Source: Bacillota bacterium (GTDB taxonomy: Bacteria; Bacillota; Negativicutes; CTSoil-072). From it: DNA of 64,000 bases. Position numbers and translations under genes: made by a program. Under the pieces are notes generated by a model. That model did not search any database. It worked only from the letters and a program-made list of their open reading frames with translations, and was not told where the DNA came from. Shown piece by piece: positions 1-64,000 of the stretch. Each line of letters opens with the position of its first letter. Within the stretch, counting starts at the first letter, position 1. The DNA lies in NCBI GenBank assembly GCA_017889545.1, contig JAGFZV010000002.1:62001-126000 (forward strand). The letters run 5' to 3'.

Positions 1-1176
1 AATCGCATTGTCATGTTTGCCCCTTTATATCTTTCCAACTATTGCGTAAATGGGTGCGTATATTGTCCGTATCATCATAATAACAAAAATATTTCCCGCA
101 AAAAACTTTCCCAGGCGGATATTGCACGGGAAGTAGTTGCTTTACAGGATATGGGGCATAAAAGGTTGGCATTGGAAACGGGAGAAGACCCCGTTAACAA
201 CCCGATCGAATATGTATTGGAAAGCATCAAAACCATTTATAGTATCAAACATAAAAATGGCGATATCCGGCGTGTGAATGTCAATATTGCTGCAACGACG
301 GTGGAAAATTACCGCAAACTCAAGGAAGCAGGGATTGGCACCTATATTCTTTTTCAGGAAACCTATAATAAACAAGCGTATGAACAGCTGCATCCAACCG
401 GACCCAAGAGCGACTACGCCTACCATACAGAGGCGATGGATCGGGCCATGGAAGGCGGAATTGACGATGTTGGCATAGGCGTTTTGTTTGGCTTGAATAG
501 GTACCGGTATGATTTTGTCGGCTTGCTCATGCATGCCGAACATTTGGAGGCGGCCATGGGAGTCGGACCGCATACCGTTAGTGTGCCGCGGATCCGTCCT
601 GCGGATGATATTAATCCGGAAGACTTTAGTGATGCGATTTCGGACGATATATTTGCGAAAATAGTCACGGTGCTGCGAATTGCGGTTCCCTACACCGGCA
701 TGATTGTCTCTACCCGTGAATCGCAAAAAACGCGTGAACGGGTGCTGAAATTAGGGGTAACTCAAATCAGCGGAGGTTCCAGCACCAGCGTTGGCGGTTA
801 TGTGGAACCGGAAGCGGAAGAAGATAACTCGGCCCAGTTTGATGTAAATGATCGCCGCACTTTGGATGAAATTGTAAATTGGCTGTTGGCAATGGGCTAT
901 ATTCCAAGTTTCTGCACTGCCTGCTATCGCGAAGGACGTACAGGCGACCGGTTTATGAAACTCGTAAAATCCGGACAAATTGCTAATTGTTGTCAGCCGA
1001 ACGCGCTGATGACGCTCAAGGAATATTTAGAAGACTACGCATCCGCGGATACCAAAGCAAAAGGCGAAATGGTAATCGCCAATGAAATCCCTCGCATTCC
1101 TAATGAAAAAGTGCGTGCAATCGCCGTAGAGCATTTGTCTGAACTTACAGACGGGAAACGCGACTTCCGTTTCTGA
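1..1176 (+). CDS. hydG: [FeFe]-hydrogenase H-cluster maturase HydG (5' truncated by window edge)
   Basis: Radical SAM tyrosine lyase that makes the CO and cyanide ligands of the [FeFe]-hydrogenase active site. The frame is open from base 1 and the first codons (NRIV before MFAP) fit the family, so the real start lies upstream; roughly 80 N-terminal residues of the usual ~470 are missing. The radical SAM cluster motif CVNGCVYC (CX3CX2C) lies at visible residues 15-22. The C-terminal HydG-specific CX2CX22C motif begins at CTACYREG, about residue 305, and ends in the CC pair of ANCCQPNA; it separates HydG from the related ThiH. No other hyd gene is in the window, so hydE/hydF would be upstream or elsewhere. 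A terminator follows at 1261-1303. Confidence 0.95.
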   Translation, partial: NRIVMFAPLYLSNYCVNGCVYCPYHHNNKNISRKKLSQADIAREVVALQDMGHKRLALETGEDPVNNPIEYVLESIKTIYSIKHKNGDIRRVNVNIAATTVENYRKLKEAGIGTYILFQETYNKQAYEQLHPTGPKSDYAYHTEAMDRAMEGGIDDVGIGVLFGLNRYRYDFVGLLMHAEHLEAAMGVGPHTVSVPRIRPADDINPEDFSDAISDDIFAKIVTVLRIAVPYTGMIVSTRESQKTRERVLKLGVTQISGGSSTSVGGYVEPEAEEDNSAQFDVNDRRTLDEIVNWLLAMGYIPSFCTACYREGRTGDRFMKLVKSGQIANCCQPNALMTLKEYLEDYASADTKAKGEMVIANEIPRIPNEKVRAIAVEHLSELTDGKRDFRF

Positions 1177-1260
1177 CCTGTACAACTTGCGGTGCGGTCA
1201 ATGTTTATTTGCGATTGGATATCGTGACAAAAATCGATCATCAAATAGCTTGGATTTGTG

Positions 1261-1303
1261 CAAATCTGACATCTTGTGTTGCGAAATGTCAGATTTGTTT
1301 TTT
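1261..1303 (+). terminator. Intrinsic terminator after hydG
   Basis: Arms CAAATCTGACAT (1261-1272) and ATGTCAGATTTG (1286-1297) are perfectly complementary (12 bp) and are followed by six T. This is the main element in the 290-base gap between hydG and the next gene; the rest of the gap (1304-1450) is AT-rich and holds no gene I can support. Confidence 0.85.
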
Positions 1304-1466
1304 GTTCAAGAATAGAAAAAAGGATTTTTGCAAATTCAGCCGAAAGGATTTTAGAAACTGGTTAGTTATTTTTTTCAGTGGTTTGTATGACAGATTAGAG
1401 CGCGAGTAGACTGTAAGTATATATAGGCCGTGTGAAGGACAAAATAGTAACTGGGAGTGAAGACAG

Positions 1467-2564
1467 ATGAAAAAAACATTATTTGACCAGACGCAGATTG
1501 CCAGCATGAAACTGAAAAACCGGTTTTTCCGCTCGGCCACGTATGACGGTGTGGCTGATGAAAACGGACATTTGACAGAGCGGCTTCTTCAGGTGTACGA
1601 AAATTTGGCGAAAGGCGGAGTTGGCACAATCATTACCGGACTCACTGCGGTGATTGGTTCAGAACAGAGAATCCCTGGACAGATGGGGATCTATGATGAT
1701 TCGTTCATTGAGGAATATAAGCAAATGACGGAAATGGTTCACCGATACGAAGCGAATATTATCCTGCAAATTGCCTGTCTCGGATCTCAATCTTCGCCGA
1801 AAGGCAAGGCTGACAAAACGCTTTGGGGACCCAGCGCGGTGGAAGATTTAAGTTATAAAGTTACGCCGAAAGAAATGACCAAACAAGATATATTGACTGT
1901 GCAAACCGCTTTTGTCGATGCGGCTTTCCGGGCAAAACAAGCAGGGTTTGACGGCGTACAGATCCATGGGGCGCATGGGTATTTGTTAAGTAAATTTTTA
2001 ACGCCGTATTATAATCGCCGAGAGGATGAATACGGCGGCAGCATAGAAAATAGAGCAAGGATGCTTCTGGAGACGTATAAAGCGGTACGGGACAAAGTCG
2101 GTCCGGACTATCCGGTTCTCGTAAAAATCAATAGTGAAGATTACATGGAACAAGGAATGACGTTCGCGGAATGTAAATACGTATGCCATGAATTGGCGAA
2201 AATCGGCATCGATGCGATTGAAATCAGCGGCGGCAGCAGTTCGTCGCGGCCGAACGAGGGCTCGGCCCGCAAAATATCCATAGAACAGGAAGCATATTAT
2301 AAGGCCTATGCTGCCGAAATAGCTTCTGAAATAAGCACACCGGTTATTTCTGTCGGCGGTCACAGGGATTTTGCCGCGTCGACCGGCGTGTTGAATGAAA
2401 CTGCGATTGAATACATCGCGCTGTGCCGTCCTTTGATTTATGAAAGCGATCTGATCAACCGCTGGCAGAATGGGAATATGGAGCGCGCCAAGTGTGTTTC
2501 CTGCAACAAGTGTTTCCGCAGGGACGGAACAAAATGTGTTTTCAATACCCCGGAAAAAGTCTAA
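1467..2564 (+). CDS. NADH:flavin oxidoreductase, old yellow enzyme family (single domain)
   Basis: FMN-dependent TIM-barrel ene-reductase of about 365 residues, expected to be cytosolic. The family signature HGAHGYLLSKFLTPYYNRR, followed by an EYGGSIENRAR segment, lies near residues 170-200 and includes the His pair that binds the substrate carbonyl. A cysteine-rich tail (CVSCNKCF then a further Cys) resembles the iron-sulfur site of 2,4-dienoyl-CoA reductase relatives, but the second FAD/NAD domain of those enzymes is absent, so an external electron donor is likely. The start is supported by GGGAGTG seven bases upstream. It stands alone between the hydG terminator and the PII gene. The substrate cannot be read from sequence. 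Confidence 0.88.
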   Translation: MKKTLFDQTQIASMKLKNRFFRSATYDGVADENGHLTERLLQVYENLAKGGVGTIITGLTAVIGSEQRIPGQMGIYDDSFIEEYKQMTEMVHRYEANIILQIACLGSQSSPKGKADKTLWGPSAVEDLSYKVTPKEMTKQDILTVQTAFVDAAFRAKQAGFDGVQIHGAHGYLLSKFLTPYYNRREDEYGGSIENRARMLLETYKAVRDKVGPDYPVLVKINSEDYMEQGMTFAECKYVCHELAKIGIDAIEISGGSSSSRPNEGSARKISIEQEAYYKAYAAEIASEISTPVISVGGHRDFAASTGVLNETAIEYIALCRPLIYESDLINRWQNGNMERAKCVSCNKCFRRDGTKCVFNTPEKV

Positions 2565-2582
2565 ACTGCCCATAAAAAACTT

Positions 2583-2612
2583 TTGCTTCGCCCCCCGAAT
2601 ACAGGTTATAAT
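2583..2612 (+). promoter_or_regulatory. Candidate sigma70-type promoter for the PII/amt pair
   Basis: TTGCTT (2583-2588) and TATAAT (2607-2612) are separated by 18 bases, and the PII start codon is about 20 bases downstream behind GGGAGG. Judged by eye from consensus similarity only. Confidence 0.45.
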
Positions 2613-2631
2613 AATCCCGGGAGGATGATTC

Positions 2632-3015
2632 ATGCAAAAAATAACGAAAATCGATATTGTCACCAGACCGGATAAGCTGAACGAACTGAAAGAAGCGATG
2701 AATGCCATCGGAGTCACCGGTATGACGATTAGCCAGGCCTATGGCTGCGGCCTGACGAAAGGACATAAAGAAGTATATCGGGGCCGTGAATTTTCCATCA
2801 ATCTTCTTCCGAAGATCAAAGTAGAAATTGTTGTTTGCGAAGTACCGGTAGAAAGAGTGGTCGATACAGCAAAAAAAGTCCTCAGAACCGGTGAATTGGG
2901 CGATGGAAAAATTTTTGTCTATCCGCTTGAGAATGCTGTTCGCATCCGGACTGGCGAGGAAGGCTGCATGGCTATTATAGACCCGCAGGATCATAAAACT
3001 AACTTTACGAAATAG
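2632..3015 (+). CDS. PII-family nitrogen regulatory protein (GlnB/GlnK type)
   Basis: Trimeric signalling protein that reports 2-oxoglutarate and adenylate status and usually gates the adjacent ammonium channel. The length (127 residues) and both signatures fit: the T-loop with KEVYRGREF near residues 48-56 including the modifiable Tyr position, and the B-loop plus C-terminal strand TGELGDGKIFVYPLENAVRI near residues 84-103. Where most PII proteins have GRQKG or GKQKG at the start of the T-loop, this one has GLTKG, so the conserved Gln39 that contacts 2-oxoglutarate/Mg is Thr. The second Tyr of the usual YRGAEY is Phe. Its position just before amt fits a GlnK role. A GGGAGG site supports the start. 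Confidence 0.92.
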   Translation: MQKITKIDIVTRPDKLNELKEAMNAIGVTGMTISQAYGCGLTKGHKEVYRGREFSINLLPKIKVEIVVCEVPVERVVDTAKKVLRTGELGDGKIFVYPLENAVRIRTGEEGCMAIIDPQDHKTNFTK

Positions 3016-3196
3016 TCTGGTAATCCAACTTTTTTTGTGTTATACTTTTAGTGTTCGAAAATGGAATATACATTGTGGCAACGTAGCCGCTGTTAGAAAA
3101 GCATTCGCTTTGCGATGTTTTTTAATGGCGGTTATTTTTTTTATCGGAAAAATGCTTGTTGCTGCAGAACGCATGAATATGGAGGTAGAAGTAGGA

Positions 3197-4516
3197 ATGG
3201 AAACATCAGTTAGTTCAATTGCCATAGGGTTGGACACCGTTTGGGTACTATTATGCGCCGCGTTGGTATTTTTCATGGAAGCCGGATTTGCTGCGTTGGA
3301 AGCTGGATTTATCCATAGCCGTAATTCGTTGAATATTATTATGAAAGTTTTCATGGATTGCACTGTCGGTATCATTGGCTATTTTGTACTCGGTTTTGCC
3401 ATCATGTATGGCGTTGATAAAGCTGGTTTGATTGGATTTTCCGGGATTGGACTTTCCGGTGATTTTTCTGGCATTGGTTTAAAAATTCCATTATATGCCT
3501 TCTGGCTGTTCCAGGCTGCTTTCGCGATTGCAATGGCGACGATTGTTTCCGGTGCAGTTGCTGAACGGATGAAATTTGCTCCATATATCGTATTTTCTTT
3601 TGTGGCCACGGTCATTATTTATCCAATCGCGGGACATTGGGTGTGGAATAGCGGCGGTTGGCTCAACCAGATGGGGATGCTTGATTTCGCCGGCTCGGCC
3701 GTAGTTCATTCATTAGGCGGTTGGGCTGCGTTAGCTGCCGTTCTGGTGCTTGGGCCAAGGAATAACCGGTTTCTTAAAGATGGTTCTGTTACTGTTATGC
3801 CGGGACATAACTTGCCGCTGGCTGCGTTGGGCGCCTTTATCCTCTGGTTTGGCTGGTTTGGTTTTAACCCAGGCAGTACTTTATCCGGAATGGATCTAAA
3901 TATCGCTAAAATTGCTGTGAACACGAATTTGTCGGCTGCGGCAGGCGGTACGATGGCCACGTTGTTTACGTTGGCAAAATTTGGCAAGGCAGATCCCAGT
4001 ATGGCGATCAATGGCGTTTTGGGCGGCCTGGTTGCGATTACCGCAAGCTGTGCCTATGTCGAGCCGATTAGTTCACTGCTGATTGGTGCTGTTGCCGGCG
4101 TTTTCATTGTTCTGGCGGTACCTTTCTTTGATTCGCTTCGTGCTGACGATCCCGTAGGCGCGATCGCTGTGCATGGTGTTTGCGGTACGTTTGGTACGGT
4201 TGCTGTCGGAATTTTCGCCGAACAAGGCGGTCTTTTGTATGGCGGCGGTTTTCATTTGCTGGGAGTGCAAATATTGGGCGTAGCAGCAATTTCCCTTTGG
4301 GGCTTTGGATCCACCTATGTTGTATTCAGTGCATTGAAGAAAACGGTTGGGATCAGGGTAACCAAGGAAGACGAAGTTCTTGGACTGGATTTGAGTGAAC
4401 ATGGTATTGCGTCATACAATGAATTGGAACATTCGGCATTGGGAGGATACATGCAGCATCTCCCGCTGCAACGCAATCCAATATTAGTTGAAAAGGAAGA
4501 TGTCACAATCGCTTGA
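3197..4516 (+). CDS. amt: Ammonium transporter Amt/MEP family
   Basis: Eleven-helix ammonium channel, 439 residues from the chosen start. The twin pore histidines are present in VVHSLGGWAAL (first) and AVHGVCGTFGT (second), and AGHWVWNSGGWL is typical of the family. The cytosolic C-tail with KEDEVLGLDLSEHG is the part that contacts PII. The open frame extends upstream to 3035, but the ATG at 3197 has GGAGG 11 bases before it and gives a start matching Firmicute homologues. An in-frame ATG at 3125 would add a hydrophobic signal-like segment but has no ribosome binding site. It is co-directional with the PII gene 180 bases upstream and is followed by a strong terminator. Confidence 0.93.
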   Translation: METSVSSIAIGLDTVWVLLCAALVFFMEAGFAALEAGFIHSRNSLNIIMKVFMDCTVGIIGYFVLGFAIMYGVDKAGLIGFSGIGLSGDFSGIGLKIPLYAFWLFQAAFAIAMATIVSGAVAERMKFAPYIVFSFVATVIIYPIAGHWVWNSGGWLNQMGMLDFAGSAVVHSLGGWAALAAVLVLGPRNNRFLKDGSVTVMPGHNLPLAALGAFILWFGWFGFNPGSTLSGMDLNIAKIAVNTNLSAAAGGTMATLFTLAKFGKADPSMAINGVLGGLVAITASCAYVEPISSLLIGAVAGVFIVLAVPFFDSLRADDPVGAIAVHGVCGTFGTVAVGIFAEQGGLLYGGGFHLLGVQILGVAAISLWGFGSTYVVFSALKKTVGIRVTKEDEVLGLDLSEHGIASYNELEHSALGGYMQHLPLQRNPILVEKEDVTIA

Positions 4517-4564
4517 TGTTGGTTAGACTGGCTTCACTAATCTCGTGATGATCTGTATGATGAT

Positions 4565-4598
4565 AAAACAAGGGAAACTTCCCTTGTTTTATTTTTTA
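4565..4598 (+). terminator. Intrinsic terminator after amt
   Basis: AAAACAAGGGAA (4565-4576) pairs with TTCCCTTGTTTT (4579-4590) and is followed by a T-rich run to 4598. The A and T runs also make it usable in the reverse direction. The remaining 180 bases before the next gene hold only the candidate control site at 4692-4725. Confidence 0.88.
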
Positions 4599-4691
4599 TC
4601 TGGGAGGAAGGTCTTGCGTAAAGTGGAATTATGTATAACAAGTGCAATGATCTCAAGAAAAAGTTCGTTCCAATGCCAAAAATTTTTTTGA

Positions 4692-4725
4692 TTGACACAA
4701 TCATGTCACAATCATGCGGTATAAT
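4692..4725 (+). promoter_or_regulatory. Candidate promoter/operator of the tolC-like gene
   Basis: TTGACA at 4692-4697 and TATAAT at 4720-4725 are both perfect hexamers but 22 bases apart, longer than the usual 17. Between them lie a dyad TGACA-N6-TGTCA (4693-4708) and a direct repeat of CACAATCATG. The overstretched spacer with a dyad over the -35 element resembles promoters that need a DNA-distorting (MerR-like) activator, but this is inference. Confidence 0.4.
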
Positions 4726-4784
4726 TTGATAATATAGTGAACGTATCTGTAATACTATGAAATACCGAAATTAGGAGGATTATT

Positions 4785-6068
4785 ATGAATATGTACAAGC
4801 GCTGCCTCTCGGTGCTCGTCCCGGCTGTTATGCTGTTATCGTTTCATTCCGCTGTATCAGCCGCTGATGTTGAGCTGACGCTGAATGAGAGCATCTCGCT
4901 GGCCTTGCAGAATAACTATGATATCAAGTATGCCAAATCCGCCAGGGAAAAAGCATACTGGTCGTTAAAGGAAACAGAGAACAACCGGGGGATATCCATT
5001 GATTACGCCCACTCCGGCAGGCGGTTTGATTCTTCCGCCGCTTCGAGCGATGCAAACGGAACTTCCTATGATAACCAGGTATCGCTTAGTTTGCCTGTCT
5101 ATACGGGCGGCAGCCTGGAAAATAAAATCGAGCAGGCAAAACTGAATTTAAACGTAGCTGATCTTGAAATTGAGGCGGCCCGGCAGCAGCTTAAATTGAC
5201 AGTGGTCAATGCGTATCTTACCGTATTGGAATACCAGAACCAGGTCAGGGTTAATCAGGATACAGCCAGCAACTATGAAGAGCATCTGAAGTTGGTGCGG
5301 GCGAAATATGATTTGGGCGTTGTTGCGAAGACGGATGTTTTATCCAGCCAGGTTGACCTTGCGAAAGCGCAGGACAGCCTAATTGTGGCTGAAAATAACT
5401 ATCAAAATGCGGTAGCCAGTTTAAATAACACCATTGGATTGCCCCATGATACGAAATTAAGGCTAAAATATGAAATTGCTTACCAAAAATATCCGTTAAC
5501 ATTGGAAGAATGTATTCAATACGCTGGAATTCACCGCCCGGAAATCGCTCAAAATGAAGCCAGGGTTGCCAGCGCGCAGTACGGAGTGAAAATTGCCAAC
5601 AGCGGCAAATTGCCAACCGTTGCCTTGAGTGCATCAGAAGGATGGAGCGATGATCAGTTACCGGGCTTAAAAAATAATAATTGGACGGTAAAACTCACCA
5701 CGTCGTTGAATTTATTTGACTCTGGCGTAACAAAGTCCCAAATTAAGCAAGCCAAGCACAATGTGGATATGGTTTCGGATCAAGCCGGACAAGAACGGGA
5801 TTCCATTTTTTTGAGCGTGCGCCAGTACTATCTGAGCATGGTTGAAGCCGAAAAACGAATTGATACCAATAAGGTATCGGTGGAGCGGGCGGAAGAAAAT
5901 TTGATGATCCAAAAAGCGCGTTATGAAGTCGGAGTCGGGACAAATCTTGATCTTCGTGATGCGGTGGTGTCGCTTGATACGGCCAAAAAAGATTATATCC
6001 AGTCTTTGTACGATTTTACGACCAGCAAAGCAAAGTTGGAACAGGCAATGGGCTTGCCGGTACAGTAA
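4785..6068 (+). CDS. TolC-like outer membrane efflux protein
   Basis: Trimeric outer membrane channel with a periplasmic helical tunnel, used by tripartite pumps and type I secretion. The 427-residue protein has an N-terminal signal peptide ending near AVSAAD (residue ~27), followed by two OEP repeats with long heptad-rich helices (for example residues 45-100, 110-215 and 310-425) and the typical VGVGTNLDLRDA segment near the end of the second repeat. No lipobox Cys is present, so it is TolC-like rather than OprM-like. AGGAGG lies eight bases before the ATG. No inner membrane pump is adjacent, so it may serve several systems, including the HlyB/HlyD-type genes at 38741-44364. It is direct evidence for an outer membrane. 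Confidence 0.9.
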   Translation: MNMYKRCLSVLVPAVMLLSFHSAVSAADVELTLNESISLALQNNYDIKYAKSAREKAYWSLKETENNRGISIDYAHSGRRFDSSAASSDANGTSYDNQVSLSLPVYTGGSLENKIEQAKLNLNVADLEIEAARQQLKLTVVNAYLTVLEYQNQVRVNQDTASNYEEHLKLVRAKYDLGVVAKTDVLSSQVDLAKAQDSLIVAENNYQNAVASLNNTIGLPHDTKLRLKYEIAYQKYPLTLEECIQYAGIHRPEIAQNEARVASAQYGVKIANSGKLPTVALSASEGWSDDQLPGLKNNNWTVKLTTSLNLFDSGVTKSQIKQAKHNVDMVSDQAGQERDSIFLSVRQYYLSMVEAEKRIDTNKVSVERAEENLMIQKARYEVGVGTNLDLRDAVVSLDTAKKDYIQSLYDFTTSKAKLEQAMGLPVQ

Positions 6069-6094
6069 ATCTGAGGTAAAACAGGAGTGAAAAC

Positions 6095-8023
6095 ATGAGT
6101 CGGATTGTGTTTATGTCTACGCACAGGGATCTATCCAAGCTTGTCTTGAGGGTGGCGGAAGAGACTGGCATAAAAGTGGAAGTTTATGAAGGCTGGCTCG
6201 AAGAGGCTGGTCGAATTCTTGAACAGCTTGGCGGCGAAGAAGTGGATGTTGTCATCAGCCGCGGCGGAACCGCAAGATATCTTGAAAAAAATTGCGATAT
6301 TCCGGTTATTTATGTGGATACATCCACGTTTGACATTATTGAATGCTGTTATGAAGCACGAAAATATAGCAGCAATATTGCGATTACTACTTTTGGCAAA
6401 CCGTACGTTGGGTTGCCGTTAATAGAAAAAGTAATGAATATATCCATCACCGAAGTGATCTTTGAAACACTCGCACAGTTGGAGGAACGGATCCGAGCCT
6501 TTGCTGAATTTGGGAATTATTGTATTGTTGGCGGCGGGCCGGCTGTTAGTGTTGCGAAAAAATATCGTTTGCCGAATGTGTTTTTAACGACCAGTAGAGA
6601 AACCATTCAAGATGCTCTGGTTCGTGCAGCGGAATTAGCCCGCTTGAGAAGGGAAGAACGGTACAAGGCATGTCGGCTGCAAGCGATTATTAATAATATT
6701 TACGATGGCATTGTTGCGGTTGATGAAGAAGGAAAAGTGGATATGATTAACCCGTCTGCAGAACGGATTTTGCGGATCAAAGCGGCCGATATTCTAGGTC
6801 GGGATGTAAGGGAGAGTGTGCCCAATACCCGTCTGGACGAAGTGATAAAGTCAGGTGAAGCGGAAATCGGCGACATCCAATCAGTCGGTGACGTGCAAAT
6901 TTTTTCCAACCGGATTCCAATTAAAGATAATCAGCATTGTCTTGGTGCGGTAGCGACTTTTCAGGAAGTATCGCGCGTGATTCAGGCTGAACAGCAGGTG
7001 CGCAGTAAACTAACGAAAAATCAATTCATTGCCCGGTTTTCTTTTGCCGATATTATTGGAGAATCTGCAGCGATGATCAGAACAAAAAAACTGGCCAATA
7101 ATTTTGCCAAGTCGGATCTTACCGTATTGATTTATGGACAATCGGGGACCGGAAAAGAAATGTTTGCGCAAAGTATCCATAATGCCAGCAGCCGGTCGGC
7201 GCAACCATTCGTTGCGGTCAACTGCGGCGCGTTGCCGCCCAGTTTGTTGGAGAGCGAACTTTTCGGATATGATGAAGGAGCATTTACCGGCGCGCGCAAA
7301 AAAGGGAAACAGGGATTATTTGAAATGGCTCATGGCGGAACGATTTTCCTGGATGAAATTGAAGCTTTGCCGATTGAAATGCAAGGACGGTTTTTGCGGG
7401 TATTGCAGGAACGGGAGGTATTGCGGGTTGGCGGCGACACAATTATACCGGTTAATATCCGTGTCATTGCCGCAACGAACCAGTTCCCCACTGAACTTTT
7501 ACAGCAACATAAAATTCGTGCGGATCTTTTTTATCGACTGAATGTGCTTTATCTGGAAATCATCCCGTTAGCGGAACGCAGGGAAGATATTCCTCTTCTT
7601 TGTGAACATTTTCTTCCGATGGGTGAAAGAAAAAAAATTAAGAGTTTATTGGATGAGATATTGTCTCACCTAATAAGATATTCTTGGCCGGGCAATGTCC
7701 GCGAACTTAGCAACATTGTTCAAAGATTGACCTTTTTTGCCGATTTTTTTGAACCGCCTCTCAATGCTCATGATATTCTCAGGGTGGTTTCCCCGCAAAT
7801 ACTAAATGCTCTTGAAGAACAGGAAGACTCTGAAAAAGAAACGAATTTAAAGGGCAACTTAAAAGAAGTGGAAGATAAACTCATTTTAAAAACACTGGAA
7901 GAACAAGGTACGATCGAAAAAACAGCGCTCCATTTGGGGGTTGGACGTTCAACTTTATGCCGGAAGCTAAAAGAAATACGCAGCAGAAGTCTTACAAACG
8001 AGAAAGAACAGTCTCTTTATTGA
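6095..8023 (+). CDS. PrpR-type sigma54-dependent transcriptional activator
   Basis: Enhancer-binding protein of 642 residues. An N-terminal PrpR_N-like sensor domain (about 1-190, periplasmic-binding-like fold that senses small organic acids in relatives) is followed by a PAS domain (about 196-290), a sigma54 AAA+ domain (about 318-545) and a Fis-type helix-turn-helix (about 605-630). The Walker A motif GQSGTGKE is near residue 348 and the sigma54-contacting loop GAFTGA near 395, with a FLDEIE Walker B. It starts 26 bases after the tolC-like gene. Immediately downstream is a sigma54 promoter (8079-8095) in front of an HMG-CoA-lyase-like operon, the obvious target. Its last codons and stop lie inside a long perfect inverted repeat (7994-8043). 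Confidence 0.93.
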   Translation: MSRIVFMSTHRDLSKLVLRVAEETGIKVEVYEGWLEEAGRILEQLGGEEVDVVISRGGTARYLEKNCDIPVIYVDTSTFDIIECCYEARKYSSNIAITTFGKPYVGLPLIEKVMNISITEVIFETLAQLEERIRAFAEFGNYCIVGGGPAVSVAKKYRLPNVFLTTSRETIQDALVRAAELARLRREERYKACRLQAIINNIYDGIVAVDEEGKVDMINPSAERILRIKAADILGRDVRESVPNTRLDEVIKSGEAEIGDIQSVGDVQIFSNRIPIKDNQHCLGAVATFQEVSRVIQAEQQVRSKLTKNQFIARFSFADIIGESAAMIRTKKLANNFAKSDLTVLIYGQSGTGKEMFAQSIHNASSRSAQPFVAVNCGALPPSLLESELFGYDEGAFTGARKKGKQGLFEMAHGGTIFLDEIEALPIEMQGRFLRVLQEREVLRVGGDTIIPVNIRVIAATNQFPTELLQQHKIRADLFYRLNVLYLEIIPLAERREDIPLLCEHFLPMGERKKIKSLLDEILSHLIRYSWPGNVRELSNIVQRLTFFADFFEPPLNAHDILRVVSPQILNALEEQEDSEKETNLKGNLKEVEDKLILKTLEEQGTIEKTALHLGVGRSTLCRKLKEIRSRSLTNEKEQSLY

Positions 8024-8043
8024 GACTGTTCTTTCTCGTTTGT
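7994..8043 (+). terminator. 22-bp perfect inverted repeat over the stop codon of the sigma54 activator
   Basis: Arms at 7994-8015 and 8022-8043 are perfectly complementary over 22 bp with a six-base loop (TTTATT). The stop codon TGA is at 8021-8023, so the last nine codons form the left arm. The right arm ends in TTTCTCGTTTGT and is followed by ATTGG, so the U-tract is weak. It probably ends the activator mRNA or protects its 3' end and insulates it from the sigma54 promoter 36 bases downstream. Confidence 0.65.
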
Positions 8044-8078
8044 ATTGGAAAAAGCCTTTATTTCCGCACTATTTGATG

Positions 8079-8095
8079 TTGGCATGGATTTTGCT
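8079..8095 (+). promoter_or_regulatory. Sigma54 (-24/-12) promoter of the HMG-CoA-lyase operon
   Basis: TTGGCATGGATTTTGCT carries the invariant GG (8081-8082) and GC (8093-8094) separated by exactly 10 bases, as in the TGGCAC-N5-TTGC consensus. It lies about 57 bases before the start of the lyase gene and just downstream of a gene for a sigma54 activator. Position and match make it convincing. Confidence 0.8.
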
Positions 8096-8151
8096 ATATA
8101 TAAGTGCAGAAACCAAAATGGATTAAAAAATAGTCGAGGTGAGTAATCAAA

Positions 8152-9093
8152 GTGGAAGAAACAAAAATCGTTTGGCCTGCTGAGGTGGAAATTGTAGAAG
8201 TTGGGCCGCGGGACGGTTTGCAAAACCTGCCCGATTATGTGCCGGCGGAAACAAAAATCGAACTGATCAAACGTCTGGCAGGTGCTGGGACAAAAATCAT
8301 GGAGGTAACTTCGTTTGTTCATCCGAAGGCAGTGCCCCAGATGGCGGATGCGGTAAAAGTGGCTGAATTTGCTGTGCAAAATGCCGATCAGTTAGGCTTT
8401 AAGCCGTTGGCGCTGGTTCCCAACCTGAAGGGAGCTCAAACTGCCTATGCTACGGGATTGCGGGAAGTCAACTATGTCATATCGGTTAGCGCAGCGCATA
8501 ATAAGGCGAACATTAACCGGACGATTGAGGCTTCGCTGGAGGAACTGGAGAACATTATTGTGGCGCTGCCTGAGTTGAAAATTAATCTGAGCATGGCGAC
8601 TGCATTCGGTTGTCCTTTTACCGGTGAAGTCCCAACAGAGGACATCTTGCGATTGACGCAAAGCGCAATTGACAGAGGCGTCACAACAATTACCCTTGCG
8701 GACACGATTGGCGTAGCTAATCCGGTCCAGACGCTGGGCGTAATTCGCGCCGTACAGCAAGCCTATCCTGATATCTCCATTGGCATTCATATTCATGACA
8801 CCCATGGAGCAGGTCTTGCCAATACGCTTATGGCGATGTCACTAGGGATCACCCGCGTGGAAAGCGCCGTCGGCGGTTTGGGAGGTTGTCCGTTTGCACC
8901 CGGAGCAGCCGGCAATATGGCAACGGAAGATTTAAATAACGTATTGCTGCGGATGGGGATCCGAACGGGTATTGATCCGGTTCGTTATCAGGAAAGCGTT
9001 TCTTTCGTGCAAGAACATATTCAGGCATCCTTATTAAGCCATCTTTCACGTGCCCGGTCTTATCAGGAGTTTTCATTCTATACGAATTCGTAA
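8152..9093 (+). CDS. Hydroxymethylglutaryl-CoA lyase-like enzyme
   Basis: TIM-barrel, metal-dependent aldol lyase of the HMGL/DRE-TIM family (313 residues), which in its best known form splits HMG-CoA into acetyl-CoA and acetoacetate. All catalytic signatures are visible: VGPRDGLQN near residue 16 (Arg-Asp), HIHDTHG near residue 205 (metal His pair) and GLGGCPFAPGAAGN near residue 242 (active-site Cys loop). The start is GTG, with GAGGTGAG about 8 bases upstream. It is followed after 32 bases by an MFS carrier and then a CoA-transferase, so the physiological substrate is probably an imported branched hydroxy acid activated to its CoA ester; the exact acid is inferred, not shown. Expression is expected from the sigma54 promoter. 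Confidence 0.9.
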   Translation: MEETKIVWPAEVEIVEVGPRDGLQNLPDYVPAETKIELIKRLAGAGTKIMEVTSFVHPKAVPQMADAVKVAEFAVQNADQLGFKPLALVPNLKGAQTAYATGLREVNYVISVSAAHNKANINRTIEASLEELENIIVALPELKINLSMATAFGCPFTGEVPTEDILRLTQSAIDRGVTTITLADTIGVANPVQTLGVIRAVQQAYPDISIGIHIHDTHGAGLANTLMAMSLGITRVESAVGGLGGCPFAPGAAGNMATEDLNNVLLRMGIRTGIDPVRYQESVSFVQEHIQASLLSHLSRARSYQEFSFYTNS

Positions 9094-9125
9094 CAATCAG
9101 TCTATAATGTAAGGAGGATTTTATT

Positions 9126-10517
9126 ATGTCGAATGCGCTCAATTCCCTGCCGGAAGATACTGCAAAAGTGTCTGAGGAGAAGAAAAATATGAATTCAAGT
9201 AAAAGAACAAAATATCGTTGGGTTGTCATGGCTCTTTTGTTTATTCTCTATACGGTTGCCAATGCGGACCGGGCCAATATCGGTTTTGCACTGCCTTATT
9301 TAAGAAAAGAATTTGCCATGTCGAATACAGAAGCCGGAGCCATTATAAGTCTATTTTTTGTCGCGTATGCAGCCATGCAGATTCCCTCTGGGTTCTTGGT
9401 GAAAAAATTTGGCGTACGCAAAATGTTTACCATTGGAATGGTGTTCACTTCTCTGTTTACAGGGTTTATTGGAACCGCAACTTCGGCACTTCAGCTTAAG
9501 GTACTACGATTAGCGGTTGGAGCTGCGGAAGCGCCGGTTGCAATCGCTTGTACGGCAACAATTAATAACTGGTTTCCGCCGAAAGAAAAAGGAACTGCAT
9601 CGGGAATTTTTTTAGCAGGATCAAAACTGGGGCCATTGATTGTTCCACCGCTCTGTGCATGGATTATTATGACTTGGGGTTGGCGGGAAATTTTCTACGC
9701 GTTCATGATTCCGGGAATCATTTTGTCCGTGGTCTGGTTCTTTCTGGTAACCAATAAGCCCGCCGAAAGCCGGTTTGTTTCTACGGCGGAGGCTGAATAT
9801 ATTGCCGATAAAACAGCTGCAAAAGGACAAAAGACGGAAAAACCCAAACGGGAATACAAATTATGGTGGCTAGACCGGCTTGTTCGCGCGAAAAAAGTTG
9901 AGCCGTTGGCGAATTCGGGCCAAGTATTTAAATCATGGGATATTTTTGGGGCAGCCTTTGGTTATTTCTTTATGGTCGGCATTGTGAGCGTACTTATGTC
10001 CTGGCTGCCAACTTATCTTGTTACAGTAAAGCATTTTGCCATTATGAAGACGGCGTTTGTTGCCTCAGCGCCATTTGCCGGCACGGTGGCGGGCAATTTT
10101 GTTGGCGGTTGGTTTTCTGACAATATATTAAATAAGCGCCGTAAACCACTGATGCTGGTTACTGCATTTTCAACTACGATTATGATGTACTCATTAATTA
10201 ATGCGCCGGCTGATCCGGTTCTACTGGGCTTGCTGTTGTTTGCTACTGGATTTTTGCTTGCATTGGGCTATTCTGCTTTCATGGCGTATCCAATGGGGAG
10301 AACAACCAGCGAAACCTATCCAATTGCATTTTCGATTGTGAATACAGGGGGGCAGTTGGGTGGAGCGAGTGCACCATTGATTGTGGGAATGCTGTTGGAT
10401 AAATTTAGCTGGGATGCGGTATTTACGGCATTGGCAATAGGGTCGTTCTTGTGCCTGGCAGTGGTCTTGACTATCGTGGAACCGGTTGATGATCCTTTGC
10501 AACGGCCGAATTCTTAA
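9126..10517 (+). CDS. MFS transporter, anion:cation symporter (ACS) type
   Basis: Inner membrane secondary carrier of 463 residues with about 12 hydrophobic segments and a longer hydrophilic loop at about residues 215-260. The N-terminal part (RWVVMALLFILYTVANADRANIGFALP) and the loop with KKFGVRKMF are typical of the ACS branch that takes up organic acids such as hexuronates, glucarate or phthalate. AAGGAGG lies eight bases before the ATG at 9126; an in-frame ATG at 9189 would remove a polar leader of 21 residues and is less well placed. Its place between a CoA-ester lyase and a CoA-transferase suggests that it imports the acid these enzymes use. Confidence 0.88.
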   Translation: MSNALNSLPEDTAKVSEEKKNMNSSKRTKYRWVVMALLFILYTVANADRANIGFALPYLRKEFAMSNTEAGAIISLFFVAYAAMQIPSGFLVKKFGVRKMFTIGMVFTSLFTGFIGTATSALQLKVLRLAVGAAEAPVAIACTATINNWFPPKEKGTASGIFLAGSKLGPLIVPPLCAWIIMTWGWREIFYAFMIPGIILSVVWFFLVTNKPAESRFVSTAEAEYIADKTAAKGQKTEKPKREYKLWWLDRLVRAKKVEPLANSGQVFKSWDIFGAAFGYFFMVGIVSVLMSWLPTYLVTVKHFAIMKTAFVASAPFAGTVAGNFVGGWFSDNILNKRRKPLMLVTAFSTTIMMYSLINAPADPVLLGLLLFATGFLLALGYSAFMAYPMGRTTSETYPIAFSIVNTGGQLGGASAPLIVGMLLDKFSWDAVFTALAIGSFLCLAVVLTIVEPVDDPLQRPNS

Positions 10518-10597
10518 CAGTAAATTTTGTACTTAAGCTATAAATCGGCTATAAAAACATATATCACAGTAGATGGTAGTCATATTTGCAAATTAAA

Positions 10598-10637
10598 TTA
10601 CAGATAAGAGTGATGCACACGGCGCGATTATCTGTAA
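10598..10637 (+). promoter_or_regulatory. Inverted repeat in the MFS-CoA-transferase gap
   Basis: TTACAGATAA (10598-10607) and TTATCTGTAA (10628-10637) are perfect complements 20 bases apart, followed by ACTGCTTTTT. It could be a weak terminator or attenuator partly uncoupling the CoA-transferase from the upstream genes, or a looped operator. The rest of the 152-base gap shows nothing clear. Confidence 0.4.
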
Positions 10638-10669
10638 ACTGCTTTTTCGAATTTTAGGAGGAAAGAGAA

Positions 10670-11878
10670 ATGATGGGAAATACAGTTAATGCAGGAGCTA
10701 TGCAAGGAATCGTTGTACTGGATCTGACAAGAGTATTGGCAGGACCATATGGCACGATGATATTCGCAGACATGGGGGCGGATGTCATCAAAATTGAACA
10801 GCCGGTAACCGGGGACGATACCCGTTTGTTTGGGCCGTATCAAAATGGTGAGAGCGTATATTATATTACTAACAACCGCAATAAGAAAGGGATTACTTTA
10901 AATCTAAAATCGCCCAAAGGGAAAGAAGTATTTAAAGAAATGGTCAAAAAAGCGGATGTTGTCGTGGAAAATTATCGTCCGGGAACTATGGAAAAATTAG
11001 GTCTTGGTTATGATGTCTTAAAGGAGATCAATCCCAAAATTATCTACGGGTCCATTTCCGGTTTTGGCCATTACGGCCGCTATAAGGAACGGCCGGGCTA
11101 TGATATCATTGCGCAGGCCATGAGCGGATTAATGAGCACGACTGGTTGGCCAAGCACAGGTCCGACAAGGACGGGTACGGCTTTGGGCGACGTATTGGCG
11201 GGATTATGGATGGCCATTGGCGTGCTCGGAGCTTTGCAAGGCCGAAACGTGACCGGCGAAGGGCAAAAAGTAGATATCGCTTTAGTGGACTCTGCCGTAT
11301 CCGCCATGGGCAATATCAATATGATTTATTTGGCAGAAAGCCGTCTGCCTGAACGGATTGGCAACCGTTATGAGGCTGCTTACCCCTATGATTCTTTTGA
11401 CTGCAGCGACATTGCCTGTGTTATTGGTGCAGGAAATAACAAACTTTGGAAAACTCTGTGTGGTCTTATGGGGAGAGAAGATTTAGCGGAAATGGATAAA
11501 TACCGCAACTCTCCGGACCGTACGAAACATTATCAAGAATTAAAACCAATCGTTGAACAATGGACAAAGACCAAAACAGCCGCTGACGTTGTTGAAACTT
11601 GTTTGGCAGCGGGTGTTCCGGCAGCGCCAATCTATGATGTTTCGCAGGTGAGCTCTGATCCGCATATCGCCAAGGACCGGGAGATGTTCATCGAACAGGA
11701 TCATCCGAAGGCCGGAAAAGTCATTGTAACCGGTTCGCCTTTAAAACTGTCAGGCACACCGGTAACGATGAGAACGGTAGCTCCGTCCTTGGGACAGGAT
11801 AATGTCGAAGTCTTTACCAGTTTGTTAGGGATGAGTGAGCAACAGATTTCAGAACTCAAAGATGCCGGCGTAATTTAA
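10670..11878 (+). CDS. CaiB/BaiF-family (class III) CoA-transferase
   Basis: Cytosolic CoA-transferase of 402 residues that moves CoA between carboxylic acids. The N-terminal GIVVLDLTRVLAGPYGTMIFAD and ADVVVENYRPGTMEKLGLGYD segments are family hallmarks. The catalytic Asp is in VDIALVDSAVSAMGN, about residue 208. AGGAGG precedes the tandem ATGATG start. Placed last in the sigma54-controlled cluster, it would activate the imported acid to the CoA ester cleaved by the HMGL-like enzyme. The cluster lacks hydratase and dehydrogenase genes, which supports a short two-enzyme route. The sequence does not identify the donor CoA ester. Confidence 0.9.
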   Translation: MMGNTVNAGAMQGIVVLDLTRVLAGPYGTMIFADMGADVIKIEQPVTGDDTRLFGPYQNGESVYYITNNRNKKGITLNLKSPKGKEVFKEMVKKADVVVENYRPGTMEKLGLGYDVLKEINPKIIYGSISGFGHYGRYKERPGYDIIAQAMSGLMSTTGWPSTGPTRTGTALGDVLAGLWMAIGVLGALQGRNVTGEGQKVDIALVDSAVSAMGNINMIYLAESRLPERIGNRYEAAYPYDSFDCSDIACVIGAGNNKLWKTLCGLMGREDLAEMDKYRNSPDRTKHYQELKPIVEQWTKTKTAADVVETCLAAGVPAAPIYDVSQVSSDPHIAKDREMFIEQDHPKAGKVIVTGSPLKLSGTPVTMRTVAPSLGQDNVEVFTSLLGMSEQQISELKDAGVI

Positions 11879-11893
11879 CGAGTGATTCATTGG

Positions 11894-11942
11894 GCAAACA
11901 AGCCTCCTGTCATAGGAAAACTATGATAGGAGGCTTGTTTGC
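11894..11942 (+). terminator. Long hairpin after the CoA-transferase gene, probable terminator
   Basis: Arms at 11894-11915 and 11921-11942 pair over 22 bp with a single mismatch and a five-base loop. The right arm contains TTGTTTG in place of a clean U-tract. It lies 15 bases after the stop codon and marks the end of the operon in both directions. Confidence 0.7.
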
Positions 11943-11971
11943 AAAGGAAAACAGTCTGGATAAAGGATCGT

Positions 11972-11991
11972 CGATTATGAGATCATAATCG
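11972..11991. promoter_or_regulatory. Perfect 20-bp DNA dyad upstream of the GGDEF/EAL gene
   Basis: CGATTATGA-GA-TCATAATCG is a perfect 9-bp inverted repeat with a two-base centre. The loop is too short for an RNA hairpin, so a protein operator is more likely. It sits 100 bases upstream of the GGDEF/EAL gene at 12092 and nothing else explains it. Confidence 0.45.
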
Positions 11992-12091
11992 GCGGATACG
12001 CAGATTTAAGAAGGGAATACCACATGTAAGAGCGAAAGTATTATCCGAATAAAACGGTACAATTTTCGTTGGAACAATAAGGGAGAAAGCA

Positions 12092-14395
12092 ATGTTTTTT
12101 ACGGGTCTTCTGAATAATATTACGTTGATGCTGGCACTGTGTTTTTTTTATCGATTGATCGTGCGCCGCTGGAGTGTTGAAACCTTAACAGGAACGATCT
12201 TTACAGGCCTTGTTTTTGGTGGAGTGGCGATCATTGGTATGCTTTATCCGGTAGAATATTCGACAGGACTCATTTTTGACGGACGCACGATCCTGTTAAG
12301 CGTTCTCGGCTTATACGGAGGTCCAATGCCGACGGCCATTGCGGTTGCCATGACGGGCGTTCTCCGGATATGGCAAGGGGGAGTCGGCCTGTGGACGGGA
12401 CTTGCAACAATTGTTTCATCAGCTCTTATTGGTGTTCTTTACGGTCGTATGCGTGTGCGGCGTCCATGGATAATGGACTCAATTTATTTGTATCTTTTTG
12501 GTGTTGTGGTTCATGTGGTAATGCTTCTTTGTATGCTTTTATTACCTGATGATATGCAATGGCTGGTGTTGGGTGAGATTGCGGCGCCGATCCTGATCAT
12601 TTATCCGGGCGCGACGATGTTATACGGATTGCTGATGGTTCAATTGGAAGAAAAAGAAAAAGCAAGTATTGCTTTACGCGAAAATGAAGCGCAACTGAAG
12701 GCGATGTTTGATCATTCATTTTTATTTATCGCGCTGCTGGCGCCAGATGGCAGAGTACAGCACGTCAATAGGCCGGCATTGGTTTTTATTGGACGGCAAG
12801 AAGAGACTGTGATCGGGGTATTTTTTGGGGAAACACCTTGGTGGTCTGGCCGGAAAGCAGAACAAGACACCATTCATCGTGCGATACAAAGAGCGGCAAT
12901 GGGACAATCAACTCGTCAGGAAGTTAGCTGCATGACCAATCAGCAGGACGAACGTATCCTTGATCTGTTTATTAAACCGGTTTTTGATGCTCAAAATCGC
13001 GTGATTTTTGTTGTTGCGGAAGGCTGGGATATCAGTGACCGTAAGAAGTTGGAAAAACAGCTGCAGCAGAAAACAAGAGAAATACATGATACCGCCTATT
13101 ATGATGTATTGACTGGTCTGCCTAACCGCGCCCATCTGAATCAAAAATTGCAGAAGGTGATGGCCGAGGCTCGTCATGGCAAAGGTTCTGGGAGCATTCT
13201 GTTCATTGATTTGGATGATCTGAAAATGGTGAATGATGCGTTTGGCCATTCTGTTGGGGACCAAATGATTATTAAGGCTGGCCAAGATATCATAGCTGCA
13301 GCCGGAAATCAAGCTTTCGTATCAAGAATCAGCGGCGACGAATTTATTGTTATTTTGCTCGGAGAGAATGACCGCACTCGGGTTGCTCATATCGCAAACT
13401 GCATTATCGACGTAATATGTAAAGAACCTTTAAGCGGGGCGAATATCAATATTTCAGCCAGTGCCGGGGTGGCTATTTATCCTGATGATGGAGATACTGA
13501 CGAAGATATCTTAAAGCATGCGGATAATGCATTGTATGTTGCAAAGCGGTCAGGGAAAAATTGTTCATTCTTTTATGAAAAAAGCATGCAAATGCAAGCT
13601 TATGAAAAAATGATGTTGATCAATAGCCTGAGAAACGCGCTGAATCGTAGAGAACTTGTACTGCATTATCAACCGCAGGTAACCGCTGCTGGCAGGATCG
13701 TTGTCGGATTTGAGGCATTGCTGCGCTGGAACAGCCCGGAGCACGGGTCTGTATTGCCCAGTTTGTTTATTCCGCTGGCGGAAGAAAGTGGTCTTATCCG
13801 GCCAATTGGGCAATGGGTATTCCGGGAAGCCTGTGTGTTTGCGCGTCGCTTATCTGATATGGGCAGGGGAGATATTCGCATTGCGGTTAACGTATCGCCA
13901 CGGCAACTGGCAGATCCTGATTTTATCAATATTGTCAGGACTATTTTGGCGGATGTGGATATTAAACCGTGCCAACTCGAACTCGAAATTACAGAAAGTG
14001 TTCTCCTTGTGTCCATTGATGATACAATACAGAAATTGAATGAACTGCAGTCCATGGGGCTGCGTCTTTCGTTGGATGATTTTGGGACAGGTTATTCCTC
14101 GTTGACCTATCTGCAGCGTCTTCCGGTGAATACCATGAAAATCGATAAGACGTTTATTGATATGATTATGGCAGATGAAGTTCAACCGGCAATTATTGCC
14201 TCTATTATTGATATGGCACATGTTTTGAAAATGAGCGTGGTAGCGGAAGGTGTGGAAAAGGAAAGACAATACAATTATCTGGTTCAAAATCAGTGTGATG
14301 TGATTCAAGGGTACTTTATCGGCCGGCCGGTTTCAGGGGAAGAGGCGATCCAATTCCTGATTAACATGGACCAGGAAGAACGGGCAGCTGGGTAG
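12092..14395 (+). CDS. Membrane PAS-GGDEF-EAL protein with LytS-like 5TM sensor
   Basis: Cyclic-di-GMP turnover protein of 767 residues. The N-terminal ~190 residues are a multi-helix membrane module with the 5TM-5TMR_LYT pattern, including YGGPMPTAIAVAMTG and RIWQGGVGLWTG. A PAS domain follows at about 205-325, then GGDEF at about 345-495 and EAL at about 520-760. The cyclase signature reads SGDEF in place of GGDEF, a variant found in some active enzymes. The phosphodiesterase part keeps FEALLRW, EITES, DDFGTGYSS and KIDKTF, so it looks catalytically complete. The start has GGGAGAAAGC just upstream. A dyad at 11972-11991 may be its operator. Net activity cannot be decided from sequence. Confidence 0.92.
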   Translation: MFFTGLLNNITLMLALCFFYRLIVRRWSVETLTGTIFTGLVFGGVAIIGMLYPVEYSTGLIFDGRTILLSVLGLYGGPMPTAIAVAMTGVLRIWQGGVGLWTGLATIVSSALIGVLYGRMRVRRPWIMDSIYLYLFGVVVHVVMLLCMLLLPDDMQWLVLGEIAAPILIIYPGATMLYGLLMVQLEEKEKASIALRENEAQLKAMFDHSFLFIALLAPDGRVQHVNRPALVFIGRQEETVIGVFFGETPWWSGRKAEQDTIHRAIQRAAMGQSTRQEVSCMTNQQDERILDLFIKPVFDAQNRVIFVVAEGWDISDRKKLEKQLQQKTREIHDTAYYDVLTGLPNRAHLNQKLQKVMAEARHGKGSGSILFIDLDDLKMVNDAFGHSVGDQMIIKAGQDIIAAAGNQAFVSRISGDEFIVILLGENDRTRVAHIANCIIDVICKEPLSGANINISASAGVAIYPDDGDTDEDILKHADNALYVAKRSGKNCSFFYEKSMQMQAYEKMMLINSLRNALNRRELVLHYQPQVTAAGRIVVGFEALLRWNSPEHGSVLPSLFIPLAEESGLIRPIGQWVFREACVFARRLSDMGRGDIRIAVNVSPRQLADPDFINIVRTILADVDIKPCQLELEITESVLLVSIDDTIQKLNELQSMGLRLSLDDFGTGYSSLTYLQRLPVNTMKIDKTFIDMIMADEVQPAIIASIIDMAHVLKMSVVAEGVEKERQYNYLVQNQCDVIQGYFIGRPVSGEEAIQFLINMDQEERAAG

Positions 14396-14431
14396 CAAAC
14401 TATTTAATATCGATAATATTTATTATGAATA

Positions 14432-14461
14432 TTGACAAAATTTATATAGATATGCTATTAT
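14432..14461 (+). promoter_or_regulatory. Sigma70-type promoter of the SAM-riboswitch operon
   Basis: Perfect TTGACA (14432-14437) and TATTAT (14456-14461) with 18 bases between, ending 20 bases before the SAM-I aptamer. Confidence 0.7.
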
Positions 14462-14481
14462 CATTCTAAATTGAATAGAAA

Positions 14482-14581
14482 CTCTTATCCAGAGTGGTCG
14501 AGGGACTGGCCCGATGACACCCGGCAACCGGCTTAACAGCGAGGTGCTAAATCCAGCAGGAAGAATCCTGGCAGATGAGAG
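14482..14581 (+). ncRNA. SAM-I (S-box) riboswitch
   Basis: The conserved S-box core is readable: CTCTTATCCAGAGTGGTCGA at the 5' side, GGACTGGCCCGATGACACC, CCGGCAACCGG, GGTGCTAAATCCAGCAGG and the closing GGCAGATGAGAG. The P1 helix forms between CTCTTATC and GATGAGAG. The expression platform is the terminator at 14602-14633. Bound S-adenosylmethionine is expected to turn off the cysK and O-acetylhomoserine sulfhydrylase genes downstream. Confidence 0.96.
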
Positions 14582-14601
14582 GAAGTGAGCACAAGTATGG
14601 C

Positions 14602-14633
14602 GCCCTCTTTCATTTGACGAAAGAGGGCTTTTT
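14602..14633 (+). terminator. Terminator of the SAM-I expression platform
   Basis: GCCCTCTTTC (14602-14611) pairs with GAAAGAGGGC (14619-14628), followed by TTTTT. It lies 20 bases after the aptamer and about 145 bases before cysK. The rest of that gap is AT-rich without a recognisable element. Confidence 0.9.
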
Positions 14634-14779
14634 GTATTTCCATGTTGAAAAAACAAGCATTTTGATGCATCTAAAGGAAAAAAACAATGCTGCGCAGTAT
14701 AATTGATTCGGGATGAGTAACCAAAAAATAAGATCGACAATGCAGGGCGTCAAATAATCGTTTGCAGGAGGTTTTTATC

Positions 14780-15715
14780 ATGACGAAAATAGCTGGAAAT
14801 TTAACGGAATTGATTGGCAATACACCCTTGCTGGAATTAGGCAATTATAGCCGCAACCGGAAATTGGGAACCAATCTAATTGTCAAACTGGAATACTTCA
14901 ATCCGCTGGGCAGCGTAAAAGACCGGGTCGGATATGCCATGATCAAAGCTGCCGAAGAGAAAGGACTTGTAGATAAAGAAACGCTGATTATTGAACCGAC
15001 CAGCGGAAATACCGGCGTAGGCCTGGCATTCGTATCCGCTGCCCGGGGCTATAAACTGATTTTGACGATGCCGGACACGATGAGCATGGAGCGGCGCAAT
15101 TTATTGAAAGCGTTGGGAGCTCAATTGGTGCTTACCCCAGGGGCAGAAGGCATGAAAGGGGCTATAGCCAAAGCGGAGGAACTGGCTGCGCAGGCGCCCA
15201 AAGCGTTTATTCCACAGCAATTTAAAAACCCGGCGAATCCGGCTATTCACCGCCAAACGACCGCGCCGGAAATTTGGCGGGATACGGACGGGAAAATCGA
15301 CATATTTGTATCTGCTGTAGGTACCGGCGGAACCATTACCGGCGTTGCCCAATTTCTCAAAGAAAAGAACCCGGCAGTGCATATTGTTGCCGTGGAACCG
15401 TTTGATTCACCGGTCTTATCGGGCGGCAAGCCTGGTCCGCACAAGATCCAGGGAATTGGCGCAGGTTTTGTGCCGGATGTGTTGGATGTCAGTTTAATTG
15501 ATGAAATCATACCGGTTCATAATGAAGATGCTTATTCCGTTTCGCGGGCCTTGTCGAAAGAAGAAGGATTGCTGGTGGGCATATCCAGCGGAGCAGCTTT
15601 GTTTGCAGCCACTCAACTGGCAAAACGGCCGGAAAACAAAGGGAAAGTCATCGTGACTTTGCTGCCTGATACGGGAGAACGTTATTTATCAACCGATCTT
15701 TTTCAAATGGATTAA
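14780..15715 (+). CDS. cysK: Cysteine synthase (O-acetylserine sulfhydrylase)
   Basis: PLP enzyme of 311 residues making cysteine from O-acetylserine and sulfide. The PLP-binding Lys is in [11 protein letters not shown] (residue 47), the substrate loop in TSGNTGVGL and the phosphate-binding loop in GTGGTITGV. The ATG at 14780 has AGGAGG 9 bases upstream; the open frame begins earlier at a TTG that contains this site and is not the start. It is the first gene behind a SAM-I riboswitch and is followed 46 bases later by an O-acetylhomoserine sulfhydrylase, so it is regulated as part of methionine supply. A cystathionine beta-synthase-like relative is possible but the length and motifs fit CysK. 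Confidence 0.92.
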
Positions 15716-15758
15716 AAATCTTCGGTTAAATCACGAGTATCATAGAAGGGGGAAGTGA

Positions 15759-17051
<1,293 letters not shown>

Positions 17052-17059
17052 AAATTTCT

Positions 17060-17087
17060 TTAACATTTGCCTGAATTGTGATAGAAT
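17060..17087 (+). promoter_or_regulatory. Candidate promoter of the TPP-riboswitch/thiC transcript
   Basis: TTAACA (17060-17065) and TAGAAT (17082-17087) with a 16-base spacer, about 20 bases before the TPP aptamer. Confidence 0.5.
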
Positions 17088-17105
17088 GCAATTGTTAATT
17101 GAATA

Positions 17106-17190
17106 CTAGGCTGGGGGTGCAAATATGCTGAGAGGATTTTTATCCAACCCTTGAACCTGATGTGGTTAATACCACCGTAGGGAAGCTCGC
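17106..17190 (+). ncRNA. TPP (THI-box) riboswitch
   Basis: The conserved TPP core is present: GGGGGTGC near 17113, ATGCTGAGAGG near 17125 and the second half CCCTTGAACCTGATGTGG with ACCACCGTAGGGAAGCT near 17148-17186. It controls thiC through the terminator at 17204-17238. Confidence 0.96.
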
Positions 17191-17203
17191 TGATGATTAG
17201 GAA

Positions 17204-17238
17204 AGGCTTGCCCGCAGTTGGGCAGGCCTCTTTTGTTT
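17204..17238 (+). terminator. Terminator of the TPP expression platform
   Basis: AGGCTTGCCC (17204-17213) pairs with GGGCAGGCCT (17220-17229, one G-U pair), followed by CTTTTGTTT. Confidence 0.88.
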
Positions 17239-17303
17239 GAAACAAGAATTTACTTGCGGCGTTCTCAAATAGGGAGAACGGAAACGAAAGGATGGAGAAT
17301 ACC

Positions 17304-18599
17304 ATGTACACGACACAAATGGATGCGGCCAAAAAAGGCATCATTACCGAAGAAATGCGGATTGTCGCCGGCAAAGAAAAGATGGATGTAGAAAAATTAC
17401 GCGCGTTAATGGCAGAAGGAAAGATTGTCATTCCGGCAAACAAAAACCATAAGACGCTGAATCCGGAAGGCGTTGGTCAGGGACTGCGCACCAAAATCAA
17501 CGTCAATTTGGGAGTATCCAGGGATAGCTTTGATGTTGATTTGGAACTGCAGAAAGCGGCAAAAGCCATTGAACTGAAAGCCGAAGCGATCATGGATCTG
17601 AGCTGTTATGGGAAGACCCAGGAGTTTCGCTCTAAACTGCTTTCCTTGTCAACTGCTATGATCGGTACCGTTCCGATGTATGATGCGATCGGCATGTTGG
17701 ATAAAAGCCTGAAAAGCATTACCGTGGATGAGTTTTTTTCCGTAGTTGAACGTCATGCCCAAGACGGCGTCGATTTTATGACCATCCATTGCGGAATGAA
17801 TTTGGCTACCGCCCAGCGGATAAAAAATAACAAGCGGCTGACGAACATCGTTTCCCGAGGCGGGTCGATATTATTTGCCTGGATGGAAATTAACAAGCAA
17901 GAGAACCCTTTTTATGCTTACTATGACCGGCTTCTTGATATTTGCGAAAAGTATGATGTCACGCTCAGCCTCGGAGATGCCTGCCGTCCCGGGTCGATAA
18001 ACGACTCAACCGACGCATCCCAGATTGAAGAATTGATCACTCTCGGTGAATTGACGAAACGGGCTTGGGCGAGAAATGTCCAGGTGATGATTGAAGGACC
18101 TGGTCATATGGCGTTGAATGAAATTGCCGCTAATATGCTGCTGGAGAAAAAATTGTGTCATGGAGCGCCTTTCTATGTTCTCGGACCATTGGTTACGGAT
18201 GTTGCTCCTGGCTATGATCATATTACGAGCGCTATAGGCGGCGCGATCGCGGCGGCAAACGGCGCCGATTTCTTATGCTACGTCACGCCGGCGGAACATC
18301 TTCGTTTGCCGGACCTTGATGATATGAAAGAAGGAATCATCGCTTCCCGGATTGCGGCGCATGCTGCGGATATTGCCAAAGGACTCCCCGGCGCGCGTGA
18401 GTGGGACAATCAGATGAGTGCTGCCCGGGCGGAAGTAGACTTCCCGCGAATGATCGAGTTGGCGATTGATCCGGAAAAAGCCCAACGCTACCGGGCGTCT
18501 TCCAAACCTGCGGCAGAAGATACCTGTACGATGTGCGGCGAAATGTGCCCGATGAAAAACATGAAAAAACTTTTGAATGGCGAAGACTTGAAGTTGTAG
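17304..18599 (+). CDS. thiC: Phosphomethylpyrimidine synthase ThiC (short clostridial type)
   Basis: Radical SAM enzyme that rearranges aminoimidazole ribotide to the thiamine pyrimidine. It is 431 residues, the short form lacking the N-terminal extension of the E. coli and B. subtilis enzymes. The C-terminal cluster motif reads [11 protein letters not shown] (near residue 411), a CX2CX3C pattern shared with other anaerobe ThiC proteins. The ATG at 17304 follows GGAG by six bases; an upstream in-frame ATG at 17292 overlaps that site. The benzimidazole synthases BzaA/B/F are close ThiC paralogues and cannot be excluded by motif alone, but the TPP riboswitch upstream argues strongly for ThiC. 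No other thiamine gene is adjacent. Confidence 0.92.
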
Positions 18600-18614
18600 T
18601 CGAGAGCATGGCAG

Positions 18615-18644
18615 GAACCGCAGAATATTCTGCGGTTCTTTTTT
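18615..18644 (+). terminator. Intrinsic terminator after thiC
   Basis: A perfect 12-bp palindromic stem, GAACCGCAGAAT/ATTCTGCGGTTC at 18615-18638, overlaps a run of T to 18644. Confidence 0.85.
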
Positions 18645-18657
18645 GCCTTCCTTGTCC

Positions 18658-18697
18658 GCCGCCCATACCTTGTTCACGTTGACCAGGTATGGGCGGC
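18658..18697. promoter_or_regulatory. GC-rich 13-bp hairpin between thiC and ahbC
   Basis: GCCGCCCATACCT (18658-18670) and AGGTATGGGCGGC (18685-18697) are perfectly complementary with a 14-base loop. No T-run follows on either strand, so it is not a simple terminator. It lies about 95 bases upstream of the heme gene ahbC. Function unknown; an operator or leader structure is possible. Confidence 0.4.
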
Positions 18698-18790
18698 ATG
18701 ATAAAATGAACTAAATGCTTTAAATTTTTTCACAAATAGTTATTCCTAAGTAATAATAAGATATATATGTAGATGGGGTGGAACAATTCT

Positions 18791-19969
18791 GTGATCAGCG
18801 TTACTAAATTGTTGTTTTCAACGGAATATTTCGGTGACAGCCTGCGCTATAGCCAGGATTCGAAAAACGCCCGCCATGGGGTTAGGGTTGGCGCAGGACC
18901 TGTTGTTGTCTGGAACTCGACAAGGACGTGCAACTTGCGTTGCCGCCATTGCTATATGGATTCGGATGCACAGCAGTACCAAGGAGAATTAACGACCGAA
19001 GAAGCGAAACGGTTCATTGATGATTTGGCGGACTTTCGGGTTCCCGTTTTGCTGTTTTCCGGTGGGGAACCTTTGATCCGCAAGGATTTTTTTGAATTGG
19101 CAGCGTATGCATCTGATAAAGGGATCCGGCCTACTTTGTCCACGAATGGCACTTTGATCACACCGGAAACAGCTCGCCGCATCAAAGAGATCGGTGTAGG
19201 TTATGTGGGTATTTCATTGGACGGCCTGCGGGAAGTAAACGATCAGTTTCGTGGTAAGGAGGGCGCTTTTCAAGCGGCCATGGAAGGAATTCAAAATTGT
19301 GTGGCGGTAGGACAGCGCGTAGGATTGCGCTTTACAATCAACCGGCATAATCTGCAGGAACTGGATCATATTTTTGATTTTATTGAGGACGAAAATATCG
19401 ATCGAGTTTGCTTTTATCATTTGGTGTATTCCGGCCGCGGTAATCAGATGATGGATGAAGACGTAACGATTGCCGAATCGCGGCAGGCGATGGACATTAT
19501 TATCCGTCGAACCCGGGACTTCGAAGAACGCGGCTTAACAAAGGAAATTCTTACTGTCGATAACCATTGTGACGGAGTATATTTGTACCTCAAGGCGCTG
19601 CAGGAAAAAAATCTTGAGCTGGCTGCGAGAATCAAATCGCTCATTTCCTTAAACGGCGGCAACCGCTCCGGAATTGCCTTTGCGGAAGTCGATCCACTCG
19701 GGTTCGTTCATCCTGACCAATTTACCCAGCACCATTCCTTTGGCAACGTGCGGGAACGCAGGTTCAAAGATATTTGGACAGATGTGAGCAATCCGGTTCT
19801 TGCAGGGCTGAAAGATCGCAAACCATTGCTGAAAGGCCGCTGTGCCGCCTGCCAATATCTTGAGCAATGCAACGGCAACTTCCGTACCCGGGCGGAGGCG
19901 ATGACCGGTGATTTTTGGGAATCAGATCCGGCCTGCTATCTTACGGATGAGGAAATCGGCATCGCTTAG
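18791..19969 (+). CDS. ahbC: Radical SAM protein AhbC/NirJ1 (didecarboxysiroheme deacetylase type)
   Basis: Radical SAM/SPASM-like enzyme of 392 residues of the siroheme-dependent heme pathway; AhbC removes acetate side chains from 12,18-didecarboxysiroheme to give iron-coproporphyrin III. The cluster motif CNLRCRHC is near residue 46, SGGEPL near residue 90, and a C-terminal cysteine group (CAACQYLEQC plus a later Cys) binds a second cluster. I chose the GTG at 18791 because family members start MISVTKLL..TEYFGDSLRYS and a GGGGTGG site is upstream; the longer ATG start at 18773 overlaps that site. The neighbour ahbD and the cytochrome bd genes after it point to heme supply. NirJ of heme d1 synthesis is the alternative, but no other nir gene is present. 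Confidence 0.88.
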   Translation: MISVTKLLFSTEYFGDSLRYSQDSKNARHGVRVGAGPVVVWNSTRTCNLRCRHCYMDSDAQQYQGELTTEEAKRFIDDLADFRVPVLLFSGGEPLIRKDFFELAAYASDKGIRPTLSTNGTLITPETARRIKEIGVGYVGISLDGLREVNDQFRGKEGAFQAAMEGIQNCVAVGQRVGLRFTINRHNLQELDHIFDFIEDENIDRVCFYHLVYSGRGNQMMDEDVTIAESRQAMDIIIRRTRDFEERGLTKEILTVDNHCDGVYLYLKALQEKNLELAARIKSLISLNGGNRSGIAFAEVDPLGFVHPDQFTQHHSFGNVRERRFKDIWTDVSNPVLAGLKDRKPLLKGRCAACQYLEQCNGNFRTRAEAMTGDFWESDPACYLTDEEIGIA

Positions 19970-20063
19970 ATCCGTTCAACAAACCATATTTCACCAATCA
20001 TGAGCCCGGCTGAAAAAGCAGATAAGCTTCTCGGCGGTCTCATCATGAAGAGGAGAACTGCCA

Positions 20064-21059
20064 ATGATTGTTTCCTGGAATACAACAAATGCCTGCAATA
20101 TGTATTGTGATCATTGTTATCGGGATGCCGGCTGCAAAGCGGATGAAGAATTGAATACCGAAGAAGCAAAAACGTTATTGGGGCAGATAGCAAAAGCCGG
20201 ATTTAAAATTATGATTTTCAGCGGCGGCGAACCGCTGACTCGTCCAGATATCGTGGAATTGGTGAGGCATGCAGCTTCGCTGGGCTTGCGGCCTGTATTC
20301 GGTACCAATGGAACCTTGATTACTCTGGATATTGCCAAAAAATTAAAGGAAGCCGGCGCTATGGGGATGGGGATTTCGTTGGATTCGCTGGATACCCGGA
20401 AGCATAATGAATTTCGTCGTTTTCCCGGCGCTTGGGAAGGGGCGGTACGGGGGATGCGCAATTGCCGCGAAGCCGGTCTGCCGTTTCAGATCCATACGAC
20501 CGTTATGGATTGGAACGCTCAGGAAATTGAAAATATTACCGATTTTGCCGTGCAAGAGGGTGCGGTGGCGCATCACTTTTTCTTTTTGGTGCCTACAGGA
20601 AGAGCCGTTTCGATCGAAGCGGAATCGCTGAGGGCGCAGGCCTATGAGGATACATTGACCCGAATTATGAAAAAGCAGCAGCAAGTTTCGATTGAGCTGA
20701 AACCTACCTGTGCTCCGCAATTCATGCGCATTGCCAGGCAGATGGGCATGAAGATGCGGTTTGGCCGTGGTTGTCTGGCGGGGACTTCGTATTGCATTAT
20801 CAGTCCTAAAGGGCAGGTCCAGCCTTGCGCCTATCTCAATATTCCTTTGGGTGATGTGCGGAAAACGCCCTTTGACGAAATCTGGCGCAGTAATGAAGTG
20901 CTGCAGACGTTGCGTACGCTGGACTATAAAGGCGGCTGCGGTACTTGCGAGTTTAAGCAGCTTTGCGGTGGCTGCAGAGCAAGAGCTGCCTATTATAATG
21001 ACGGTGATTATATGGCGGAGGAGCCTTGGTGTTTGTACCATGACCGCAAAGGAAACTGA
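20064..21059 (+). CDS. ahbD: Radical SAM protein AhbD/NirJ2 (heme synthase type)
   Basis: Radical SAM enzyme of 331 residues. AhbD decarboxylates two propionates of iron-coproporphyrin III to the vinyl groups of heme b. CNMYCDHC is near residue 11, SGGEPL near residue 53, and the C-terminal cluster region CGTCEFKQLCGGCRARA with a last Cys before the end matches the family. AGGAGA lies 8 bases before the ATG. It follows ahbC after a 94-base gap and precedes cydA by 41 bases, so heme production and the heme-rich bd oxidase are probably co-transcribed. AhbA/AhbB and the siroheme genes are not in this window. Confidence 0.88.
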   Translation: MIVSWNTTNACNMYCDHCYRDAGCKADEELNTEEAKTLLGQIAKAGFKIMIFSGGEPLTRPDIVELVRHAASLGLRPVFGTNGTLITLDIAKKLKEAGAMGMGISLDSLDTRKHNEFRRFPGAWEGAVRGMRNCREAGLPFQIHTTVMDWNAQEIENITDFAVQEGAVAHHFFFLVPTGRAVSIEAESLRAQAYEDTLTRIMKKQQQVSIELKPTCAPQFMRIARQMGMKMRFGRGCLAGTSYCIISPKGQVQPCAYLNIPLGDVRKTPFDEIWRSNEVLQTLRTLDYKGGCGTCEFKQLCGGCRARAAYYNDGDYMAEEPWCLYHDRKGN

Positions 21060-21100
21060 TGTAAGTTGTCTGGAGAGATCAATTTACGGGGAGGATTCCT

Positions 21101-22486
21101 ATGGAAGAGTTGCTTTTAGCCCGCTGGCAGTTTGCGATTACATCCACGTATCATTTTCTGCTTGTACCGCTTACGTTGGGATTATCCATCCTGGTGGCTA
21201 TCATGGAAACGAAGTATGTACGGACTGGCGATGCGCTTTATAAGAAAATGGCCAAATTTTGGGGCAAACTGTTTTTGATCAACTTTTCCCTGGGTGTTGC
21301 AACCGGTCTGGTTCAGGAATTCCAGTTCGGCATGAATTGGTCGGAATACTCCCGGTTTATGGGAGATATTTTCGGCGTGCCTTTGGCGTTGGAAGCATTG
21401 ACGGCCTTTTACTTGGAATCCGTCTTTATTGGTTTATGGATTTTTGGCTGGGAACGGCTGTCGCGAAAGATGCATGCCGTGACGATTTGGGTGGTCGCGG
21501 TCGGCGCCAATATATCCTCTTTGTGGATTTTAATTGCGAATTCGTTCATGCAGCAGCCGGTGGGTTATATTCTGCGCAATGACCGGGCGGAATTGAATGA
21601 TTTTACAGCAGTGTTAACGAATTCTTACGTACTCAATCAATACCCCCATGTCCTTCTGGCCGGATTGGTTACAGGGGGGATCTTTGTCATGGCAATCAGC
21701 GCCTATCACCTGTTGCGCGGCAGCCAGGTGGATTTTTTTCGCCCTTCCTTCAAATACGGCTTGATTTGCGCTCTGGCCGCAAGTTTATTAGTAGCCGGCA
21801 CGGGGCACCGTCAGGCGCAATTTGTCGCTGAGGCCCAGCCGATGAAGCTGGCGGCGATGGAGGCGTTGTGGGAAACGGCTAATCCGGCGCCGTTTGCGCT
21901 CGCGGCTGTGATTGATCAGCAAAAAGAAACCAATTCTGCCGAAATCGGCATACCGAATGGTTTGTCATTTTTGGTATATAACTCGTTTAGCGGTGAAGTA
22001 AAAGGGATCAAAGAAATTCAGGCGCAAAATGTCGAACGTTATGGGCCTGGTAATTATATTCCAGATGTGGTGCCGGTGTTCTGGAGTTTCCGGATTATGG
22101 TGGTTGCCGGCATGTGGTTGTTGCTGATTACAATGATCAGCGCCTATTTCCTGAAAAAAGGCCGGCTGGAGTCTTATCCTCTGGTTTTAAAAGCGGTTCT
22201 CTGGTCATTGCCGGTTCCCTATATTGCCAATTCAACCGGTTGGGCGGTGACGGAAATGGGACGGCAGCCCTGGATTGTTTTTGGCTTGCAGCGTGTTGAC
22301 CAGGCAGTATCGCCGCTTGTGCCGGCGTCTGCCATATGGACCTCGCTGATTGGTTTTTCTGTGGTGTATGGCATCATTGCCGCCGCCGGTATTTACCTGT
22401 TTGCCAAGTTTGCCCGTCGCGGCCCGGAAGAAAAAGCTCCGGATGCGTCGGTCACACCTGTAAAGGGGGCGACGCTGTGGAACTGA
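21101..22486 (+). CDS. cydA: Cytochrome bd ubiquinol/menaquinol oxidase subunit I
   Basis: Heme-bearing subunit of the oxygen-reducing quinol oxidase in the cytoplasmic membrane (461 residues, short Q-loop form compared with about 520 in E. coli). TSTYHFLLVPLTLG near residue 14 carries the heme b595 ligand His. FMQQPVGY and GWAVTEMGRQPWIVFG (near residue 385) are family hallmarks. GGGGAGG lies 7 bases before the ATG. Its stop overlaps the start of cydB by 10 bases. In an anaerobe the enzyme is best read as an oxygen-scavenging oxidase. Confidence 0.96.
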   Translation: MEELLLARWQFAITSTYHFLLVPLTLGLSILVAIMETKYVRTGDALYKKMAKFWGKLFLINFSLGVATGLVQEFQFGMNWSEYSRFMGDIFGVPLALEALTAFYLESVFIGLWIFGWERLSRKMHAVTIWVVAVGANISSLWILIANSFMQQPVGYILRNDRAELNDFTAVLTNSYVLNQYPHVLLAGLVTGGIFVMAISAYHLLRGSQVDFFRPSFKYGLICALAASLLVAGTGHRQAQFVAEAQPMKLAAMEALWETANPAPFALAAVIDQQKETNSAEIGIPNGLSFLVYNSFSGEVKGIKEIQAQNVERYGPGNYIPDVVPVFWSFRIMVVAGMWLLLITMISAYFLKKGRLESYPLVLKAVLWSLPVPYIANSTGWAVTEMGRQPWIVFGLQRVDQAVSPLVPASAIWTSLIGFSVVYGIIAAAGIYLFAKFARRGPEEKAPDASVTPVKGATLWN

Positions 22487-23481
22487 ACGTAGTTTGGTTT
22501 ATTTTGCTGACAGTGCTGTTTGCCGGTTTTTTTCTTCTGGAAGGGTTTGACTATGGCGTGGGAATCCTGGTGCCATTCTTGGGGAAAAATGATTTGGAGC
22601 GGCGAATTTTGATCAATACGATCGGCCCGGTCTGGGAAGGCAATGAAGTGTGGATGATTACTGCAGGCGGTGCGATGTTTGCAGCGTTTCCACACGTCTA
22701 CGCAACGCTCTTCAGCGGTTTTTACCTGGCCCTGCTTATGATGCTGATGGCATTGATTTTTCGGGGTGTGGCCGTTGAGTTTCGCAGTAAAGATGACCAT
22801 TCTGTCTGGCGAAAAACATGGGATGGTTTGATTTGCGCAGGCAGTTTGCTGCCTGCCCTGTTATGGGGAGTTGCGGTAACCAATCTGATCCGGGGAGTGC
22901 CGATTAATGCCCAAATGCAGTATACCGGTACTTTTTTTGACTTGCTAAGCCCCTATACCCTGGTCGGCGGCCTTTCGTTTGTCTTGGTATTTATTTTTCA
23001 TGGCGCTTTGTACATAGGACTTAAAACGGAGAAAGAAATTGCCGCTCGTGCACGTCAGACCGCTTTACGGGTTGGCGTGGCGACGGCTCTGGCTTGCCTT
23101 GGGTTGGTAGGCCTGACCTATACCAATACGGATTTATTTGGGACGTCAGGTGCAGGGGGCGCATTATGGCTGGCTGTAACCGCTTTTGTGATTTCCTATC
23201 TGTTGGTTGTCCGCGCGCGCATCGGCTGGGCGTTTGCGGCGAGCGGCATGTCGATTGTGCTGATCACGGTTTCTTTCTTCTGGGGGCTGTTTCCCCGTTT
23301 GATCGTATCCAGTTTGAATCCGGCCTGGAGTCTTACTGTGTATAATGCTTCGTCCAGTCAGTACACATTGAAACTGATGACAATCGCCGCTGCGGTTTTT
23401 GTGCCGGTAATCCTCATTTATCAAGGCTGGTCTTATTGGGTATTCCGGAAAAGGGTAACTGGCAAGAATCTTGAATATTGA
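22477..23481 (+). CDS. cydB: Cytochrome bd oxidase subunit II
   Basis: Membrane subunit partnering CydA, 334 residues with about eight or nine helices. LEGFDYGVGILVPF near residue 19 and PVWEGNEVWMITAGGAMFAAFP near residue 50 are family signatures. I chose the GTG at 22477 since it gives the usual N-terminus MELNVVWFILL and has GGGGG about 7 bases upstream; the frame is open further upstream inside cydA. The 10-base overlap with cydA suggests translational coupling. Confidence 0.95.
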   Translation: MELNVVWFILLTVLFAGFFLLEGFDYGVGILVPFLGKNDLERRILINTIGPVWEGNEVWMITAGGAMFAAFPHVYATLFSGFYLALLMMLMALIFRGVAVEFRSKDDHSVWRKTWDGLICAGSLLPALLWGVAVTNLIRGVPINAQMQYTGTFFDLLSPYTLVGGLSFVLVFIFHGALYIGLKTEKEIAARARQTALRVGVATALACLGLVGLTYTNTDLFGTSGAGGALWLAVTAFVISYLLVVRARIGWAFAASGMSIVLITVSFFWGLFPRLIVSSLNPAWSLTVYNASSSQYTLKLMTIAAAVFVPVILIYQGWSYWVFRKRVTGKNLEY

Positions 23482-23510
23482 GCCTCGTCGTTCCTAGCAT
23501 CTTACCATTT

Positions 23511-23540
23511 TTGAACAGCCTTCCGTATTATTGATAATGA
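23511..23540 (+). promoter_or_regulatory. Candidate promoter ahead of cydDC
   Basis: TTGAAC (23511-23516) followed 18 bases later by TAATGA (or GATAAT with 16 bases). It would allow cydDC to be expressed separately from cydAB. Confidence 0.35.
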
Positions 23541-23574
23541 ACAAAAAAAATGCAAATAATATTCCGTTAATACT

Positions 23575-23610
23575 TTGAGAAGTCTGTTGTGCAAACAACA
23601 GACTTCTCAA
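23575..23610 (+). promoter_or_regulatory. 16-bp perfect GCAA-loop hairpin in the cydD leader
   Basis: Arms TTGAGAAGTCTGTTGT (23575-23590) and ACAACAGACTTCTCAA (23595-23610) are perfectly complementary and closed by a GCAA (GNRA) tetraloop. The right arm is followed by ATACTCGGAGG, so it ends a few bases before the cydD ribosome binding site and has no U-tract. It is more like an mRNA-stabilising or processing hairpin, or a protein-binding leader, than a terminator. Confidence 0.6.
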
Positions 23611-23626
23611 ATACTCGGAGGATTCA

Positions 23627-25354
23627 ATGAAGTCGATATCTTTGCACGGTGAAATTCGAAAAAATCTGCTCCCGGTTTGCTGTCTGATGATTATTGGCCT
23701 GGCAGGGGGACTGGTTGCAATCATCCAAGCGGATACTCTTGCCGGTATCATAGACGGAGCTTTTTTGGGCGGTTTGGATATCGAACAATTGACTTTTCCC
23801 ATCATGATCCTATTGGCGTCTGCATTCGCCCGGGCGTTATTTCTTTGGCTGGGTGCAATAACCGGAAGCCGTCTGGCGGCGAAGGTCAAAACGGATCTGC
23901 GCCGGCGCCTTATGGAACGATTGTTTGCGCTTGGTCCGGCATACTCTGAACGGGAACATGCGGGGGAATTGCTTCGTACGCTGACGGATGGCGTTGAGAA
24001 CCTCGATGACTATTTTGCAAAATATGTACCGCAGTTGGCGACGGCAATTTTAGTACCGCCGGTGATCCTGGCAGTCGCATTTTCTTTGGATTATGCTGCG
24101 GCGCTGATTATGCTGGTTACGGCCCCGTTGATTCCGGCGTTTATGGTTTTGATTGGACGCTGGGCGGCTCATTTGCATCGCCGGCAGTGGGCTGTGCTCA
24201 GCATGCTGGGAGGGCATTTTTTTGATGTTCTGAAAGGGTTAACTACGTTAAAGATCATGAATCGCAGCAAGGAACAAATCATTGTGATCTCCCGCATCAG
24301 CGAACAATTTCGCAGTTCGACCATGAGTGTTTTGAAGATCGCTTTTTTATCCGCCCTGGCGCTTGAACTGCTGTCGACGCTCAGTACTGCTCTGGTAGCA
24401 GTGGTTGTCGCCCTGAAGCTGCTTTACGGGGGGCTTACGTTCTATCAGGCGTTTTTTATTTTATTGCTGGCGCCGGAATATTATCTGCCGCTGCGAATGC
24501 TGGGAACGCATTTTCATGCGGGTTTGTCAGGCCGTATTGCGGCGGAACGAATTTTTGCCATCTTGGCAATGGATGGTCACCCGGTTGAGCAAAACAACAA
24601 GCAACCGCTTAAGCAAACGCAAGGCATCTCTCTTGCGTTTGAAAATGTTTGTTTTGCCTACCGGAAAGAGCAGCCGCAGGTTTTGCGATCGGTTTCTTTT
24701 CAGGTGGCGGCAGGAGAACGGATTGCTTTGGTCGGGCCCAGCGGGGCTGGAAAAAGCACAATCATTGATTTGCTGCTGGGCTTTATTTCGCCGGACAGCG
24801 GAACAATTCAGGTCAACGGACAGGAACTGCAAGACATAAAAAAAGACGATTGGCTGAACCATGTCGCCTATGTGCCCCAGTTTCCCCATTTGTTTCAGGG
24901 CACGGTCAGGGACAATATTCAGTTTGGCATATCCGGCGGCATTGAGGAAACTCAAACGGCCGCCCGCCAGGCTGGCGCTCACGAATTTATCAGTTGCTTG
25001 CCAGCCGGTTACGATACGTTGATTGGCGAAGGGGGAACCGGCTTAAGCGGCGGCGAGAAGCAGCGGATCGCCATTGCCCGGGCTTTTTACCGGCAAGCCT
25101 CTTTGTTGATCGTAGATGAAGCGACGACTGGCCTTGACCCTCATAATGAAGCCATTGTCAAGGAATCGCTTTTGCGGTTGATGAACGGCAAAACAGTCTT
25201 GATCATAGCGCACCGTCTGAGTACTGCCTGTCAGGCTGACCGGATTTTGGTGCTGGATCAAGGAAAAATTATTGAAAACGGCTGTCACCGGGAGCTTTAT
25301 GAAAACCGGGGCTTATATTATCAGTTGGCTGCCGCTTACCGGGGGACTGTATGA
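23627..25354 (+). CDS. cydD: ABC transporter CydD (cytochrome bd biogenesis)
   Basis: Half of the heterodimeric ABC exporter CydDC (575 residues), needed for cytochrome bd assembly and linked to export of cysteine/glutathione and to heme in other bacteria. A six-helix membrane domain (about 1-310) is followed by an ATPase domain with Walker A GPSGAGKST near residue 372, the signature LSGGEKQR near 475 and LIVDEATTGLD near 494. Start behind CGGAGG. The stop overlaps the cydC start in ATGA. Location directly after cydAB makes the CydD assignment secure. Confidence 0.93.
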   Translation: MKSISLHGEIRKNLLPVCCLMIIGLAGGLVAIIQADTLAGIIDGAFLGGLDIEQLTFPIMILLASAFARALFLWLGAITGSRLAAKVKTDLRRRLMERLFALGPAYSEREHAGELLRTLTDGVENLDDYFAKYVPQLATAILVPPVILAVAFSLDYAAALIMLVTAPLIPAFMVLIGRWAAHLHRRQWAVLSMLGGHFFDVLKGLTTLKIMNRSKEQIIVISRISEQFRSSTMSVLKIAFLSALALELLSTLSTALVAVVVALKLLYGGLTFYQAFFILLLAPEYYLPLRMLGTHFHAGLSGRIAAERIFAILAMDGHPVEQNNKQPLKQTQGISLAFENVCFAYRKEQPQVLRSVSFQVAAGERIALVGPSGAGKSTIIDLLLGFISPDSGTIQVNGQELQDIKKDDWLNHVAYVPQFPHLFQGTVRDNIQFGISGGIEETQTAARQAGAHEFISCLPAGYDTLIGEGGTGLSGGEKQRIAIARAFYRQASLLIVDEATTGLDPHNEAIVKESLLRLMNGKTVLIIAHRLSTACQADRILVLDQGKIIENGCHRELYENRGLYYQLAAAYRGTV

Positions 25355-27135
25355 GGAACTTTTGGCGATTGATGCGATTGATCGCGCCGGCATGGCTGCC
25401 GATGCTGGGCGCATGTTTATTAGCGCTGCTGACTATCGCGGGAAATGTTGGACTTATGGCAACAGCCGCGTATTTGATTTCGGCTGCTGCATTATACCCG
25501 CCGTTGAGCGCTTTGTCGCCTGCGATAGCGGGGGTGCGGTTTTTTGGACTTTTACGGGCGATGGCGCGTTATTTGGAACATCTCGTATCTCATGATGCTA
25601 CGTTCCGTTTGCTTGCCCGGATCCGGATCGCAGTGTATTCCGCATTAGAGCCATTAGCCCCGGCTGTCCTGGCCGGATTCCGCCGGGGAGAACTGTTTAG
25701 CCGCGTCATGAGTGATATTGAAACATTACAGTATTTTTACCTGAAACTGCTTCTCCCCCCTGTTGTTGCTCTGTTGGTCCTGGGAGGAATGGCGGTATTT
25801 GCCGCCAGCTTCTCAACAGATTTGACGATCCTTTTATTTTGCAGCTTTGCCTCTGCCGGCATTATTCTGCCGTACTGCTTGTTTCGCGTCGGACAAAATC
25901 CAGTCCGAAATTTGTCGCGGTCCAAAGAAGAACTAACGGTCGTTTTGGCGGATCATTTGGCCGGCATGCGCGACTTGCTGTCTTTTAATGAAGCAAAACG
26001 GCAAATGAAGCGGGCGGCTGCCGCCGACGCGGAATATTCTCATTGGCGAATCCGTACAGGTGCTTATCATGCATGGGCACAAGCAGGGGGAAACCTGCTA
26101 ATGCAGGGTACTGTTAGTGCTGCGCTCGTTCTGCTGATCCCTTTATTGCAAACCAGGCAGCTTGATGGAGTCGTTCTCGCGGCGCTGGCGCTGGCAATTC
26201 AGAGCAGCTTTGAAGCGGTACTGCCGCTGAGCACTTTCGGACTGTACCGGCAAGAAGCTTGCTCCGCCGCTTCCCGGCTTTTTGCCATCCTTGATGCGAA
26301 ACCGCGCATAACGGATGATGCAAATGACAGGAAATTGCCGGTTCATTATCACCTTTCCGCCGAGAAGGTAACTTTTCGTTATCAGAACGGAAGAAAGCCG
26401 GCAATTGACGGGATATCATTTGAATTGCCGGCAGGTAAGCGACTGGCGTTGGTTGGGCCAAGCGGCGCTGGGAAGAGTTCGCTGGTATCCTTACTGGCAA
26501 GGTTTTGGGAATACGAAACCGGTTCTATTCGTTTAGGCGGAAAAGAAATTCGCGGTTACCACCCGGATGCGTTGCGGGATGCGATCGGGATCGTTATGCA
26601 GGACGACTATCTTTTTCACGCCACTTTGGCGGAAAATATTCGCTTATCCCGGCCGTCGGCCAGCATGGAGGAAGTCCTTGCGGCAGCAGAACGAGCTGCA
26701 CTGGGAGCAGTGATCAGTAAATTACCATCGGGTATGGAAAGCATAGTGGGTGAAAATGGCTGCGGCTTATCAGGCGGTGAGCGGCGAAAAGTTCTTATTG
26801 CCCGGGCAATATTAAAAAACGCCCCCATTCTAGTATTGGATGAACCGACAGCCGGCCTTGATCCGCTTGCGGAACGGGAAATCATGCAGATGATTTATAC
26901 TGCGACCCAGGGAAAGACACTGCTGTTGATTACCCATCGCTTGACTTCTTTGGCAGGGATGGATGAAATCATCGTCATGGACCGGGGCCGGATTGTAGAA
27001 CGCGGGAGCCAAAGGGAACTGTTGGCGCGCGAAGGATTATTTCAGCAGATGCGGCATCTGCAAAATGATTTCCTGGCCACGGAAGCAGTGCAGTCAACCA
27101 GCCTCCATAATATGTTCGAGTTGGGCAGGATTTGA
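25351..27135 (+). CDS. cydC: ABC transporter CydC (cytochrome bd biogenesis)
   Basis: Second half of the CydDC exporter, 594 residues. The transmembrane domain spans about 1-320; the ATPase domain has Walker A GPSGAGKSS near residue 370, LSGGERRK near 475 and LVLDEPTAGLDP near 495. The start ATG lies within the cydD stop (ATGA), indicating coupled translation. A short tail beyond the ATPase (about residues 570-594) is unremarkable. Confidence 0.93.
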   Translation: MRNFWRLMRLIAPAWLPMLGACLLALLTIAGNVGLMATAAYLISAAALYPPLSALSPAIAGVRFFGLLRAMARYLEHLVSHDATFRLLARIRIAVYSALEPLAPAVLAGFRRGELFSRVMSDIETLQYFYLKLLLPPVVALLVLGGMAVFAASFSTDLTILLFCSFASAGIILPYCLFRVGQNPVRNLSRSKEELTVVLADHLAGMRDLLSFNEAKRQMKRAAAADAEYSHWRIRTGAYHAWAQAGGNLLMQGTVSAALVLLIPLLQTRQLDGVVLAALALAIQSSFEAVLPLSTFGLYRQEACSAASRLFAILDAKPRITDDANDRKLPVHYHLSAEKVTFRYQNGRKPAIDGISFELPAGKRLALVGPSGAGKSSLVSLLARFWEYETGSIRLGGKEIRGYHPDALRDAIGIVMQDDYLFHATLAENIRLSRPSASMEEVLAAAERAALGAVISKLPSGMESIVGENGCGLSGGERRKVLIARAILKNAPILVLDEPTAGLDPLAEREIMQMIYTATQGKTLLLITHRLTSLAGMDEIIVMDRGRIVERGSQRELLAREGLFQQMRHLQNDFLATEAVQSTSLHNMFELGRI

Positions 27136-27277
27136 AGAGAACTTTGTGGAAACAATTCTATTATCAAATCTACTGTTTTTACAAAAAGCGAAACGACTGA
27201 ATTGTTTTCAGCGTTATATAGTATAAAGCATTTCTGAACCGGATTTTTCGATTGTCACTCTAAGGAGGCAATGCAAA

Positions 27278-28453
27278 ATGCGAGAAAAACATTCTTCTTT
27301 TTTAGAATTGCGCAAATTTGTTGCACCTGAATTTGTGTTTGGCGCCGGAGCCCGGCATTTGGCGGGAAGGTATGCGGCAAATTTTGGCGCGCGCAAAGTA
27401 TTGCTGGTTACGGATGCGACGCTGCATCAAAGAGCGCCTTGGGTCGAAGACGTCCAGGAATCGCTTGATCGATCCAATATTCCTTACATACTATTTGAAC
27501 AAGTCAGTCCGAATCCCCGTTCTGCGGAAGTGATGAAAGGCGCTGAATTGTTTGCCCAAGAACATTGCAATGCGATTGTGGCCTTAGGGGGCGGCAGCGT
27601 CATGGATTGTGCCAAGGGGATTGGGATTGTTTCCGCCAATGGCGGTCATATTCTCGATTTTGAGGGCGTTGACCGGATCCCCCGCGCCATGCCGCCGTTA
27701 CTTTGCATCCCTACTACGAGCGGCGCTGCATCGGAAGTATCCCAGTTTGTGATTATTCTGCATGAACAGCGCAAAACGAAAATCGCCATTGTCAGCAAAG
27801 CCGTTGTACCGGATGCCGGTCTGATTGACCCGGAAATTGCTGTGACGATGGATCTATACCTGACAGCGTGTTCCGGAATGGATGCCTTGACCCATGCAAT
27901 CGAAGCCTATGTATCGAATGCCAGCTCACCGGTAACGGATCTTCATGCTTTAGAGGCCGTCCGGCTGATATGGCAGGCGTTGCCGGAAGTGATTAAACAG
28001 CCGGATGACGTAGGCTGGCGCGCTCAAATGCTCATGGGCAGTTTGCAGGCCGGTCTGGCGTTTTCCAACGCAATTTTGGGAGCGGCGCATGCCATGGCGC
28101 ACAGTTTGGGAGGCTTCCTGGACTTGGCGCATGGCGAATGCAATGCGATCCTAATCGGCCCGGTTGTGGAATATAATTACCCTGCCTGTCCGGAAAAGTT
28201 TCAGAATATTGGACGAATAATGGGGATTGACCTGGAGAAATTACCGACTGATGCTGCAGCCCGGGAACTACGCCGAATGATTGAAGAATTTCGGAGGCGT
28301 GTAGGCATACTCAAGACGCTGCGTGATTTGGGTGTAGATAAACTAATCATTGAACAACTAATCGAGCCTGCTCTGCAGGATGCCTGCATGGCAACGAACC
28401 CTCGAGCCATGTCGCCAAAGGATGTGAAGGATGTATATGAACAGGCGCTATGA
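27278..28453 (+). CDS. Iron-containing alcohol dehydrogenase
   Basis: Group III alcohol dehydrogenase of 391 residues, NAD(P)-dependent and cytosolic. The nucleotide loop GGGSVMDCAKGIG lies near residue 105. Metal ligands are seen as Asp and His in GMDALTHAIEAY (near residue 205) and two His in AHAMAHSLGGFLDLAHGECNA (near residues 270-285). AGGAGG precedes the ATG. The C-terminal codons overlap the start of a GGDEF/EAL gene by 17 bases, an unusual pairing of a metabolic enzyme with a signalling protein. The substrate (ethanol, butanol or a diol-derived aldehyde) cannot be told from sequence. Confidence 0.92.
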   Translation: MREKHSSFLELRKFVAPEFVFGAGARHLAGRYAANFGARKVLLVTDATLHQRAPWVEDVQESLDRSNIPYILFEQVSPNPRSAEVMKGAELFAQEHCNAIVALGGGSVMDCAKGIGIVSANGGHILDFEGVDRIPRAMPPLLCIPTTSGAASEVSQFVIILHEQRKTKIAIVSKAVVPDAGLIDPEIAVTMDLYLTACSGMDALTHAIEAYVSNASSPVTDLHALEAVRLIWQALPEVIKQPDDVGWRAQMLMGSLQAGLAFSNAILGAAHAMAHSLGGFLDLAHGECNAILIGPVVEYNYPACPEKFQNIGRIMGIDLEKLPTDAAARELRRMIEEFRRRVGILKTLRDLGVDKLIIEQLIEPALQDACMATNPRAMSPKDVKDVYEQAL

Positions 28454-30755
28454 TGTGCCGGAAGAAAGAAATTTTACCCGCAACCTGCTGATTGGTTTGG
28501 GAGAATCTTCTGTCCGTAAAATTTATTATCCGGAATTGCAGCAGCGGATGATAGAACTGGAACGGTTCCGTTTTTTGCTTGACCAAGTACCGGAAACCAT
28601 TTTTTTGGTGGATTCGCTTACGGAACAGATCGTTGATGCCAATGCCGCGGCTCGCAATTGCAGTGAAGAGCAGATGGGCGGATTAATAGGCGCCAAGATC
28701 AGGTCATGCCTCGAATTGGCTGTTCCGCTTGACAAAGATAAAGAAACCTCTTTGTTGACATTGTTGACCGGCGGCGTCAGCGAATGCCGTCTCAAATGCA
28801 AAGGCGGGCAGCTGCCTGTTGAAGTATCTACCAGCCGTGTTGCTGCTCAGGAAAAAGAATTTTTGGTCATCGTAGCGCGGGATATTACCGAACGGAAGCA
28901 GGCCGAAAAAAAACTGCAGGCAGCGCACGAAGAATTATATACGAATTTTGAAGAACTGGAGGCGCTGTATACGAAACTGTTTCTTGCCGAAGAAGCACTG
29001 CGGGAAAAAGTAACCGAACTGGAAAAAACGCAGGCTTTTCTGGCGGAAAGTGAAACGCGGTACCGCCGAGCTGTTGAAGTGTCCAGCGACGCGATTTGGG
29101 ATTGGGATGTTGTGCAGGGGACTTGGTCCATATCGAGGCAGTGGGCGGTCAAACTGGGATTATTGCACGTGACTGCTGAAAACGATGCTCCCCAGGTGCT
29201 TATTGAGGATTTCATGGCGATTCGTGATGCGCGGATTCATCCGGACGATCTGGAGCGCCAACAAAAAGCCTATGAGGAGCATATGGCCGGCAATAGCCCG
29301 ATTTATGAGGTTGAATACCGCTTTCTTGTTCCCCCGGGACGCTGGATTTGGCTGTTGGATAAAGGGAAAGCCATTTTTGACGCTGGAGGCGAACCAATGC
29401 GCATGGTGGGATCCTATTCCGATATTACCACCCGCAAGCAGCAGGAAGACCGGATCCGGCACATGGCGTATCATGATGATCTTACAGATCTTCCCAACCG
29501 TGCAAACTTATATGAAACGATGGTTGAGTTTCTAAGCAAAGGCGGGAACGGACAAATTCGGGGAGGGCTGTTTTTAATCAATATTGATAATTTAAAACTA
29601 ATTAATAATTCATGGGGTCATGCCTGCGGTGATGAATTATTGAACGAAATTGCCGAGCGGCTCAAAGCCATTTTGCCGAAGGAGGGTCTTATCGCTCGAA
29701 TCGGCGGAGATGAGTTCGCTCTTTTCCTAAAAACTTTTGATGTTCAACAAGTGGATTTTTGGGCGAAAACGCTGTTAAGCCTGTTTACCCGCCCGTTTTA
29801 TGTTTATGGAAACCAAATTGCTCTTTCCGGAAGTGTCGGGGCTGCAGATTTTTCCGGTGATGCAACGCCGGATACCATATTGCGCAATGCGAACACTGCA
29901 TTGCATTATGCCAAGGCTGCAGGAAAGAAGACGTGGCGGTTGTTTGAGGAAGAGATGCAGGAAGCGATGGTGCAACGTATCCAGTTGGAAAATGAATTAC
30001 AGCAGGCGTTGGCGTTGGAACAATTATCGGTTCATTATCAACCGCAAATTGACAGCGTATCCGGGCAAACAAAAATTTTTGAGGCTCTTGTGCGCTGGTT
30101 TCACCCGGAAAAAGGTCCGATTTCACCGCAAACGTTCATTCCTTTGGCAGAAGAAACCGGTCTGATCGTTCCACTTGGCGATTGGGTTATGCGTTCCGCC
30201 TGCCGGTTTGGCAATACTCTCAGAAGAAGCAATCACCACCCTGCACGAGTCTCTGTGAATGTTTCGGCCCGTCAGCTAATGCAAAACGACTTTTTGCAGA
30301 GAGTTCACCGGATTCTGCGCGAAGAAAATTACCCGCCGGAGTTGCTGGAATTAGAGATCACGGAGACCGTATTGATGGAATCGTTGGAGGAGCACTTTTC
30401 AAAACTGAAAAGCTTGCGCCAATTGGGTGTCCGGATTGCTCTGGATGATTTCGGTACCGGATATTCATCGTTGACGTATCTAAGCCGCCTTCCTTTGGAC
30501 GTTCTGAAAATTGACAAATCATTCCTGAAAGAAGTCGGCGTAACGTCCAGCGGCACCGCGATCATCGGGACGATTATCCGCTTGGCTCATCAAATGAATC
30601 TCGCTGTTGTGGCGGAAGGAGTGGAGACTGTTCAGCAGCTCCAATCGATGAAGGAACTGGAATGTGATTTCATTCAAGGATTTTTAATCAGCTATCCATT
30701 GCCCGCACAGGAAGCGGTAGAATATTACCATAGAAATCATCACATTACACATTAA
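28437..30755 (+). CDS. PAS-PAS-GGDEF-EAL cyclic-di-GMP signalling protein (cytosolic)
   Basis: 772 residues without membrane segments. A first PAS domain lies at about 40-150, a glutamate-rich coiled coil at about 150-205, a second PAS/PAC at about 205-330, GGDEF at about 345-500 and EAL at about 515-765. The cyclase motif is intact (RIGGDEFALF). The phosphodiesterase motifs FEALVRW, EITET, DDFGTGYSS and KIDKSF are also intact. The ATG at 28437 has GAAGG six bases upstream; an ATG at 28431 abuts that site. It overlaps the alcohol dehydrogenase by 17 bases and is probably translated with it. Together with the gene at 12092, two dual-domain proteins share the window with a large exopolysaccharide locus, a classic c-di-GMP target. 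Confidence 0.93.
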   Translation: MNRRYDVPEERNFTRNLLIGLGESSVRKIYYPELQQRMIELERFRFLLDQVPETIFLVDSLTEQIVDANAAARNCSEEQMGGLIGAKIRSCLELAVPLDKDKETSLLTLLTGGVSECRLKCKGGQLPVEVSTSRVAAQEKEFLVIVARDITERKQAEKKLQAAHEELYTNFEELEALYTKLFLAEEALREKVTELEKTQAFLAESETRYRRAVEVSSDAIWDWDVVQGTWSISRQWAVKLGLLHVTAENDAPQVLIEDFMAIRDARIHPDDLERQQKAYEEHMAGNSPIYEVEYRFLVPPGRWIWLLDKGKAIFDAGGEPMRMVGSYSDITTRKQQEDRIRHMAYHDDLTDLPNRANLYETMVEFLSKGGNGQIRGGLFLINIDNLKLINNSWGHACGDELLNEIAERLKAILPKEGLIARIGGDEFALFLKTFDVQQVDFWAKTLLSLFTRPFYVYGNQIALSGSVGAADFSGDATPDTILRNANTALHYAKAAGKKTWRLFEEEMQEAMVQRIQLENELQQALALEQLSVHYQPQIDSVSGQTKIFEALVRWFHPEKGPISPQTFIPLAEETGLIVPLGDWVMRSACRFGNTLRRSNHHPARVSVNVSARQLMQNDFLQRVHRILREENYPPELLELEITETVLMESLEEHFSKLKSLRQLGVRIALDDFGTGYSSLTYLSRLPLDVLKIDKSFLKEVGVTSSGTAIIGTIIRLAHQMNLAVVAEGVETVQQLQSMKELECDFIQGFLISYPLPAQEAVEYYHRNHHITH

Positions 30756-30801
30756 GTGATGGAATGCAGGAGGAAAACAGAAGCCTTTAGGAGGAATTGA
30801 C

Positions 30802-31686
30802 GTGAAGGTTTTTAAAGCAGCGGCTCGTTTGTTCCTGCTGGCCTGCATGATTGTTGGCGCAATATCCGGTTACGTGGGCTGGGATTTGATGCACCCTGCC
30901 CGTCAGAAAATTGATACCACGCCCGAAGTCGCCGGGTTGCAATATGAAACAGTAAGTTTTGCCAGCCGGACTGATGCACTCAACTTGCAAGGCTGGCTGA
31001 TCAAAGCGCCGGCGAACAAGCAAACAGTACTGTTCGCGCATGGTTACGGGAAAAATCGCCTGCAGAATGATGTTCCATTATTGCCTGTTGTACAGGTTTT
31101 GGTGAATCATGGGTACAATGTCGTGATGTTTGATTTTCGCAATTCCGGCGCATCGGATGGAAATCTGACTTCCTTGGGCCAGTATGAGGTGCGAGATTTG
31201 TTGGGGGCGGTTGATTTTGTGCGCGCACGGCCGGATTTGAGCCAGAAAATAACCCTTTTCGGTTTTTCAATGGGGGCCGCTGTGGCGATCATGGCAGCTG
31301 CCGAAGAACCGTTCGTATCGGCAGTCGTTTCTGACTCTCCTTATGCCGACTTAAAAACCTATCTGGAGAAAAATTTATCCGTCTGGACCAATCTGCCTGC
31401 CGTTCCCTTTAATCAAAGTATTCTGCTGATCGTTCCGCCGTTAACCGGGATCACTGTTGAGAAGGTGAGTCCGGTTCAGGCAGTGAGGAAACTCGGCGGA
31501 AGACCTCTTCTGCTCATTCACGGCGATGCGGATATGGATGTGCCGCTGGAAAATAGTGAAATGCTGCAAAAAGCATATCCGGCAGCCGCATTGGTACGGA
31601 TGCCGGGGGCAGCGCACGTTAAGTCTTTTTCGGTAGATGAAAAGCGGTATCTGACCGAAGTGACAGGTTTTTTAGAAAAAAATTAA
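30802..31686 (+). CDS. Membrane-anchored alpha/beta hydrolase
   Basis: 294-residue hydrolase of the YfhR/BEM46-like serine hydrolase group. One N-terminal hydrophobic segment (about 8-27) acts as signal anchor, so the catalytic domain is expected outside the cytoplasmic membrane. The nucleophile elbow is GFSMGAA near residue 154, with the acid in HGDADMDVP near residue 242 and His in AAHVKSF near residue 271. The start is GTG behind TAGGAGG. It follows the GGDEF/EAL gene after 46 bases and ends at a terminator. Substrate unknown; esterase or lipase-like activity is the usual guess. Confidence 0.85.
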   Translation: MKVFKAAARLFLLACMIVGAISGYVGWDLMHPARQKIDTTPEVAGLQYETVSFASRTDALNLQGWLIKAPANKQTVLFAHGYGKNRLQNDVPLLPVVQVLVNHGYNVVMFDFRNSGASDGNLTSLGQYEVRDLLGAVDFVRARPDLSQKITLFGFSMGAAVAIMAAAEEPFVSAVVSDSPYADLKTYLEKNLSVWTNLPAVPFNQSILLIVPPLTGITVEKVSPVQAVRKLGGRPLLLIHGDADMDVPLENSEMLQKAYPAAALVRMPGAAHVKSFSVDEKRYLTEVTGFLEKN

Positions 31687-31744
31687 ATATTTGTAACAAA
31701 ATCTTATATGTAGAAAAACAAGTGAATATTTACAGTTAATTCAG

Positions 31745-31790
31745 ATAAGTCCAATAATTCTTAAAAAAAGGATGGACTTATTTTTATTTT
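31745..31790 (+). terminator. Intrinsic terminator after the hydrolase gene
   Basis: ATAAGTCCA (31745-31753) pairs with TGGACTTAT (31773-31781), then TTTTATTTT. The 19-base loop is long and A-rich. Confidence 0.65.
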
Positions 31791-31871
31791 AGTATAAAAT
31801 TTAAGTAAGAAGTCTTGTAAATGAAACAATCAATCCATCAAGGAAGTCTCGGATGAATGGTTGCATAAAAA

Positions 31872-31911
31872 AATGGAGAGTCCGGGAAATGGTAATTTCG
31901 GTCTCTCCATT
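31872..31911 (+). promoter_or_regulatory. Hairpin in the leader of the lipoprotein gene
   Basis: AATGGAGAG (31872-31880) and CTCTCCATT (31903-31911) form a 9-bp stem with a 22-base loop, followed by CTGTCTATTTTAT. It ends about 25 bases before the ribosome binding site. It could be a weak terminator/attenuator. Confidence 0.35.
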
Positions 31912-31946
31912 CTGTCTATTTTATAAAAATAGTTAGGGGGTATACG

Positions 31947-32654
31947 ATGAAACAGGCGACAATACTCCGTATGATCATTTGCTTCATGGTGATTGGTTTG
32001 TTGGCTGCCGGATGCGGCGGCCCAAAGCAGACTGCTGCTCCGGCTCAAAGCCCAAGCAGCCAACCGGTTGAGCCGAAGCAGGAATCGGTGGCAGATCTTT
32101 TTGCCAAAGGGCAAAAAATCAGTGGTCTGTCGTATGATCTTGTCATGACTGCGAAGGAAGAAAAACCGTTAACCGGCAAAATGTGGATCTCCGGCAAGAA
32201 AATGAAAAGTGAAATGATGATTGAAAACAACAAGATGATGACGATCATCGACGGCGATTCCAATGTGGTTTATACTTACAACCCGGCAGAGAATATGGCC
32301 ATGAAAATACCTCTCAACAATCAGGTGAAAACGACCGACACCCCGGATAAATTCACAAAAGATGTAGATGCCGGCAAAGTGAAGGTCTTGGAAACGACAA
32401 CGTATGACGGTGTAAAATGCAGGGTTCTGCTTATTGCGGATGAGCCAAACAAAACTCAGACCAAAATGTGGGTCAGGGAAGATTACGGCATTCCTCTGCG
32501 TGTGGAAGTGACCGATCCGGATGGAGCGAAGATGGTTATGGAATACAAGAACATGACCGTTGGCGCGGTTCCGTCAGATGTATTCCAGCTTCCATCAGGC
32601 GTGCCGGTGACAGATATGGGTGAGATGATGAAGAGAATGCCGCCAAAACAATAA
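31947..32654 (+). CDS. LolA-like lipoprotein
   Basis: 235-residue predicted lipoprotein. The signal peptide ends in a lipobox LLAAGC with the lipidated Cys at residue 23, followed by a Pro/Ala/Gln-rich linker (about 24-45). The remainder has the alternating strand pattern of the LolA/outer-membrane-lipoprotein-sorting superfamily (TGKMWISGKKMKSEM, MWVREDYGIPLRVEV). It may bind lipids or lipoproteins at the envelope, but a specific role cannot be named. GGGGGT upstream of the ATG is its ribosome binding site. It converges with terC 31 bases downstream. Confidence 0.75.
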   Translation: MKQATILRMIICFMVIGLLAAGCGGPKQTAAPAQSPSSQPVEPKQESVADLFAKGQKISGLSYDLVMTAKEEKPLTGKMWISGKKMKSEMMIENNKMMTIIDGDSNVVYTYNPAENMAMKIPLNNQVKTTDTPDKFTKDVDAGKVKVLETTTYDGVKCRVLLIADEPNKTQTKMWVREDYGIPLRVEVTDPDGAKMVMEYKNMTVGAVPSDVFQLPSGVPVTDMGEMMKRMPPKQ

Positions 32655-32685
32655 GTATAGGCTGCTAAAAAAGCCAATCAGCGGA

Positions 32686-33432
32686 TTATGCTTTGTTTTT
32701 GACGCGAAAATGATGGATGACAAACGTGCTGAGGAAAATCGTGATTAATGTTCCGAAGAAGAGCAGATTGCTCACATGGTAGTCGAAAGTGGATCCCATC
32801 ATTTTCGCGCCAATGAGCGCAATGAGAACATAAGCAGTTGTTTCCAATTCCGGATAACGCTCAATTAATGTCAGGAAGATCTGTGCTACGCCACGCATCA
32901 TGAGTACGCCCAATATACCACCCAGATACAGAACCCATACTTGCTCGCTGACGCCGAAAGCGGCCAGTACGCTGTCGATACTGAATGCGATGTCCATGAT
33001 TTCCACCGCCAGTACGGTGCGCCAGAAACCCATCGGCGGCTTGTCCGCAGTCAGATTGCTCTGCGAAGAATCTCTCGCCTCTTCGTCTTTTTTGAGGAGG
33101 AAGAACTGAAATGCCATCCAGAGCAGATACAAGGCGCCAAGACCTTTGATCCACCAGATTTTAATCAGAAACGTTCCGGCGCCGATGGCTATGAACCGGA
33201 AGGCGTATGCGCCTAGAATACCATAAAACAAAGCTCTTTTCTGCTGCTTCGCCGGCAAATGTTTCACCATGATCGCCAGAACCAGCGCATTATCTGCCGA
33301 CAGCAATCCTTCGAGAACAACCAGCGTACCGATGATGGTCCAATTGACCGGATTGGAAACGACCTCTAAAAAAGTAGCCAGATTGAAGAATTCAGAATAG
33401 CTGCTGATCAGACCCATAATTAATTCGTTCAT
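32686..33432 (-). CDS. TerC-family membrane protein, probable metal (manganese) exporter
   Basis: Integral membrane protein of 248 residues and about seven helices. The two conserved acidic motifs of TerC proteins are present: EGLLSADNALVLA (near residue 41) and EIMDIAFSIDSVLAAF (near residue 145). A charged cytosolic loop lies at about 112-130. It is preceded by a yybP-ykoY manganese riboswitch, the usual partner of TerC/MntP-type exporters, so Mn(II) efflux or metalation of secreted enzymes is the likely role. It is one of only two minus-strand genes in the window. AGGAAACTTTCA lies before the start on that strand. Confidence 0.9.
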   Translation of the reverse strand: MNELIMGLISSYSEFFNLATFLEVVSNPVNWTIIGTLVVLEGLLSADNALVLAIMVKHLPAKQQKRALFYGILGAYAFRFIAIGAGTFLIKIWWIKGLGALYLLWMAFQFFLLKKDEEARDSSQSNLTADKPPMGFWRTVLAVEIMDIAFSIDSVLAAFGVSEQVWVLYLGGILGVLMMRGVAQIFLTLIERYPELETTAYVLIALIGAKMMGSTFDYHVSNLLFFGTLITIFLSTFVIHHFRVKNKA

Positions 33433-33501
33433 TGAAAGTTTCCTCCATTTTTCTTTGATTTTTGACTGCTTGGACAGGGAAAGCGCGTTTTTTAAGAAAA
33501 C

Positions 33502-33635
33502 AAAAACGAGACTCTTAGGATGACAAAAGTAGTCATTCTAAAGGTCTCGCTAATTGGTATCCCCAACGACAGAGCCAGATGGTGGTTTTCCATCAAGATG
33601 TTGACACTGTCTGCTAAGCTACTCCCCTTCAGGAG
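33502..33635 (-). ncRNA. yybP-ykoY manganese riboswitch with terminator platform
   Basis: Read on the minus strand, the aptamer begins GAAGGGGAGTAGC (around 33632-33620), continues with CTGGCTCTGTCGTTGGGGA and closes with ATTAGCGAGACCTTT (around 33554-33539), the diagnostic core of this class. The 3' side of P1 overlaps the left arm of a terminator (33548-33508) whose arms contain GAGAC and GTCTC and are followed by GTTTTTG. Mn(II) binding should therefore favour P1 and read-through into the TerC gene. The 283-base divergent gap also holds the upstream region of the baeRF gene. Confidence 0.92.
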
Positions 33636-33715
33636 ATGTTATGCACTTGAGACATATTATACGATGTTTTAAGCAATATGTCAATAAAAAGAATTGACAA
33701 AAAAGGAGGATAGCC

Positions 33716-34891
33716 ATGGACATTTTAACCAGAGCCGAATTAGAAGGATTAATGGGGGTTGAACAAAAATGGTGTGTTTCAATCTTTCTACCGACTCACC
33801 GAAAGGGCCCGGAAATCCTGCAGGATCCTATCCTGTTCAAAAATCTGCTGAGGGATGCTGAAGAGCAATTAGTTGATAAAGGGATGCGAAGACCTGAGGC
33901 CTTGAAACTACTTGAACCGGCAAGAGCGATGGTAAAGGATACGGATTTCTGGCAGCATCAAAGCGATGGTCTGGCGTTCTTTCTCTCCTCTGACTGGAGC
34001 CGATATTACCGTCTTGAATTAAGCTTTAAAGAGATGCTTGTTGTTGCGGAACGTTTTGCCGTCAAACCAATGTTTCCTCTTTTTTCCAACGACGGTCAGT
34101 TTTACATTTTGGCATTGAGCCAGAATGATGTCAGGCTGCTGCGCGGCAGTCGATTTAACGTCAGTGAAGTTGACACCGGAAAAATGCCTCGCAGCCTTTT
34201 GGAAACATTAAGCCCGGATAATCTCGGTCAGGTACAAGAAAAACATTTTACACTGCATAGCGGCGGATCGCCTGGCAGTGTAACGGGAAGCTCGTCGCCG
34301 GTTGCAACCGGTCAGGGGGGCGCAAAGGAGTATGCCAAACAAGATATATTGCAATTTCTTCACCGGGTAGAAAAAGGCTTGCTGGAGATCGTGAAAGATG
34401 ATAAGCTGCCGCTCGTACTGGCCGGCGTGGAATATTTATTGTCGATCTACAGGGAGATCAACAAGTATCCAAACGTAGCGGAAAAAGCGATAAAAGGCAA
34501 TCCGGATTTGCTGAGTTCGAAAGAATTGCACAAGAATGCGTGGGATATTGTCGGTCCTCAGTTTTTAGCAGAACAGAAAAAAGCGGCTGAGCGATTTGAA
34601 CAACTCTACGGACAGGGCAGTGAACGGGTTGCAGATGCGCTGGAACGGATTGTACCGGCTGCCCACAGCGGTCAAGTGGAAATCTTGTTTGTCGCTTCCG
34701 GAGTACAGCGTTGGGGGACTTTTGACCGGACTGCGAATGAGGTTCAACTGCATGACCAGGCAGGACCTGGAGACGAAGGATTGCTGGATTTGGCAGCAGC
34801 ACTTACTTTTATGAATGGCGGAACCGTGTATTCACTAGAGGCTGATCACGTTCCCGGTGGAAAACCGGTTGCGGCGATCTTCCGTTATTGA
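33716..34891 (+). CDS. baeRF-like protein (bacterial archaeo-eukaryotic release factor superfamily)
   Basis: 391-residue cytosolic protein that I match to the baeRF3-type families, bacterial relatives of the eRF1/Pelota ribosome-associated fold. Visible parts: an N-terminal region with SIFLPTHRKGPEI (about 22-34), a middle part with RLLRGSRFNVSEVD, a Gly/Ser-rich loop (about 180-203), and a C-terminal domain with LAGVEYLLSIYREINKYPNV and VQRWGTFDRTANEV. No GGQ motif is seen. The biochemical role is not established; proposals involve ribosome association under stress. The gene starts behind AGGAGG and runs 37 bases ahead of acetate kinase and uspA, a probable stress/energy operon. Confidence 0.7.
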   Translation: MDILTRAELEGLMGVEQKWCVSIFLPTHRKGPEILQDPILFKNLLRDAEEQLVDKGMRRPEALKLLEPARAMVKDTDFWQHQSDGLAFFLSSDWSRYYRLELSFKEMLVVAERFAVKPMFPLFSNDGQFYILALSQNDVRLLRGSRFNVSEVDTGKMPRSLLETLSPDNLGQVQEKHFTLHSGGSPGSVTGSSSPVATGQGGAKEYAKQDILQFLHRVEKGLLEIVKDDKLPLVLAGVEYLLSIYREINKYPNVAEKAIKGNPDLLSSKELHKNAWDIVGPQFLAEQKKAAERFEQLYGQGSERVADALERIVPAAHSGQVEILFVASGVQRWGTFDRTANEVQLHDQAGPGDEGLLDLAAALTFMNGGTVYSLEADHVPGGKPVAAIFRY

Positions 34892-34928
34892 TCTGGAATC
34901 AGGAACTTGTTGCCAGGGAGGTGAAGGA

Positions 34929-36152
34929 GTGGAACCCAAAAACATATTAACGGTCAACGGCGGGTCATCAAGCATTAAATTCGCCTTGTTTGCAGTCGGT
35001 GAAGCGCTGCAGCGAATCTTTAAAGGATCAATTGAGAGGATTGGTTTGCCGGACGCTGTTTTTAAGGTGAAAGGGGCAGAGGCTGCAGAAGATTTTTCCC
35101 GTCCGGTGGTGGTATCGGACCATATGATGGCGGTGGACTTGCTGATGGACTGGATTGAAGACCGTATCGGACGGTCCGCAGTGACTGCGGTTGGGCATCG
35201 CGTAGTGCATGGCGGGGCGAAATATTGCGAGCCGCAAATCATCACCGAAGCCATGGTTGCTGATTTGAAGCAGCTTGCGCCGTTTGCCCCGGAGCATCTC
35301 CCACAGGAACTGTTATTGGCTGAGGCTTTTCGTAAACGATTTCCTGACCTGACACAAGTCGCCTGTTTTGATACATCTTTTCACCACACCTTGCCAAGAG
35401 TGGCGCAACTCCTGCCAATACCGCGCAAATATGAGGCGCAGGGAGTTCGACGGTACGGATTTCATGGGTTATCTTACGCGTTTTTGGTCAGAGAGCTGGC
35501 CCGTGTTGCCGGAACCGAGGCCGGTATGGGACGGGTGATCTTTGCTCATTTGGGAAATGGGGCGAGTTTGGCGGCAGTTCATTATGGGCAATCGTTCGAT
35601 ACAAGCATGTGTTTTACACCGACAGCCGGGGTTCCGATGAGCACCCGTTCCGGCGATCTCGATCCGGGACTGGCATGTTATTTGGCGCGGGAGGAAGGTA
35701 TGGATCCGGCAGGTTTTAATGAAATGGTGAATTCGCGTTCAGGGCTTTTGGGCATGTCGGAAACGAGTTCCGACATGCGCGATCTGCTGGAGCGGGAAAA
35801 GAATGATGTCAGGGCTGCCGAGGCAGTTGCCGTTTTTTGCTATCAAGTGAAGAAATGGATCGGTTCTTTCAGCGCAGCACTGGGCGGCTTGGATACTTTG
35901 GTGTTTTCCGCCGGCATCGGTGAAAATTCGCCGCAGGTCCGACAGAGGATCTGCACCGGATTGGGTTTTTTGGGAATTGAAATTGACGAAGAACGTAACT
36001 TGGCAAATGCAGCTGTAATTTCTGCTGAGAATAGCCGTGTTTTTGTCCGGATCATCCGCACAAATGAAGAATGGATGATTGCCAGTTTAGTCAGTGAAAA
36101 GTTGGGGTTGGCGCTAGGCGTGGAAACAACATATAAGGAGGGGGCAACATGA
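34929..36152 (+). CDS. ackA: Acetate kinase
   Basis: ASKHA-fold enzyme (407 residues) making ATP and acetate from acetyl phosphate. Motifs: VNGGSSSIKF (residue ~10), GHRVVHGG (~88), FDTSFHHTL (catalytic Asp region, ~146), HLGNGASL, STRSGDLDPG (~238) and TNEEWMIA near the end. The GTG at 34929 with GGGAGGTGAAGGA upstream gives the family N-terminus; the open frame extends upstream through the end of the previous gene. Its stop overlaps the uspA start (ATGA). No phosphotransacetylase gene is adjacent, so this may be a second acetate kinase or it may use acetyl phosphate from another route. Confidence 0.92.
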   Translation: MEPKNILTVNGGSSSIKFALFAVGEALQRIFKGSIERIGLPDAVFKVKGAEAAEDFSRPVVVSDHMMAVDLLMDWIEDRIGRSAVTAVGHRVVHGGAKYCEPQIITEAMVADLKQLAPFAPEHLPQELLLAEAFRKRFPDLTQVACFDTSFHHTLPRVAQLLPIPRKYEAQGVRRYGFHGLSYAFLVRELARVAGTEAGMGRVIFAHLGNGASLAAVHYGQSFDTSMCFTPTAGVPMSTRSGDLDPGLACYLAREEGMDPAGFNEMVNSRSGLLGMSETSSDMRDLLEREKNDVRAAEAVAVFCYQVKKWIGSFSAALGGLDTLVFSAGIGENSPQVRQRICTGLGFLGIEIDEERNLANAAVISAENSRVFVRIIRTNEEWMIASLVSEKLGLALGVETTYKEGAT

Positions 36153-36601
36153 AACAGCTGAAAAAAATTTTGGTGGCGTATGACGGGTCGCCGCACAGCA
36201 AACAGGCTTTAGAATGGGCGATTGATTTGAGCCGGAAGTATGGAGCTGAAGTTTGTGCCGTTCTTGTCTGGGGAACGTTTCTCGATACGGCGAGCTTTGC
36301 TTTGGTAGAAGGCGGGCCGGCCTGGGCAAGCTTAACTGCAAAAATCAAAGAAGCCCGGGAGAAAGACCTGGAAATGATGGACGAAGTAAAATTACTTGGT
36401 CAAGCGCAAAAAATAAAAATGAATACGGTCATTCTCGAAGGTGATGTCGCTACCGAGTTGATCGACTATGCCAAGAAGGAAGAGATGGATATGATTATTG
36501 CCGGCACCAGGGGACATGGCACACTCGATATTCTGCTCGGCAGCGTAACCATGAAGCTGGTCAGCCTGGCGCCGATGCCTGTGATGGTCGTTAAAGATTG
36601 A
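36149..36601 (+). CDS. Universal stress protein UspA family
   Basis: 150-residue single-domain Usp. The N-terminal KILVAYDGSPHSKQALEWAI and the C-terminal ATP-binding pattern GTRGHGTLDILLGSVT (G-2X-G-9X-G-S/T) indicate an ATP-binding member. It overlaps ackA by four bases and so is translated with it. The context (baeRF-like protein and acetate kinase) suggests a response to energy or stress state. Confidence 0.92.
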   Translation: MKQLKKILVAYDGSPHSKQALEWAIDLSRKYGAEVCAVLVWGTFLDTASFALVEGGPAWASLTAKIKEAREKDLEMMDEVKLLGQAQKIKMNTVILEGDVATELIDYAKKEEMDMIIAGTRGHGTLDILLGSVTMKLVSLAPMPVMVVKD

Positions 36602-36696
36602 TCCTTCATCCTTCATGAAAGAAGCAAAAAGAACGTCCCCTTGCTTCCTGAAAAGTGGGGGCATAATGAAGAAATGTTTGGCAGGAGGGAAGCGTT

Positions 36697-37794
36697 GTGA
36701 GCACATGTAAAAAATGTTTGATGATATCGTCTCTGCAAAATAGTAATTTCAATTCAGAAGGCGAGTGTTATTGGTGTCAGACTAATTTTCCAAACTATAA
36801 GCCAAGAGGCGAAGAAAAATTAGCAGATCTGTTGAATGAGCATCGCAGCAAATCATCTTCTGCCGACTGCATGGTGGGGGTTAGCGGCGGGAAGGACAGT
36901 ACCTACGCATTGATGGCATTAAAGGATACTTATGGACTGAATGTTGAAGCCTTTACCTATGTCCATGAGGGAACTGTCCCTGCCTCCGTGGAAAATGCAA
37001 AAAAAATGTGCATGAAATTGGATGTGAAACACCACATTGTTTCGTTGCCGGATCAAATCCATTTGCGGACATTTAAGACATTTTTTAGATCCTGGCTTGC
37101 ACACCCCAGTCTTGTTTCAGCAGGTATGACATGTGTTGCCTGCAAACATCTTCATATACTGGGCTTTGAACTGGCAAAAGAGCGAAATATTCCCATGATT
37201 GCCTGGGCTTCGACTCCTCTTGAGTGCCCTCCGTTTCTTGCAATTGGGTACAAGGGCAACAATGGTGAAGTGTATCAAAAATCCAGTCTGCTTGAAAATG
37301 CTGCTAATATGATGAAAGAAATGGTTCATTCACCGAAGTTTGTGCAGGGAGTGGTTGAACATTTCTCCACGTGCTACCAAGGGTGTATGGCTGTTTCGCC
37401 CGCTAGTAATTATTTAATAGCAAAATATCCAACCGTTACGCCAATAAAAATTTTTGATTTTATTGATTGGAACCCGCGCGTCGTTATTGATGAAATAACG
37501 CGAAAAGGATGGCAAAAACCGGTAAAAAGCGGCGATGACTGGCATTCGGATTGCTTGTTCCACCATTTTAAGGAATATATGTTTCGAAAAATGCTGGGAG
37601 TATCCTATCTGGAAGCTTACCTGAGCAATCAAATACGGTATGGATTGTTATCAAGAGATGAAGCGATGAAAAGTGTTGAGGAAAACAAAAGAATTTTTCT
37701 TAAAGAATTTCCTATTGCGATTAAAGAATTAGAAATGGATGATATTGCTGACAAAATCGATTATCAACCGTGGCAAAGCAGTGGTGACGAGTAA
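36697..37794 (+). CDS. PP-loop N-acetyl sugar amidotransferase-like protein
   Basis: 365-residue ATP pyrophosphatase of the group that includes WbpG/WbuX/PseA-like amidotransferases, which form amidino sugars of surface glycans with ammonia from HisH/HisF-type partners. The PP-loop is VSGGKDSTYAL near residue 67. N-terminal CKKCLM and CYWC cysteine pairs (residues ~4-7 and ~28-31) are family features and probably bind zinc. The start is GTG behind GGAGGGA. No HisH/HisF-like gene is adjacent, which is unusual for this family. Base use is more AT-rich than in flanking genes, hinting at transfer. A terminator follows. Confidence 0.8.
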   Translation: MSTCKKCLMISSLQNSNFNSEGECYWCQTNFPNYKPRGEEKLADLLNEHRSKSSSADCMVGVSGGKDSTYALMALKDTYGLNVEAFTYVHEGTVPASVENAKKMCMKLDVKHHIVSLPDQIHLRTFKTFFRSWLAHPSLVSAGMTCVACKHLHILGFELAKERNIPMIAWASTPLECPPFLAIGYKGNNGEVYQKSSLLENAANMMKEMVHSPKFVQGVVEHFSTCYQGCMAVSPASNYLIAKYPTVTPIKIFDFIDWNPRVVIDEITRKGWQKPVKSGDDWHSDCLFHHFKEYMFRKMLGVSYLEAYLSNQIRYGLLSRDEAMKSVEENKRIFLKEFPIAIKELEMDDIADKIDYQPWQSSGDE

Positions 37795-37815
37795 GCCACC
37801 GCAAAGAATTAATTC

Positions 37816-37857
37816 GCCGCTCTTGTTCCAGAAGGATTAAGAGCGGCTTCTGTCTTT
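37816..37857. terminator. Terminator between convergent genes
   Basis: GCCGCTCTT (37816-37824) pairs with AAGAGCGGC (37839-37847), followed by TTCTGTCTTTT on the + strand. It probably serves the amidotransferase gene and separates it from the convergent acyltransferase. Confidence 0.65.
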
Positions 37858-37862
37858 TGGCC

Positions 37863-38375
37863 TTACCATGGATAAGGATACAATTTTAATAATTCTGCCA
37901 TTTTATTCTTGCGGTAGTTTTCACGGTCATATCTGGGATTATTTTCAACGCATTTTTTTATATAATCATCCATGGTGGAAAGAACTTTGGCAGGATTTCC
38001 AGCGGCAATCGAATTGGCAGGAATGTCTCTGGTCACTACAGATCCTGCTCCGACGATTGAGTTAGGGCCGATCGAGACACCTGGCAAGATGGTTGTTCCG
38101 TAACCAATTACGCTGTTATCATGAATGGTGATGCGTCCGTAGCGGATCACATCCCGGTATTCGGGCCGGTGGTTAAAGCAAAAAGTGCCTCCGTCATGGG
38201 TAATAAAAGTTACTTTGCTGGTGATGCGTACATGGCGTCCAATGCTGATGAGATAGGGCTCGGAACCAAAATTAGGCATTCCAACCAGATTGCAGTCGTC
38301 GGCAATCTGCAATCCTTTTTTGCGCAGCTGCTTCAATTTATAATGCTTATACAATCTTTTCAACCAAACGAACAT
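37863..38375 (-). CDS. Left-handed beta-helix (hexapeptide) O-acetyltransferase
   Basis: 170-residue acyltransferase of the maltose/galactoside acetyltransferase-like group. Hexapeptide repeats are visible from ISIGRHVRI to VSIGPNSIVGAGSVVTRDIPANSIAAGNPAKVL (about residues 45-140), with a catalytic-type His in THDGG (near residue 60) and the typical GNPAK turn. I prefer the ATG at 38375 (AGGAAGG 11 bases upstream on the minus strand) over a GTG four codons earlier. It likely acetylates a sugar of a surface polysaccharide, together with the neighbouring amidotransferase. It stands alone on the minus strand. Confidence 0.85.
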   Translation of the reverse strand: MFVWLKRLYKHYKLKQLRKKGLQIADDCNLVGMPNFGSEPYLISIGRHVRITSKVTFITHDGGTFCFNHRPEYRDVIRYGRITIHDNSVIGYGTTILPGVSIGPNSIVGAGSVVTRDIPANSIAAGNPAKVLSTMDDYIKKCVENNPRYDRENYRKNKMAELLKLYPYPW

Positions 38376-38496
38376 AACAAGAAACACCTTCCTTTCGATT
38401 GAAAAATTGACAGTATATCTTGATTATACAGCATGCAATGAGAATTAAACAGAAAATTACAAATTGAGTAATTAATGCGGTGAAAAGGGTCCTTTT

Positions 38497-38547
38497 GGAC
38501 AAACTTTGGGACAAGGTATGGACAAACAGAGAAACTAGAAATATAAT
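38497..38547 (+). promoter_or_regulatory. Candidate promoter with three helically phased GGACAA repeats
   Basis: GGACAA occurs at 38497, 38509 and 38520, spaced 12 and 11 bases apart (about one helical turn), just upstream of TATAAT at 38542-38547 (a weak ATGGAC -35 lies 18 bases before it). It looks like an activator-dependent promoter for the type I secretion operon. The 365-base gap 38376-38740 contains this and the attenuator below. Confidence 0.4.
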
Positions 38548-38595
38548 AAAAGCAGACAGATAATTCTGAAAAATCTTTTTAATTTCATATTATAC

Positions 38596-38700
38596 AAGTG
38601 GATGCGCCTATATTTTACATATTCCGTTCCACTTAGCTGCATGTCAGATGTTGAAGGATCCACTTCCGGACCGACTGTTAGGGAGTGGGTCTTGTTTTTT
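38596..38700 (+). promoter_or_regulatory. Candidate transcription attenuator upstream of the type I secretion operon
   Basis: An 11-bp terminator stem forms between 38657-38667 (GATCCACTTCC) and 38681-38691 (GGGAGTGGGTC), followed by TTGTTTTTT, yet it lies just before the operon and not after a gene. An upstream segment AAGTGGAT (38596-38603) can pair either with ATCCACTT inside the left terminator arm (38658-38665), preventing termination, or with CCACTT at 38629-38634, which frees the terminator. These mutually exclusive pairings are the usual layout of a riboswitch-like or protein-controlled leader. The ligand is unknown. Confidence 0.6.
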
Positions 38701-38740
38701 CTACGGGGCAGCAGGGGGGTTGGCGAAGGAGAGGTAAGCG

Positions 38741-40882
38741 ATGAAAGATAAGCAAGAAATTGCAGCGACGGAAGAAAAAGACGATGTGCTTGATCCGAAG
38801 TTACAGTGTTTTTTAATCGTCGCCGGTGTGTTGCAAGTATTTATCAGTGAAACGGAAGTGCGTCAGGCAGTTGAAAAAGGAGTGCGGGAAACAGGGGATA
38901 TTCTGCGGATGGCCAAAACGTTCAGAGTCAAAGCGAATGTGATCCGGCCTGAATTGCAAGAATTGCCCGATATTCCTCTGCCGGCGATTGCCGTAATGAA
39001 GTCCGGTGATTGGGTTGTTATTGGACGCAATGATGATCAAAAAATTCTGGTGCTGCAACCCGGGGAAGATGATCCGCGTCCAACGCCCTTGGATGAATTT
39101 GTTGCTGCATGGAGCGGTGAAGTGCTGACTTTTCAGCGGCGGTTCAGTTGGCAGCATTTTTTGCGTCAATACAATTTAAACTGGTTTACAGGTTCAATAT
39201 TGCAGTACAAGATGTTTTTGGGGGAGGTTGTCGTAGCTTCCTTCTTCTTACAGTTATTTGCGTTGATTACTCCTCTATTCACACAGGTTGTTGTGGATAA
39301 AGTGATTGGGAATCAGGGGATTTCTACATTAAATGTGCTCGGAACCGTGTTTGTTATTTTTGCGCTTTTTCAGTCCGGAATGGGTATTTTGCGTACCTAT
39401 TTGTTGAACCATACGACCAATAAGCTGGATGTTATTTTGGGGACAAAGTTGTTTCGGCACCTGCTGTCGTTGCCGCTGCCCTACTTTGAGCACCGGCAGG
39501 TAGGGCATACTCTGATGCGGATCAGTGCACTGACTAGCATTAGGGAGTTTCTAACCGGTTCAGCGATTACTGTTTTACTGGACACTGTATTTTCAGTCGT
39601 CTTTTTTGCGGTTATGTTTTATTACAGCTGGTCCTTGACGCTCATTGCCTTGGCTGCATTGCCCGTTTATCTTTTGCAGAACGTGATTGCCACTCCGGTG
39701 TACAAACATCGTTTGGATGCGGTTTGGGCGGCGGAAGCGGATAATAATGGCTTTATGGTCGAGGCGGTGACCGGGATCCAGACAGTGAAGGCATTGGCGA
39801 TTGAGCCGCAGTTCAACCGTCGCTGGGAAGAACTCATTGCAAGTTATGTGCGGGCTACGTTCCGCAGCGCTGCCCTGAACATCAGCGTAAGCAATACCAG
39901 TGGACTTGTGCAGCGATTATCAAACCTCGTTATTCTTTGGGTTGGCGGTCATATGGTCATGGATGGCAGGCTGACACTTGGGCAGTTGATTGCATTTCAG
40001 ATGCTTGCGGGGCAGGCCAGCAATCCTGTCTTGGAATTGATTGGGAAATGGCAATCCTTTCAACAAGCCGGATTGTCCATGGAGCGGATGGGCGATATCT
40101 TGAACACCCGGCCGGAACTCGTTTATGCAGCTCCGGCGGAGCAACCACCTATTGAAGGGCGTATCCGGTTTGAAGATGTTTCTTTCCGTTATGACCCGCA
40201 TGGTCCGCTCATTCTGGATTGCATTCATCTGGATATCCCAGTAGGCAAACGGGTTGGAATTGTAGGCCGCTCCGGGTCTGGGAAAAGTACATTAACGAAG
40301 CTGGTGCAGAATTTCTATATCCCGGAGAAAGGACGGGTAATCATTGATGATTCGGATTTAAAGACTGTAGAGCCCTCGTGGCTTCGCCGCCAAATTGGCA
40401 CGGTAATGCAAGAAAGCTACCTGTTTGGCGGCAGCATCCGGGATAATATTGCAATGGCTGATCCAGGCGCTGATATGGAAGATGTGATCAAAGCCTCTCA
40501 GACTGCCGGTGCACACGAATTTATTTTGGAATTGCCGCAAGGCTACGACACAATGGTAGGAGAACGCGGTACGGCGTTGTCAGGCGGCCAGCGTCAGCGG
40601 ATTGCTATTGCCAGGGCGCTTTTAACGGGGCCAAGGATTATCATTTTCGATGAAGCCACCAGTGCGCTTGACTATGAGTCAGAGAGGATTATTACCGATA
40701 ATATGAGCGCTATTTGCGCAGGCAGGACAGCGTTGATCATCGCTCACAGACTTTCAACAGTGAAAGATTGCGATCGAATTATTGTGCTGGATCATGGACG
40801 GATTGTCGAGCAAGGTTCGCACGCCGAATTGATTGCGCAACAAGGCGTGTATCAAAAATTAGTTGCGCAGCAAGAGGGATGA
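38741..40882 (+). CDS. Type I secretion ABC transporter with inactive C39-like domain (HlyB/LapB type), copy 1
   Basis: 713-residue inner membrane ABC exporter. An N-terminal C39-like domain (about 15-140) lacks both the catalytic Cys-Gly context and the His of true C39 peptidases (GDWVVIGRN where the peptidase has HYVV), so it should bind and not cleave substrate, as in HlyB. A six-helix membrane domain (about 160-440) follows, then an ATPase with GRSGSGKST near residue 510, LSGGQRQR near 612 and IIFDEATSALD. Start behind GGAGAGG. It pairs with the HlyD-like gene that overlaps its end and with a second ABC protein downstream; the TolC-like gene at 4785 may complete the channel. Confidence 0.92.
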   Translation: MKDKQEIAATEEKDDVLDPKLQCFLIVAGVLQVFISETEVRQAVEKGVRETGDILRMAKTFRVKANVIRPELQELPDIPLPAIAVMKSGDWVVIGRNDDQKILVLQPGEDDPRPTPLDEFVAAWSGEVLTFQRRFSWQHFLRQYNLNWFTGSILQYKMFLGEVVVASFFLQLFALITPLFTQVVVDKVIGNQGISTLNVLGTVFVIFALFQSGMGILRTYLLNHTTNKLDVILGTKLFRHLLSLPLPYFEHRQVGHTLMRISALTSIREFLTGSAITVLLDTVFSVVFFAVMFYYSWSLTLIALAALPVYLLQNVIATPVYKHRLDAVWAAEADNNGFMVEAVTGIQTVKALAIEPQFNRRWEELIASYVRATFRSAALNISVSNTSGLVQRLSNLVILWVGGHMVMDGRLTLGQLIAFQMLAGQASNPVLELIGKWQSFQQAGLSMERMGDILNTRPELVYAAPAEQPPIEGRIRFEDVSFRYDPHGPLILDCIHLDIPVGKRVGIVGRSGSGKSTLTKLVQNFYIPEKGRVIIDDSDLKTVEPSWLRRQIGTVMQESYLFGGSIRDNIAMADPGADMEDVIKASQTAGAHEFILELPQGYDTMVGERGTALSGGQRQRIAIARALLTGPRIIIFDEATSALDYESERIITDNMSAICAGRTALIIAHRLSTVKDCDRIIVLDHGRIVEQGSHAELIAQQGVYQKLVAQQEG

Positions 40883-40884
40883 TG

Positions 40885-42249
40885 ATGAATAAGAAATGGA
40901 GACCTTGGAATTTATTTAGAAAGGAAAGTGGTCGAAAACTTACCCGGCGGGAAACCGAATTTTTGCCTGCTGTCCTGGAAGTGACTGAGACTCCGCCGTC
41001 GCCTCTTGGCAGAATATTGTTATGGACGATTATTGGTTTGACAGCAGCGGTCGTTGTATGGTCCGTTTTTGGCCGCGTCGATGAGGTTGCCCTGGCTCCC
41101 GGAAAAATCATTCCGATGGGGCAAGTGAAACCATTGCAGGCGGAGGATAAGGGAATTGTAAAACAGATATACATCCATGAAGGGCAGCGAGTAAAAAAAG
41201 GAGAAACGCTGATGGAATTGGACAGGGTCATATCTGCTGCGGATGTGGAACGGATCAGGAAGGAAGTCCTGTACTATACACTGGAAATTCAGCGGCTTTC
41301 GGCGGAAAAGGAACGTCGTCCGTTTACACCACTCCGCAACGGGGAAATCGATCCGCAAAACATTGATTTTCAAATTCAATTGTACAACAGCCGCAATAAT
41401 GAATATCGGGCAAAAGTTGGCGCTGCCGAAGATGGTGTCCGACAAAACGAAGCTGCATTGGAGATGGCTGTGATTAACCGGAATAAATTGTCAGACCAAT
41501 TAGCGGTGGCTGCTGATAAGGAAGAACGAATTGAAAGACTGCTTGAACAAAATGCAATCGCATTATTTCAAGTGATGGATCAAAGATCAAGACGAATGGA
41601 ATTGGAACAAAATTTGGCGGCTCAAGAAAAAGAAATCGTTCGCAGCCGGGCAGTTCTTGCACAAAGCAAGAAAAATATGGAAAGTGTTGTAGCTGAACAT
41701 GACCGTGAGGTTGGCACGAAACTGTTGGAAGATCAAAAACAATTGGCGGCGTATCAAGCGGAACTAAAAAAAGTGGAAGAGAAGGACCGGCTGACCAAGA
41801 TTATCGCTCCCGCTGACGGGACGGTAAGCCAATTTTCCGTTCATTCACCGGGTGCCATAGTCACAACGGCTCAGGTCTTGATGGTTTTGGTTCCCAATGA
41901 TGTTGAACTGGAAGTGGAAGCGTGGGCTGCAAACAAAGATATTGGGTTCATTCGCATCGGTCAGATGGCAGAAGTGAAGATTGACACGTTTAATTTTCAA
42001 AAATACGGTGTGATTGCTGCGGAAGTGGTCGATATTAATCCGGATGCGGAACAGGATAAAGAGAAAAACTTTGCGTATCGTGTGCGGTTGAAATTGGCGA
42101 AAGACAGCGTGGCAGTCAATGATAAAATGATCCCGCTGACTCCTGGAATGACCGCTATGGCCGAAATAAAAATTCGACAGAAGCGGGTAATCGAGTATTT
42201 CCTGGATCCATTCCGGCAGTATCAGAGCGAGGCGCTGAGGGAGAGGTAA
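40885..42249 (+). CDS. HlyD-family membrane fusion protein
   Basis: Periplasmic adaptor of type I secretion, 454 residues. A cytosolic N-terminus (about 1-45) precedes one membrane helix (about 46-67), then a lipoyl half-motif (VKPLQAEDKGIVKQIYIHEGQRVKKGETL), a long coiled coil (about 115-300), the second lipoyl half (RLTKIIAPADGTVSQFSVHSPG) and beta-barrel domains. Three in-frame ATGs overlap the stop of the ABC gene; the third (40885) has GAGGG at the best spacing. The open frame extending back to 40714 is only read-through of the ABC gene in another frame. It lies between two ABC genes with no gap. Confidence 0.93.
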   Translation: MNKKWRPWNLFRKESGRKLTRRETEFLPAVLEVTETPPSPLGRILLWTIIGLTAAVVVWSVFGRVDEVALAPGKIIPMGQVKPLQAEDKGIVKQIYIHEGQRVKKGETLMELDRVISAADVERIRKEVLYYTLEIQRLSAEKERRPFTPLRNGEIDPQNIDFQIQLYNSRNNEYRAKVGAAEDGVRQNEAALEMAVINRNKLSDQLAVAADKEERIERLLEQNAIALFQVMDQRSRRMELEQNLAAQEKEIVRSRAVLAQSKKNMESVVAEHDREVGTKLLEDQKQLAAYQAELKKVEEKDRLTKIIAPADGTVSQFSVHSPGAIVTTAQVLMVLVPNDVELEVEAWAANKDIGFIRIGQMAEVKIDTFNFQKYGVIAAEVVDINPDAEQDKEKNFAYRVRLKLAKDSVAVNDKMIPLTPGMTAMAEIKIRQKRVIEYFLDPFRQYQSEALRER

Positions 42250-42252
42250 CAA

Positions 42253-44364
42253 ATGGAGAAATTGGACACCGGACTGCTTAGTTTGGTTAAATTAGCAAAA
42301 TTGCTGGGTATTCCTGCGGATCCAAACCAGATGCAGCGTGCTTATGCGGCTGGTGAAGAAGGCATGAACCAGGTCGCCATTCTCCGGGCGGCTAAGGACT
42401 TGGAACTAAAGGCTTCTTTATTGCGCCCAAATCGTGAGACCTTGGCGCAACTGCCGTTCCCTGCGATTGCTATTCTCACGAATGGCAATTATGTGGTGAT
42501 CATCCGCAGTTATGGCGCCAATTTGATTATTGACGACCCTTACCGTAAACAGCCGTTTTATATTCCCTTGGCCCAATTTCAAAAAGCCTGGAGCGGAGAA
42601 ATCATTTTGCTTGTTCGCCGCCCGACGATCAAAACAGCCCTGCAGGAATTCGGAATGAATTTATTTCTGCCTGTGATAGGAAAATATCGAAGTATACTGC
42701 TAAAAGTATTGTTTATGTCATTTATTTTGCAGTTATTTGGGTTGATTGCACCACTTTTTATGCAAGTAATCATTGATCGGGTGCTGGTTCACCGCAGCTT
42801 GAGCACGTTGGATATTCTTGTGGCCGGCATGGTTGCGATTGCTGTTTTTCAGGCATGGATTACTGCTTTGCGCGCGTATCTGTTTACCAATACTACCAAT
42901 AAAATTGACGCTTCACTCAGTAGTCTGCTTTTTCGTCATGTTACCGCCTTGCCCCTTAGTTATTATGAGAAATGGCAGGTCGGCGATATTGTTTCCCGGA
43001 TCCGTGAAGTAGAAACCATTCGTAATTTCCTGACGGGAACGGCCTTAACCGTTGTTTTGGACATTTTGTTCGCCATCGTATATATCGGGGTAATGCTGAC
43101 CTATAGTACGACCCTCAGTCTTACTCTCTTAGTCGTACTGCCGTTTTTCATTATTTTAAATTTGCTGCTTAGTCCCTGGTTCCGCCGCCTGATCAATCAA
43201 CGCTTTCAAGCGGCTGCAGCAAACCAGTCCTTTTTGATCGAAGCGGTTACCGGGATCCAAACCGTAAAATCAATGGCAGTCGAGGCTAACTTTGCCCGTC
43301 GATATGAGGAGGGATTAGTACGGTTTGTAAAAGCCGCTTTTTCGACAACCAATTTATCTAATGTGGCCGAGAACATCGGCGGTTTTGCACAGCAAGCCTT
43401 CCAACTGAGTATTCTCTGGATCGGCGCCCGGGCGGTAATTGATCAAAAATTGACAGTTGGCGAATTGATTGCGTTTCAGATGCTGGCCGGTCAAGTGATC
43501 GCGCCGATCTTACGACTGGTCAATACTTGGCAGTACTTCCAGCAAACCCGAGTTTCTGTTGACCGGCTTGGCGATATTTTGAAAGAACCGGCAGAGCCAG
43601 CGTTTAATCCAAATCGAACGACACTGCCGGAAATCCAGGGCGATATTAAATTGGATAGGCTGACCTTCCGCTATCGGGCAGAGGGTAATGAAATTCTGCG
43701 TCAAATCAGTCTTCACATCAAACCGGGTACCCGTGTGGGCATTGTAGGGCGCTCCGGTTCGGGGAAAAGCACATTGACCAAATTGATTCAAAGGCTTTAT
43801 GTCCCGGAAACCGGCAGTGTTTTTATTGATGGCGTTGATCTTGGTCAAGTCGAGCCTGCCTGGCTGCGTCGTCAGATCGGCGTAGTTTTGCAGGAAGATT
43901 TTCTCTTCAATGGAACCGTGATGGAAAACATTGCCATCGCCCGCGACACGGCATCATTGGAAGAAGTGAAGCATGTTGCGGTTATGGCGGGAGCGGATGA
44001 ATTTATTATGGAATTGCCGGACGGATATGATACCAAAGTGGGAGAACGGGGTTCTTTGCTGTCCGGCGGGCAGCGGCAGCGGATTGCCATTGCCCGTGCG
44101 CTGCTGAATAATCCCAAGATACTGATTTTTGACGAAGCGACCAGTGCTTTGGACTATGAATCGGAACGGATTATTATGAACAATCTCGATCAAATTGCAC
44201 AAGGGCGCACGATGCTCCTCATCGCACATAGATTGTCAACTGTCCGGCGAAGTGATTTGATCATTGTCCTGGACCGTGGACAGGTGGTCGAGCAAGGGAC
44301 CCATGAAGAACTGGTGGCTCGTGGAGAATACTATTATCAGATGGTTCAGCAGCAACAATTATAG
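42253..44364 (+). CDS. Type I secretion ABC transporter with inactive C39-like domain, copy 2
   Basis: 703-residue paralogue of the gene at 38741, with the same order: C39-like domain (about 1-135, again no catalytic Cys or His, with NGNYVVIIRS), membrane domain (about 155-430) and ATPase (GRSGSGKST near 500, LSGGQRQR near 602, LIFDEATSALD). It starts three bases after the HlyD gene behind GGGAGAGG. The two ABC proteins are similar throughout and probably arose by duplication; they may form a heterodimer around one adaptor or serve two substrates. No RTX-like or glycine-zipper substrate gene is in the operon. Confidence 0.92.
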   Translation: MEKLDTGLLSLVKLAKLLGIPADPNQMQRAYAAGEEGMNQVAILRAAKDLELKASLLRPNRETLAQLPFPAIAILTNGNYVVIIRSYGANLIIDDPYRKQPFYIPLAQFQKAWSGEIILLVRRPTIKTALQEFGMNLFLPVIGKYRSILLKVLFMSFILQLFGLIAPLFMQVIIDRVLVHRSLSTLDILVAGMVAIAVFQAWITALRAYLFTNTTNKIDASLSSLLFRHVTALPLSYYEKWQVGDIVSRIREVETIRNFLTGTALTVVLDILFAIVYIGVMLTYSTTLSLTLLVVLPFFIILNLLLSPWFRRLINQRFQAAAANQSFLIEAVTGIQTVKSMAVEANFARRYEEGLVRFVKAAFSTTNLSNVAENIGGFAQQAFQLSILWIGARAVIDQKLTVGELIAFQMLAGQVIAPILRLVNTWQYFQQTRVSVDRLGDILKEPAEPAFNPNRTTLPEIQGDIKLDRLTFRYRAEGNEILRQISLHIKPGTRVGIVGRSGSGKSTLTKLIQRLYVPETGSVFIDGVDLGQVEPAWLRRQIGVVLQEDFLFNGTVMENIAIARDTASLEEVKHVAVMAGADEFIMELPDGYDTKVGERGSLLSGGQRQRIAIARALLNNPKILIFDEATSALDYESERIIMNNLDQIAQGRTMLLIAHRLSTVRRSDLIIVLDRGQVVEQGTHEELVARGEYYYQMVQQQQL

Positions 44365-44523
44365 GATAAAACAGAAGCACAACCATGAATAGACAATGGT
44401 AAAACATACAAATTCATCTATAAAAAACAATTGTTTACAATATTTTCTGCAAATAAAAACAGTAAAGTCTAATTGTAAATTGTTGAAATAATTAAAATAT
44501 TCGGCAATTAATTGTAAAAACTA

Positions 44524-44553
44524 TTGACAGGGTAGAATTAGAAAGAGTACAAT
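44524..44553 (+). promoter_or_regulatory. Promoter of the exopolysaccharide operon
   Basis: Perfect TTGACA (44524-44529) and TACAAT (44548-44553) with an 18-base spacer. It is the best promoter in the 730-base gap 44365-45094 and gives a leader of about 530 bases that contains both tandem RNA elements. Between 44554 and 44740 I see no gene. Confidence 0.6.
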
Positions 44554-44743
44554 GAAACCATAAAGTTGAAACAGCAAGTGGAGAGGATGAAAAAAGGGGA
44601 AGAATATCCACAGAATGTCCAAAACGGCGGATATCAGCTTTCTCAAGACAAACAAGCTTTGGCAAAAACGTTGAAATGGCGAATGTTCAACTATATAGCA
44701 TATTCGTAAGAAGTGAATCCTGCTGCTGCCGGTTATATTCCGT

Positions 44744-44866
44744 TCATATTTGCTGTATAACCAAATATGACGTAGGAGACGCATTGAGGCATAAAACGTA
44801 TGTGGTCACTTGTTTTATGCGGAGCGAGTAGTGAAACCGCCCCTGTTTTCTACTGGGGTGGTTTTT
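44744..44866 (+). ncRNA. Structured leader RNA element with terminator, copy 1
   Basis: Three hairpins in order. P1: TCATATTTG (44744-44752) with CAAATATGA (44762-44770). P2: GCATAAAAC (44789-44797) with GTTTTATGC (44812-44820), closing the loop GTATGTGGTCACTT. Terminator: ACCGCCCC (44836-44843) with GGGGTGGT (44855-44862), then TTTTT. The P2 loop bases GGTCACT can instead pair with AGTGAAACC just after P2, which would take the left terminator arm and allow read-through. The same architecture recurs in copy 2. I cannot match it to a named riboswitch class. Confidence 0.7.
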
Positions 44867-44894
44867 GGTCTCAGGAACTTCTGATATCCCCTAA

Positions 44895-45021
44895 TCATAT
44901 TTGATGTCCTAATCAAATAATGATAGTGGAGATGCGTTGAAACATAAAACGTATGTGGTCACTTGTTTTATGTGGAGCAAGTAGTGAAACCACCCCTGTA
45001 TTTGTGCTGGGGTGGTTTTTT
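44895..45021 (+). ncRNA. Structured leader RNA element with terminator, copy 2
   Basis: Repeats the order of copy 1. P1: TCATATTTG (44895-44903) with CAAATAATGA (44914-44923). P2: ACATAAAAC (44942-44950) with GTTTTATGT (44965-44973), around the identical 14-base loop. Terminator: ACCACCCC (44989-44996) with GGGGTGGT (45009-45016), then T6. Relative to copy 1, the base of P2 changes from G-C to A-T, a compensatory change that supports the helix. The conserved linker GGAGAYGCRTTGA precedes P2 in both copies. The first gene of the operon begins 74 bases later. Confidence 0.7.
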
Positions 45022-45094
45022 ATTCTCTAAAACAAGTTTAACGTAAGTTCTTTGGCAAGAAAGAAGCAAAAATAAATGAATGGGGGGGCGTACT

Positions 45095-45727
45095 ATGAAA
45101 AGACTTTGGTGGATATTTCTAGTTCTGATGATGATCTTATCAGTGAACGTTCAGCCGGTTTCTGCGGCAAGCTATGCAATTGCTCAAGGTGATGTGCTGT
45201 CGATTGATGTCTTCGGGTTGGAGGAAATGCAATTCAAGGAAATTATCGTGCGGCCGGATGGGAAAATCGATTTTCCCTTGATTGGGGAAATTCAGGCTGC
45301 TGGCAGCACGCCGTCAGAGCTTGCTCTGACAATGCAGGAGAAGCTGGCGCCGTTTGTAAAAGCGCCAAAGGTTTCGGTGAACATTGCCCGATTCCATACG
45401 ATTAAAGTGTATGTTCTCGGAGAAGTCAATCGTCCGGGGATCATAGAACTGCAATACTCGCATACCGTAATTGATGCGATTGCCGGAGCAGGCAGCTGGA
45501 CGAAAGACGCTGCAAAAAAGAAAATTCATTTGATTCGGTATGGACAAAAAAGCGATCCAATCGTAGTAAATCTTTTGCACATGCTGAAAAAAGGTGACAC
45601 GACTCAAAATTATGAATTGGGAAATGGTGATATTTTATTCCTTGACGGCAATGGACGGTTGGATTGGGCGCGTGACATTGCACCAATTATTTCATCCTCG
45701 TATTATATCAGCAGATTAGATGACTGA
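45095..45727 (+). CDS. Polysaccharide export protein, OPX (Wza-like) family
   Basis: 210-residue exported protein with signal peptide ending near VSAAS (residue ~25). A Poly_export domain (YAIAQGDVLSIDVFGLEEM, VRPDGKIDFPLIGEI) is followed by one SLBB domain (VYVLGEVNRPGIIEL) and a C-terminal hydrophobic stretch. There is no lipobox Cys and the long C-terminal helix of Wza is missing, so it is a short OPX variant. Start ATG behind a G-rich site. It is the first gene after the tandem leader RNA and acts with the chain-length protein and kinase that follow. Confidence 0.9.
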   Translation: MKRLWWIFLVLMMILSVNVQPVSAASYAIAQGDVLSIDVFGLEEMQFKEIIVRPDGKIDFPLIGEIQAAGSTPSELALTMQEKLAPFVKAPKVSVNIARFHTIKVYVLGEVNRPGIIELQYSHTVIDAIAGAGSWTKDAAKKKIHLIRYGQKSDPIVVNLLHMLKKGDTTQNYELGNGDILFLDGNGRLDWARDIAPIISSSYYISRLDD

Positions 45728-45756
45728 TGATGAAGAGTAAAGTGAGGGGTGAAGTC

Positions 45757-47157
45757 ATGGTTGAAAATAATTATGAATTGCAGGATAAAATCCGGGCAAT
45801 TAAAAAATACCGGTGGCTTATTTTTAATTGTTTCTTTTTTGCCGGCGTTATTGCTGCGGTTGTTAGCTTTATGATGACGCCGACCTATCAGGCGGACACG
45901 GTATTGCGTGTTCATCAGCCCAAAGGGGTTGAAACAGCGTTATTGGGTAATCGGCCAAATTCGACTGATACAAGCAAACAGTTGATGTCAACATACGCCG
46001 ATATTATAAAAAGTCGTGGAGTAGTCGAAGCAGTCATTGAAAAAGCAAATTATCCGGCTTCGAATAAACCAGCGTATGAAGATATGGCGAGACGGATTAC
46101 TACACAAATTGGCAAGGAAAATGAACTCCTTACCGTGAGGGTCCAGGCAAATGACCCGGAAGAGTCGCAAAAAATCGCCAATTTGTTGACAACGACTTTT
46201 ATCGAACGGCTTACTTCATTGGTGCGTGCAGAACAGAAAGACGTCCGTGTTTTTATTGGTGATCGTTTGATAGCGGCGAAACAGGATCTGGAAAGATCGG
46301 AGAAGGCCGTAGCCGATTTTAAGCGGGACGAAAAAGCAGTGTCGCTGCAGGATAAAACACGGTCGCTGGTCGATTGGCAAACCGCTGTAACCCGTTTGTC
46401 GGCGGAAAATAGAGTTTCGCTGGCGTCTGCGCAAGCCCGGGTGAGCAATGCAAGCAGAGAATTGGCAAGCGAAAATGCAGGAGTTTTTGCAGATAACTCT
46501 CTAATTCAGCAGTATAAGAGCCGGTTGGCCGACCAACAGATCGAACTGGTTAGTCTTATGACGAGATACAATGATTTGCATCCCAGAGTAGTGACCGCGA
46601 AAGCCGGAATTGAGGAAACAAAAGCGAGTTTGAATTCGGAAATAACCAAGGTTGTAAACTCTGAAGCCCCCTCAATGAATCCGGTTCATCAGATTATTTT
46701 GCAGAATAAGATCCAGGCACAGGCAGAGATGGCCGCTATGAATGCCCAACAAAGTGCAATCGCGGGCGTAATGGCTGACAGTGAAAAAGAACTGGCGAGC
46801 CTGCCGGCGAAAGAACAGGGTTTAGCCCGGGTAACGCGTGACGCTGCAGTAGCCCAGGAAGTATATACTATGCTGGCCAGACGGCACGAAGAAGCGAAAA
46901 TCAGTGAAGTCATGCAGTCAACGGATGTCCAGATTGTTGATCTGGCAACGACTCCATCACTTCCTGTAAAACCGGCGAAAAAGCTTAATATCGTTGTCGC
47001 TTCCTTGTTGGGCTTGCTGCTCGGCACAGGAATAGCCGTTGTACTCAGCGGTATTCGCCGTACAGTCGATAACGCGGAGGATGTGAAACGCTTTCTCGAT
47101 TTGCCGGTTATTGCCAGTATACCAACGTATGGATCTGCGGAACGAACGAAACAATAA
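45757..47157 (+). CDS. Chain-length determinant / Wzz-family co-polymerase (no kinase domain)
   Basis: 466-residue inner membrane protein with two helices (about 27-48 and 415-436) enclosing a large periplasmic coiled-coil domain (about 165-370). The N-terminal Wzz signature and the Pro-rich SLPVKPAKK segment before the second helix are typical. It carries no ATPase; the kinase is a separate gene next door, the arrangement of Gram-positive CpsC/CpsD. The ATG at 45757 is preceded by GAGGGGTGA; an upstream ATG at 45730 is less well placed. It controls polymer length together with the BY-kinase. Confidence 0.88.
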   Translation: MVENNYELQDKIRAIKKYRWLIFNCFFFAGVIAAVVSFMMTPTYQADTVLRVHQPKGVETALLGNRPNSTDTSKQLMSTYADIIKSRGVVEAVIEKANYPASNKPAYEDMARRITTQIGKENELLTVRVQANDPEESQKIANLLTTTFIERLTSLVRAEQKDVRVFIGDRLIAAKQDLERSEKAVADFKRDEKAVSLQDKTRSLVDWQTAVTRLSAENRVSLASAQARVSNASRELASENAGVFADNSLIQQYKSRLADQQIELVSLMTRYNDLHPRVVTAKAGIEETKASLNSEITKVVNSEAPSMNPVHQIILQNKIQAQAEMAAMNAQQSAIAGVMADSEKELASLPAKEQGLARVTRDAAVAQEVYTMLARRHEEAKISEVMQSTDVQIVDLATTPSLPVKPAKKLNIVVASLLGLLLGTGIAVVLSGIRRTVDNAEDVKRFLDLPVIASIPTYGSAERTKQ

Positions 47158-47192
47158 CGTTGGACAAGTAAATTAAGAATGGAGTGAGATAG

Positions 47193-47882
47193 ATGATGCA
47201 GGAAGATAAGCTTATGATCCGTGATCAGGCGCAGTCGCCGGCGGCGGAAGCGTTTCGAAGCTTACGGACATATATCCAATTGTCGCAGGACGACGATGCG
47301 ATGAAAACAATATTATTTACCAGCACCGGTTCCGATGAAGGGAAGTCGCTTACTGTGGCCAATACGGCCATATCCATCGCTCAGTCCGGCAGGAAAGTCA
47401 TTATTATGGATTGCGATTTGCGGAAACCGGTACAGCATGAAATTTTTGGTCTTCAGAATATGGGAATTACAGATATTCTGACCGGGAAAAAGAATGTGGG
47501 AGAACTGATACAAAAAACGGAAATTACGAACTTGTATCTGTTGGCCAGCGGCACGATTAACAAACACCCTGCAGAATTGCTTGCAGCTACCAGACTTTAC
47601 AAAATTTTTGAAGCGCTGAAAGAGGAAGCAGATGTCATTCTGGTTGATACGCCGCCCATAATGGCAGTAACTGATGCTTGCATTTTGGCAGGAAGTGTCG
47701 ATGGGGTTGCTCTTGTTTTGGATGCTGGGTCCGTTCATCCCAAAGATGCGCAACGGGCGAAGGAAAGACTGCTCAGGGCCAAGGCCAACATTATTGGCGT
47801 GATTATGAACCGGGTTCAAACTGGCGACGAAGAGCTTTATCAACAGTATTATTATCAGGCGGTTCAGCAAAAAGTGCGATAA
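47193..47882 (+). CDS. BY-kinase (CpsD/CapB-like tyrosine autokinase)
   Basis: Cytosolic bacterial tyrosine kinase of 229 residues. Motifs: N-terminal SPAAEAFRSLRTYI, Walker A TGSDEGKSL (near residue 50), Walker A' VIIMDCDLRKP (near residue 70) and Walker B VILVDTPP (near residue 150). The tail YQQYYYQ is the expected autophosphorylated tyrosine cluster. It is activated by the cytosolic end of the adjacent Wzz-like protein. No matching tyrosine phosphatase gene is seen in the window. Confidence 0.93.
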   Translation: MMQEDKLMIRDQAQSPAAEAFRSLRTYIQLSQDDDAMKTILFTSTGSDEGKSLTVANTAISIAQSGRKVIIMDCDLRKPVQHEIFGLQNMGITDILTGKKNVGELIQKTEITNLYLLASGTINKHPAELLAATRLYKIFEALKEEADVILVDTPPIMAVTDACILAGSVDGVALVLDAGSVHPKDAQRAKERLLRAKANIIGVIMNRVQTGDEELYQQYYYQAVQQKVR

Positions 47883-47905
47883 ATGGCATATAAGGGGCGT
47901 TTATT

Positions 47906-49804
47906 ATGCGGTATTTAATCTTGTGCGGTGCACTGATGATCACGGATGCCATCATCGTGGCGTTGACACCATTCATTGCGCTGTATATAAGATTCGAGGG
48001 AAATATAGAAGCTTCATTTTATGCTACGCTTGTTGATTTCGTTCCGGTCATCGTTGTTGTGCAGATGGTATTGTTTTACATCTTCCACCTGTATCAGCGA
48101 TTATGGCGTTATGCCGGGATACACGAATTATTCAGCATTGCAGGGGCGGTGACGATCGGATCGGTCATATTGCTGATCGTTGCTTACGGCAGTAATATAG
48201 TGTTGCCGCGCAGCATGTATTTTTTGAGCGCTGTTCTCAATATGGCCTGCATCGGACTAAGCCGCATTCTGGTGCGCGTTGCATACCACCGACGACATCA
48301 GCGCCACAAGCAGTGCACGAACATACTGATTGTTGGCGCCGGTGACGTCGGCGCTTCCATCGCCAAAGAAATTAAAGACCATTATGGTGACAGCAAAAAA
48401 ATTATCGGCTTTATTGACGATGATCCGGCGAAGATCGGACAGCGGTTGCTTGGCGAAAAGGTGTTGGGCAACAGGCAAGTAATCCAGCAGATCGTTACAC
48501 GGCATAAAGTTCAGGAAATTATCATCGCGATTCCATCGGCGAATGGAACTTTGGTGCGGGAAATTATGCAGGTTTGCCGGCAAACAAAGTGCAGTGTCAA
48601 GGTCGTCCCGGCGATCCATGAGGTTATTGACGGGATCGTCACGATGCGTCAGTTGCGGGATGTGAATCTGGAAGATTTGCTGCGACGCGATCCGGTAAAA
48701 CTTGACCAATCGCTTGTAAAAGAATATTTGACAGGCAAGAGTATTGTTGTCACCGGTGCCGGAGGATCGATTGGCTCGGAACTATGCCGTCAAATAGCGA
48801 GAATGTCTCCCCGGCAATTGATATTGCTGGGGAAAAGTGAGAATAATATTTGGGATATCCAGCGCGAATTACAGTGGGATTATCCGGGCCTTTCGACGGA
48901 GGCAATCATCGCCAATGTTTGTGATGAAAAACGAATCCGCAATATTTTCGCCCGCTTTCGTCCGCAAGTTATTTTTCATGCAGCGGCTCATAAACACGTG
49001 CCTTTGATGGAAAGCCAACCGGATGAAGCGGTTAAGAATAATGTGTTTGGTACCAAAACCGTTGCAGAAGCGGCTGCTTGGATTGACGTCGATCGGTTTG
49101 TGATGATTTCTACGGATAAGGCGGTCAATCCAACCAGCATCATGGGTGCTACCAAGCGGGTCGCGGAGATGATCATTTGCGGAATGAACACGAAGACGAA
49201 GAAAAATTTTGTGGCTGTCCGGTTTGGCAATGTCTTGGGCAGCAGAGGAAGCGTAATCCCTCTATTCCGCAAGCAAATTGTAAAAGGCGGTCCGATCACT
49301 GTTACCCATCCTGATATGCAGCGGTATTTCATGACCATTCCGGAGGCGGCCCAATTGGTGCTGCAGGCTGGCGCTATGGCGCAAGGCGGGGAAGTATTCG
49401 TTCTCGATATGGGCAAGCCAATTCGCATCCTTGATATGGCCTGCGACTTGATTGAATTAACCGGACTGGTCCCCCACAAAGATATTAAAATTGAATTCAC
49501 CGGTCTTCGTCCGGGCGAAAAGCTATTTGAAGAGTTCCTCTCCGCTGAAGAGGGCAGTTCTTCCACCAAGCATGAAAAAATATATGTCGCTAATCTGAAG
49601 ACGGTGGATCCGCAAAAACTGAATGAAGGGTTAACCTTGCTTGAAGCAACGGATGATCCGGACAAAATCATTACCATTTTGCGCAGATTAGTTCCGACGT
49701 ATGTTCGTGGCTTGTCTACGTACCGCCGATCTTCAGGCAGTGACGAAATGGTAATGGAAACGGGCAAGATGCCTGATTTTGATAATAGGCATGAAAGCGG
49801 TTAA
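47906..49804 (+). CDS. Membrane-bound nucleotide-sugar 4,6-dehydratase (CapD/WbpM/PglF type)
   Basis: 632-residue two-part enzyme. Four membrane helices (about 1-110) are followed by a degenerate nucleotide-binding region (NILIVGAGDVGASIAKEI near 140) and a catalytic SDR domain (VTGAGGSIGSELCRQIA near 285). The WbpM-type active site is STDKAVNPTSIMGATKR near residue 410, with Met in place of the usual Tyr. It converts UDP-GlcNAc to the 4-keto-6-deoxy sugar, precursor of bacillosamine, QuiNAc or FucNAc. An aminotransferase that would use this product is not seen before the window ends. Confidence 0.93.
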   Translation: MRYLILCGALMITDAIIVALTPFIALYIRFEGNIEASFYATLVDFVPVIVVVQMVLFYIFHLYQRLWRYAGIHELFSIAGAVTIGSVILLIVAYGSNIVLPRSMYFLSAVLNMACIGLSRILVRVAYHRRHQRHKQCTNILIVGAGDVGASIAKEIKDHYGDSKKIIGFIDDDPAKIGQRLLGEKVLGNRQVIQQIVTRHKVQEIIIAIPSANGTLVREIMQVCRQTKCSVKVVPAIHEVIDGIVTMRQLRDVNLEDLLRRDPVKLDQSLVKEYLTGKSIVVTGAGGSIGSELCRQIARMSPRQLILLGKSENNIWDIQRELQWDYPGLSTEAIIANVCDEKRIRNIFARFRPQVIFHAAAHKHVPLMESQPDEAVKNNVFGTKTVAEAAAWIDVDRFVMISTDKAVNPTSIMGATKRVAEMIICGMNTKTKKNFVAVRFGNVLGSRGSVIPLFRKQIVKGGPITVTHPDMQRYFMTIPEAAQLVLQAGAMAQGGEVFVLDMGKPIRILDMACDLIELTGLVPHKDIKIEFTGLRPGEKLFEEFLSAEEGSSSTKHEKIYVANLKTVDPQKLNEGLTLLEATDDPDKIITILRRLVPTYVRGLSTYRRSSGSDEMVMETGKMPDFDNRHESG

Positions 49805-49855
49805 ACGGATCATGCATAGCTGATGATGGAAATTTTTTATATCGGGGTGAAACAA

Positions 49856-51142
49856 ATGGCTGATAAAGCAATCGTTCCTTTGCAGGCCTATACTGTTGAC
49901 ACAGACTTGGAAAAAAATTTCGTCAAGGTATTTTTGTTATTGCGTGACATGTTTGTCCTCTCCACATTATTGTTTTTTGCGTTGCGGCTGGACAGTTACC
50001 TTTTCCGTGCTGGGTCATTGCCGGTGGCGCCAATCGTCTTAATGGCAGCGTGGATGATTTGGATATGGACATTGAGTGCAATCTCAACGATGTTCGAACG
50101 CGGATATTCCCTGGTTTTCACACGCGCCATGCCGATTATTCTCCCCTTTATCGCGATTATGGGGGTTAGTTGGGTAGGCATATTTTTAGAAGGAGCATAC
50201 CTGGATGACAATTACAAGTCGGTATTGATGCCTACTCTTGATTTCGGCATCTTTTTGACAGGGATTATCATCGGAGCCATGCGCATCAGTAAAAGGAAAT
50301 GGTCTCTGGCCCTTGCACTGGGGTTGTGCTGCATCCTGGGTACTGTCTTTATCGATGTGATCAATCCGGGTACATTTTCAAGATTGGATTACCGTGCATC
50401 CGGACTGTATGAACAACCCAACATCGCAGCTTTCACCATGGTCTTATTTCTTACCGCTATATTGCGGTGGGAAAAGAAATCGTTAAATCTGACTGATATG
50501 ATTTTTGCCACTGCCTGCGGTATTGGCGTATTTTTCACTTTTTCCCGGGGCGGGGTTGTAGAGTTTTTACTGATCGCTTGTTTGTATTGGTACAATTTAA
50601 GGAATAAAGAGCGCAGCTATTTCATTATAAAAGGGCTTGTCTTTTTGATCTTCCTTGGAGGGATCATTGTATTTCTGATGCCGGACTATATTAGCCGTCT
50701 TGAAATTCTTCAATTCAAATCTACGCGCTTGGATTGGTTTACGGGCGATGTCGGCGGGGCTGTTTCCATATCGGATTCAAGGGTGAAAATACTCGATGAA
50801 TATTTGCCATTGATTGCCGCCAGTCCGGTTTTGGGAAATGGTTCAGGTTACATTAATTCAATGTGGTTGGGTCCGCATAATATCTATATCGCCATGTGGG
50901 TTGAAAACGGGATAGTTGGTTTATTATCCTATATTTGGCTGTTGGTCGCTCTTCTAGTTGTCAATAAACGAATGAATAATTATTGTGGGGTAGCCATGAT
51001 TATCCTCATTATGGCTTACGGGTTTCTTACCCACAACTTATTGGATGAACGGCCATTTCTACTGTTGACGTCGATTTTGACAACGCGGGCAATAAGCGCT
51101 GAAATTATGGGTGCGGAGAAGAACGAGACAGAGCGTGGATAA
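49856..51142 (+). CDS. O-antigen ligase / polymerase-like membrane protein (Wzy_C family)
   Basis: 428-residue polytopic membrane protein with about 11 helices. A larger external loop near residues 280-330, before LGNGSGYINSMWLGPHNIYIAMWVENGIVGL, matches the Wzy_C pattern with its conserved HN. It would polymerise repeat units or ligate the finished glycan. The ATG at 49856 has GGGGTGA upstream; the open frame begins 33 bases earlier. No Wzx flippase is seen in the window, so one is expected downstream. Confidence 0.85.
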   Translation: MADKAIVPLQAYTVDTDLEKNFVKVFLLLRDMFVLSTLLFFALRLDSYLFRAGSLPVAPIVLMAAWMIWIWTLSAISTMFERGYSLVFTRAMPIILPFIAIMGVSWVGIFLEGAYLDDNYKSVLMPTLDFGIFLTGIIIGAMRISKRKWSLALALGLCCILGTVFIDVINPGTFSRLDYRASGLYEQPNIAAFTMVLFLTAILRWEKKSLNLTDMIFATACGIGVFFTFSRGGVVEFLLIACLYWYNLRNKERSYFIIKGLVFLIFLGGIIVFLMPDYISRLEILQFKSTRLDWFTGDVGGAVSISDSRVKILDEYLPLIAASPVLGNGSGYINSMWLGPHNIYIAMWVENGIVGLLSYIWLLVALLVVNKRMNNYCGVAMIILIMAYGFLTHNLLDERPFLLLTSILTTRAISAEIMGAEKNETERG

Positions 51143-51187
51143 ACAGTAAGCCGTTCACTATTCACCATGCTGGGGGGAGGCAAAGCC

Positions 51188-52348
51188 GTGAAAATATTGC
51201 ATATTATTACCAGCCTGTATGCCGGCGGAGCCCAAATCATGCTCTATAAGCTGCTGGCGAATAATGACCGGATGCGCCTCGATTCAACAGTAATTTCGTT
51301 AATGGATTCTGCGGAAATGGGCGAAAAAATAGAGTCGCTTGGGGTCGATGTTCATTCTCTTGGTATGAAACGGGGAACAGTGAGTTTGAAAAAGATTTTG
51401 TACTTGACCCAGCTGATCCGCAAAATTAACCCCGATCTCATCCAGACGTGGATGTATCATTCAGACTTATTAGGATCATTGGCAGCTTTGCTTGCAGCTG
51501 TGCGCGTACCGGTAATATGGGGGATCCACCATAGCAATTTGGATCCGCAGTACAATGATCCAACGACGCTGAAAGTCGCAAAACTTTGCGCCCATATCTC
51601 GCGTTTTATGCCGGCACGCATCATTTCCTGTTCGCAGGCGGCGAAAGAAACGCACCGGCAAATCGGTTACTATCAGGAAAAGATGGTAGTAATTCCCAAT
51701 GGCTTTGATCTGTGCGAATTTCACCCTGATCAAGAAGCGCGTGAGGTGGTAAGGGAAAATTTGCACATCAATTCGGAAACGATTTTAATCGGGATGATGG
51801 CCCGTTTTGATCCGCAAAAAGATCACAAAAATTTTATTCAGGCGGCTAGTATTTTGTTGCAGGAACATCAAAACGTAGAATTTGTCCTTTGCGGCAGCGG
51901 GATGGATCAACAGAATGCAGCCTTAATGGAATGGATCAGGGAAGTTGATATTGAACCGAAAGTCCATCTTCTTGGGCACAGAAAAGATGTATCACGGATA
52001 TTGGCGGCTCTGGATATCGCAACGTTGTCTTCGTGCGGTGAAGCGTTCCCGCTTGTGGTTGGAGAGGCAATGGCCTGCGGAATTCCTTGTGTTGTTACAG
52101 ATGTTGGCGACTCAGCTTTGCTTGTAGGCGACACTGGCATCATCGTTCCGCCGCAGAACCCGCTTGCATTGGCCGAGGGATGGTCGATGTTGATTGATGC
52201 AGGCGCAGAATATAGAAAAAAAACAGGAAATGATGCCCGTGCCAGGATAAGCAGTACTTTTGACATAGCGGATATTGCCGTACGATACGGCGAAGTATAT
52301 AAAGAGGCGCTTTACGGTCCGCTTACCGATCCGTGGCCGTGTGAATAG
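51188..52348 (+). CDS. Glycosyltransferase family 4
   Basis: 386-residue GT-B fold retaining glycosyltransferase. N-terminal ILHIITSLYAGGAQIMLYKLL and the C-terminal E-x7-E motif in CGEAFPLVVGEAMACGIPCVVTD (near residue 285) are diagnostic. Start GTG behind GGGGGAGG. It transfers a sugar in repeat-unit assembly on the cytosolic face; the donor cannot be predicted. Confidence 0.9.
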   Translation: MKILHIITSLYAGGAQIMLYKLLANNDRMRLDSTVISLMDSAEMGEKIESLGVDVHSLGMKRGTVSLKKILYLTQLIRKINPDLIQTWMYHSDLLGSLAALLAAVRVPVIWGIHHSNLDPQYNDPTTLKVAKLCAHISRFMPARIISCSQAAKETHRQIGYYQEKMVVIPNGFDLCEFHPDQEAREVVRENLHINSETILIGMMARFDPQKDHKNFIQAASILLQEHQNVEFVLCGSGMDQQNAALMEWIREVDIEPKVHLLGHRKDVSRILAALDIATLSSCGEAFPLVVGEAMACGIPCVVTDVGDSALLVGDTGIIVPPQNPLALAEGWSMLIDAGAEYRKKTGNDARARISSTFDIADIAVRYGEVYKEALYGPLTDPWPCE

Positions 52349-52395
52349 TCAAGATGCAAATCAGAATATGGTGATGAATAAAGGAGGCGGTTATT

Positions 52396-53679
52396 GTGGA
52401 CCGCAAAATCGGGGTAGTAGGGCTTGGTTATGTTGGTCTGCCTGTCGCAATTGCTTTTGCCAAAAGGTTTGAAGGGGTAGTCGGTTTTGATGTCAATCAG
52501 GAAAAGGTAAAGAAGTTGCAGCGAGGCATTGACAGCACGGGAGAATTGGGAAAAGAGGCATTGCAAACCACTACATTGACCATCACGTCTGATCCCAATA
52601 TTCTAAAAAGTATTGATTTTTTCGTTGTAGCTGTGCCTACCCCTATTGATAAGGCGCACCGTCCGGAAATGACAGCACTGATGAAAGCTTCGCAGGTTGT
52701 TGGCAGCGTAATGCGGCCGGGTGCGATCGTAGTCTATGAATCAACTGTTTACCCCGGTGTTACGGAAGAAATATGCGGTCCGATATTGGCAGAATATTCA
52801 GGACTAAAGCGCGGAAAAGATTTCAAACTCGGTTATTCGCCGGAACGGATTAATCCCGGTGATAAACACCATCGACTGGAAACAATTGTTAAAGTGGTTT
52901 CAGGCGAAGATGAAGCAACTCTAAAAACCGTTGCCGAAGTGTATGAAGCGATTATCGACGCCGGCGTATACCGGGCACAAAGCATCAAAGTAGCGGAAGC
53001 GGCAAAAGTTATTGAAAATACACAGCGAGATTTAAACATAGCACTGGTGAATGAGCTGGCGATTATTTTCAATATGCTGGATATTCCCACGGAAGCTGTT
53101 TTGGAAGCCGCGTCGACGAAATGGAATTTCCTCCCGTTTAAACCAGGCTTGGTTGGCGGACATTGCATCGGGGTCGATCCATATTACTTGACGTACAAAG
53201 CCGAAGAGGCGGGTTACATTCCGCAAGTTATCCTGGCTGGCCGCCGAATCAATGACCATATGGGCGAATATATTGCCCGGCAGACCGTCAAAGCGATGGT
53301 CGCTGCGAAAAAAAACCTTTGCCGTGCCAAGGTGGCTGTGATGGGGCTGACATTTAAGGAAAACGTACCAGACCTTCGCAACAGCCGGGTTGTTGATATC
53401 CTTCAAGAACTGCAGACATATGGAATTTGTGCGAAAGTACACGATCCGCTGGCTGATCCGAAAGAAGCCTTTGAAGAGTATGGAGTGACACTTTGTTCCG
53501 ATGATGATCTGCAGCATTTGGATGCCATTATTTTGGCGGTTGCCCATGATGTCTACATCAAAAATGGCAGCGCGGGCTTGCTGGACAAACTACATAACGG
53601 CGAGGGTGTGATCGTTGATGTCAAGTCAAAATTCAAGAGCAGTGAATTCCCCCCCGAAGTTGTCTACTGGAGCTTATAA
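52396..53679 (+). CDS. tviB: Nucleotide-sugar 6-dehydrogenase, TviB/WbpA-like
   Basis: 427-residue UDP-sugar dehydrogenase, NAD-dependent, oxidising C6 of UDP-GlcNAc to the uronic acid. [19 protein letters not shown] is the NAD site at residue 6, and the catalytic Cys is in [12 protein letters not shown] near residue 257. The C-terminal UDP-binding domain has [18 protein letters not shown]. The start is GTG behind GGAGG. A TviC-like epimerase overlaps its 3' end, so the pair most likely makes UDP-N-acetylgalactosaminuronic acid as in Vi antigen. Confidence 0.9.
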
Positions 53680-54694
53680 GCAACTGTGCGAAACCTTGCG
53701 GGAAAAACCGCGAAAATGGCTGATAACCGGGGTTGCTGGCTTTATTGGTTCAAATTTGCTGGAGAATTTGCTTTTGCTGGACCAAACGGTGATCGGTCTG
53801 GATAACCTGTCCACCGGACATCAACGCAATATTACGGAGGTTATCTCCGCCGTCGACCCGCTTCAAGCGTCACGTTTTTCGTTTGTCGAAGGCGATATTG
53901 GCGATTTGACCACCTGCCGATCCTGTTGCGATGGAGTTGATGTTGTTCTTCATCAGGCAGCGTTAGGGTCGGTACCCCGTTCCATCGCTGACCCGATTGC
54001 CACCAACCGCAGCAATATTGACGGTTTTTTGAACATGTTAGTTGCCGCAAAGATTTCGAAAGTCAGCCGCTTCGTTTACGCTTCTTCCAGTTCCGTATAT
54101 GGTGACCATCCGGGTCTGCCCAAAGTAGAAAGTGTAACCGGCCGTCCCCTTTCGCCATATGCGGTGACAAAGGCTGTCAATGAGTTGTATGCCGGAGTAT
54201 TTGGCCTTAATTATCACTTGGAATGCATAGGACTTCGTTACTTCAATGTTTTTGGACGCCGTCAGGATCCCGATGGCATGTATGCGGCAGTAATACCGAA
54301 ATGGGTTAACAGCCTGTTGCGGGGGGAGGCGGTATACATCAATGGCGATGGTGAAACAAGCCGGGATTTCTGTTACGTTGCCAATGCAGTGCAAGCGAAC
54401 TTACTGGCTGGCTGCACAAACAACCCAGACGCTCTGATGCAAGCTTACAATGTTGCTTACGGCGAAGTGACCACGCTGAATGAATTATTTACACTTCTTT
54501 GCGACCGGATTGCGGCCTATCGGCCGCTTACAGCAGAGGCCAGTCCGCATTACCGGGATTTTCGCCCCGGAGACGTCCGTCATTCCCTGGCTGATATCAG
54601 CAAAGCACAAACCCTTCTTGGTTATGCGCCTACCCATTCGATACGTGAAGGGTTGGACGAGGCGATTTCATGGTACATAAAGCACTTGCTTTAA
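53618..54694 (+). CDS. tviC: UDP-N-acetylglucosamine(uronate) 4-epimerase, TviC/WbpP-like
   Basis: SDR epimerase of 358 residues. [19 protein letters not shown] (near residue 38) is the NAD site, [14 protein letters not shown] and [14 protein letters not shown] follow, and YAVTK holds the Tyr-x3-Lys pair; the [23 protein letters not shown] segment is specific to the WbpP/TviC group. It overlaps tviB by about 60 bases, which is long; a start at the TTG at 53660 would match relatives better in length but has no clear ribosome binding site, so the start is uncertain. Product with TviB: UDP-GalNAcA. Confidence 0.9.
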
Positions 54695-54716
54695 AGGTGC
54701 AGGGAGGTGATTGCGC

Positions 54717-55832
54717 TTGGCAAAAATCATGATTATTGCCGGATACGGCAAATCGCTTATCGGTTTTCGCGGCGATATGATACAAGAGATGGTCAGACAG
54801 GGTCATGAGGTCATTGGCATGGCGCCGGAAGAAGGCTTTGAGCCGGCAATGCAAAAATTGGGAGCGAAATACCAGCGCATTCCGTTAGCGCGCCACGGCA
54901 TGAACCCTTTGCAAGATTTGCGCACCCTTGGCTTTTTGGTTAAAAAAATGCGTGAAATCAAACCAGACGTGGTGATTACGTACGCTGCCAAGCCGATCAT
55001 CTATGGGAATTTGGCAGCCAGACTTGCGAAGGTTGAAAATACGTATACGATGATTACTGGGATAGCATATGCGTTTATAGGAGAAAATTGGAAACAGAAA
55101 TTAATAGCACTGTTTCTTACTCATTCCTATCAAAATGTAATGAAATACAATAAAGGGTTAATTTTTCAGAACAAAGATGATTTGAAATTATTTCAAAACT
55201 TAAAAATTGTAAGGAATGGACAAAAAACGACCATTGTAAACGGATCCGGCGTTGATATCGACAAATATGTGTCTGCCGTCGATCCGCCGCAACCGCTATC
55301 ATTTTTATTAATTGGCCGTCTTGTCTGGGCAAAAGGCATCGGAGAATTCGTTGAAGCAGCGCGATTGCTAAAAAAACGTTATCCGCAAGTGCGTTTTCGC
55401 ATTCTTGGGCCGCTGGATGAAGGAAATCACAATGCGATTACGCAGGAATACATCCGAAAGTGGCAGGAAGAGCAGCTGATTGAATATCTTGGCAAGACAG
55501 AAGATGTCCGTCCATATCTTGAAGCAGCCAGCGTATGCGTTCTTCCTTCCTATCGGGAAGGGACGCCGCGTTCCGTATTGGAAGCCATGTCAATGGGGCG
55601 GCCGGTGATCACCACTGACGCGCCGGGTTGCAGGGAAACTGTGAACGATGGCGTGAATGGGTATTTGGTTCCGGTTAGAGACATAAACAAGCTGGCAGCC
55701 GCTATGGAAAAGTTTATATTGGATCCTGATTTAATCTCGGTTATGGGAAAAAAAAGCCGTCAGATGGCCGTAGACAAATATGATGTCCATAAGGTTACGC
55801 ATTCTATACTGCAAGCAATGGAGTTGGTGTAA
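54717..55832 (+). CDS. Glycosyltransferase family 4 (PglA-like)
   Basis: 371-residue GT4 enzyme. KIMIIAGYGKSLIGFRGDMI at the N-terminus, TYAAKPIIYGNLAARLA, and E-x7-E in REGTPRSVLEAMSMGRPVITTDAPG near residue 285 fit the group that adds the second sugar after a PglC-type transferase. The TTG start at 54717 follows AGGGAGGTGA. The PglC-like gene follows after two bases. A middle part (about residues 120-170) is more AT-rich than the rest. Confidence 0.9.
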   Translation: MAKIMIIAGYGKSLIGFRGDMIQEMVRQGHEVIGMAPEEGFEPAMQKLGAKYQRIPLARHGMNPLQDLRTLGFLVKKMREIKPDVVITYAAKPIIYGNLAARLAKVENTYTMITGIAYAFIGENWKQKLIALFLTHSYQNVMKYNKGLIFQNKDDLKLFQNLKIVRNGQKTTIVNGSGVDIDKYVSAVDPPQPLSFLLIGRLVWAKGIGEFVEAARLLKKRYPQVRFRILGPLDEGNHNAITQEYIRKWQEEQLIEYLGKTEDVRPYLEAASVCVLPSYREGTPRSVLEAMSMGRPVITTDAPGCRETVNDGVNGYLVPVRDINKLAAAMEKFILDPDLISVMGKKSRQMAVDKYDVHKVTHSILQAMELV

Positions 55833-55834
55833 GC

Positions 55835-56446
55835 GTGATCAAGCGAACATTTGACGTTCTGACAGCGATCATAACGATCCTTCTGCTATCCCCCCTATTT
55901 ATTATTGCAGCGCTGGTGGTGAAAGCCAGTCTTGGGTCGCCGGTTCTCTTCCGGCAACAGCGGCCTGGGTTTCATGGCAAGCCATTTGAACTAATTAAAT
56001 TTCGTACCATGACGGAGGAACGAGATGGTTTGGGGAATTTGCTGAGTGCAAAAGAACGGGTTACATCCACTGGCAGGATCCTTCGTCAGTTGAGCCTGGA
56101 TGAACTGCCCCAACTGTTTAACGTAATCCGGGGGGACATGAGCTTGGTTGGTCCGCGGCCTCTTCTTATGGAGTACTTGCCCTTATACAATCAAGAACAA
56201 GCAAGAAGGCATGAAGTTAGACCGGGAATTACCGGCTGGGCGCAAGTCAATGGCCGGAATGCGATAACCTGGGAAGAAAAATTCAGCTTGGATGTCTGGT
56301 ATGTCGATCACCGGAGTTTTTGGCTGGACCTCAAAATACTCGCTTTGACCTTTTTGAAAGTGATACAGCGTTCCCAGATCGACAAACCGGGAAAAGATAA
56401 AGGAACAGTAGGAATGGAGCGTTTTCGGGGGCCGGGCAAGGCATGA
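55835..56446 (+). CDS. Initiating sugar-1-phosphate transferase, PglC-like
   Basis: 203-residue monotopic phosphoglycosyl transferase that loads the first sugar phosphate on undecaprenyl phosphate. One N-terminal re-entrant helix (about 8-32) is followed by the family motifs KFRTM, the catalytic Asp-Glu in LSLDELPQL (near residue 88), VGPRPLL and RPGITGWAQVNGRN. The small size is the PglC type, not the longer WbaP type. Start GTG. Since a 4,6-dehydratase and PglD-like acetyltransferases are present, a bacillosamine-type or similar acylated amino sugar may be the primer. Confidence 0.92.
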   Translation: MIKRTFDVLTAIITILLLSPLFIIAALVVKASLGSPVLFRQQRPGFHGKPFELIKFRTMTEERDGLGNLLSAKERVTSTGRILRQLSLDELPQLFNVIRGDMSLVGPRPLLMEYLPLYNQEQARRHEVRPGITGWAQVNGRNAITWEEKFSLDVWYVDHRSFWLDLKILALTFLKVIQRSQIDKPGKDKGTVGMERFRGPGKA

Positions 56447-56484
56447 AATGAGCAAGATCAATCGGACGGTAAGGAGATGACTTT

Positions 56485-57117
56485 ATGAGCAGACTGTTGA
56501 TTATTGGATCTGGTCATTGTGGGCGGGAAACATTTGAGTGGGCAAAAGACATTCAGGAGCGGCAAAAAAGATGGGATGCGATTGGTTTTTTGAATGACGA
56601 TATCCATGCGCTCGATAAATATCACTTATCGGATCTGATGGTTGGAACAATCAAAGATCATATTCCTGCAGAGGGGGAAGAATTTGTTTGTGCGGTTGCG
56701 GATCCGGCGAATAAAATGATGCTTTGCAATTCCTTTAAGGCAAGAGGAGCCCGGTTTGTCAATGTCATTCATCCGTCCGTCATCATTGCTGATTATAGCG
56801 TCATCGGCGAGGGCGTAATTATCTGCCCCCAAGTGATCATCTGTCCCAATTCCAATGTGGGAGATCATGTTTTGGTCGACTCCTTCTCGGTTGTAGGGCA
56901 TGATGTGACCGTGGAAAAAGGCTGCAGCATAAGTGACCACTGTGACTTGATGGGGCATGTTTATCTGGAGGAAGAAGCATTTTTGGGAAGCGGAGCACGG
57001 ATTATTCCCTGGATGCGGGTTGGCAGGGGAGCGAAGGTTGGCGTAGGCAGCATTGTTATCCGGAATGTGGAAGCGAATACCAGTGTTTTTGGCAATCCTG
57101 CCCGGCGAGTAGAGTAG
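56485..57117 (+). CDS. PglD/NeuD-family sugar acetyltransferase, copy 1
   Basis: 210-residue acyltransferase. An N-terminal Rossmann-like half (LLIIGSGHCGRETFEWAKDI, residues 3-22) is followed by a left-handed beta-helix with hexapeptide repeats (about 95-205), the catalytic His in SVVGHDVTVEKG near 137, and a C-terminal FGNPARRV turn. It N-acetylates a UDP-amino sugar or O-acetylates a sialic-type acid in relatives. It lies directly before an acyl carrier protein gene, so a non-acetyl acyl donor is worth considering. Confidence 0.88.
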   Translation: MSRLLIIGSGHCGRETFEWAKDIQERQKRWDAIGFLNDDIHALDKYHLSDLMVGTIKDHIPAEGEEFVCAVADPANKMMLCNSFKARGARFVNVIHPSVIIADYSVIGEGVIICPQVIICPNSNVGDHVLVDSFSVVGHDVTVEKGCSISDHCDLMGHVYLEEEAFLGSGARIIPWMRVGRGAKVGVGSIVIRNVEANTSVFGNPARRVE

Positions 57118-57143
57118 AATAAACGGGGATGGAGGGGACGAGG

Positions 57144-57410
57144 ATGAAACAACAAGAATTAATCGAAAAACTGGCAGAAGCATTATTTGAACCGGCAGAA
57201 AGGCTTGCATTAACGACAGAATTGAACAATCTTGATGGCTGGGATTCATTGGGACGGTTGAGTATTGCCGCTTTGTTTCACGAAACCTTCGGACTGACGA
57301 TAGAAACGGCAAGGCTCAAACAATGTACCACGATACAGGATATCATCAACTTTGTCAGCGATAAGTTGGAGAAGGAAGAAGAAGCCAAACATTCGTTAAG
57401 AGTTTGCTGA
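57144..57410 (+). CDS. Acyl carrier protein-like, copy 1
   Basis: 88-residue carrier with the phosphopantetheine Ser at residue 35 in GWDSLGRL and a following FHETFGLTI helix. The tail is charged (KLEKEEEAKH). The ATG at 57144 has GGAGGGGACGAGG upstream. It lies 31 bases before an adenylation enzyme that probably loads it. It is unlike the highly acidic fatty-acid ACP in its N-terminal region and belongs to dedicated carriers. Confidence 0.85.
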   Translation: MKQQELIEKLAEALFEPAERLALTTELNNLDGWDSLGRLSIAALFHETFGLTIETARLKQCTTIQDIINFVSDKLEKEEEAKHSLRVC

Positions 57411-57441
57411 ATGTACCGGCGACGTTAGGGAGGGAACTTCA

Positions 57442-58968
57442 GTGAAAAATAGTGTATTGGAATATTTGGAAGAAACTGCAAAACGGTGCGGCGATAAACC
57501 GGCGATTATCGACGGAGCTCGCCAGCTTACCTTTCGCCAGCTGCGGCAATTGGGCAGACAACTGGCCTTAAAAATGACAAAGGAATATTCTTTCTTTCAG
57601 AAGCCGGTCGCTGTATTATTGCCCAAAAGTGCGGACAGCCTTGTCGCATTTGCCGGTGTTCTCTATAGCGGTAATTATTATGTACCGTTGGATGAAAAAC
57701 TTCCAGCGCAAAGACTGGGGAAGATTTTAGATAATCTGCAACCGGCAGCGATGATCACTTCGGCTGAATATACCGGGCTGTTGACTTCGCTCGGAGTGGA
57801 ACAGTCGAAGATCATACTTCTTGGAACACTGTACGAAGATCTGCCGCCTGAAGATGAGCATCACCTGGACGAGATTGTACAACAAATTATTGACGTTGAT
57901 CCTGTATACATCATTTACACATCCGGTTCTACCGGCACGCCGAAAGGGGTTGTTGTTACTAACCGGGGTGTGATTGATTATATTGATTGGGCGATCCAAT
58001 GTTTTGATATTCATGAACAGACGATGATTGGCAGTCAATCTCCCTTCTTCTTTGATAATTCGACTTTGGATATCTATCTATGTCTGGGAGCAGGTGCAAC
58101 GATTGTCATTATACCGAAAATGCTGTTCTCTTTTCCTGCGAAATTGATCTCGTACGTCAAAGATATGCGGATTAACTTTATCTTTTGGGTTCCTTCCGTA
58201 CTGATCAGTGTAGCAAATGCAAAAATTCTCGACGAAATCATCCTCCCGGATTTGACCAAAATACTCTTTGCCGGAGAAGTAATGCCGAACAAGCAGCTAA
58301 ATTACTGGCGCAAAAGAATGCCAAACGCATTGTTCGCCAATCTTTACGGACCTACCGAAATCACGGTGGATTGCACCTATTATATTGTTGACCGGGAATT
58401 TGATGATCAGGAGCCGTTGCCGATCGGCATCCCTTGCCGCAACACCGATGTTTTGGTACTGAATGCCGAAAATCGACGGGCAGGAATGATGGAAGTCGGA
58501 GAATTATGCGTCAGGGGCAGTTCGTTGGCACTTGGTTATTGGGATGATCCCGAAAAAACGGCTGCTGCATTCGTTCAGAATCCACTTCACTCACATTACC
58601 CGGAAAAGATATATAGAACCGGCGACTTGGTGTACGTCAACGAACGGCGTGAAATCATCTTTGTAGGGCGGAAAGACTCGCAGATTAAACATATGGGATA
58701 TCGAATTGAGTTAGGCGAGATTGAAACTGCCATTGCCGGACTGCCGCTGATTGAAAGCGCCTGTGTAACCTACAATAAATCCAAAGAAGAAATCGTGCTG
58801 CTTTACAAGGCGTCAGAGACGATGGAACTTGGCGAAATACGGAAAGCATTGCTTCCGCTGCTTCCAAAATACATGATGCCTACAACCGCCTACCAATTGG
58901 ATGAAATGCCTTTGAATGCCAATGGGAAAATCGACCGGGTGACGCTGCTGCAGCGTTACGGACAGTAA
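57442..58968 (+). CDS. Adenylation-domain enzyme (amino acid/acyl-ACP ligase, DltA-like)
   Basis: 508-residue stand-alone ANL-family enzyme. Core motifs: YTSGSTGTPKGVV (A3, near residue 158), FFFDNSTLDIYL (A4, near 194), NLYGPTEITVDC (A5, near 300), YRTGDL (A7, near 390) and NANGKID (A10, near 493). The Asp in FDNS is the residue that holds the alpha-amino group in amino-acid adenylating enzymes, so an amino acid substrate is plausible. No condensation or thiolation domain is fused. Start GTG behind AGGGAGGG. It sits between two ACP genes and should load one or both. Confidence 0.85.
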   Translation: MKNSVLEYLEETAKRCGDKPAIIDGARQLTFRQLRQLGRQLALKMTKEYSFFQKPVAVLLPKSADSLVAFAGVLYSGNYYVPLDEKLPAQRLGKILDNLQPAAMITSAEYTGLLTSLGVEQSKIILLGTLYEDLPPEDEHHLDEIVQQIIDVDPVYIIYTSGSTGTPKGVVVTNRGVIDYIDWAIQCFDIHEQTMIGSQSPFFFDNSTLDIYLCLGAGATIVIIPKMLFSFPAKLISYVKDMRINFIFWVPSVLISVANAKILDEIILPDLTKILFAGEVMPNKQLNYWRKRMPNALFANLYGPTEITVDCTYYIVDREFDDQEPLPIGIPCRNTDVLVLNAENRRAGMMEVGELCVRGSSLALGYWDDPEKTAAAFVQNPLHSHYPEKIYRTGDLVYVNERREIIFVGRKDSQIKHMGYRIELGEIETAIAGLPLIESACVTYNKSKEEIVLLYKASETMELGEIRKALLPLLPKYMMPTTAYQLDEMPLNANGKIDRVTLLQRYGQ

Positions 58969-59019
58969 TGGGCGAAAAGTGATCGTATCCCGAAATTGCA
59001 ACGATTGCGAGGGAGCACA

Positions 59020-59250
59020 ATGGAAGAGATCATCAAAATCCTGTCAGGGATCAGGCCTGAGTACGATTTTTACCAGGAAAGCAATTTCATTGAAGACGGC
59101 ATATTGGATTCGTTTGATATGGTCATGCTGGTAACTGCCCTTGATGAACACTATGGCATCAAGATCCTCGGAACAGACATCATTCCGGAAAATTTTACAG
59201 ATACAGCTTCGATCAAGCGGTTAGTGGAAAGGTATGGTGGTATGGAATGA
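59020..59250 (+). CDS. Acyl carrier protein-like, copy 2 (DltC-like)
   Basis: 76-residue carrier with the phosphopantetheine Ser at residue 31 in DGILDSFDMV and a C-terminal half similar to DltC and other aminoacyl carriers (ALDEHYGIKI, PENFTDTASI). The ATG at 59020 follows GAGGGAG. The stop overlaps the KASIII-like gene start (ATGA), so carrier and condensing enzyme are translated together. Confidence 0.85.
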   Translation: MEEIIKILSGIRPEYDFYQESNFIEDGILDSFDMVMLVTALDEHYGIKILGTDIIPENFTDTASIKRLVERYGGME

Positions 59251-60311
59251 ACATGATTTTTCATAACAAAAAGATCAGTGGGATTTTATGTGTTGTTCCC
59301 CAAAAAGAAAGTCTCTTTGATGATGAAATTGGCAACTATAATTTTCCGCCGGAAAAATCCCTGCGCTTGAAAAAAATCATGGGTTACGACCGGCATCGGA
59401 TTGCCGATCAGGGAGCATGCATCTCGGATTATTGCGTATTTGGGATCGAATACCTGCTGCGGCAGGGAAGCCTGAAAAAAGATGACATTGATGCGCTGAT
59501 ATTAGTAACGCAAACAAGCGATTATTTGCTTCCGCCGACAAGCAATATCATTCAGGGGCGTCTGGGCTTGGGGGAAGACGTTCTGTGTATGGATATCAAC
59601 CAAGGCTGCGCGGGATACATTGTTGGACTGATGCAAGCTTTTCTGCTGCTGGAGCAAAAAAATATAAACAAGGTGGTTCTTTTGAATGCAGAGTTTCTGA
59701 GCAAAAGAACTTCACCCAAGGATCGAAACAGCTATCCCATCATCGGGGATGCCGCGGCGATCACGATTGTTGAGAGAGATTGTCTGGAAAATGTAATCCA
59801 TGCGAATATAAAAATGGACGGCAGCCAAGGAAATGCGCTCATTATTCCGGCGGGTGGTTTGCGGATGCCAGCGACCGCAGAAACCGCCATTATGGAAGAC
59901 AGCGGGGACGGCAATCTGCGCAGCAAGGATCACCTGTTTATGGACGGGACCAGCGTATTCAACTTTGTACAGACGAAGGTTCCGGCTCTTATTGAGGACT
60001 TGCTGGTTACGAGCGGAACCGCGAAAGAAGAAATTGATTATTATCTATTCCACCAGCCCAATCGTTTCATGCTCGAAAAATTGGCCGATCAACTGGGAGT
60101 TCCCTATGCGAAAATGCCGTCTAACATCGTCGAGCGGTTCGGGAATTCCAGCGGAGCGACGATTCCGGTAAACGCAGTTTACAACTTGGGCGACCGCTTG
60201 AAAGAAACTTCGTTTAACGTTTGTTTCTGTGGTTTTGGGACGGGGCTTAACTGGGGCGCTATGATGATGAAGCTGGGACAATTGCAAATTGCTGAGATCA
60301 TTGAGTATTGA
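59247..60311 (+). CDS. 3-oxoacyl-ACP synthase III-like (KASIII/FabH family)
   Basis: 354-residue thiolase-fold condensing enzyme. The nucleophile is Cys121 in NQGCAGYIVGL; His lies in FHQPNRFM near residue 268 and Asn in RFGNSSGATIP near residue 297, so the Cys-His-Asn triad is complete and decarboxylative condensation is possible. The N-terminus (KISGILCVVPQKE) is that of specialised KASIII relatives found with sugar or secondary-metabolite genes. It overlaps ACP copy 2 by four bases. In context it should extend or transfer an acyl group destined for the polysaccharide, not make membrane fatty acids. Confidence 0.87.
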   Translation: MNMIFHNKKISGILCVVPQKESLFDDEIGNYNFPPEKSLRLKKIMGYDRHRIADQGACISDYCVFGIEYLLRQGSLKKDDIDALILVTQTSDYLLPPTSNIIQGRLGLGEDVLCMDINQGCAGYIVGLMQAFLLLEQKNINKVVLLNAEFLSKRTSPKDRNSYPIIGDAAAITIVERDCLENVIHANIKMDGSQGNALIIPAGGLRMPATAETAIMEDSGDGNLRSKDHLFMDGTSVFNFVQTKVPALIEDLLVTSGTAKEEIDYYLFHQPNRFMLEKLADQLGVPYAKMPSNIVERFGNSSGATIPVNAVYNLGDRLKETSFNVCFCGFGTGLNWGAMMMKLGQLQIAEIIEY

Positions 60312-60351
60312 TACGCCCAAGAACTCTCTGTGCAGTTAAAGGAGGGTATTT

Positions 60352-61008
60352 ATGGATATCTTCGTTATCGGCGCCGGCGGGCATGCCAAAGTTGCCGTCG
60401 ACATTATTGAGAAGCAAGCAATACACCGGATTATTGGTTTTGTCGATGAGAATAAAGAAAGAGGCAGCCGGGTGTACGGATATCCCGTTCTTGGCGGACT
60501 GGGAGTATTTTACGAAGAAAAATTCTCTGCTGTCAATGCGGGAATTGTTGCTGTCGGGGACAATTGGGATCGAAAGCAGTTAGTCGATAAGGTTTTGCAG
60601 TTCCGGCCGAAGTTTGTGTTTATCAACGCGTTACATCCGTCAACCATTATTGCACGAGGCGTTGAAATTGGGCAAGGAACTGTGAGCATGGCGGGTTCGA
60701 TTATGAACAGTGACGCTCATATTGGCAATCATTGCATTATTAATACAAACTGCAGTGTTGGGCATGACGTTTGGTTAGGCGACTTTGTCACAATTGGGCC
60801 TGGTGCGGTGATCGGCGGAGAGACCCATATTGGCGATCATGCGGCAGTGTCTTTGGGGGCGAATGTCATTCACAATATACGAATTGGTGAACATGCGATC
60901 GTTGGCGCCGGCGCGGTGGTAGTGAACCATATTGATGGAGGAGTAGTCGTCTGCGGAGTTCCGGCTAAAGTGATGAGAAAAAGGGCGATTGGAGAAAAAT
61001 ATCTTTGA
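60352..61008 (+). CDS. PglD/NeuD-family sugar acyltransferase, copy 2
   Basis: 218-residue enzyme. IFVIGAGGHAKVAVDIIEKQ at the start is the PglD nucleotide-sugar domain; the beta-helix (about 95-210) has the catalytic His in NCSVGHDVWLGDF near 140 and ends with VVCGVPAKVMRKRAI. It is clearly a paralogue of the gene at 56485. AGGAGGG precedes the ATG. Two such enzymes flanking the ACP/KASIII genes suggest two different N- or O-acylations. Confidence 0.88.
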   Translation: MDIFVIGAGGHAKVAVDIIEKQAIHRIIGFVDENKERGSRVYGYPVLGGLGVFYEEKFSAVNAGIVAVGDNWDRKQLVDKVLQFRPKFVFINALHPSTIIARGVEIGQGTVSMAGSIMNSDAHIGNHCIINTNCSVGHDVWLGDFVTIGPGAVIGGETHIGDHAAVSLGANVIHNIRIGEHAIVGAGAVVVNHIDGGVVVCGVPAKVMRKRAIGEKYL

Positions 61009-61040
61009 GAAGCAACATAGGGCATAGAGGAGGTTGGGAA

Positions 61041-62147
61041 ATGGGTGCTCTTAAGATTTTGAATGCGGATCGTCTTCCTGAGCTTGCCTTATGGATCCAA
61101 ATGTGGTCTTTTCAACCTGCACAGGAGATCTTCGCGCATCCGAAGTTTGTAAAGCTTTTTTGCCGGCCGGCGGATACTGCGCTTTGCGCTTATATGGAAT
61201 TATCGGGCGGGGTTCTCATGTTCCCTTTTATCCTGCGGCCGCTACCCGTGGAAAAATGGGCTGGGGAACATTGTCAGTCTCAAGATATCATTAGTCCATA
61301 TGGTTATGGGGGCTTGGTGTATTCGGGTTCAAATGCAGCAAACTGTTTAAGTGAAAATAATGTAAGGACCTTTTGGCGTGAGTTTGATGCCTGGTCCCGA
61401 AATAATAAAATCGTATCTTGTTTTATTCGGTTCTCGCCCTACTCTTGTTACATTCAGGCCTTTTCCGGAAGAGTGGAACCGCTCGGAGAACATGTCATTC
61501 GTTTGTTAAGTCCCGGGCTGCCAGAAATCTGGAATGATTTTGATCACAAGGTGCGTACAAATATCCGCCGGGCCTTGCGAACCGGCCTGGAGGTCGAAAT
61601 AGACCCCGGCAGCAACCGGCTCGAAGAATTCAAAAAAATATATTATGCCACGATGGACCGTCATCATGCGCAGCCGCAATATTACTTCCCGGAAGAATTC
61701 TTTTCCGCTATTCGTCAAGATTTGCCAGGCAAGCATATTTATTTCCATACGCTGCAGGAAAATAAAGTGATATCCACGGAACTGGTTTTAATTTCCCAAG
61801 ATTATCTTTATTCGTTTTTAGGCGGAACCGATAAAAATGCCTTGAAATTATACCCGAACGAAATTCTAAAAGAGGCTGTAATCCGCTGGGGCATTGAACA
61901 TGGTAAAAAAGCATACGCACTGGGCGGCGGTTACAAAGGACAAGATAGCCTTTTTCACTATAAAAAATCGCTTGCGCCGCGAGGCATTGTATCAGCGATG
62001 GTAGGAAAAAAAATCTATGATGAAACGGCGTACCAAACGCTATGCGAAATGCGGCTGAAATATGAGATTGCGCTGGGAAATACGATCGATTTTACGGATG
62101 AATTTTTTCCGGCGTATCGGAATTGCGCAACAGCGCAAAGGCAATGA
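61041..62147 (+). CDS. FemAB/GNAT-like peptidyl- or acyl-transferase
   Basis: 368-residue protein with the double GNAT fold of the FemAB/BioF2-like group. The second half contains KVRTNIRRALRTGLEVEID (near 180), IYYATMDRHHAQPQYYFP and FLGGTDKNALKLYPNEILKEAVIRWGIEHGKKAYALGGG (near 265-303). Such enzymes transfer aminoacyl or acyl groups to amines or hydroxyls; in surface-glycan loci they are often annotated without proven function. The ATG at 61041 is behind AGGAGG; the longer open frame overlaps the previous gene. It is a candidate final transferase for the carrier-bound group made by the upstream module. Confidence 0.75.
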   Translation: MGALKILNADRLPELALWIQMWSFQPAQEIFAHPKFVKLFCRPADTALCAYMELSGGVLMFPFILRPLPVEKWAGEHCQSQDIISPYGYGGLVYSGSNAANCLSENNVRTFWREFDAWSRNNKIVSCFIRFSPYSCYIQAFSGRVEPLGEHVIRLLSPGLPEIWNDFDHKVRTNIRRALRTGLEVEIDPGSNRLEEFKKIYYATMDRHHAQPQYYFPEEFFSAIRQDLPGKHIYFHTLQENKVISTELVLISQDYLYSFLGGTDKNALKLYPNEILKEAVIRWGIEHGKKAYALGGGYKGQDSLFHYKKSLAPRGIVSAMVGKKIYDETAYQTLCEMRLKYEIALGNTIDFTDEFFPAYRNCATAQRQ

Positions 62148-62164
62148 TGGTGAGGTGCAGAGTG

Positions 62165-63256
62165 ATGAATTTCAGATTGAGGGAAGCAGTACTTCTGGTT
62201 TTGATTGGCCTAATTCTGACAACGGTCTTTGGTTTGGGAAGCGGGAAAAGCAATGCCGGTCAAAGTGAAATCAATTTAGGCAATATGTGGACATCCGGCA
62301 CCGGAAACGGAGTGACCGATGATACCCCAATCTTCAGAGAAGCGTTTCAAATGGCCCAGGGTGGAACCTTGTATGTTCCGAAACCAACGGTCGCATACTC
62401 CATTCATAATCTCATCATTCCAGCCAATATCCACATCATTTTTGAGGCAGGAACGATAATCCAGGCCAATGCGAACCTTCCCATCAATAAGCCGTTGTTC
62501 AAAATTTCCCACGCGGCAAACGTTACGATCGATGGCAATGGCGCTGTTTTTGGGATGTTGAACTCCCAGTATCCGGATCGATTTATTGGCGAGGGAACTC
62601 ACGCCTTCTCTATCATCCATTCCAGCAATGTGGTATTGAATAACATCACTGTGACAAGTTCCGGCGGTGGAGATGGCTTCTATATCAACGATGTTGTGAA
62701 TATCCGCATTTCAGAATGCTCGGCGTCAAACTGTTTGCGCAATGGTCTCTCTTTAATTGGCGCCATCGGAGCGGTTATAGAAAATTCTGTGTTTTTCCAA
62801 AATAGAGGAAATGGGATGTGCATAGAACCTAATAGCCCGGCAGACACATTGCAAGATATCGTTTTTCAAAATTGTCTCTCCGAAAATAACGGTGCTTATG
62901 GTCTGGCCTTAGGCCTTGACAAATACAAAACAGAGACCAGCCGCACGAATGTTGATGTCACATTCAACGATATTACAACCAAAAATAATGGGAGTACCGG
63001 CCTTCTTTTAAGCGTTTACAATTTCACCCACGGAATCGACGGGACGATTCATGTAAACAATTATACTTCTGACGGGGATAGGCTGGCGATCAATGTTTCC
63101 AATAGCGGTGTGACATCGCCGGTCATTACGATGAATGGCTGGAGGATCTTGAACCCAACAGAGTACCATATATCCAGAGTGAATTATCAGGAGGCTGCCT
63201 GGGTTCGTGATCAAAGCGGCATCATGCTTGGCAGAGTCGTATTCAATCCATTGTAA
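62165..63256 (+). CDS. Exported right-handed beta-helix protein (pectate-lyase-like)
   Basis: 363-residue protein with an N-terminal hydrophobic signal (about 5-27) and a parallel beta-helix. DDTPIFREAFQMAQGGTLYVPK resembles the start of pectate lyase superfamily/GH28-like proteins. Regular repeats such as NVTIDGNGAVFG, NVVLNNITVTSSGGGDGFYI and NIRISECSASNCLRNGLSLIG follow. It may cleave or modify the secreted polymer, possibly a uronic-acid-containing one as predicted from TviB/TviC. Several starts are possible; the ATG at 62165 has GAGGTG upstream and places the signal peptide at the N-terminus. Confidence 0.8.
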   Translation: MNFRLREAVLLVLIGLILTTVFGLGSGKSNAGQSEINLGNMWTSGTGNGVTDDTPIFREAFQMAQGGTLYVPKPTVAYSIHNLIIPANIHIIFEAGTIIQANANLPINKPLFKISHAANVTIDGNGAVFGMLNSQYPDRFIGEGTHAFSIIHSSNVVLNNITVTSSGGGDGFYINDVVNIRISECSASNCLRNGLSLIGAIGAVIENSVFFQNRGNGMCIEPNSPADTLQDIVFQNCLSENNGAYGLALGLDKYKTETSRTNVDVTFNDITTKNNGSTGLLLSVYNFTHGIDGTIHVNNYTSDGDRLAINVSNSGVTSPVITMNGWRILNPTEYHISRVNYQEAAWVRDQSGIMLGRVVFNPL

Positions 63257-63295
63257 ATGCATAAAATTACGCATGCAAGCTTGGAGGGACGGATA

Positions 63296-64000
63296 ATGGA
63301 ACCAATGATTAGTATTTGCTGCACTGCCTACAACCATGAGAAGTATGTTGGGGAGGCAATAGAAAGCTTCTTGATGCAAAAAACAAGTTATCCGTTTGAA
63401 ATATTAGTGCACGATGACGCATCCACCGATAACACGGCAAACATCATCAATAAATATGAAAAAGATTTCCCCGAACTGATTAAACCCATCTATCAAACTG
63501 AAAACCAGTACTCCAAAAATAATCATGTCGGTTATTTTTTCAATACGTTACGCGCCAAGGGGAAATATATGGCGATTTGTGAAGGGGATGATTATTGGAC
63601 CGACCCCTTGAAACTGCAAAAGCAAGTAGAGTATTTGGAAGCGAACCCTCAATGCAGTTTGTGCACACATGCGGCACGAAGAATATCCCGGGATAAAAAA
63701 GTGGTTGGCTATATCAAACCTGGAACCCATGACCAAAATTTTACTACGGTGGATGTGATCAGACATGGCGGAGGCGGACTGTTTGCAACCAATTCCATGG
63801 TGTATCCGCGAAGACTGGTGCAAAACATGCCTGATTTTTATCATCATTCTCCGGTGGGCGATTTTCCGCTTATGCTATATCTTTCCCTGCAAGGCGAAAT
63901 GCATTATATGGCGCAATGCATGTCCGACTATCGCGTATCGACGGAAAGCTCCTGGACAAGCAGATTGAATGCAGATAAAAACAACGTGGGAGAACATATC
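63296..64000 (+). CDS. Glycosyltransferase family 2 (3' end beyond window)
   Basis: 235 residues are visible with no stop, so the gene runs past the window. MISICCTAYNHEKYVGEAIESF, VHDDASTDNT and EGDDYWTDPLKLQKQ are the nucleotide-sugar and metal-binding motifs of inverting GT-A enzymes. Start ATG behind GGAGGGA. It continues the polysaccharide operon, showing that the locus extends beyond 64000. Confidence 0.92.
   Translation, partial: MEPMISICCTAYNHEKYVGEAIESFLMQKTSYPFEILVHDDASTDNTANIINKYEKDFPELIKPIYQTENQYSKNNHVGYFFNTLRAKGKYMAICEGDDYWTDPLKLQKQVEYLEANPQCSLCTHAARRISRDKKVVGYIKPGTHDQNFTTVDVIRHGGGGLFATNSMVYPRRLVQNMPDFYHHSPVGDFPLMLYLSLQGEMHYMAQCMSDYRVSTESSWTSRLNADKNNVGEHI

Follow-up and report, generated by a model that had tools for sequence, protein, structure and literature searches.

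A candidate default-off attenuator with three exclusive pairings in the leader of a type I secretion operon

Results

The leader of a type I secretion operon found in the window (the whole analysed stretch of 64,000 nucleotides) contains an intrinsic terminator whose left arm can be captured by an upstream strand; the same strand can pair instead with an element located between the two. We interpret this arrangement, which was derived from one sequence, as a transcription attenuator that would keep the operon off by default, i.e. as a working switch of a known kind but an orphan example. We regard the chances that this interpretation is correct as about even.

The operon and its leader

The operon is encoded on the plus strand and has the order HlyB-HlyD-HlyB, with the ABC and C39-like domains assigned by means of Pfam. 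Its first gene (38741..40882) codes for an HlyB-type permease/ATPase with a C39-like domain (TIGR01846, 847.9 bits; cut-off 725.55). It is followed by an HlyD-type adaptor (40885..42249; TIGR01843, 337.7 bits; cut-off 208.65), whose start is 40879, 40882 or 40885 (three consecutive ATG codons), and by a second HlyB-type permease/ATPase (42253..44364; TIGR01846, 867.5 bits). All three scores exceed the respective cut-offs, which supports the assignment as type I secretion operon made in the first-pass annotation. On its other side, the leader is bounded by a divergent acetyltransferase-like gene (37863-38387, minus strand; Pfam Hexapep).

The best promoter within 36000-40000 is the plus-strand site TGGACA-17-TATAAT (38519..38547), which matches the consensus at 11 of 12 positions; transcription starting from it would begin near 38554. 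Two weaker candidates with 9/12 matches each are located at 38536-38564 and 38566-38593. The latter would start the transcript inside strand 1 (see below) and would remove the switch. By direct reading, direct repeats TGGACAAAC at 38496 and 38519 and a near copy GGGACAAG at 38508 were identified on the plus strand (38496..38527). Their spacing is 11-12 bp, and the copy at 38519 shares bases with the -35 hexamer; by their appearance, these repeats look like an operator and resemble an activator site.

Between promoter and gene 1, a well supported intrinsic terminator is predicted at 38655..38700 of the plus strand by both scan and folding. Its arms AGGATCCACTTCC (38655-38667) and GGGAGTGGGTCTT (38681-38693) form a stem of 12-13 bp plus three inner pairs, which reaches -20.8 kcal/mol when folded alone and is directly followed on its 3' side by GTTTTTT, ending at 38700. 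The distance from the terminator end to the ATG of the operon (38741) is 40 nt. Position and T-run are as described in the first-pass annotation; the 11-bp stem given there proved to be slightly longer. A simple terminator scan missed 38655-38693, probably since the loop was limited to 8 nt, and a second scan found the site. Termination at 38655-38693 is presumably efficient. A scan with a sigma-70-type consensus gave no plus-strand promoter match beginning at 38567-39147; judging by this consensus, transcription of the operon must therefore cross the terminator.

Promoter and terminator delimit a transcript of approximately 38554-38700. The leader might also be read as an independent unit, encoding a small RNA about 145 nt long and carrying a promoter and a terminator of its own, from which the operon is reached by read-through. 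We consider this quite improbable: neither the class genomes searched nor Rfam contained a relative, and a small RNA alone would leave the exclusive pairings described in the following unexplained.

Alternative pairings and folding energies

Strand 1, AAGTGGAT (38596..38603, plus strand), is common to both alternative pairings, as deduced from pairing analysis and shuffles. One of its partners is the core of strand 3, ATCCACTT (38658..38665, plus strand), which can pair either with strand 1, giving the antiterminator, or with the right arm of the terminator. In the antiterminator, 8/8 bases of the two strands, which are 54 nt apart, are paired. The other partner is strand 2, TCCACTT (38628..38634, plus strand), which pairs with the first seven bases of strand 1 (7/7); the resulting helix P1, an anti-antiterminator, reaches 10 bp by pairing GCG 38604-38606 with CGT 38625-38627. 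Outside its pairing strands, this first hairpin comprises 24 nt (38604..38627, plus strand), which according to the folds form the GCG/CGT helix, a weak AU helix and a small loop. An apical part of 24 nt is small for a classic aptamer. Thus, the exclusive pairing of an upstream strand with either the left arm of the terminator or CCACTT, as noted in the first pass, exists at the expected place and comprises 8 bp and 7 bp, respectively.

A 49-codon frame (38602-38751) overlaps the transporter start, stays open across strand 2 and the terminator, and might be taken as a leader peptide for ribosome-dependent attenuation. Direct reading showed neither a Shine-Dalgarno sequence at a usable distance nor a run of a single amino acid, however, and the frame has no NCBIfam match. 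Moreover, a ribosome starting at 38602 would be expected to cover strand 1 and to block the antiterminator as well, which makes this mechanism scarcely credible.

For a transcript ending at 38670, the antiterminator has an energy of -20.6 kcal/mol and the best P1-containing fold one of -19.8 kcal/mol. By these computed values, the two upstream pairings differ very little in energy as long as the left arm is the only part of the terminator to have emerged, and the energies would suit a switch. For the transcript to 38696, we determined -36.7 kcal/mol for P1 plus terminator, -31.9 kcal/mol for the antiterminator, and -29.0 kcal/mol for the terminator with strand 1 unpaired; the corresponding values for the transcript to 38708 are -37.7, -31.9, and -31.0 kcal/mol. 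With P1, the terminator is ahead by 4.8 to 5.8 kcal/mol, whereas without P1 the antiterminator is ahead by 2.9 kcal/mol (to 38696) and by just 0.9 kcal/mol (to 38708). As the terminator wins with P1 and the antiterminator without it, P1 is the pivot of the outcome. The narrow gap at 38708 does not alter our estimate of the odds, since the decision to terminate falls at about 38696-38700.

Pairing probabilities were computed for growing transcripts and describe equilibrium folding, ignoring kinetics. P1 has a probability of 0.99 at 38660 and the antiterminator one of 0.91 at 38666; at 38672 the values are 0.52 (P1) versus 0.48 (antiterminator), and from 38675 to 38684 P1 is favoured at a ratio of about 2:1. 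From 38690 on, the pairing probability of the terminator is above 0.99. Being local and the first to form, P1 would be the likely default. Three exclusive pairings and switch-like energies agree with the three-state leader postulated in the first-pass annotation; for a riboswitch type rather than a protein-dependent one, we found nothing pointing that way.

Based on these findings, the attenuator would operate as follows. RNA polymerase would start near 38554, and strand 1 (38596-38603) would pair with the emerging strand 2 (38628-38634) and be held away from the terminator, which would close at 38655-38693, so that most transcripts would stop before gene 1. If strand 2 were occupied or strand 1 freed during the passage of the polymerase through about 38665-38685, the left arm would be captured by strand 1; the terminator would be blocked and the operon transcribed. 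The input, acting on the first hairpin, might be a small molecule, an RNA-binding protein or a trans RNA.

Significance of the arrangement

In order to judge these pairings, sequences were randomized. The three-way arrangement occurred in 0/5000 dinucleotide shuffles of the 102-nt leader combined with the real terminator arm, in a test that was framed post hoc; 10/5000 of these shuffled leaders had an exact duplex of at least 8 nt with the left arm. The pattern AAGTGGAT-N40-60-ATCCACTT, which is also a post-hoc choice, exists once in the window and was seen in 0/100 shuffles. A scan of the window for terminator-like sites yielded 16, and only the one at 38655 has a three-way arrangement with 8 + 7 nt. 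At 1260, the arrangement is present in a weaker form (6 and 5 nt; 3% of 300 shuffles).

The alternative to a switch is a plain leader terminator, which passes a fixed share of polymerases and lowers transporter expression, the additional pairings being due to chance. This is a distinct possibility, short of probable. The three-way result and the energies, which are balanced as a switch requires, argue against it; the thermodynamic occlusion of the left arm by the upstream sequence speaks in its favour. Occlusion was 0.633 compared to a shuffle mean of 0.257, and 3.4% of 1000 shuffles gave an equal or higher value, which is a modest signal and weaker than the three-way result. A better score was obtained for the minus-strand site 15258-15228 (occlusion 0.985; 0.5% of 200 shuffles). 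For this terminator-like site, which is located opposite the open frame 14762-15715, the upstream sequence provides one partner of the left arm, 8 nt long, and no second one. The same test gave 1.5% and 15% for two c-di-GMP-II terminators (44836 and 44988), 50% for the terminator of a SAM riboswitch and 37% for that of a TPP riboswitch, each based on 200 shuffles. Since riboswitch terminators scored between 1.5% and 50% and site 15258 scored 0.5%, the occlusion test is neither specific nor sensitive. The overall stability of the leader is unremarkable (z -1.47; 17/200 shuffles fold equally well).

Search for related leaders

In the collection compared, the genome is the sole member of its family and order, so that there was no close relative to compare; comparisons were class-wide. 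Searching 300 class genomes with the leader DNA (two candidates scored per genome) gave, besides the leader itself, matches of at most 42 bases with E-values of 8.5e-4 or worse, none of which spans the attenuator; many of these short matches fall in the AT-rich stretch 5' of strand 1. A covariance model built on the single leader (two identical rows) identified only the leader itself in its own genome, itself plus two weak matches in the window, and no convincing copy in 379 other class genomes searched with stricter filters. In the latter, two weak matches (28.2 and 23.1 bits) were judged to be due to chance: one starts within an open frame that is MotB-like by eye and overruns its end, the other lies elsewhere and is unrelated. 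An Rfam search at these two loci gave no match, and neither did the covariance model on 37 retrieved loci up to E = 10.

The transporter has matches at E ≤ 1e-180 in 71 of the 300 class genomes, including its own. We compared 35 upstream regions, namely all 29 of the loci L075-L103 and six of 28 from another set (L028, L029, L030, L031, L052, L054), which originate from Pelosinus, Selenomonas, and a Selenomonadaceae bin; the gene starts were assigned heuristically, and part of them may be inaccurate. A permissive scan detected a terminator-like site upstream of the transporter gene at 22 loci and none at the other 13. By direct reading, several of these sites trail an upstream gene instead of sitting in a leader of their own. 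For none of the 22 terminators does the left arm have an exact upstream partner of at least 8 nt (the best has 6), and the leaders are not homologous. In addition, direct reading of the paralogous operon in the same genome showed a terminator-like hairpin that separates the transporter gene from a repeat-like gene upstream. Both the related loci and this paralogous operon fit the plain leader terminator introduced above. Conservation of the alternative pairings in relatives, whose absence the first-pass annotation had listed as a refuting sign, was observed neither among the 22 related terminators nor, as a convincing copy, in the 379 genomes. As no homologous leader was found, this result is a lack of support rather than a refutation of the attenuator.

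At the loci L023, L082, L083, L085, L087, L102, and L103, the transporter gene follows the apparent end of a secreted repeat-protein gene, with an intervening hairpin whose T-run is sometimes poor. A hairpin between repeat-protein gene and transporter is possibly a widespread means of adjusting the amount of substrate relative to that of the transporter. Searching 34 related loci (L029 left out), Rfam detected no aptamer immediately 5' of the transporter gene; at L086, a c-di-AMP riboswitch lies some 800 bases 5' of that gene and is separated from it by an open frame. Two tRNA matches each were found in L081 (3882-4141) and L089 (3860-4053), loci from two genomes of the class; they precede the related secretion operon by no more than about 500 bases and have the same orientation. 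Among the literature searched, no title addresses a leader of this kind 5' of a type I secretion operon.

Candidate inputs and implications

The first-pass annotation had recognised no aptamer, and indeed no riboswitch model of Rfam matches the leader. Up to E = 10, three matches of other kinds were listed, all far below their gathering scores. Rfam contains T-box models, and none of these matches the leader either. One possible input of the attenuator is CsrA: by binding to GGA motifs at 38600 (strand 1) and 38656 (left arm of the terminator), this protein might set the switch. The genome has one CsrA gene and, according to PMC5338858, there is a precedent in Legionella, where CsrA reportedly stabilises an antiterminator conformation, within a coding sequence and against Rho-dependent termination. 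However, five GGA in 187 nt are ordinary, as this number is reached or exceeded in 25% of window stretches of the same length; the best match to the CsrA consensus is 8/12, and the GGA at 38600 is paired within P1. We consider a role of CsrA very unlikely.

A more far-reaching version of the attenuator would be an undescribed kind of RNA switch that has a ligand or protein of its own and uses the 5' strand of a compact sensing hairpin also as antiterminator; the type I secretion operon under its control would belong to a lineage that is alone in its order among the genomes compared. We deem this unlikely. Should the switch be functional, RNA folding after transcription start would decide on the secretion of type I substrates in this lineage, which probably belongs to the Negativicutes as judged by hits in Pelosinus and Selenomonas; the export of proteins and that of polysaccharides would then be governed by RNA in two adjacent units. 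Downstream of the operon, tandem c-di-GMP-II aptamers (44768-44851 and 44921-45004), each ending in a terminator (44836-44862 and 44988-45017), precede a Wza-like polysaccharide export gene at 45080. As an orphan for which no relatives were found, the leader offers a testable case and not yet a general principle.

Comparison with known systems

The two c-di-GMP-II elements located 6 kb downstream exemplify riboswitches of the terminator type, which likewise combine a leader terminator with alternative folds 5' of a gene; unlike these, the leader described here has no Rfam riboswitch match. In systems of the LicT/SacY type (BglG family), the antiterminator is a single short hairpin overlapping the left arm of the terminator. 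This overlap also exists here, whereas the pairing strands are 54 nt apart.

The hlyCABD operon of Escherichia coli is a type I secretion operon, too, and is controlled after initiation by RfaH-dependent elongation (PMC12846084). In contrast, the features of our leader are RNA pairings, and only one gene with a NusG domain was found in the assembly, which is about 96% complete; a specialised paralogue resembling RfaH or LoaP was not seen there.

The arrangement resembles the PyrR-controlled pyr attenuators of Bacillus subtilis. Their anti-antiterminator hairpin, as described in PMC4347634 and PMC7430163, sequesters part of the antiterminator and favours the terminator. In the pyr scheme, strand B is common to the pairings A-B and B-C (PMC7430163), whereas in our leader the antiterminator is formed with the 5' strand of the first hairpin; the pyr genes also differ from the secretion genes. 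The PyrR-binding consensus ARUCCAGAGAGGYU, as given in that source, has nine matches with at most three mismatches in the window and none in the leader, which consequently does not belong to the PyrR family. What it shares with the pyr attenuators is the logic: three exclusive structures and an upstream hairpin that withholds part of the antiterminator.

Follow-up and report, generated by a model that had tools for sequence, protein, structure and literature searches.

Two complete c-di-GMP-II riboswitches in tandem in the leader of a Negativicutes exopolysaccharide operon

The leader of an exopolysaccharide operon in the window (the whole stretch of DNA analysed, 64,000 nucleotides) contains two similar structured RNA elements in a row. 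What are these elements, which signal do they read, and what would a second copy add to the control of the operon? Direct reading of the sequence places TCATATTTG at 44744 and again at 44895, a spacing of 151, whereas the conserved cores are spaced 153 because of a 2-base indel. The linkers read GGAGACGCATTGA and GGAGATGCGTTGA in the two copies, and the same 14-base loop, GTATGTGGTCACTT, starts at 44798 and 44951. These features agree with the sequence-only reading of the locus, which had described two repeats 151 bases apart, with hairpins, linkers, terminators and an identical 14-base loop. The cores of copies 1 and 2 are identical at 55 of 62 positions, and their stem differences are compensatory. 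Besides the G-C to A-U exchange at the second stem, which had been noticed before, the short helix contains a second compensatory pair, which is C-G in the first copy and U-A in the second. An AU-rich hairpin, located mostly outside the Rfam model, precedes both copies and is common to three of the four related elements in this genome (copy 1, copy 2 and a copy designated C18).
44744–44769 (+): AU-rich hairpin upstream of riboswitch 1, read from the sequence; weak fold; also present in copy 2 and the C18 copy
44895–44925 (+): AU-rich hairpin upstream of riboswitch 2; fold of −9.3 kcal/mol

We searched the whole 64-kb window against Rfam by covariance model. Both elements match RF01786, the c-di-GMP-II riboswitch, above its curated gathering cut-off of 53.5 bits.
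44768–44851 (+): c-di-GMP-II aptamer, copy 1; RF01786, 60.5 bits; pocket positions 69/70/73 are A, A, G
44921–45004 (+): c-di-GMP-II aptamer, copy 2; RF01786, 60.8 bits; pocket positions 69/70/73 are A, A, A
Each match covers model positions 1–84 in full, with E about 5e-11 in the 64-kb window, and two covariance-model matches of this strength in 64 kb mean that the tandem elements are not due to chance. Both elements are members of a named class, the c-di-GMP-II riboswitch, and not a new RNA class. The sequence-only reading, which recognized no named riboswitch and regarded a significant Rfam match as decisive against an unknown RNA, is refuted on this point by the significant RF01786 matches of both copies. 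The c-di-GMP-II variant families in Rfam (GAG and GCG) do not outscore the main family; cmscan, which reports the best member of a clan, gives c-di-GMP-II for both copies. A PyrR-site match (E 0.33), under its cut-off, was discarded as a chance match from the terminator region. Judging from class membership, the ligand of both copies is very probably c-di-GMP, which names the signal very probably controlling the exopolysaccharide operon.

The Rfam alignment places the linker and the second stem with its 14-base loop on the RF01786 model. The GGTCACT/AGTGAAACC pairing is the pseudoknot of the c-di-GMP-II class and encloses two bulged pocket adenines.
44804–44838 (+): pseudoknot of copy 1; GGTCACT 44804–44810 with AGTGA 44830–44834 and CC 44837–44838; bulged AA 44835–44836
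44957–44991 (+): pseudoknot of copy 2; GGTCACT 44957–44963 with AGTGA 44983–44987 and CC 44990–44991; bulged AA 44988–44989
We take the bulged adenines to be A69 and A70 of structure 3Q3Z, a numbering correspondence of our own. As in RF01786 and 3Q3Z, both copies consist of a stem, a short helix, a pseudoknot with two bulged adenines, and P1. They differ from the RF01786 consensus in one pseudoknot pair, which is U-A here and G-C in the consensus, with U-A seen in other members. We aligned 30 aptamers, of which this genome supplied four and its taxonomic class the remainder. All seven pseudoknot pairs are present in 30/30 sequences (100% paired), and one of them varies between G-C (14), A-U (10), and U-A (6). 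The structure including the pseudoknot has 80.4% of cells paired, versus 34–43% in slid controls, and a covariation score of 0.50, versus 0.18 in shuffles; as a whole it beats every shuffle on both measures, as well as every slid control. In the model's register, the outer part of P1 pairs loosely (56% of cells), and P1 is weak in both tandem copies.

Each aptamer runs into an intrinsic terminator, as had been proposed, and we located and folded both stems with their T-tracts.
44835–44866 (+): intrinsic terminator 1; stem 44835–44863, T-tract 44862–44866; left arm overlaps the pocket, the pseudoknot and the P1 3′ strand
44988–45021 (+): intrinsic terminator 2; stem 44988–45017, T-tract 45016–45021
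In isolation, the hairpins fold at about −16 kcal/mol (terminator 1) and −18 kcal/mol (terminator 2). The left arm, AACC[G/A]CCCC, begins at the pocket adenines and takes in the CC of the pseudoknot and part of the P1 3′ strand. The 3′ strand of the pseudoknot thus doubles as the left arm of the terminator, making aptamer and terminator mutually exclusive; this strand overlap bears out the exclusive states that had been envisaged for the pairing of the loop with AGTGAAACC. In the copy upstream of a Tad-pilus operon in the same genome, the strand reads AACCCACCCC and the right arm of the terminator reads GGGGTGGG, not GGGGTGGT. In that copy, the C at pocket position 70 faces a G in the right arm, which argues that this strand really pairs in the terminated state.

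The overlap suggests how the two elements would work. With c-di-GMP bound, the pseudoknotted aptamer would hold AACC and the adjoining C-rich strand; sequestration of that strand would deprive the terminator of its 5′ arm and permit read-through, so each copy should be an ON switch. In C. difficile, class II c-di-GMP riboswitches have been described as switching transcription on (PMC11477304). Since RNA polymerase must clear both terminators, read-through should be roughly the product of the two occupancies, and the doublet would respond more steeply and with less leak than a single copy. Terminator 1 may itself leak, because its T-tract has five T only. The earlier expectation that a tandem sharpens the response is one we share as a prediction, given the digital control found in serial c-di-GMP-I switches (PMC4759541). 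We therefore consider it highly probable that the leader of the exopolysaccharide operon contains a doublet of complete c-di-GMP-II ON riboswitches, through which high c-di-GMP would turn on polysaccharide synthesis and export.

Both complete aptamers, with their separate terminators (44768–44866 and 44921–45021), lie before one operon, between a candidate promoter and a gene for polysaccharide export.
44524–44553 (+): promoter candidate TTGACA-18-TACAAT; 11 of 12 consensus bases; consensus match only
45095–45727 (+): polysaccharide export protein (Wza-like), first operon gene; Poly_export and SLBB domains
45727–57117 (+): remaining exopolysaccharide gene run, with Wzz/GNVR, tyrosine autokinase, CapD-like, Wzy-like and glycosyltransferase genes, and further genes for a nucleotide-sugar dehydrogenase and epimerase (TviB/TviC-like), a sugar transferase and a NeuD-like acetyltransferase
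We infer from gene order and strand that the genes at 45727–57117 belong to the operon. The TviB/TviC scores fall under the equivalog cut-offs, so these proteins are described as relatives, with no orthologue assignment. Export and synthesis genes downstream of RF01786 members are in keeping with the c-di-GMP link that had been thought to suit a polysaccharide locus. No relatives of the Wza-like protein were found in the named genomes, its protein family being confined to this genome. A 40-codon open frame, MKKGEEYPQNVQNGGYQLSQDKQALAKTLKWRMFNYIAYS (44587–44709, +), separates the promoter candidate from riboswitch 1; it has a good ribosome-binding site, matches no Pfam family and occurs only once in the genome. 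The polysaccharide run ends with genes (57129–60311, +) for an AMP-binding enzyme, a PP-binding carrier protein and a ketoacyl synthase III-like protein, which may serve to acylate the polysaccharide. The leader is closely preceded by an HlyD-like protein gene between two genes for ABC transporters that have C39-peptidase-like domains (38741–44364, +), an arrangement that resembles a type I secretion system. The window also contains a SAM riboswitch (14482–14581) and a TPP riboswitch (17103–17200), both on the + strand and above their Rfam cut-offs.

Whether copies also precede other loci, a point raised by the sequence-only reading, can be answered within this genome, which has four c-di-GMP-II aptamers, the tandem pair and two more elements. 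One of these (50.3 bits, just below the cut-off) is upstream of the Tad-pilus operon, which starts with RcpC/CpaB and secretin genes; the other is upstream of genes for a hexapeptide acyltransferase and a BKACE enzyme. The cores of these two, the Tad and C18 copies, are identical at 56 of 62 positions. The c-di-GMP-II elements thus precede c-di-GMP-type traits, the exopolysaccharide operon (tandem) and the Tad pilus operon (another copy). Besides 25 c-di-GMP-I aptamers, the same genome encodes 19 GGDEF domains and a PilZ domain. This places the operon in a large c-di-GMP regulon, with 29 c-di-GMP riboswitches predicted in a single Negativicutes genome. The 25 c-di-GMP-I aptamers have A in four cases and C in one at the position read as G20. 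These five are on contigs C8 and C27 (L189, L191, L180), three of them within 3 kb on C8, and one of the four A variants precedes a nucleotidyltransferase (GlgC-like) gene. Two same-strand pairs of c-di-GMP-I aptamers 350–570 bases apart, C23:297003/C23:297356 (L186) and C8:15412/C8:15984 (L191), are possibly further tandems.

The two copies of the doublet differ in the pocket. Positions 69/70/73 are AAG in copy 1, AAA in copy 2, and AAA and ACA in the two remaining copies of this genome; copy 1 keeps the conserved G at position 73, whereas copy 2 departs from the consensus with an A that is seen in other members too. A69, A70 and G73 are listed among the ligand-contacting nucleotides in a review, on whose contact list the role we assign to G73 rests (PMC7288161). 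Among the 119 matches listed for relatives with the U-A pseudoknot pair, a sample of one pseudoknot type and no census, the triplets are AAG (97), ACA (6), ACG (6), AAA (4) and, more rarely, ACC (3), ATA (2) and GAG (1). Changes at 70 and 73 co-occur in these listed matches (11/17 versus 4/102; Fisher p about 1e-8, kinship ignored). Among the genes that follow 70/73 variants are those for an HD-domain protein, whose translation we interpret as HD-GYP, for bacterial sugar transferases, a T2SSE/MshEN ATPase, a BTAD regulator and a mannose-6-phosphate isomerase. As these are largely usual c-di-GMP outputs, we think that c-di-GMP is still the ligand of these variants, though perhaps bound with a different affinity; an altered specificity is possible but unlikely. 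The recurrent changes raise the question of how much the class II pocket tolerates.

The A at position 73 permits a tentative refinement, in which both aptamers bind c-di-GMP with clearly different affinity, the copy 2 aptamer being the weaker, and one copy sets the threshold while the other mainly curbs leak. Terminator 2, slightly more stable than terminator 1, points the same way as the pocket difference; however, the Rfam scores are nearly equal and affinity is not readable from sequence. Such a two-threshold arrangement would not contradict the c-di-GMP doublet. It is quite improbable that the pair instead forms an AND gate, with copy 1, the canonical aptamer (A69, A70, G73), sensing c-di-GMP and copy 2, the variant (A69, A70, A73), preferring another cyclic dinucleotide. 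This idea draws on the deviation of copy 2 at a conserved, ligand-contacting position, on the coupling of 70 and 73 among the listed relatives, a correlation computed without relatedness correction, and on the A at G20 in four c-di-GMP-I aptamers of the genome, a G-to-A change associated with cGAMP sensing (PMC9481103). The genes behind 70/73 variants elsewhere, largely usual c-di-GMP outputs, argue against it. So do the GGDEF motifs: a serine in this motif marks cGAMP-making Hypr enzymes, but 18/18 readable motifs keep the GD residue and none has the Hypr-type serine. If the AND gate were true, an unrecognized specificity subclass would be present among the co-varying 70/73 variants of Clostridium, Syntrophomonadaceae and Negativicutes. 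LoaP/RfaH-like processive antitermination factors act on polysaccharide operons, as is generally known, but the earlier proposal that the elements are RNA targets of such a factor has almost no probability left, as RF01786 accounts for the whole structure including the ligand pocket and the factor is not needed.

RF01786 elements occur in 32 of 381 genomes of the taxonomic class, and the tandem described here is the only close pair found among the 381; rescanning the retrieved flanks under looser settings revealed no hidden second copies. Among the matches listed from other phyla is a c-di-GMP-II doublet 261 bases apart (L093). The listed matches also include three consecutive c-di-GMP-II aptamers in an unclassified Bacillota genome (L102:2019-2446, −) and two back to back with one obvious terminator, after the second (L133:1629-1800, −), possibly a dual-aptamer, single-platform c-di-GMP-II riboswitch.

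The c-di-GMP-II class and its tandems are both already known, and the present locus adds an exopolysaccharide operon to the genes under tandem c-di-GMP-II control. Published tandem c-di-GMP-II riboswitches comprise 59 doublets and nine triplets, and more stringent, digital control has been predicted for them too (PMC9481103). The doublet described here is like them in having two complete units of the same ligand class, each with its own terminator. Unlike it, the published tandems mostly come from Paraclostridium and its relatives, where they lie upstream of a surface-anchor gene, COG4932 (PMC9481103), whereas the operon here is one for exopolysaccharide in a member of the Negativicutes. A second point of reference is the triple c-di-GMP-I tandem Bc3-5 of Bacillus thuringiensis, in which control is more stringent and digital (PMC4759541). 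Bc3-5 resembles the present pair as a series of ON switches for one ligand, but is built from an unrelated aptamer class (class I) and controls different genes.
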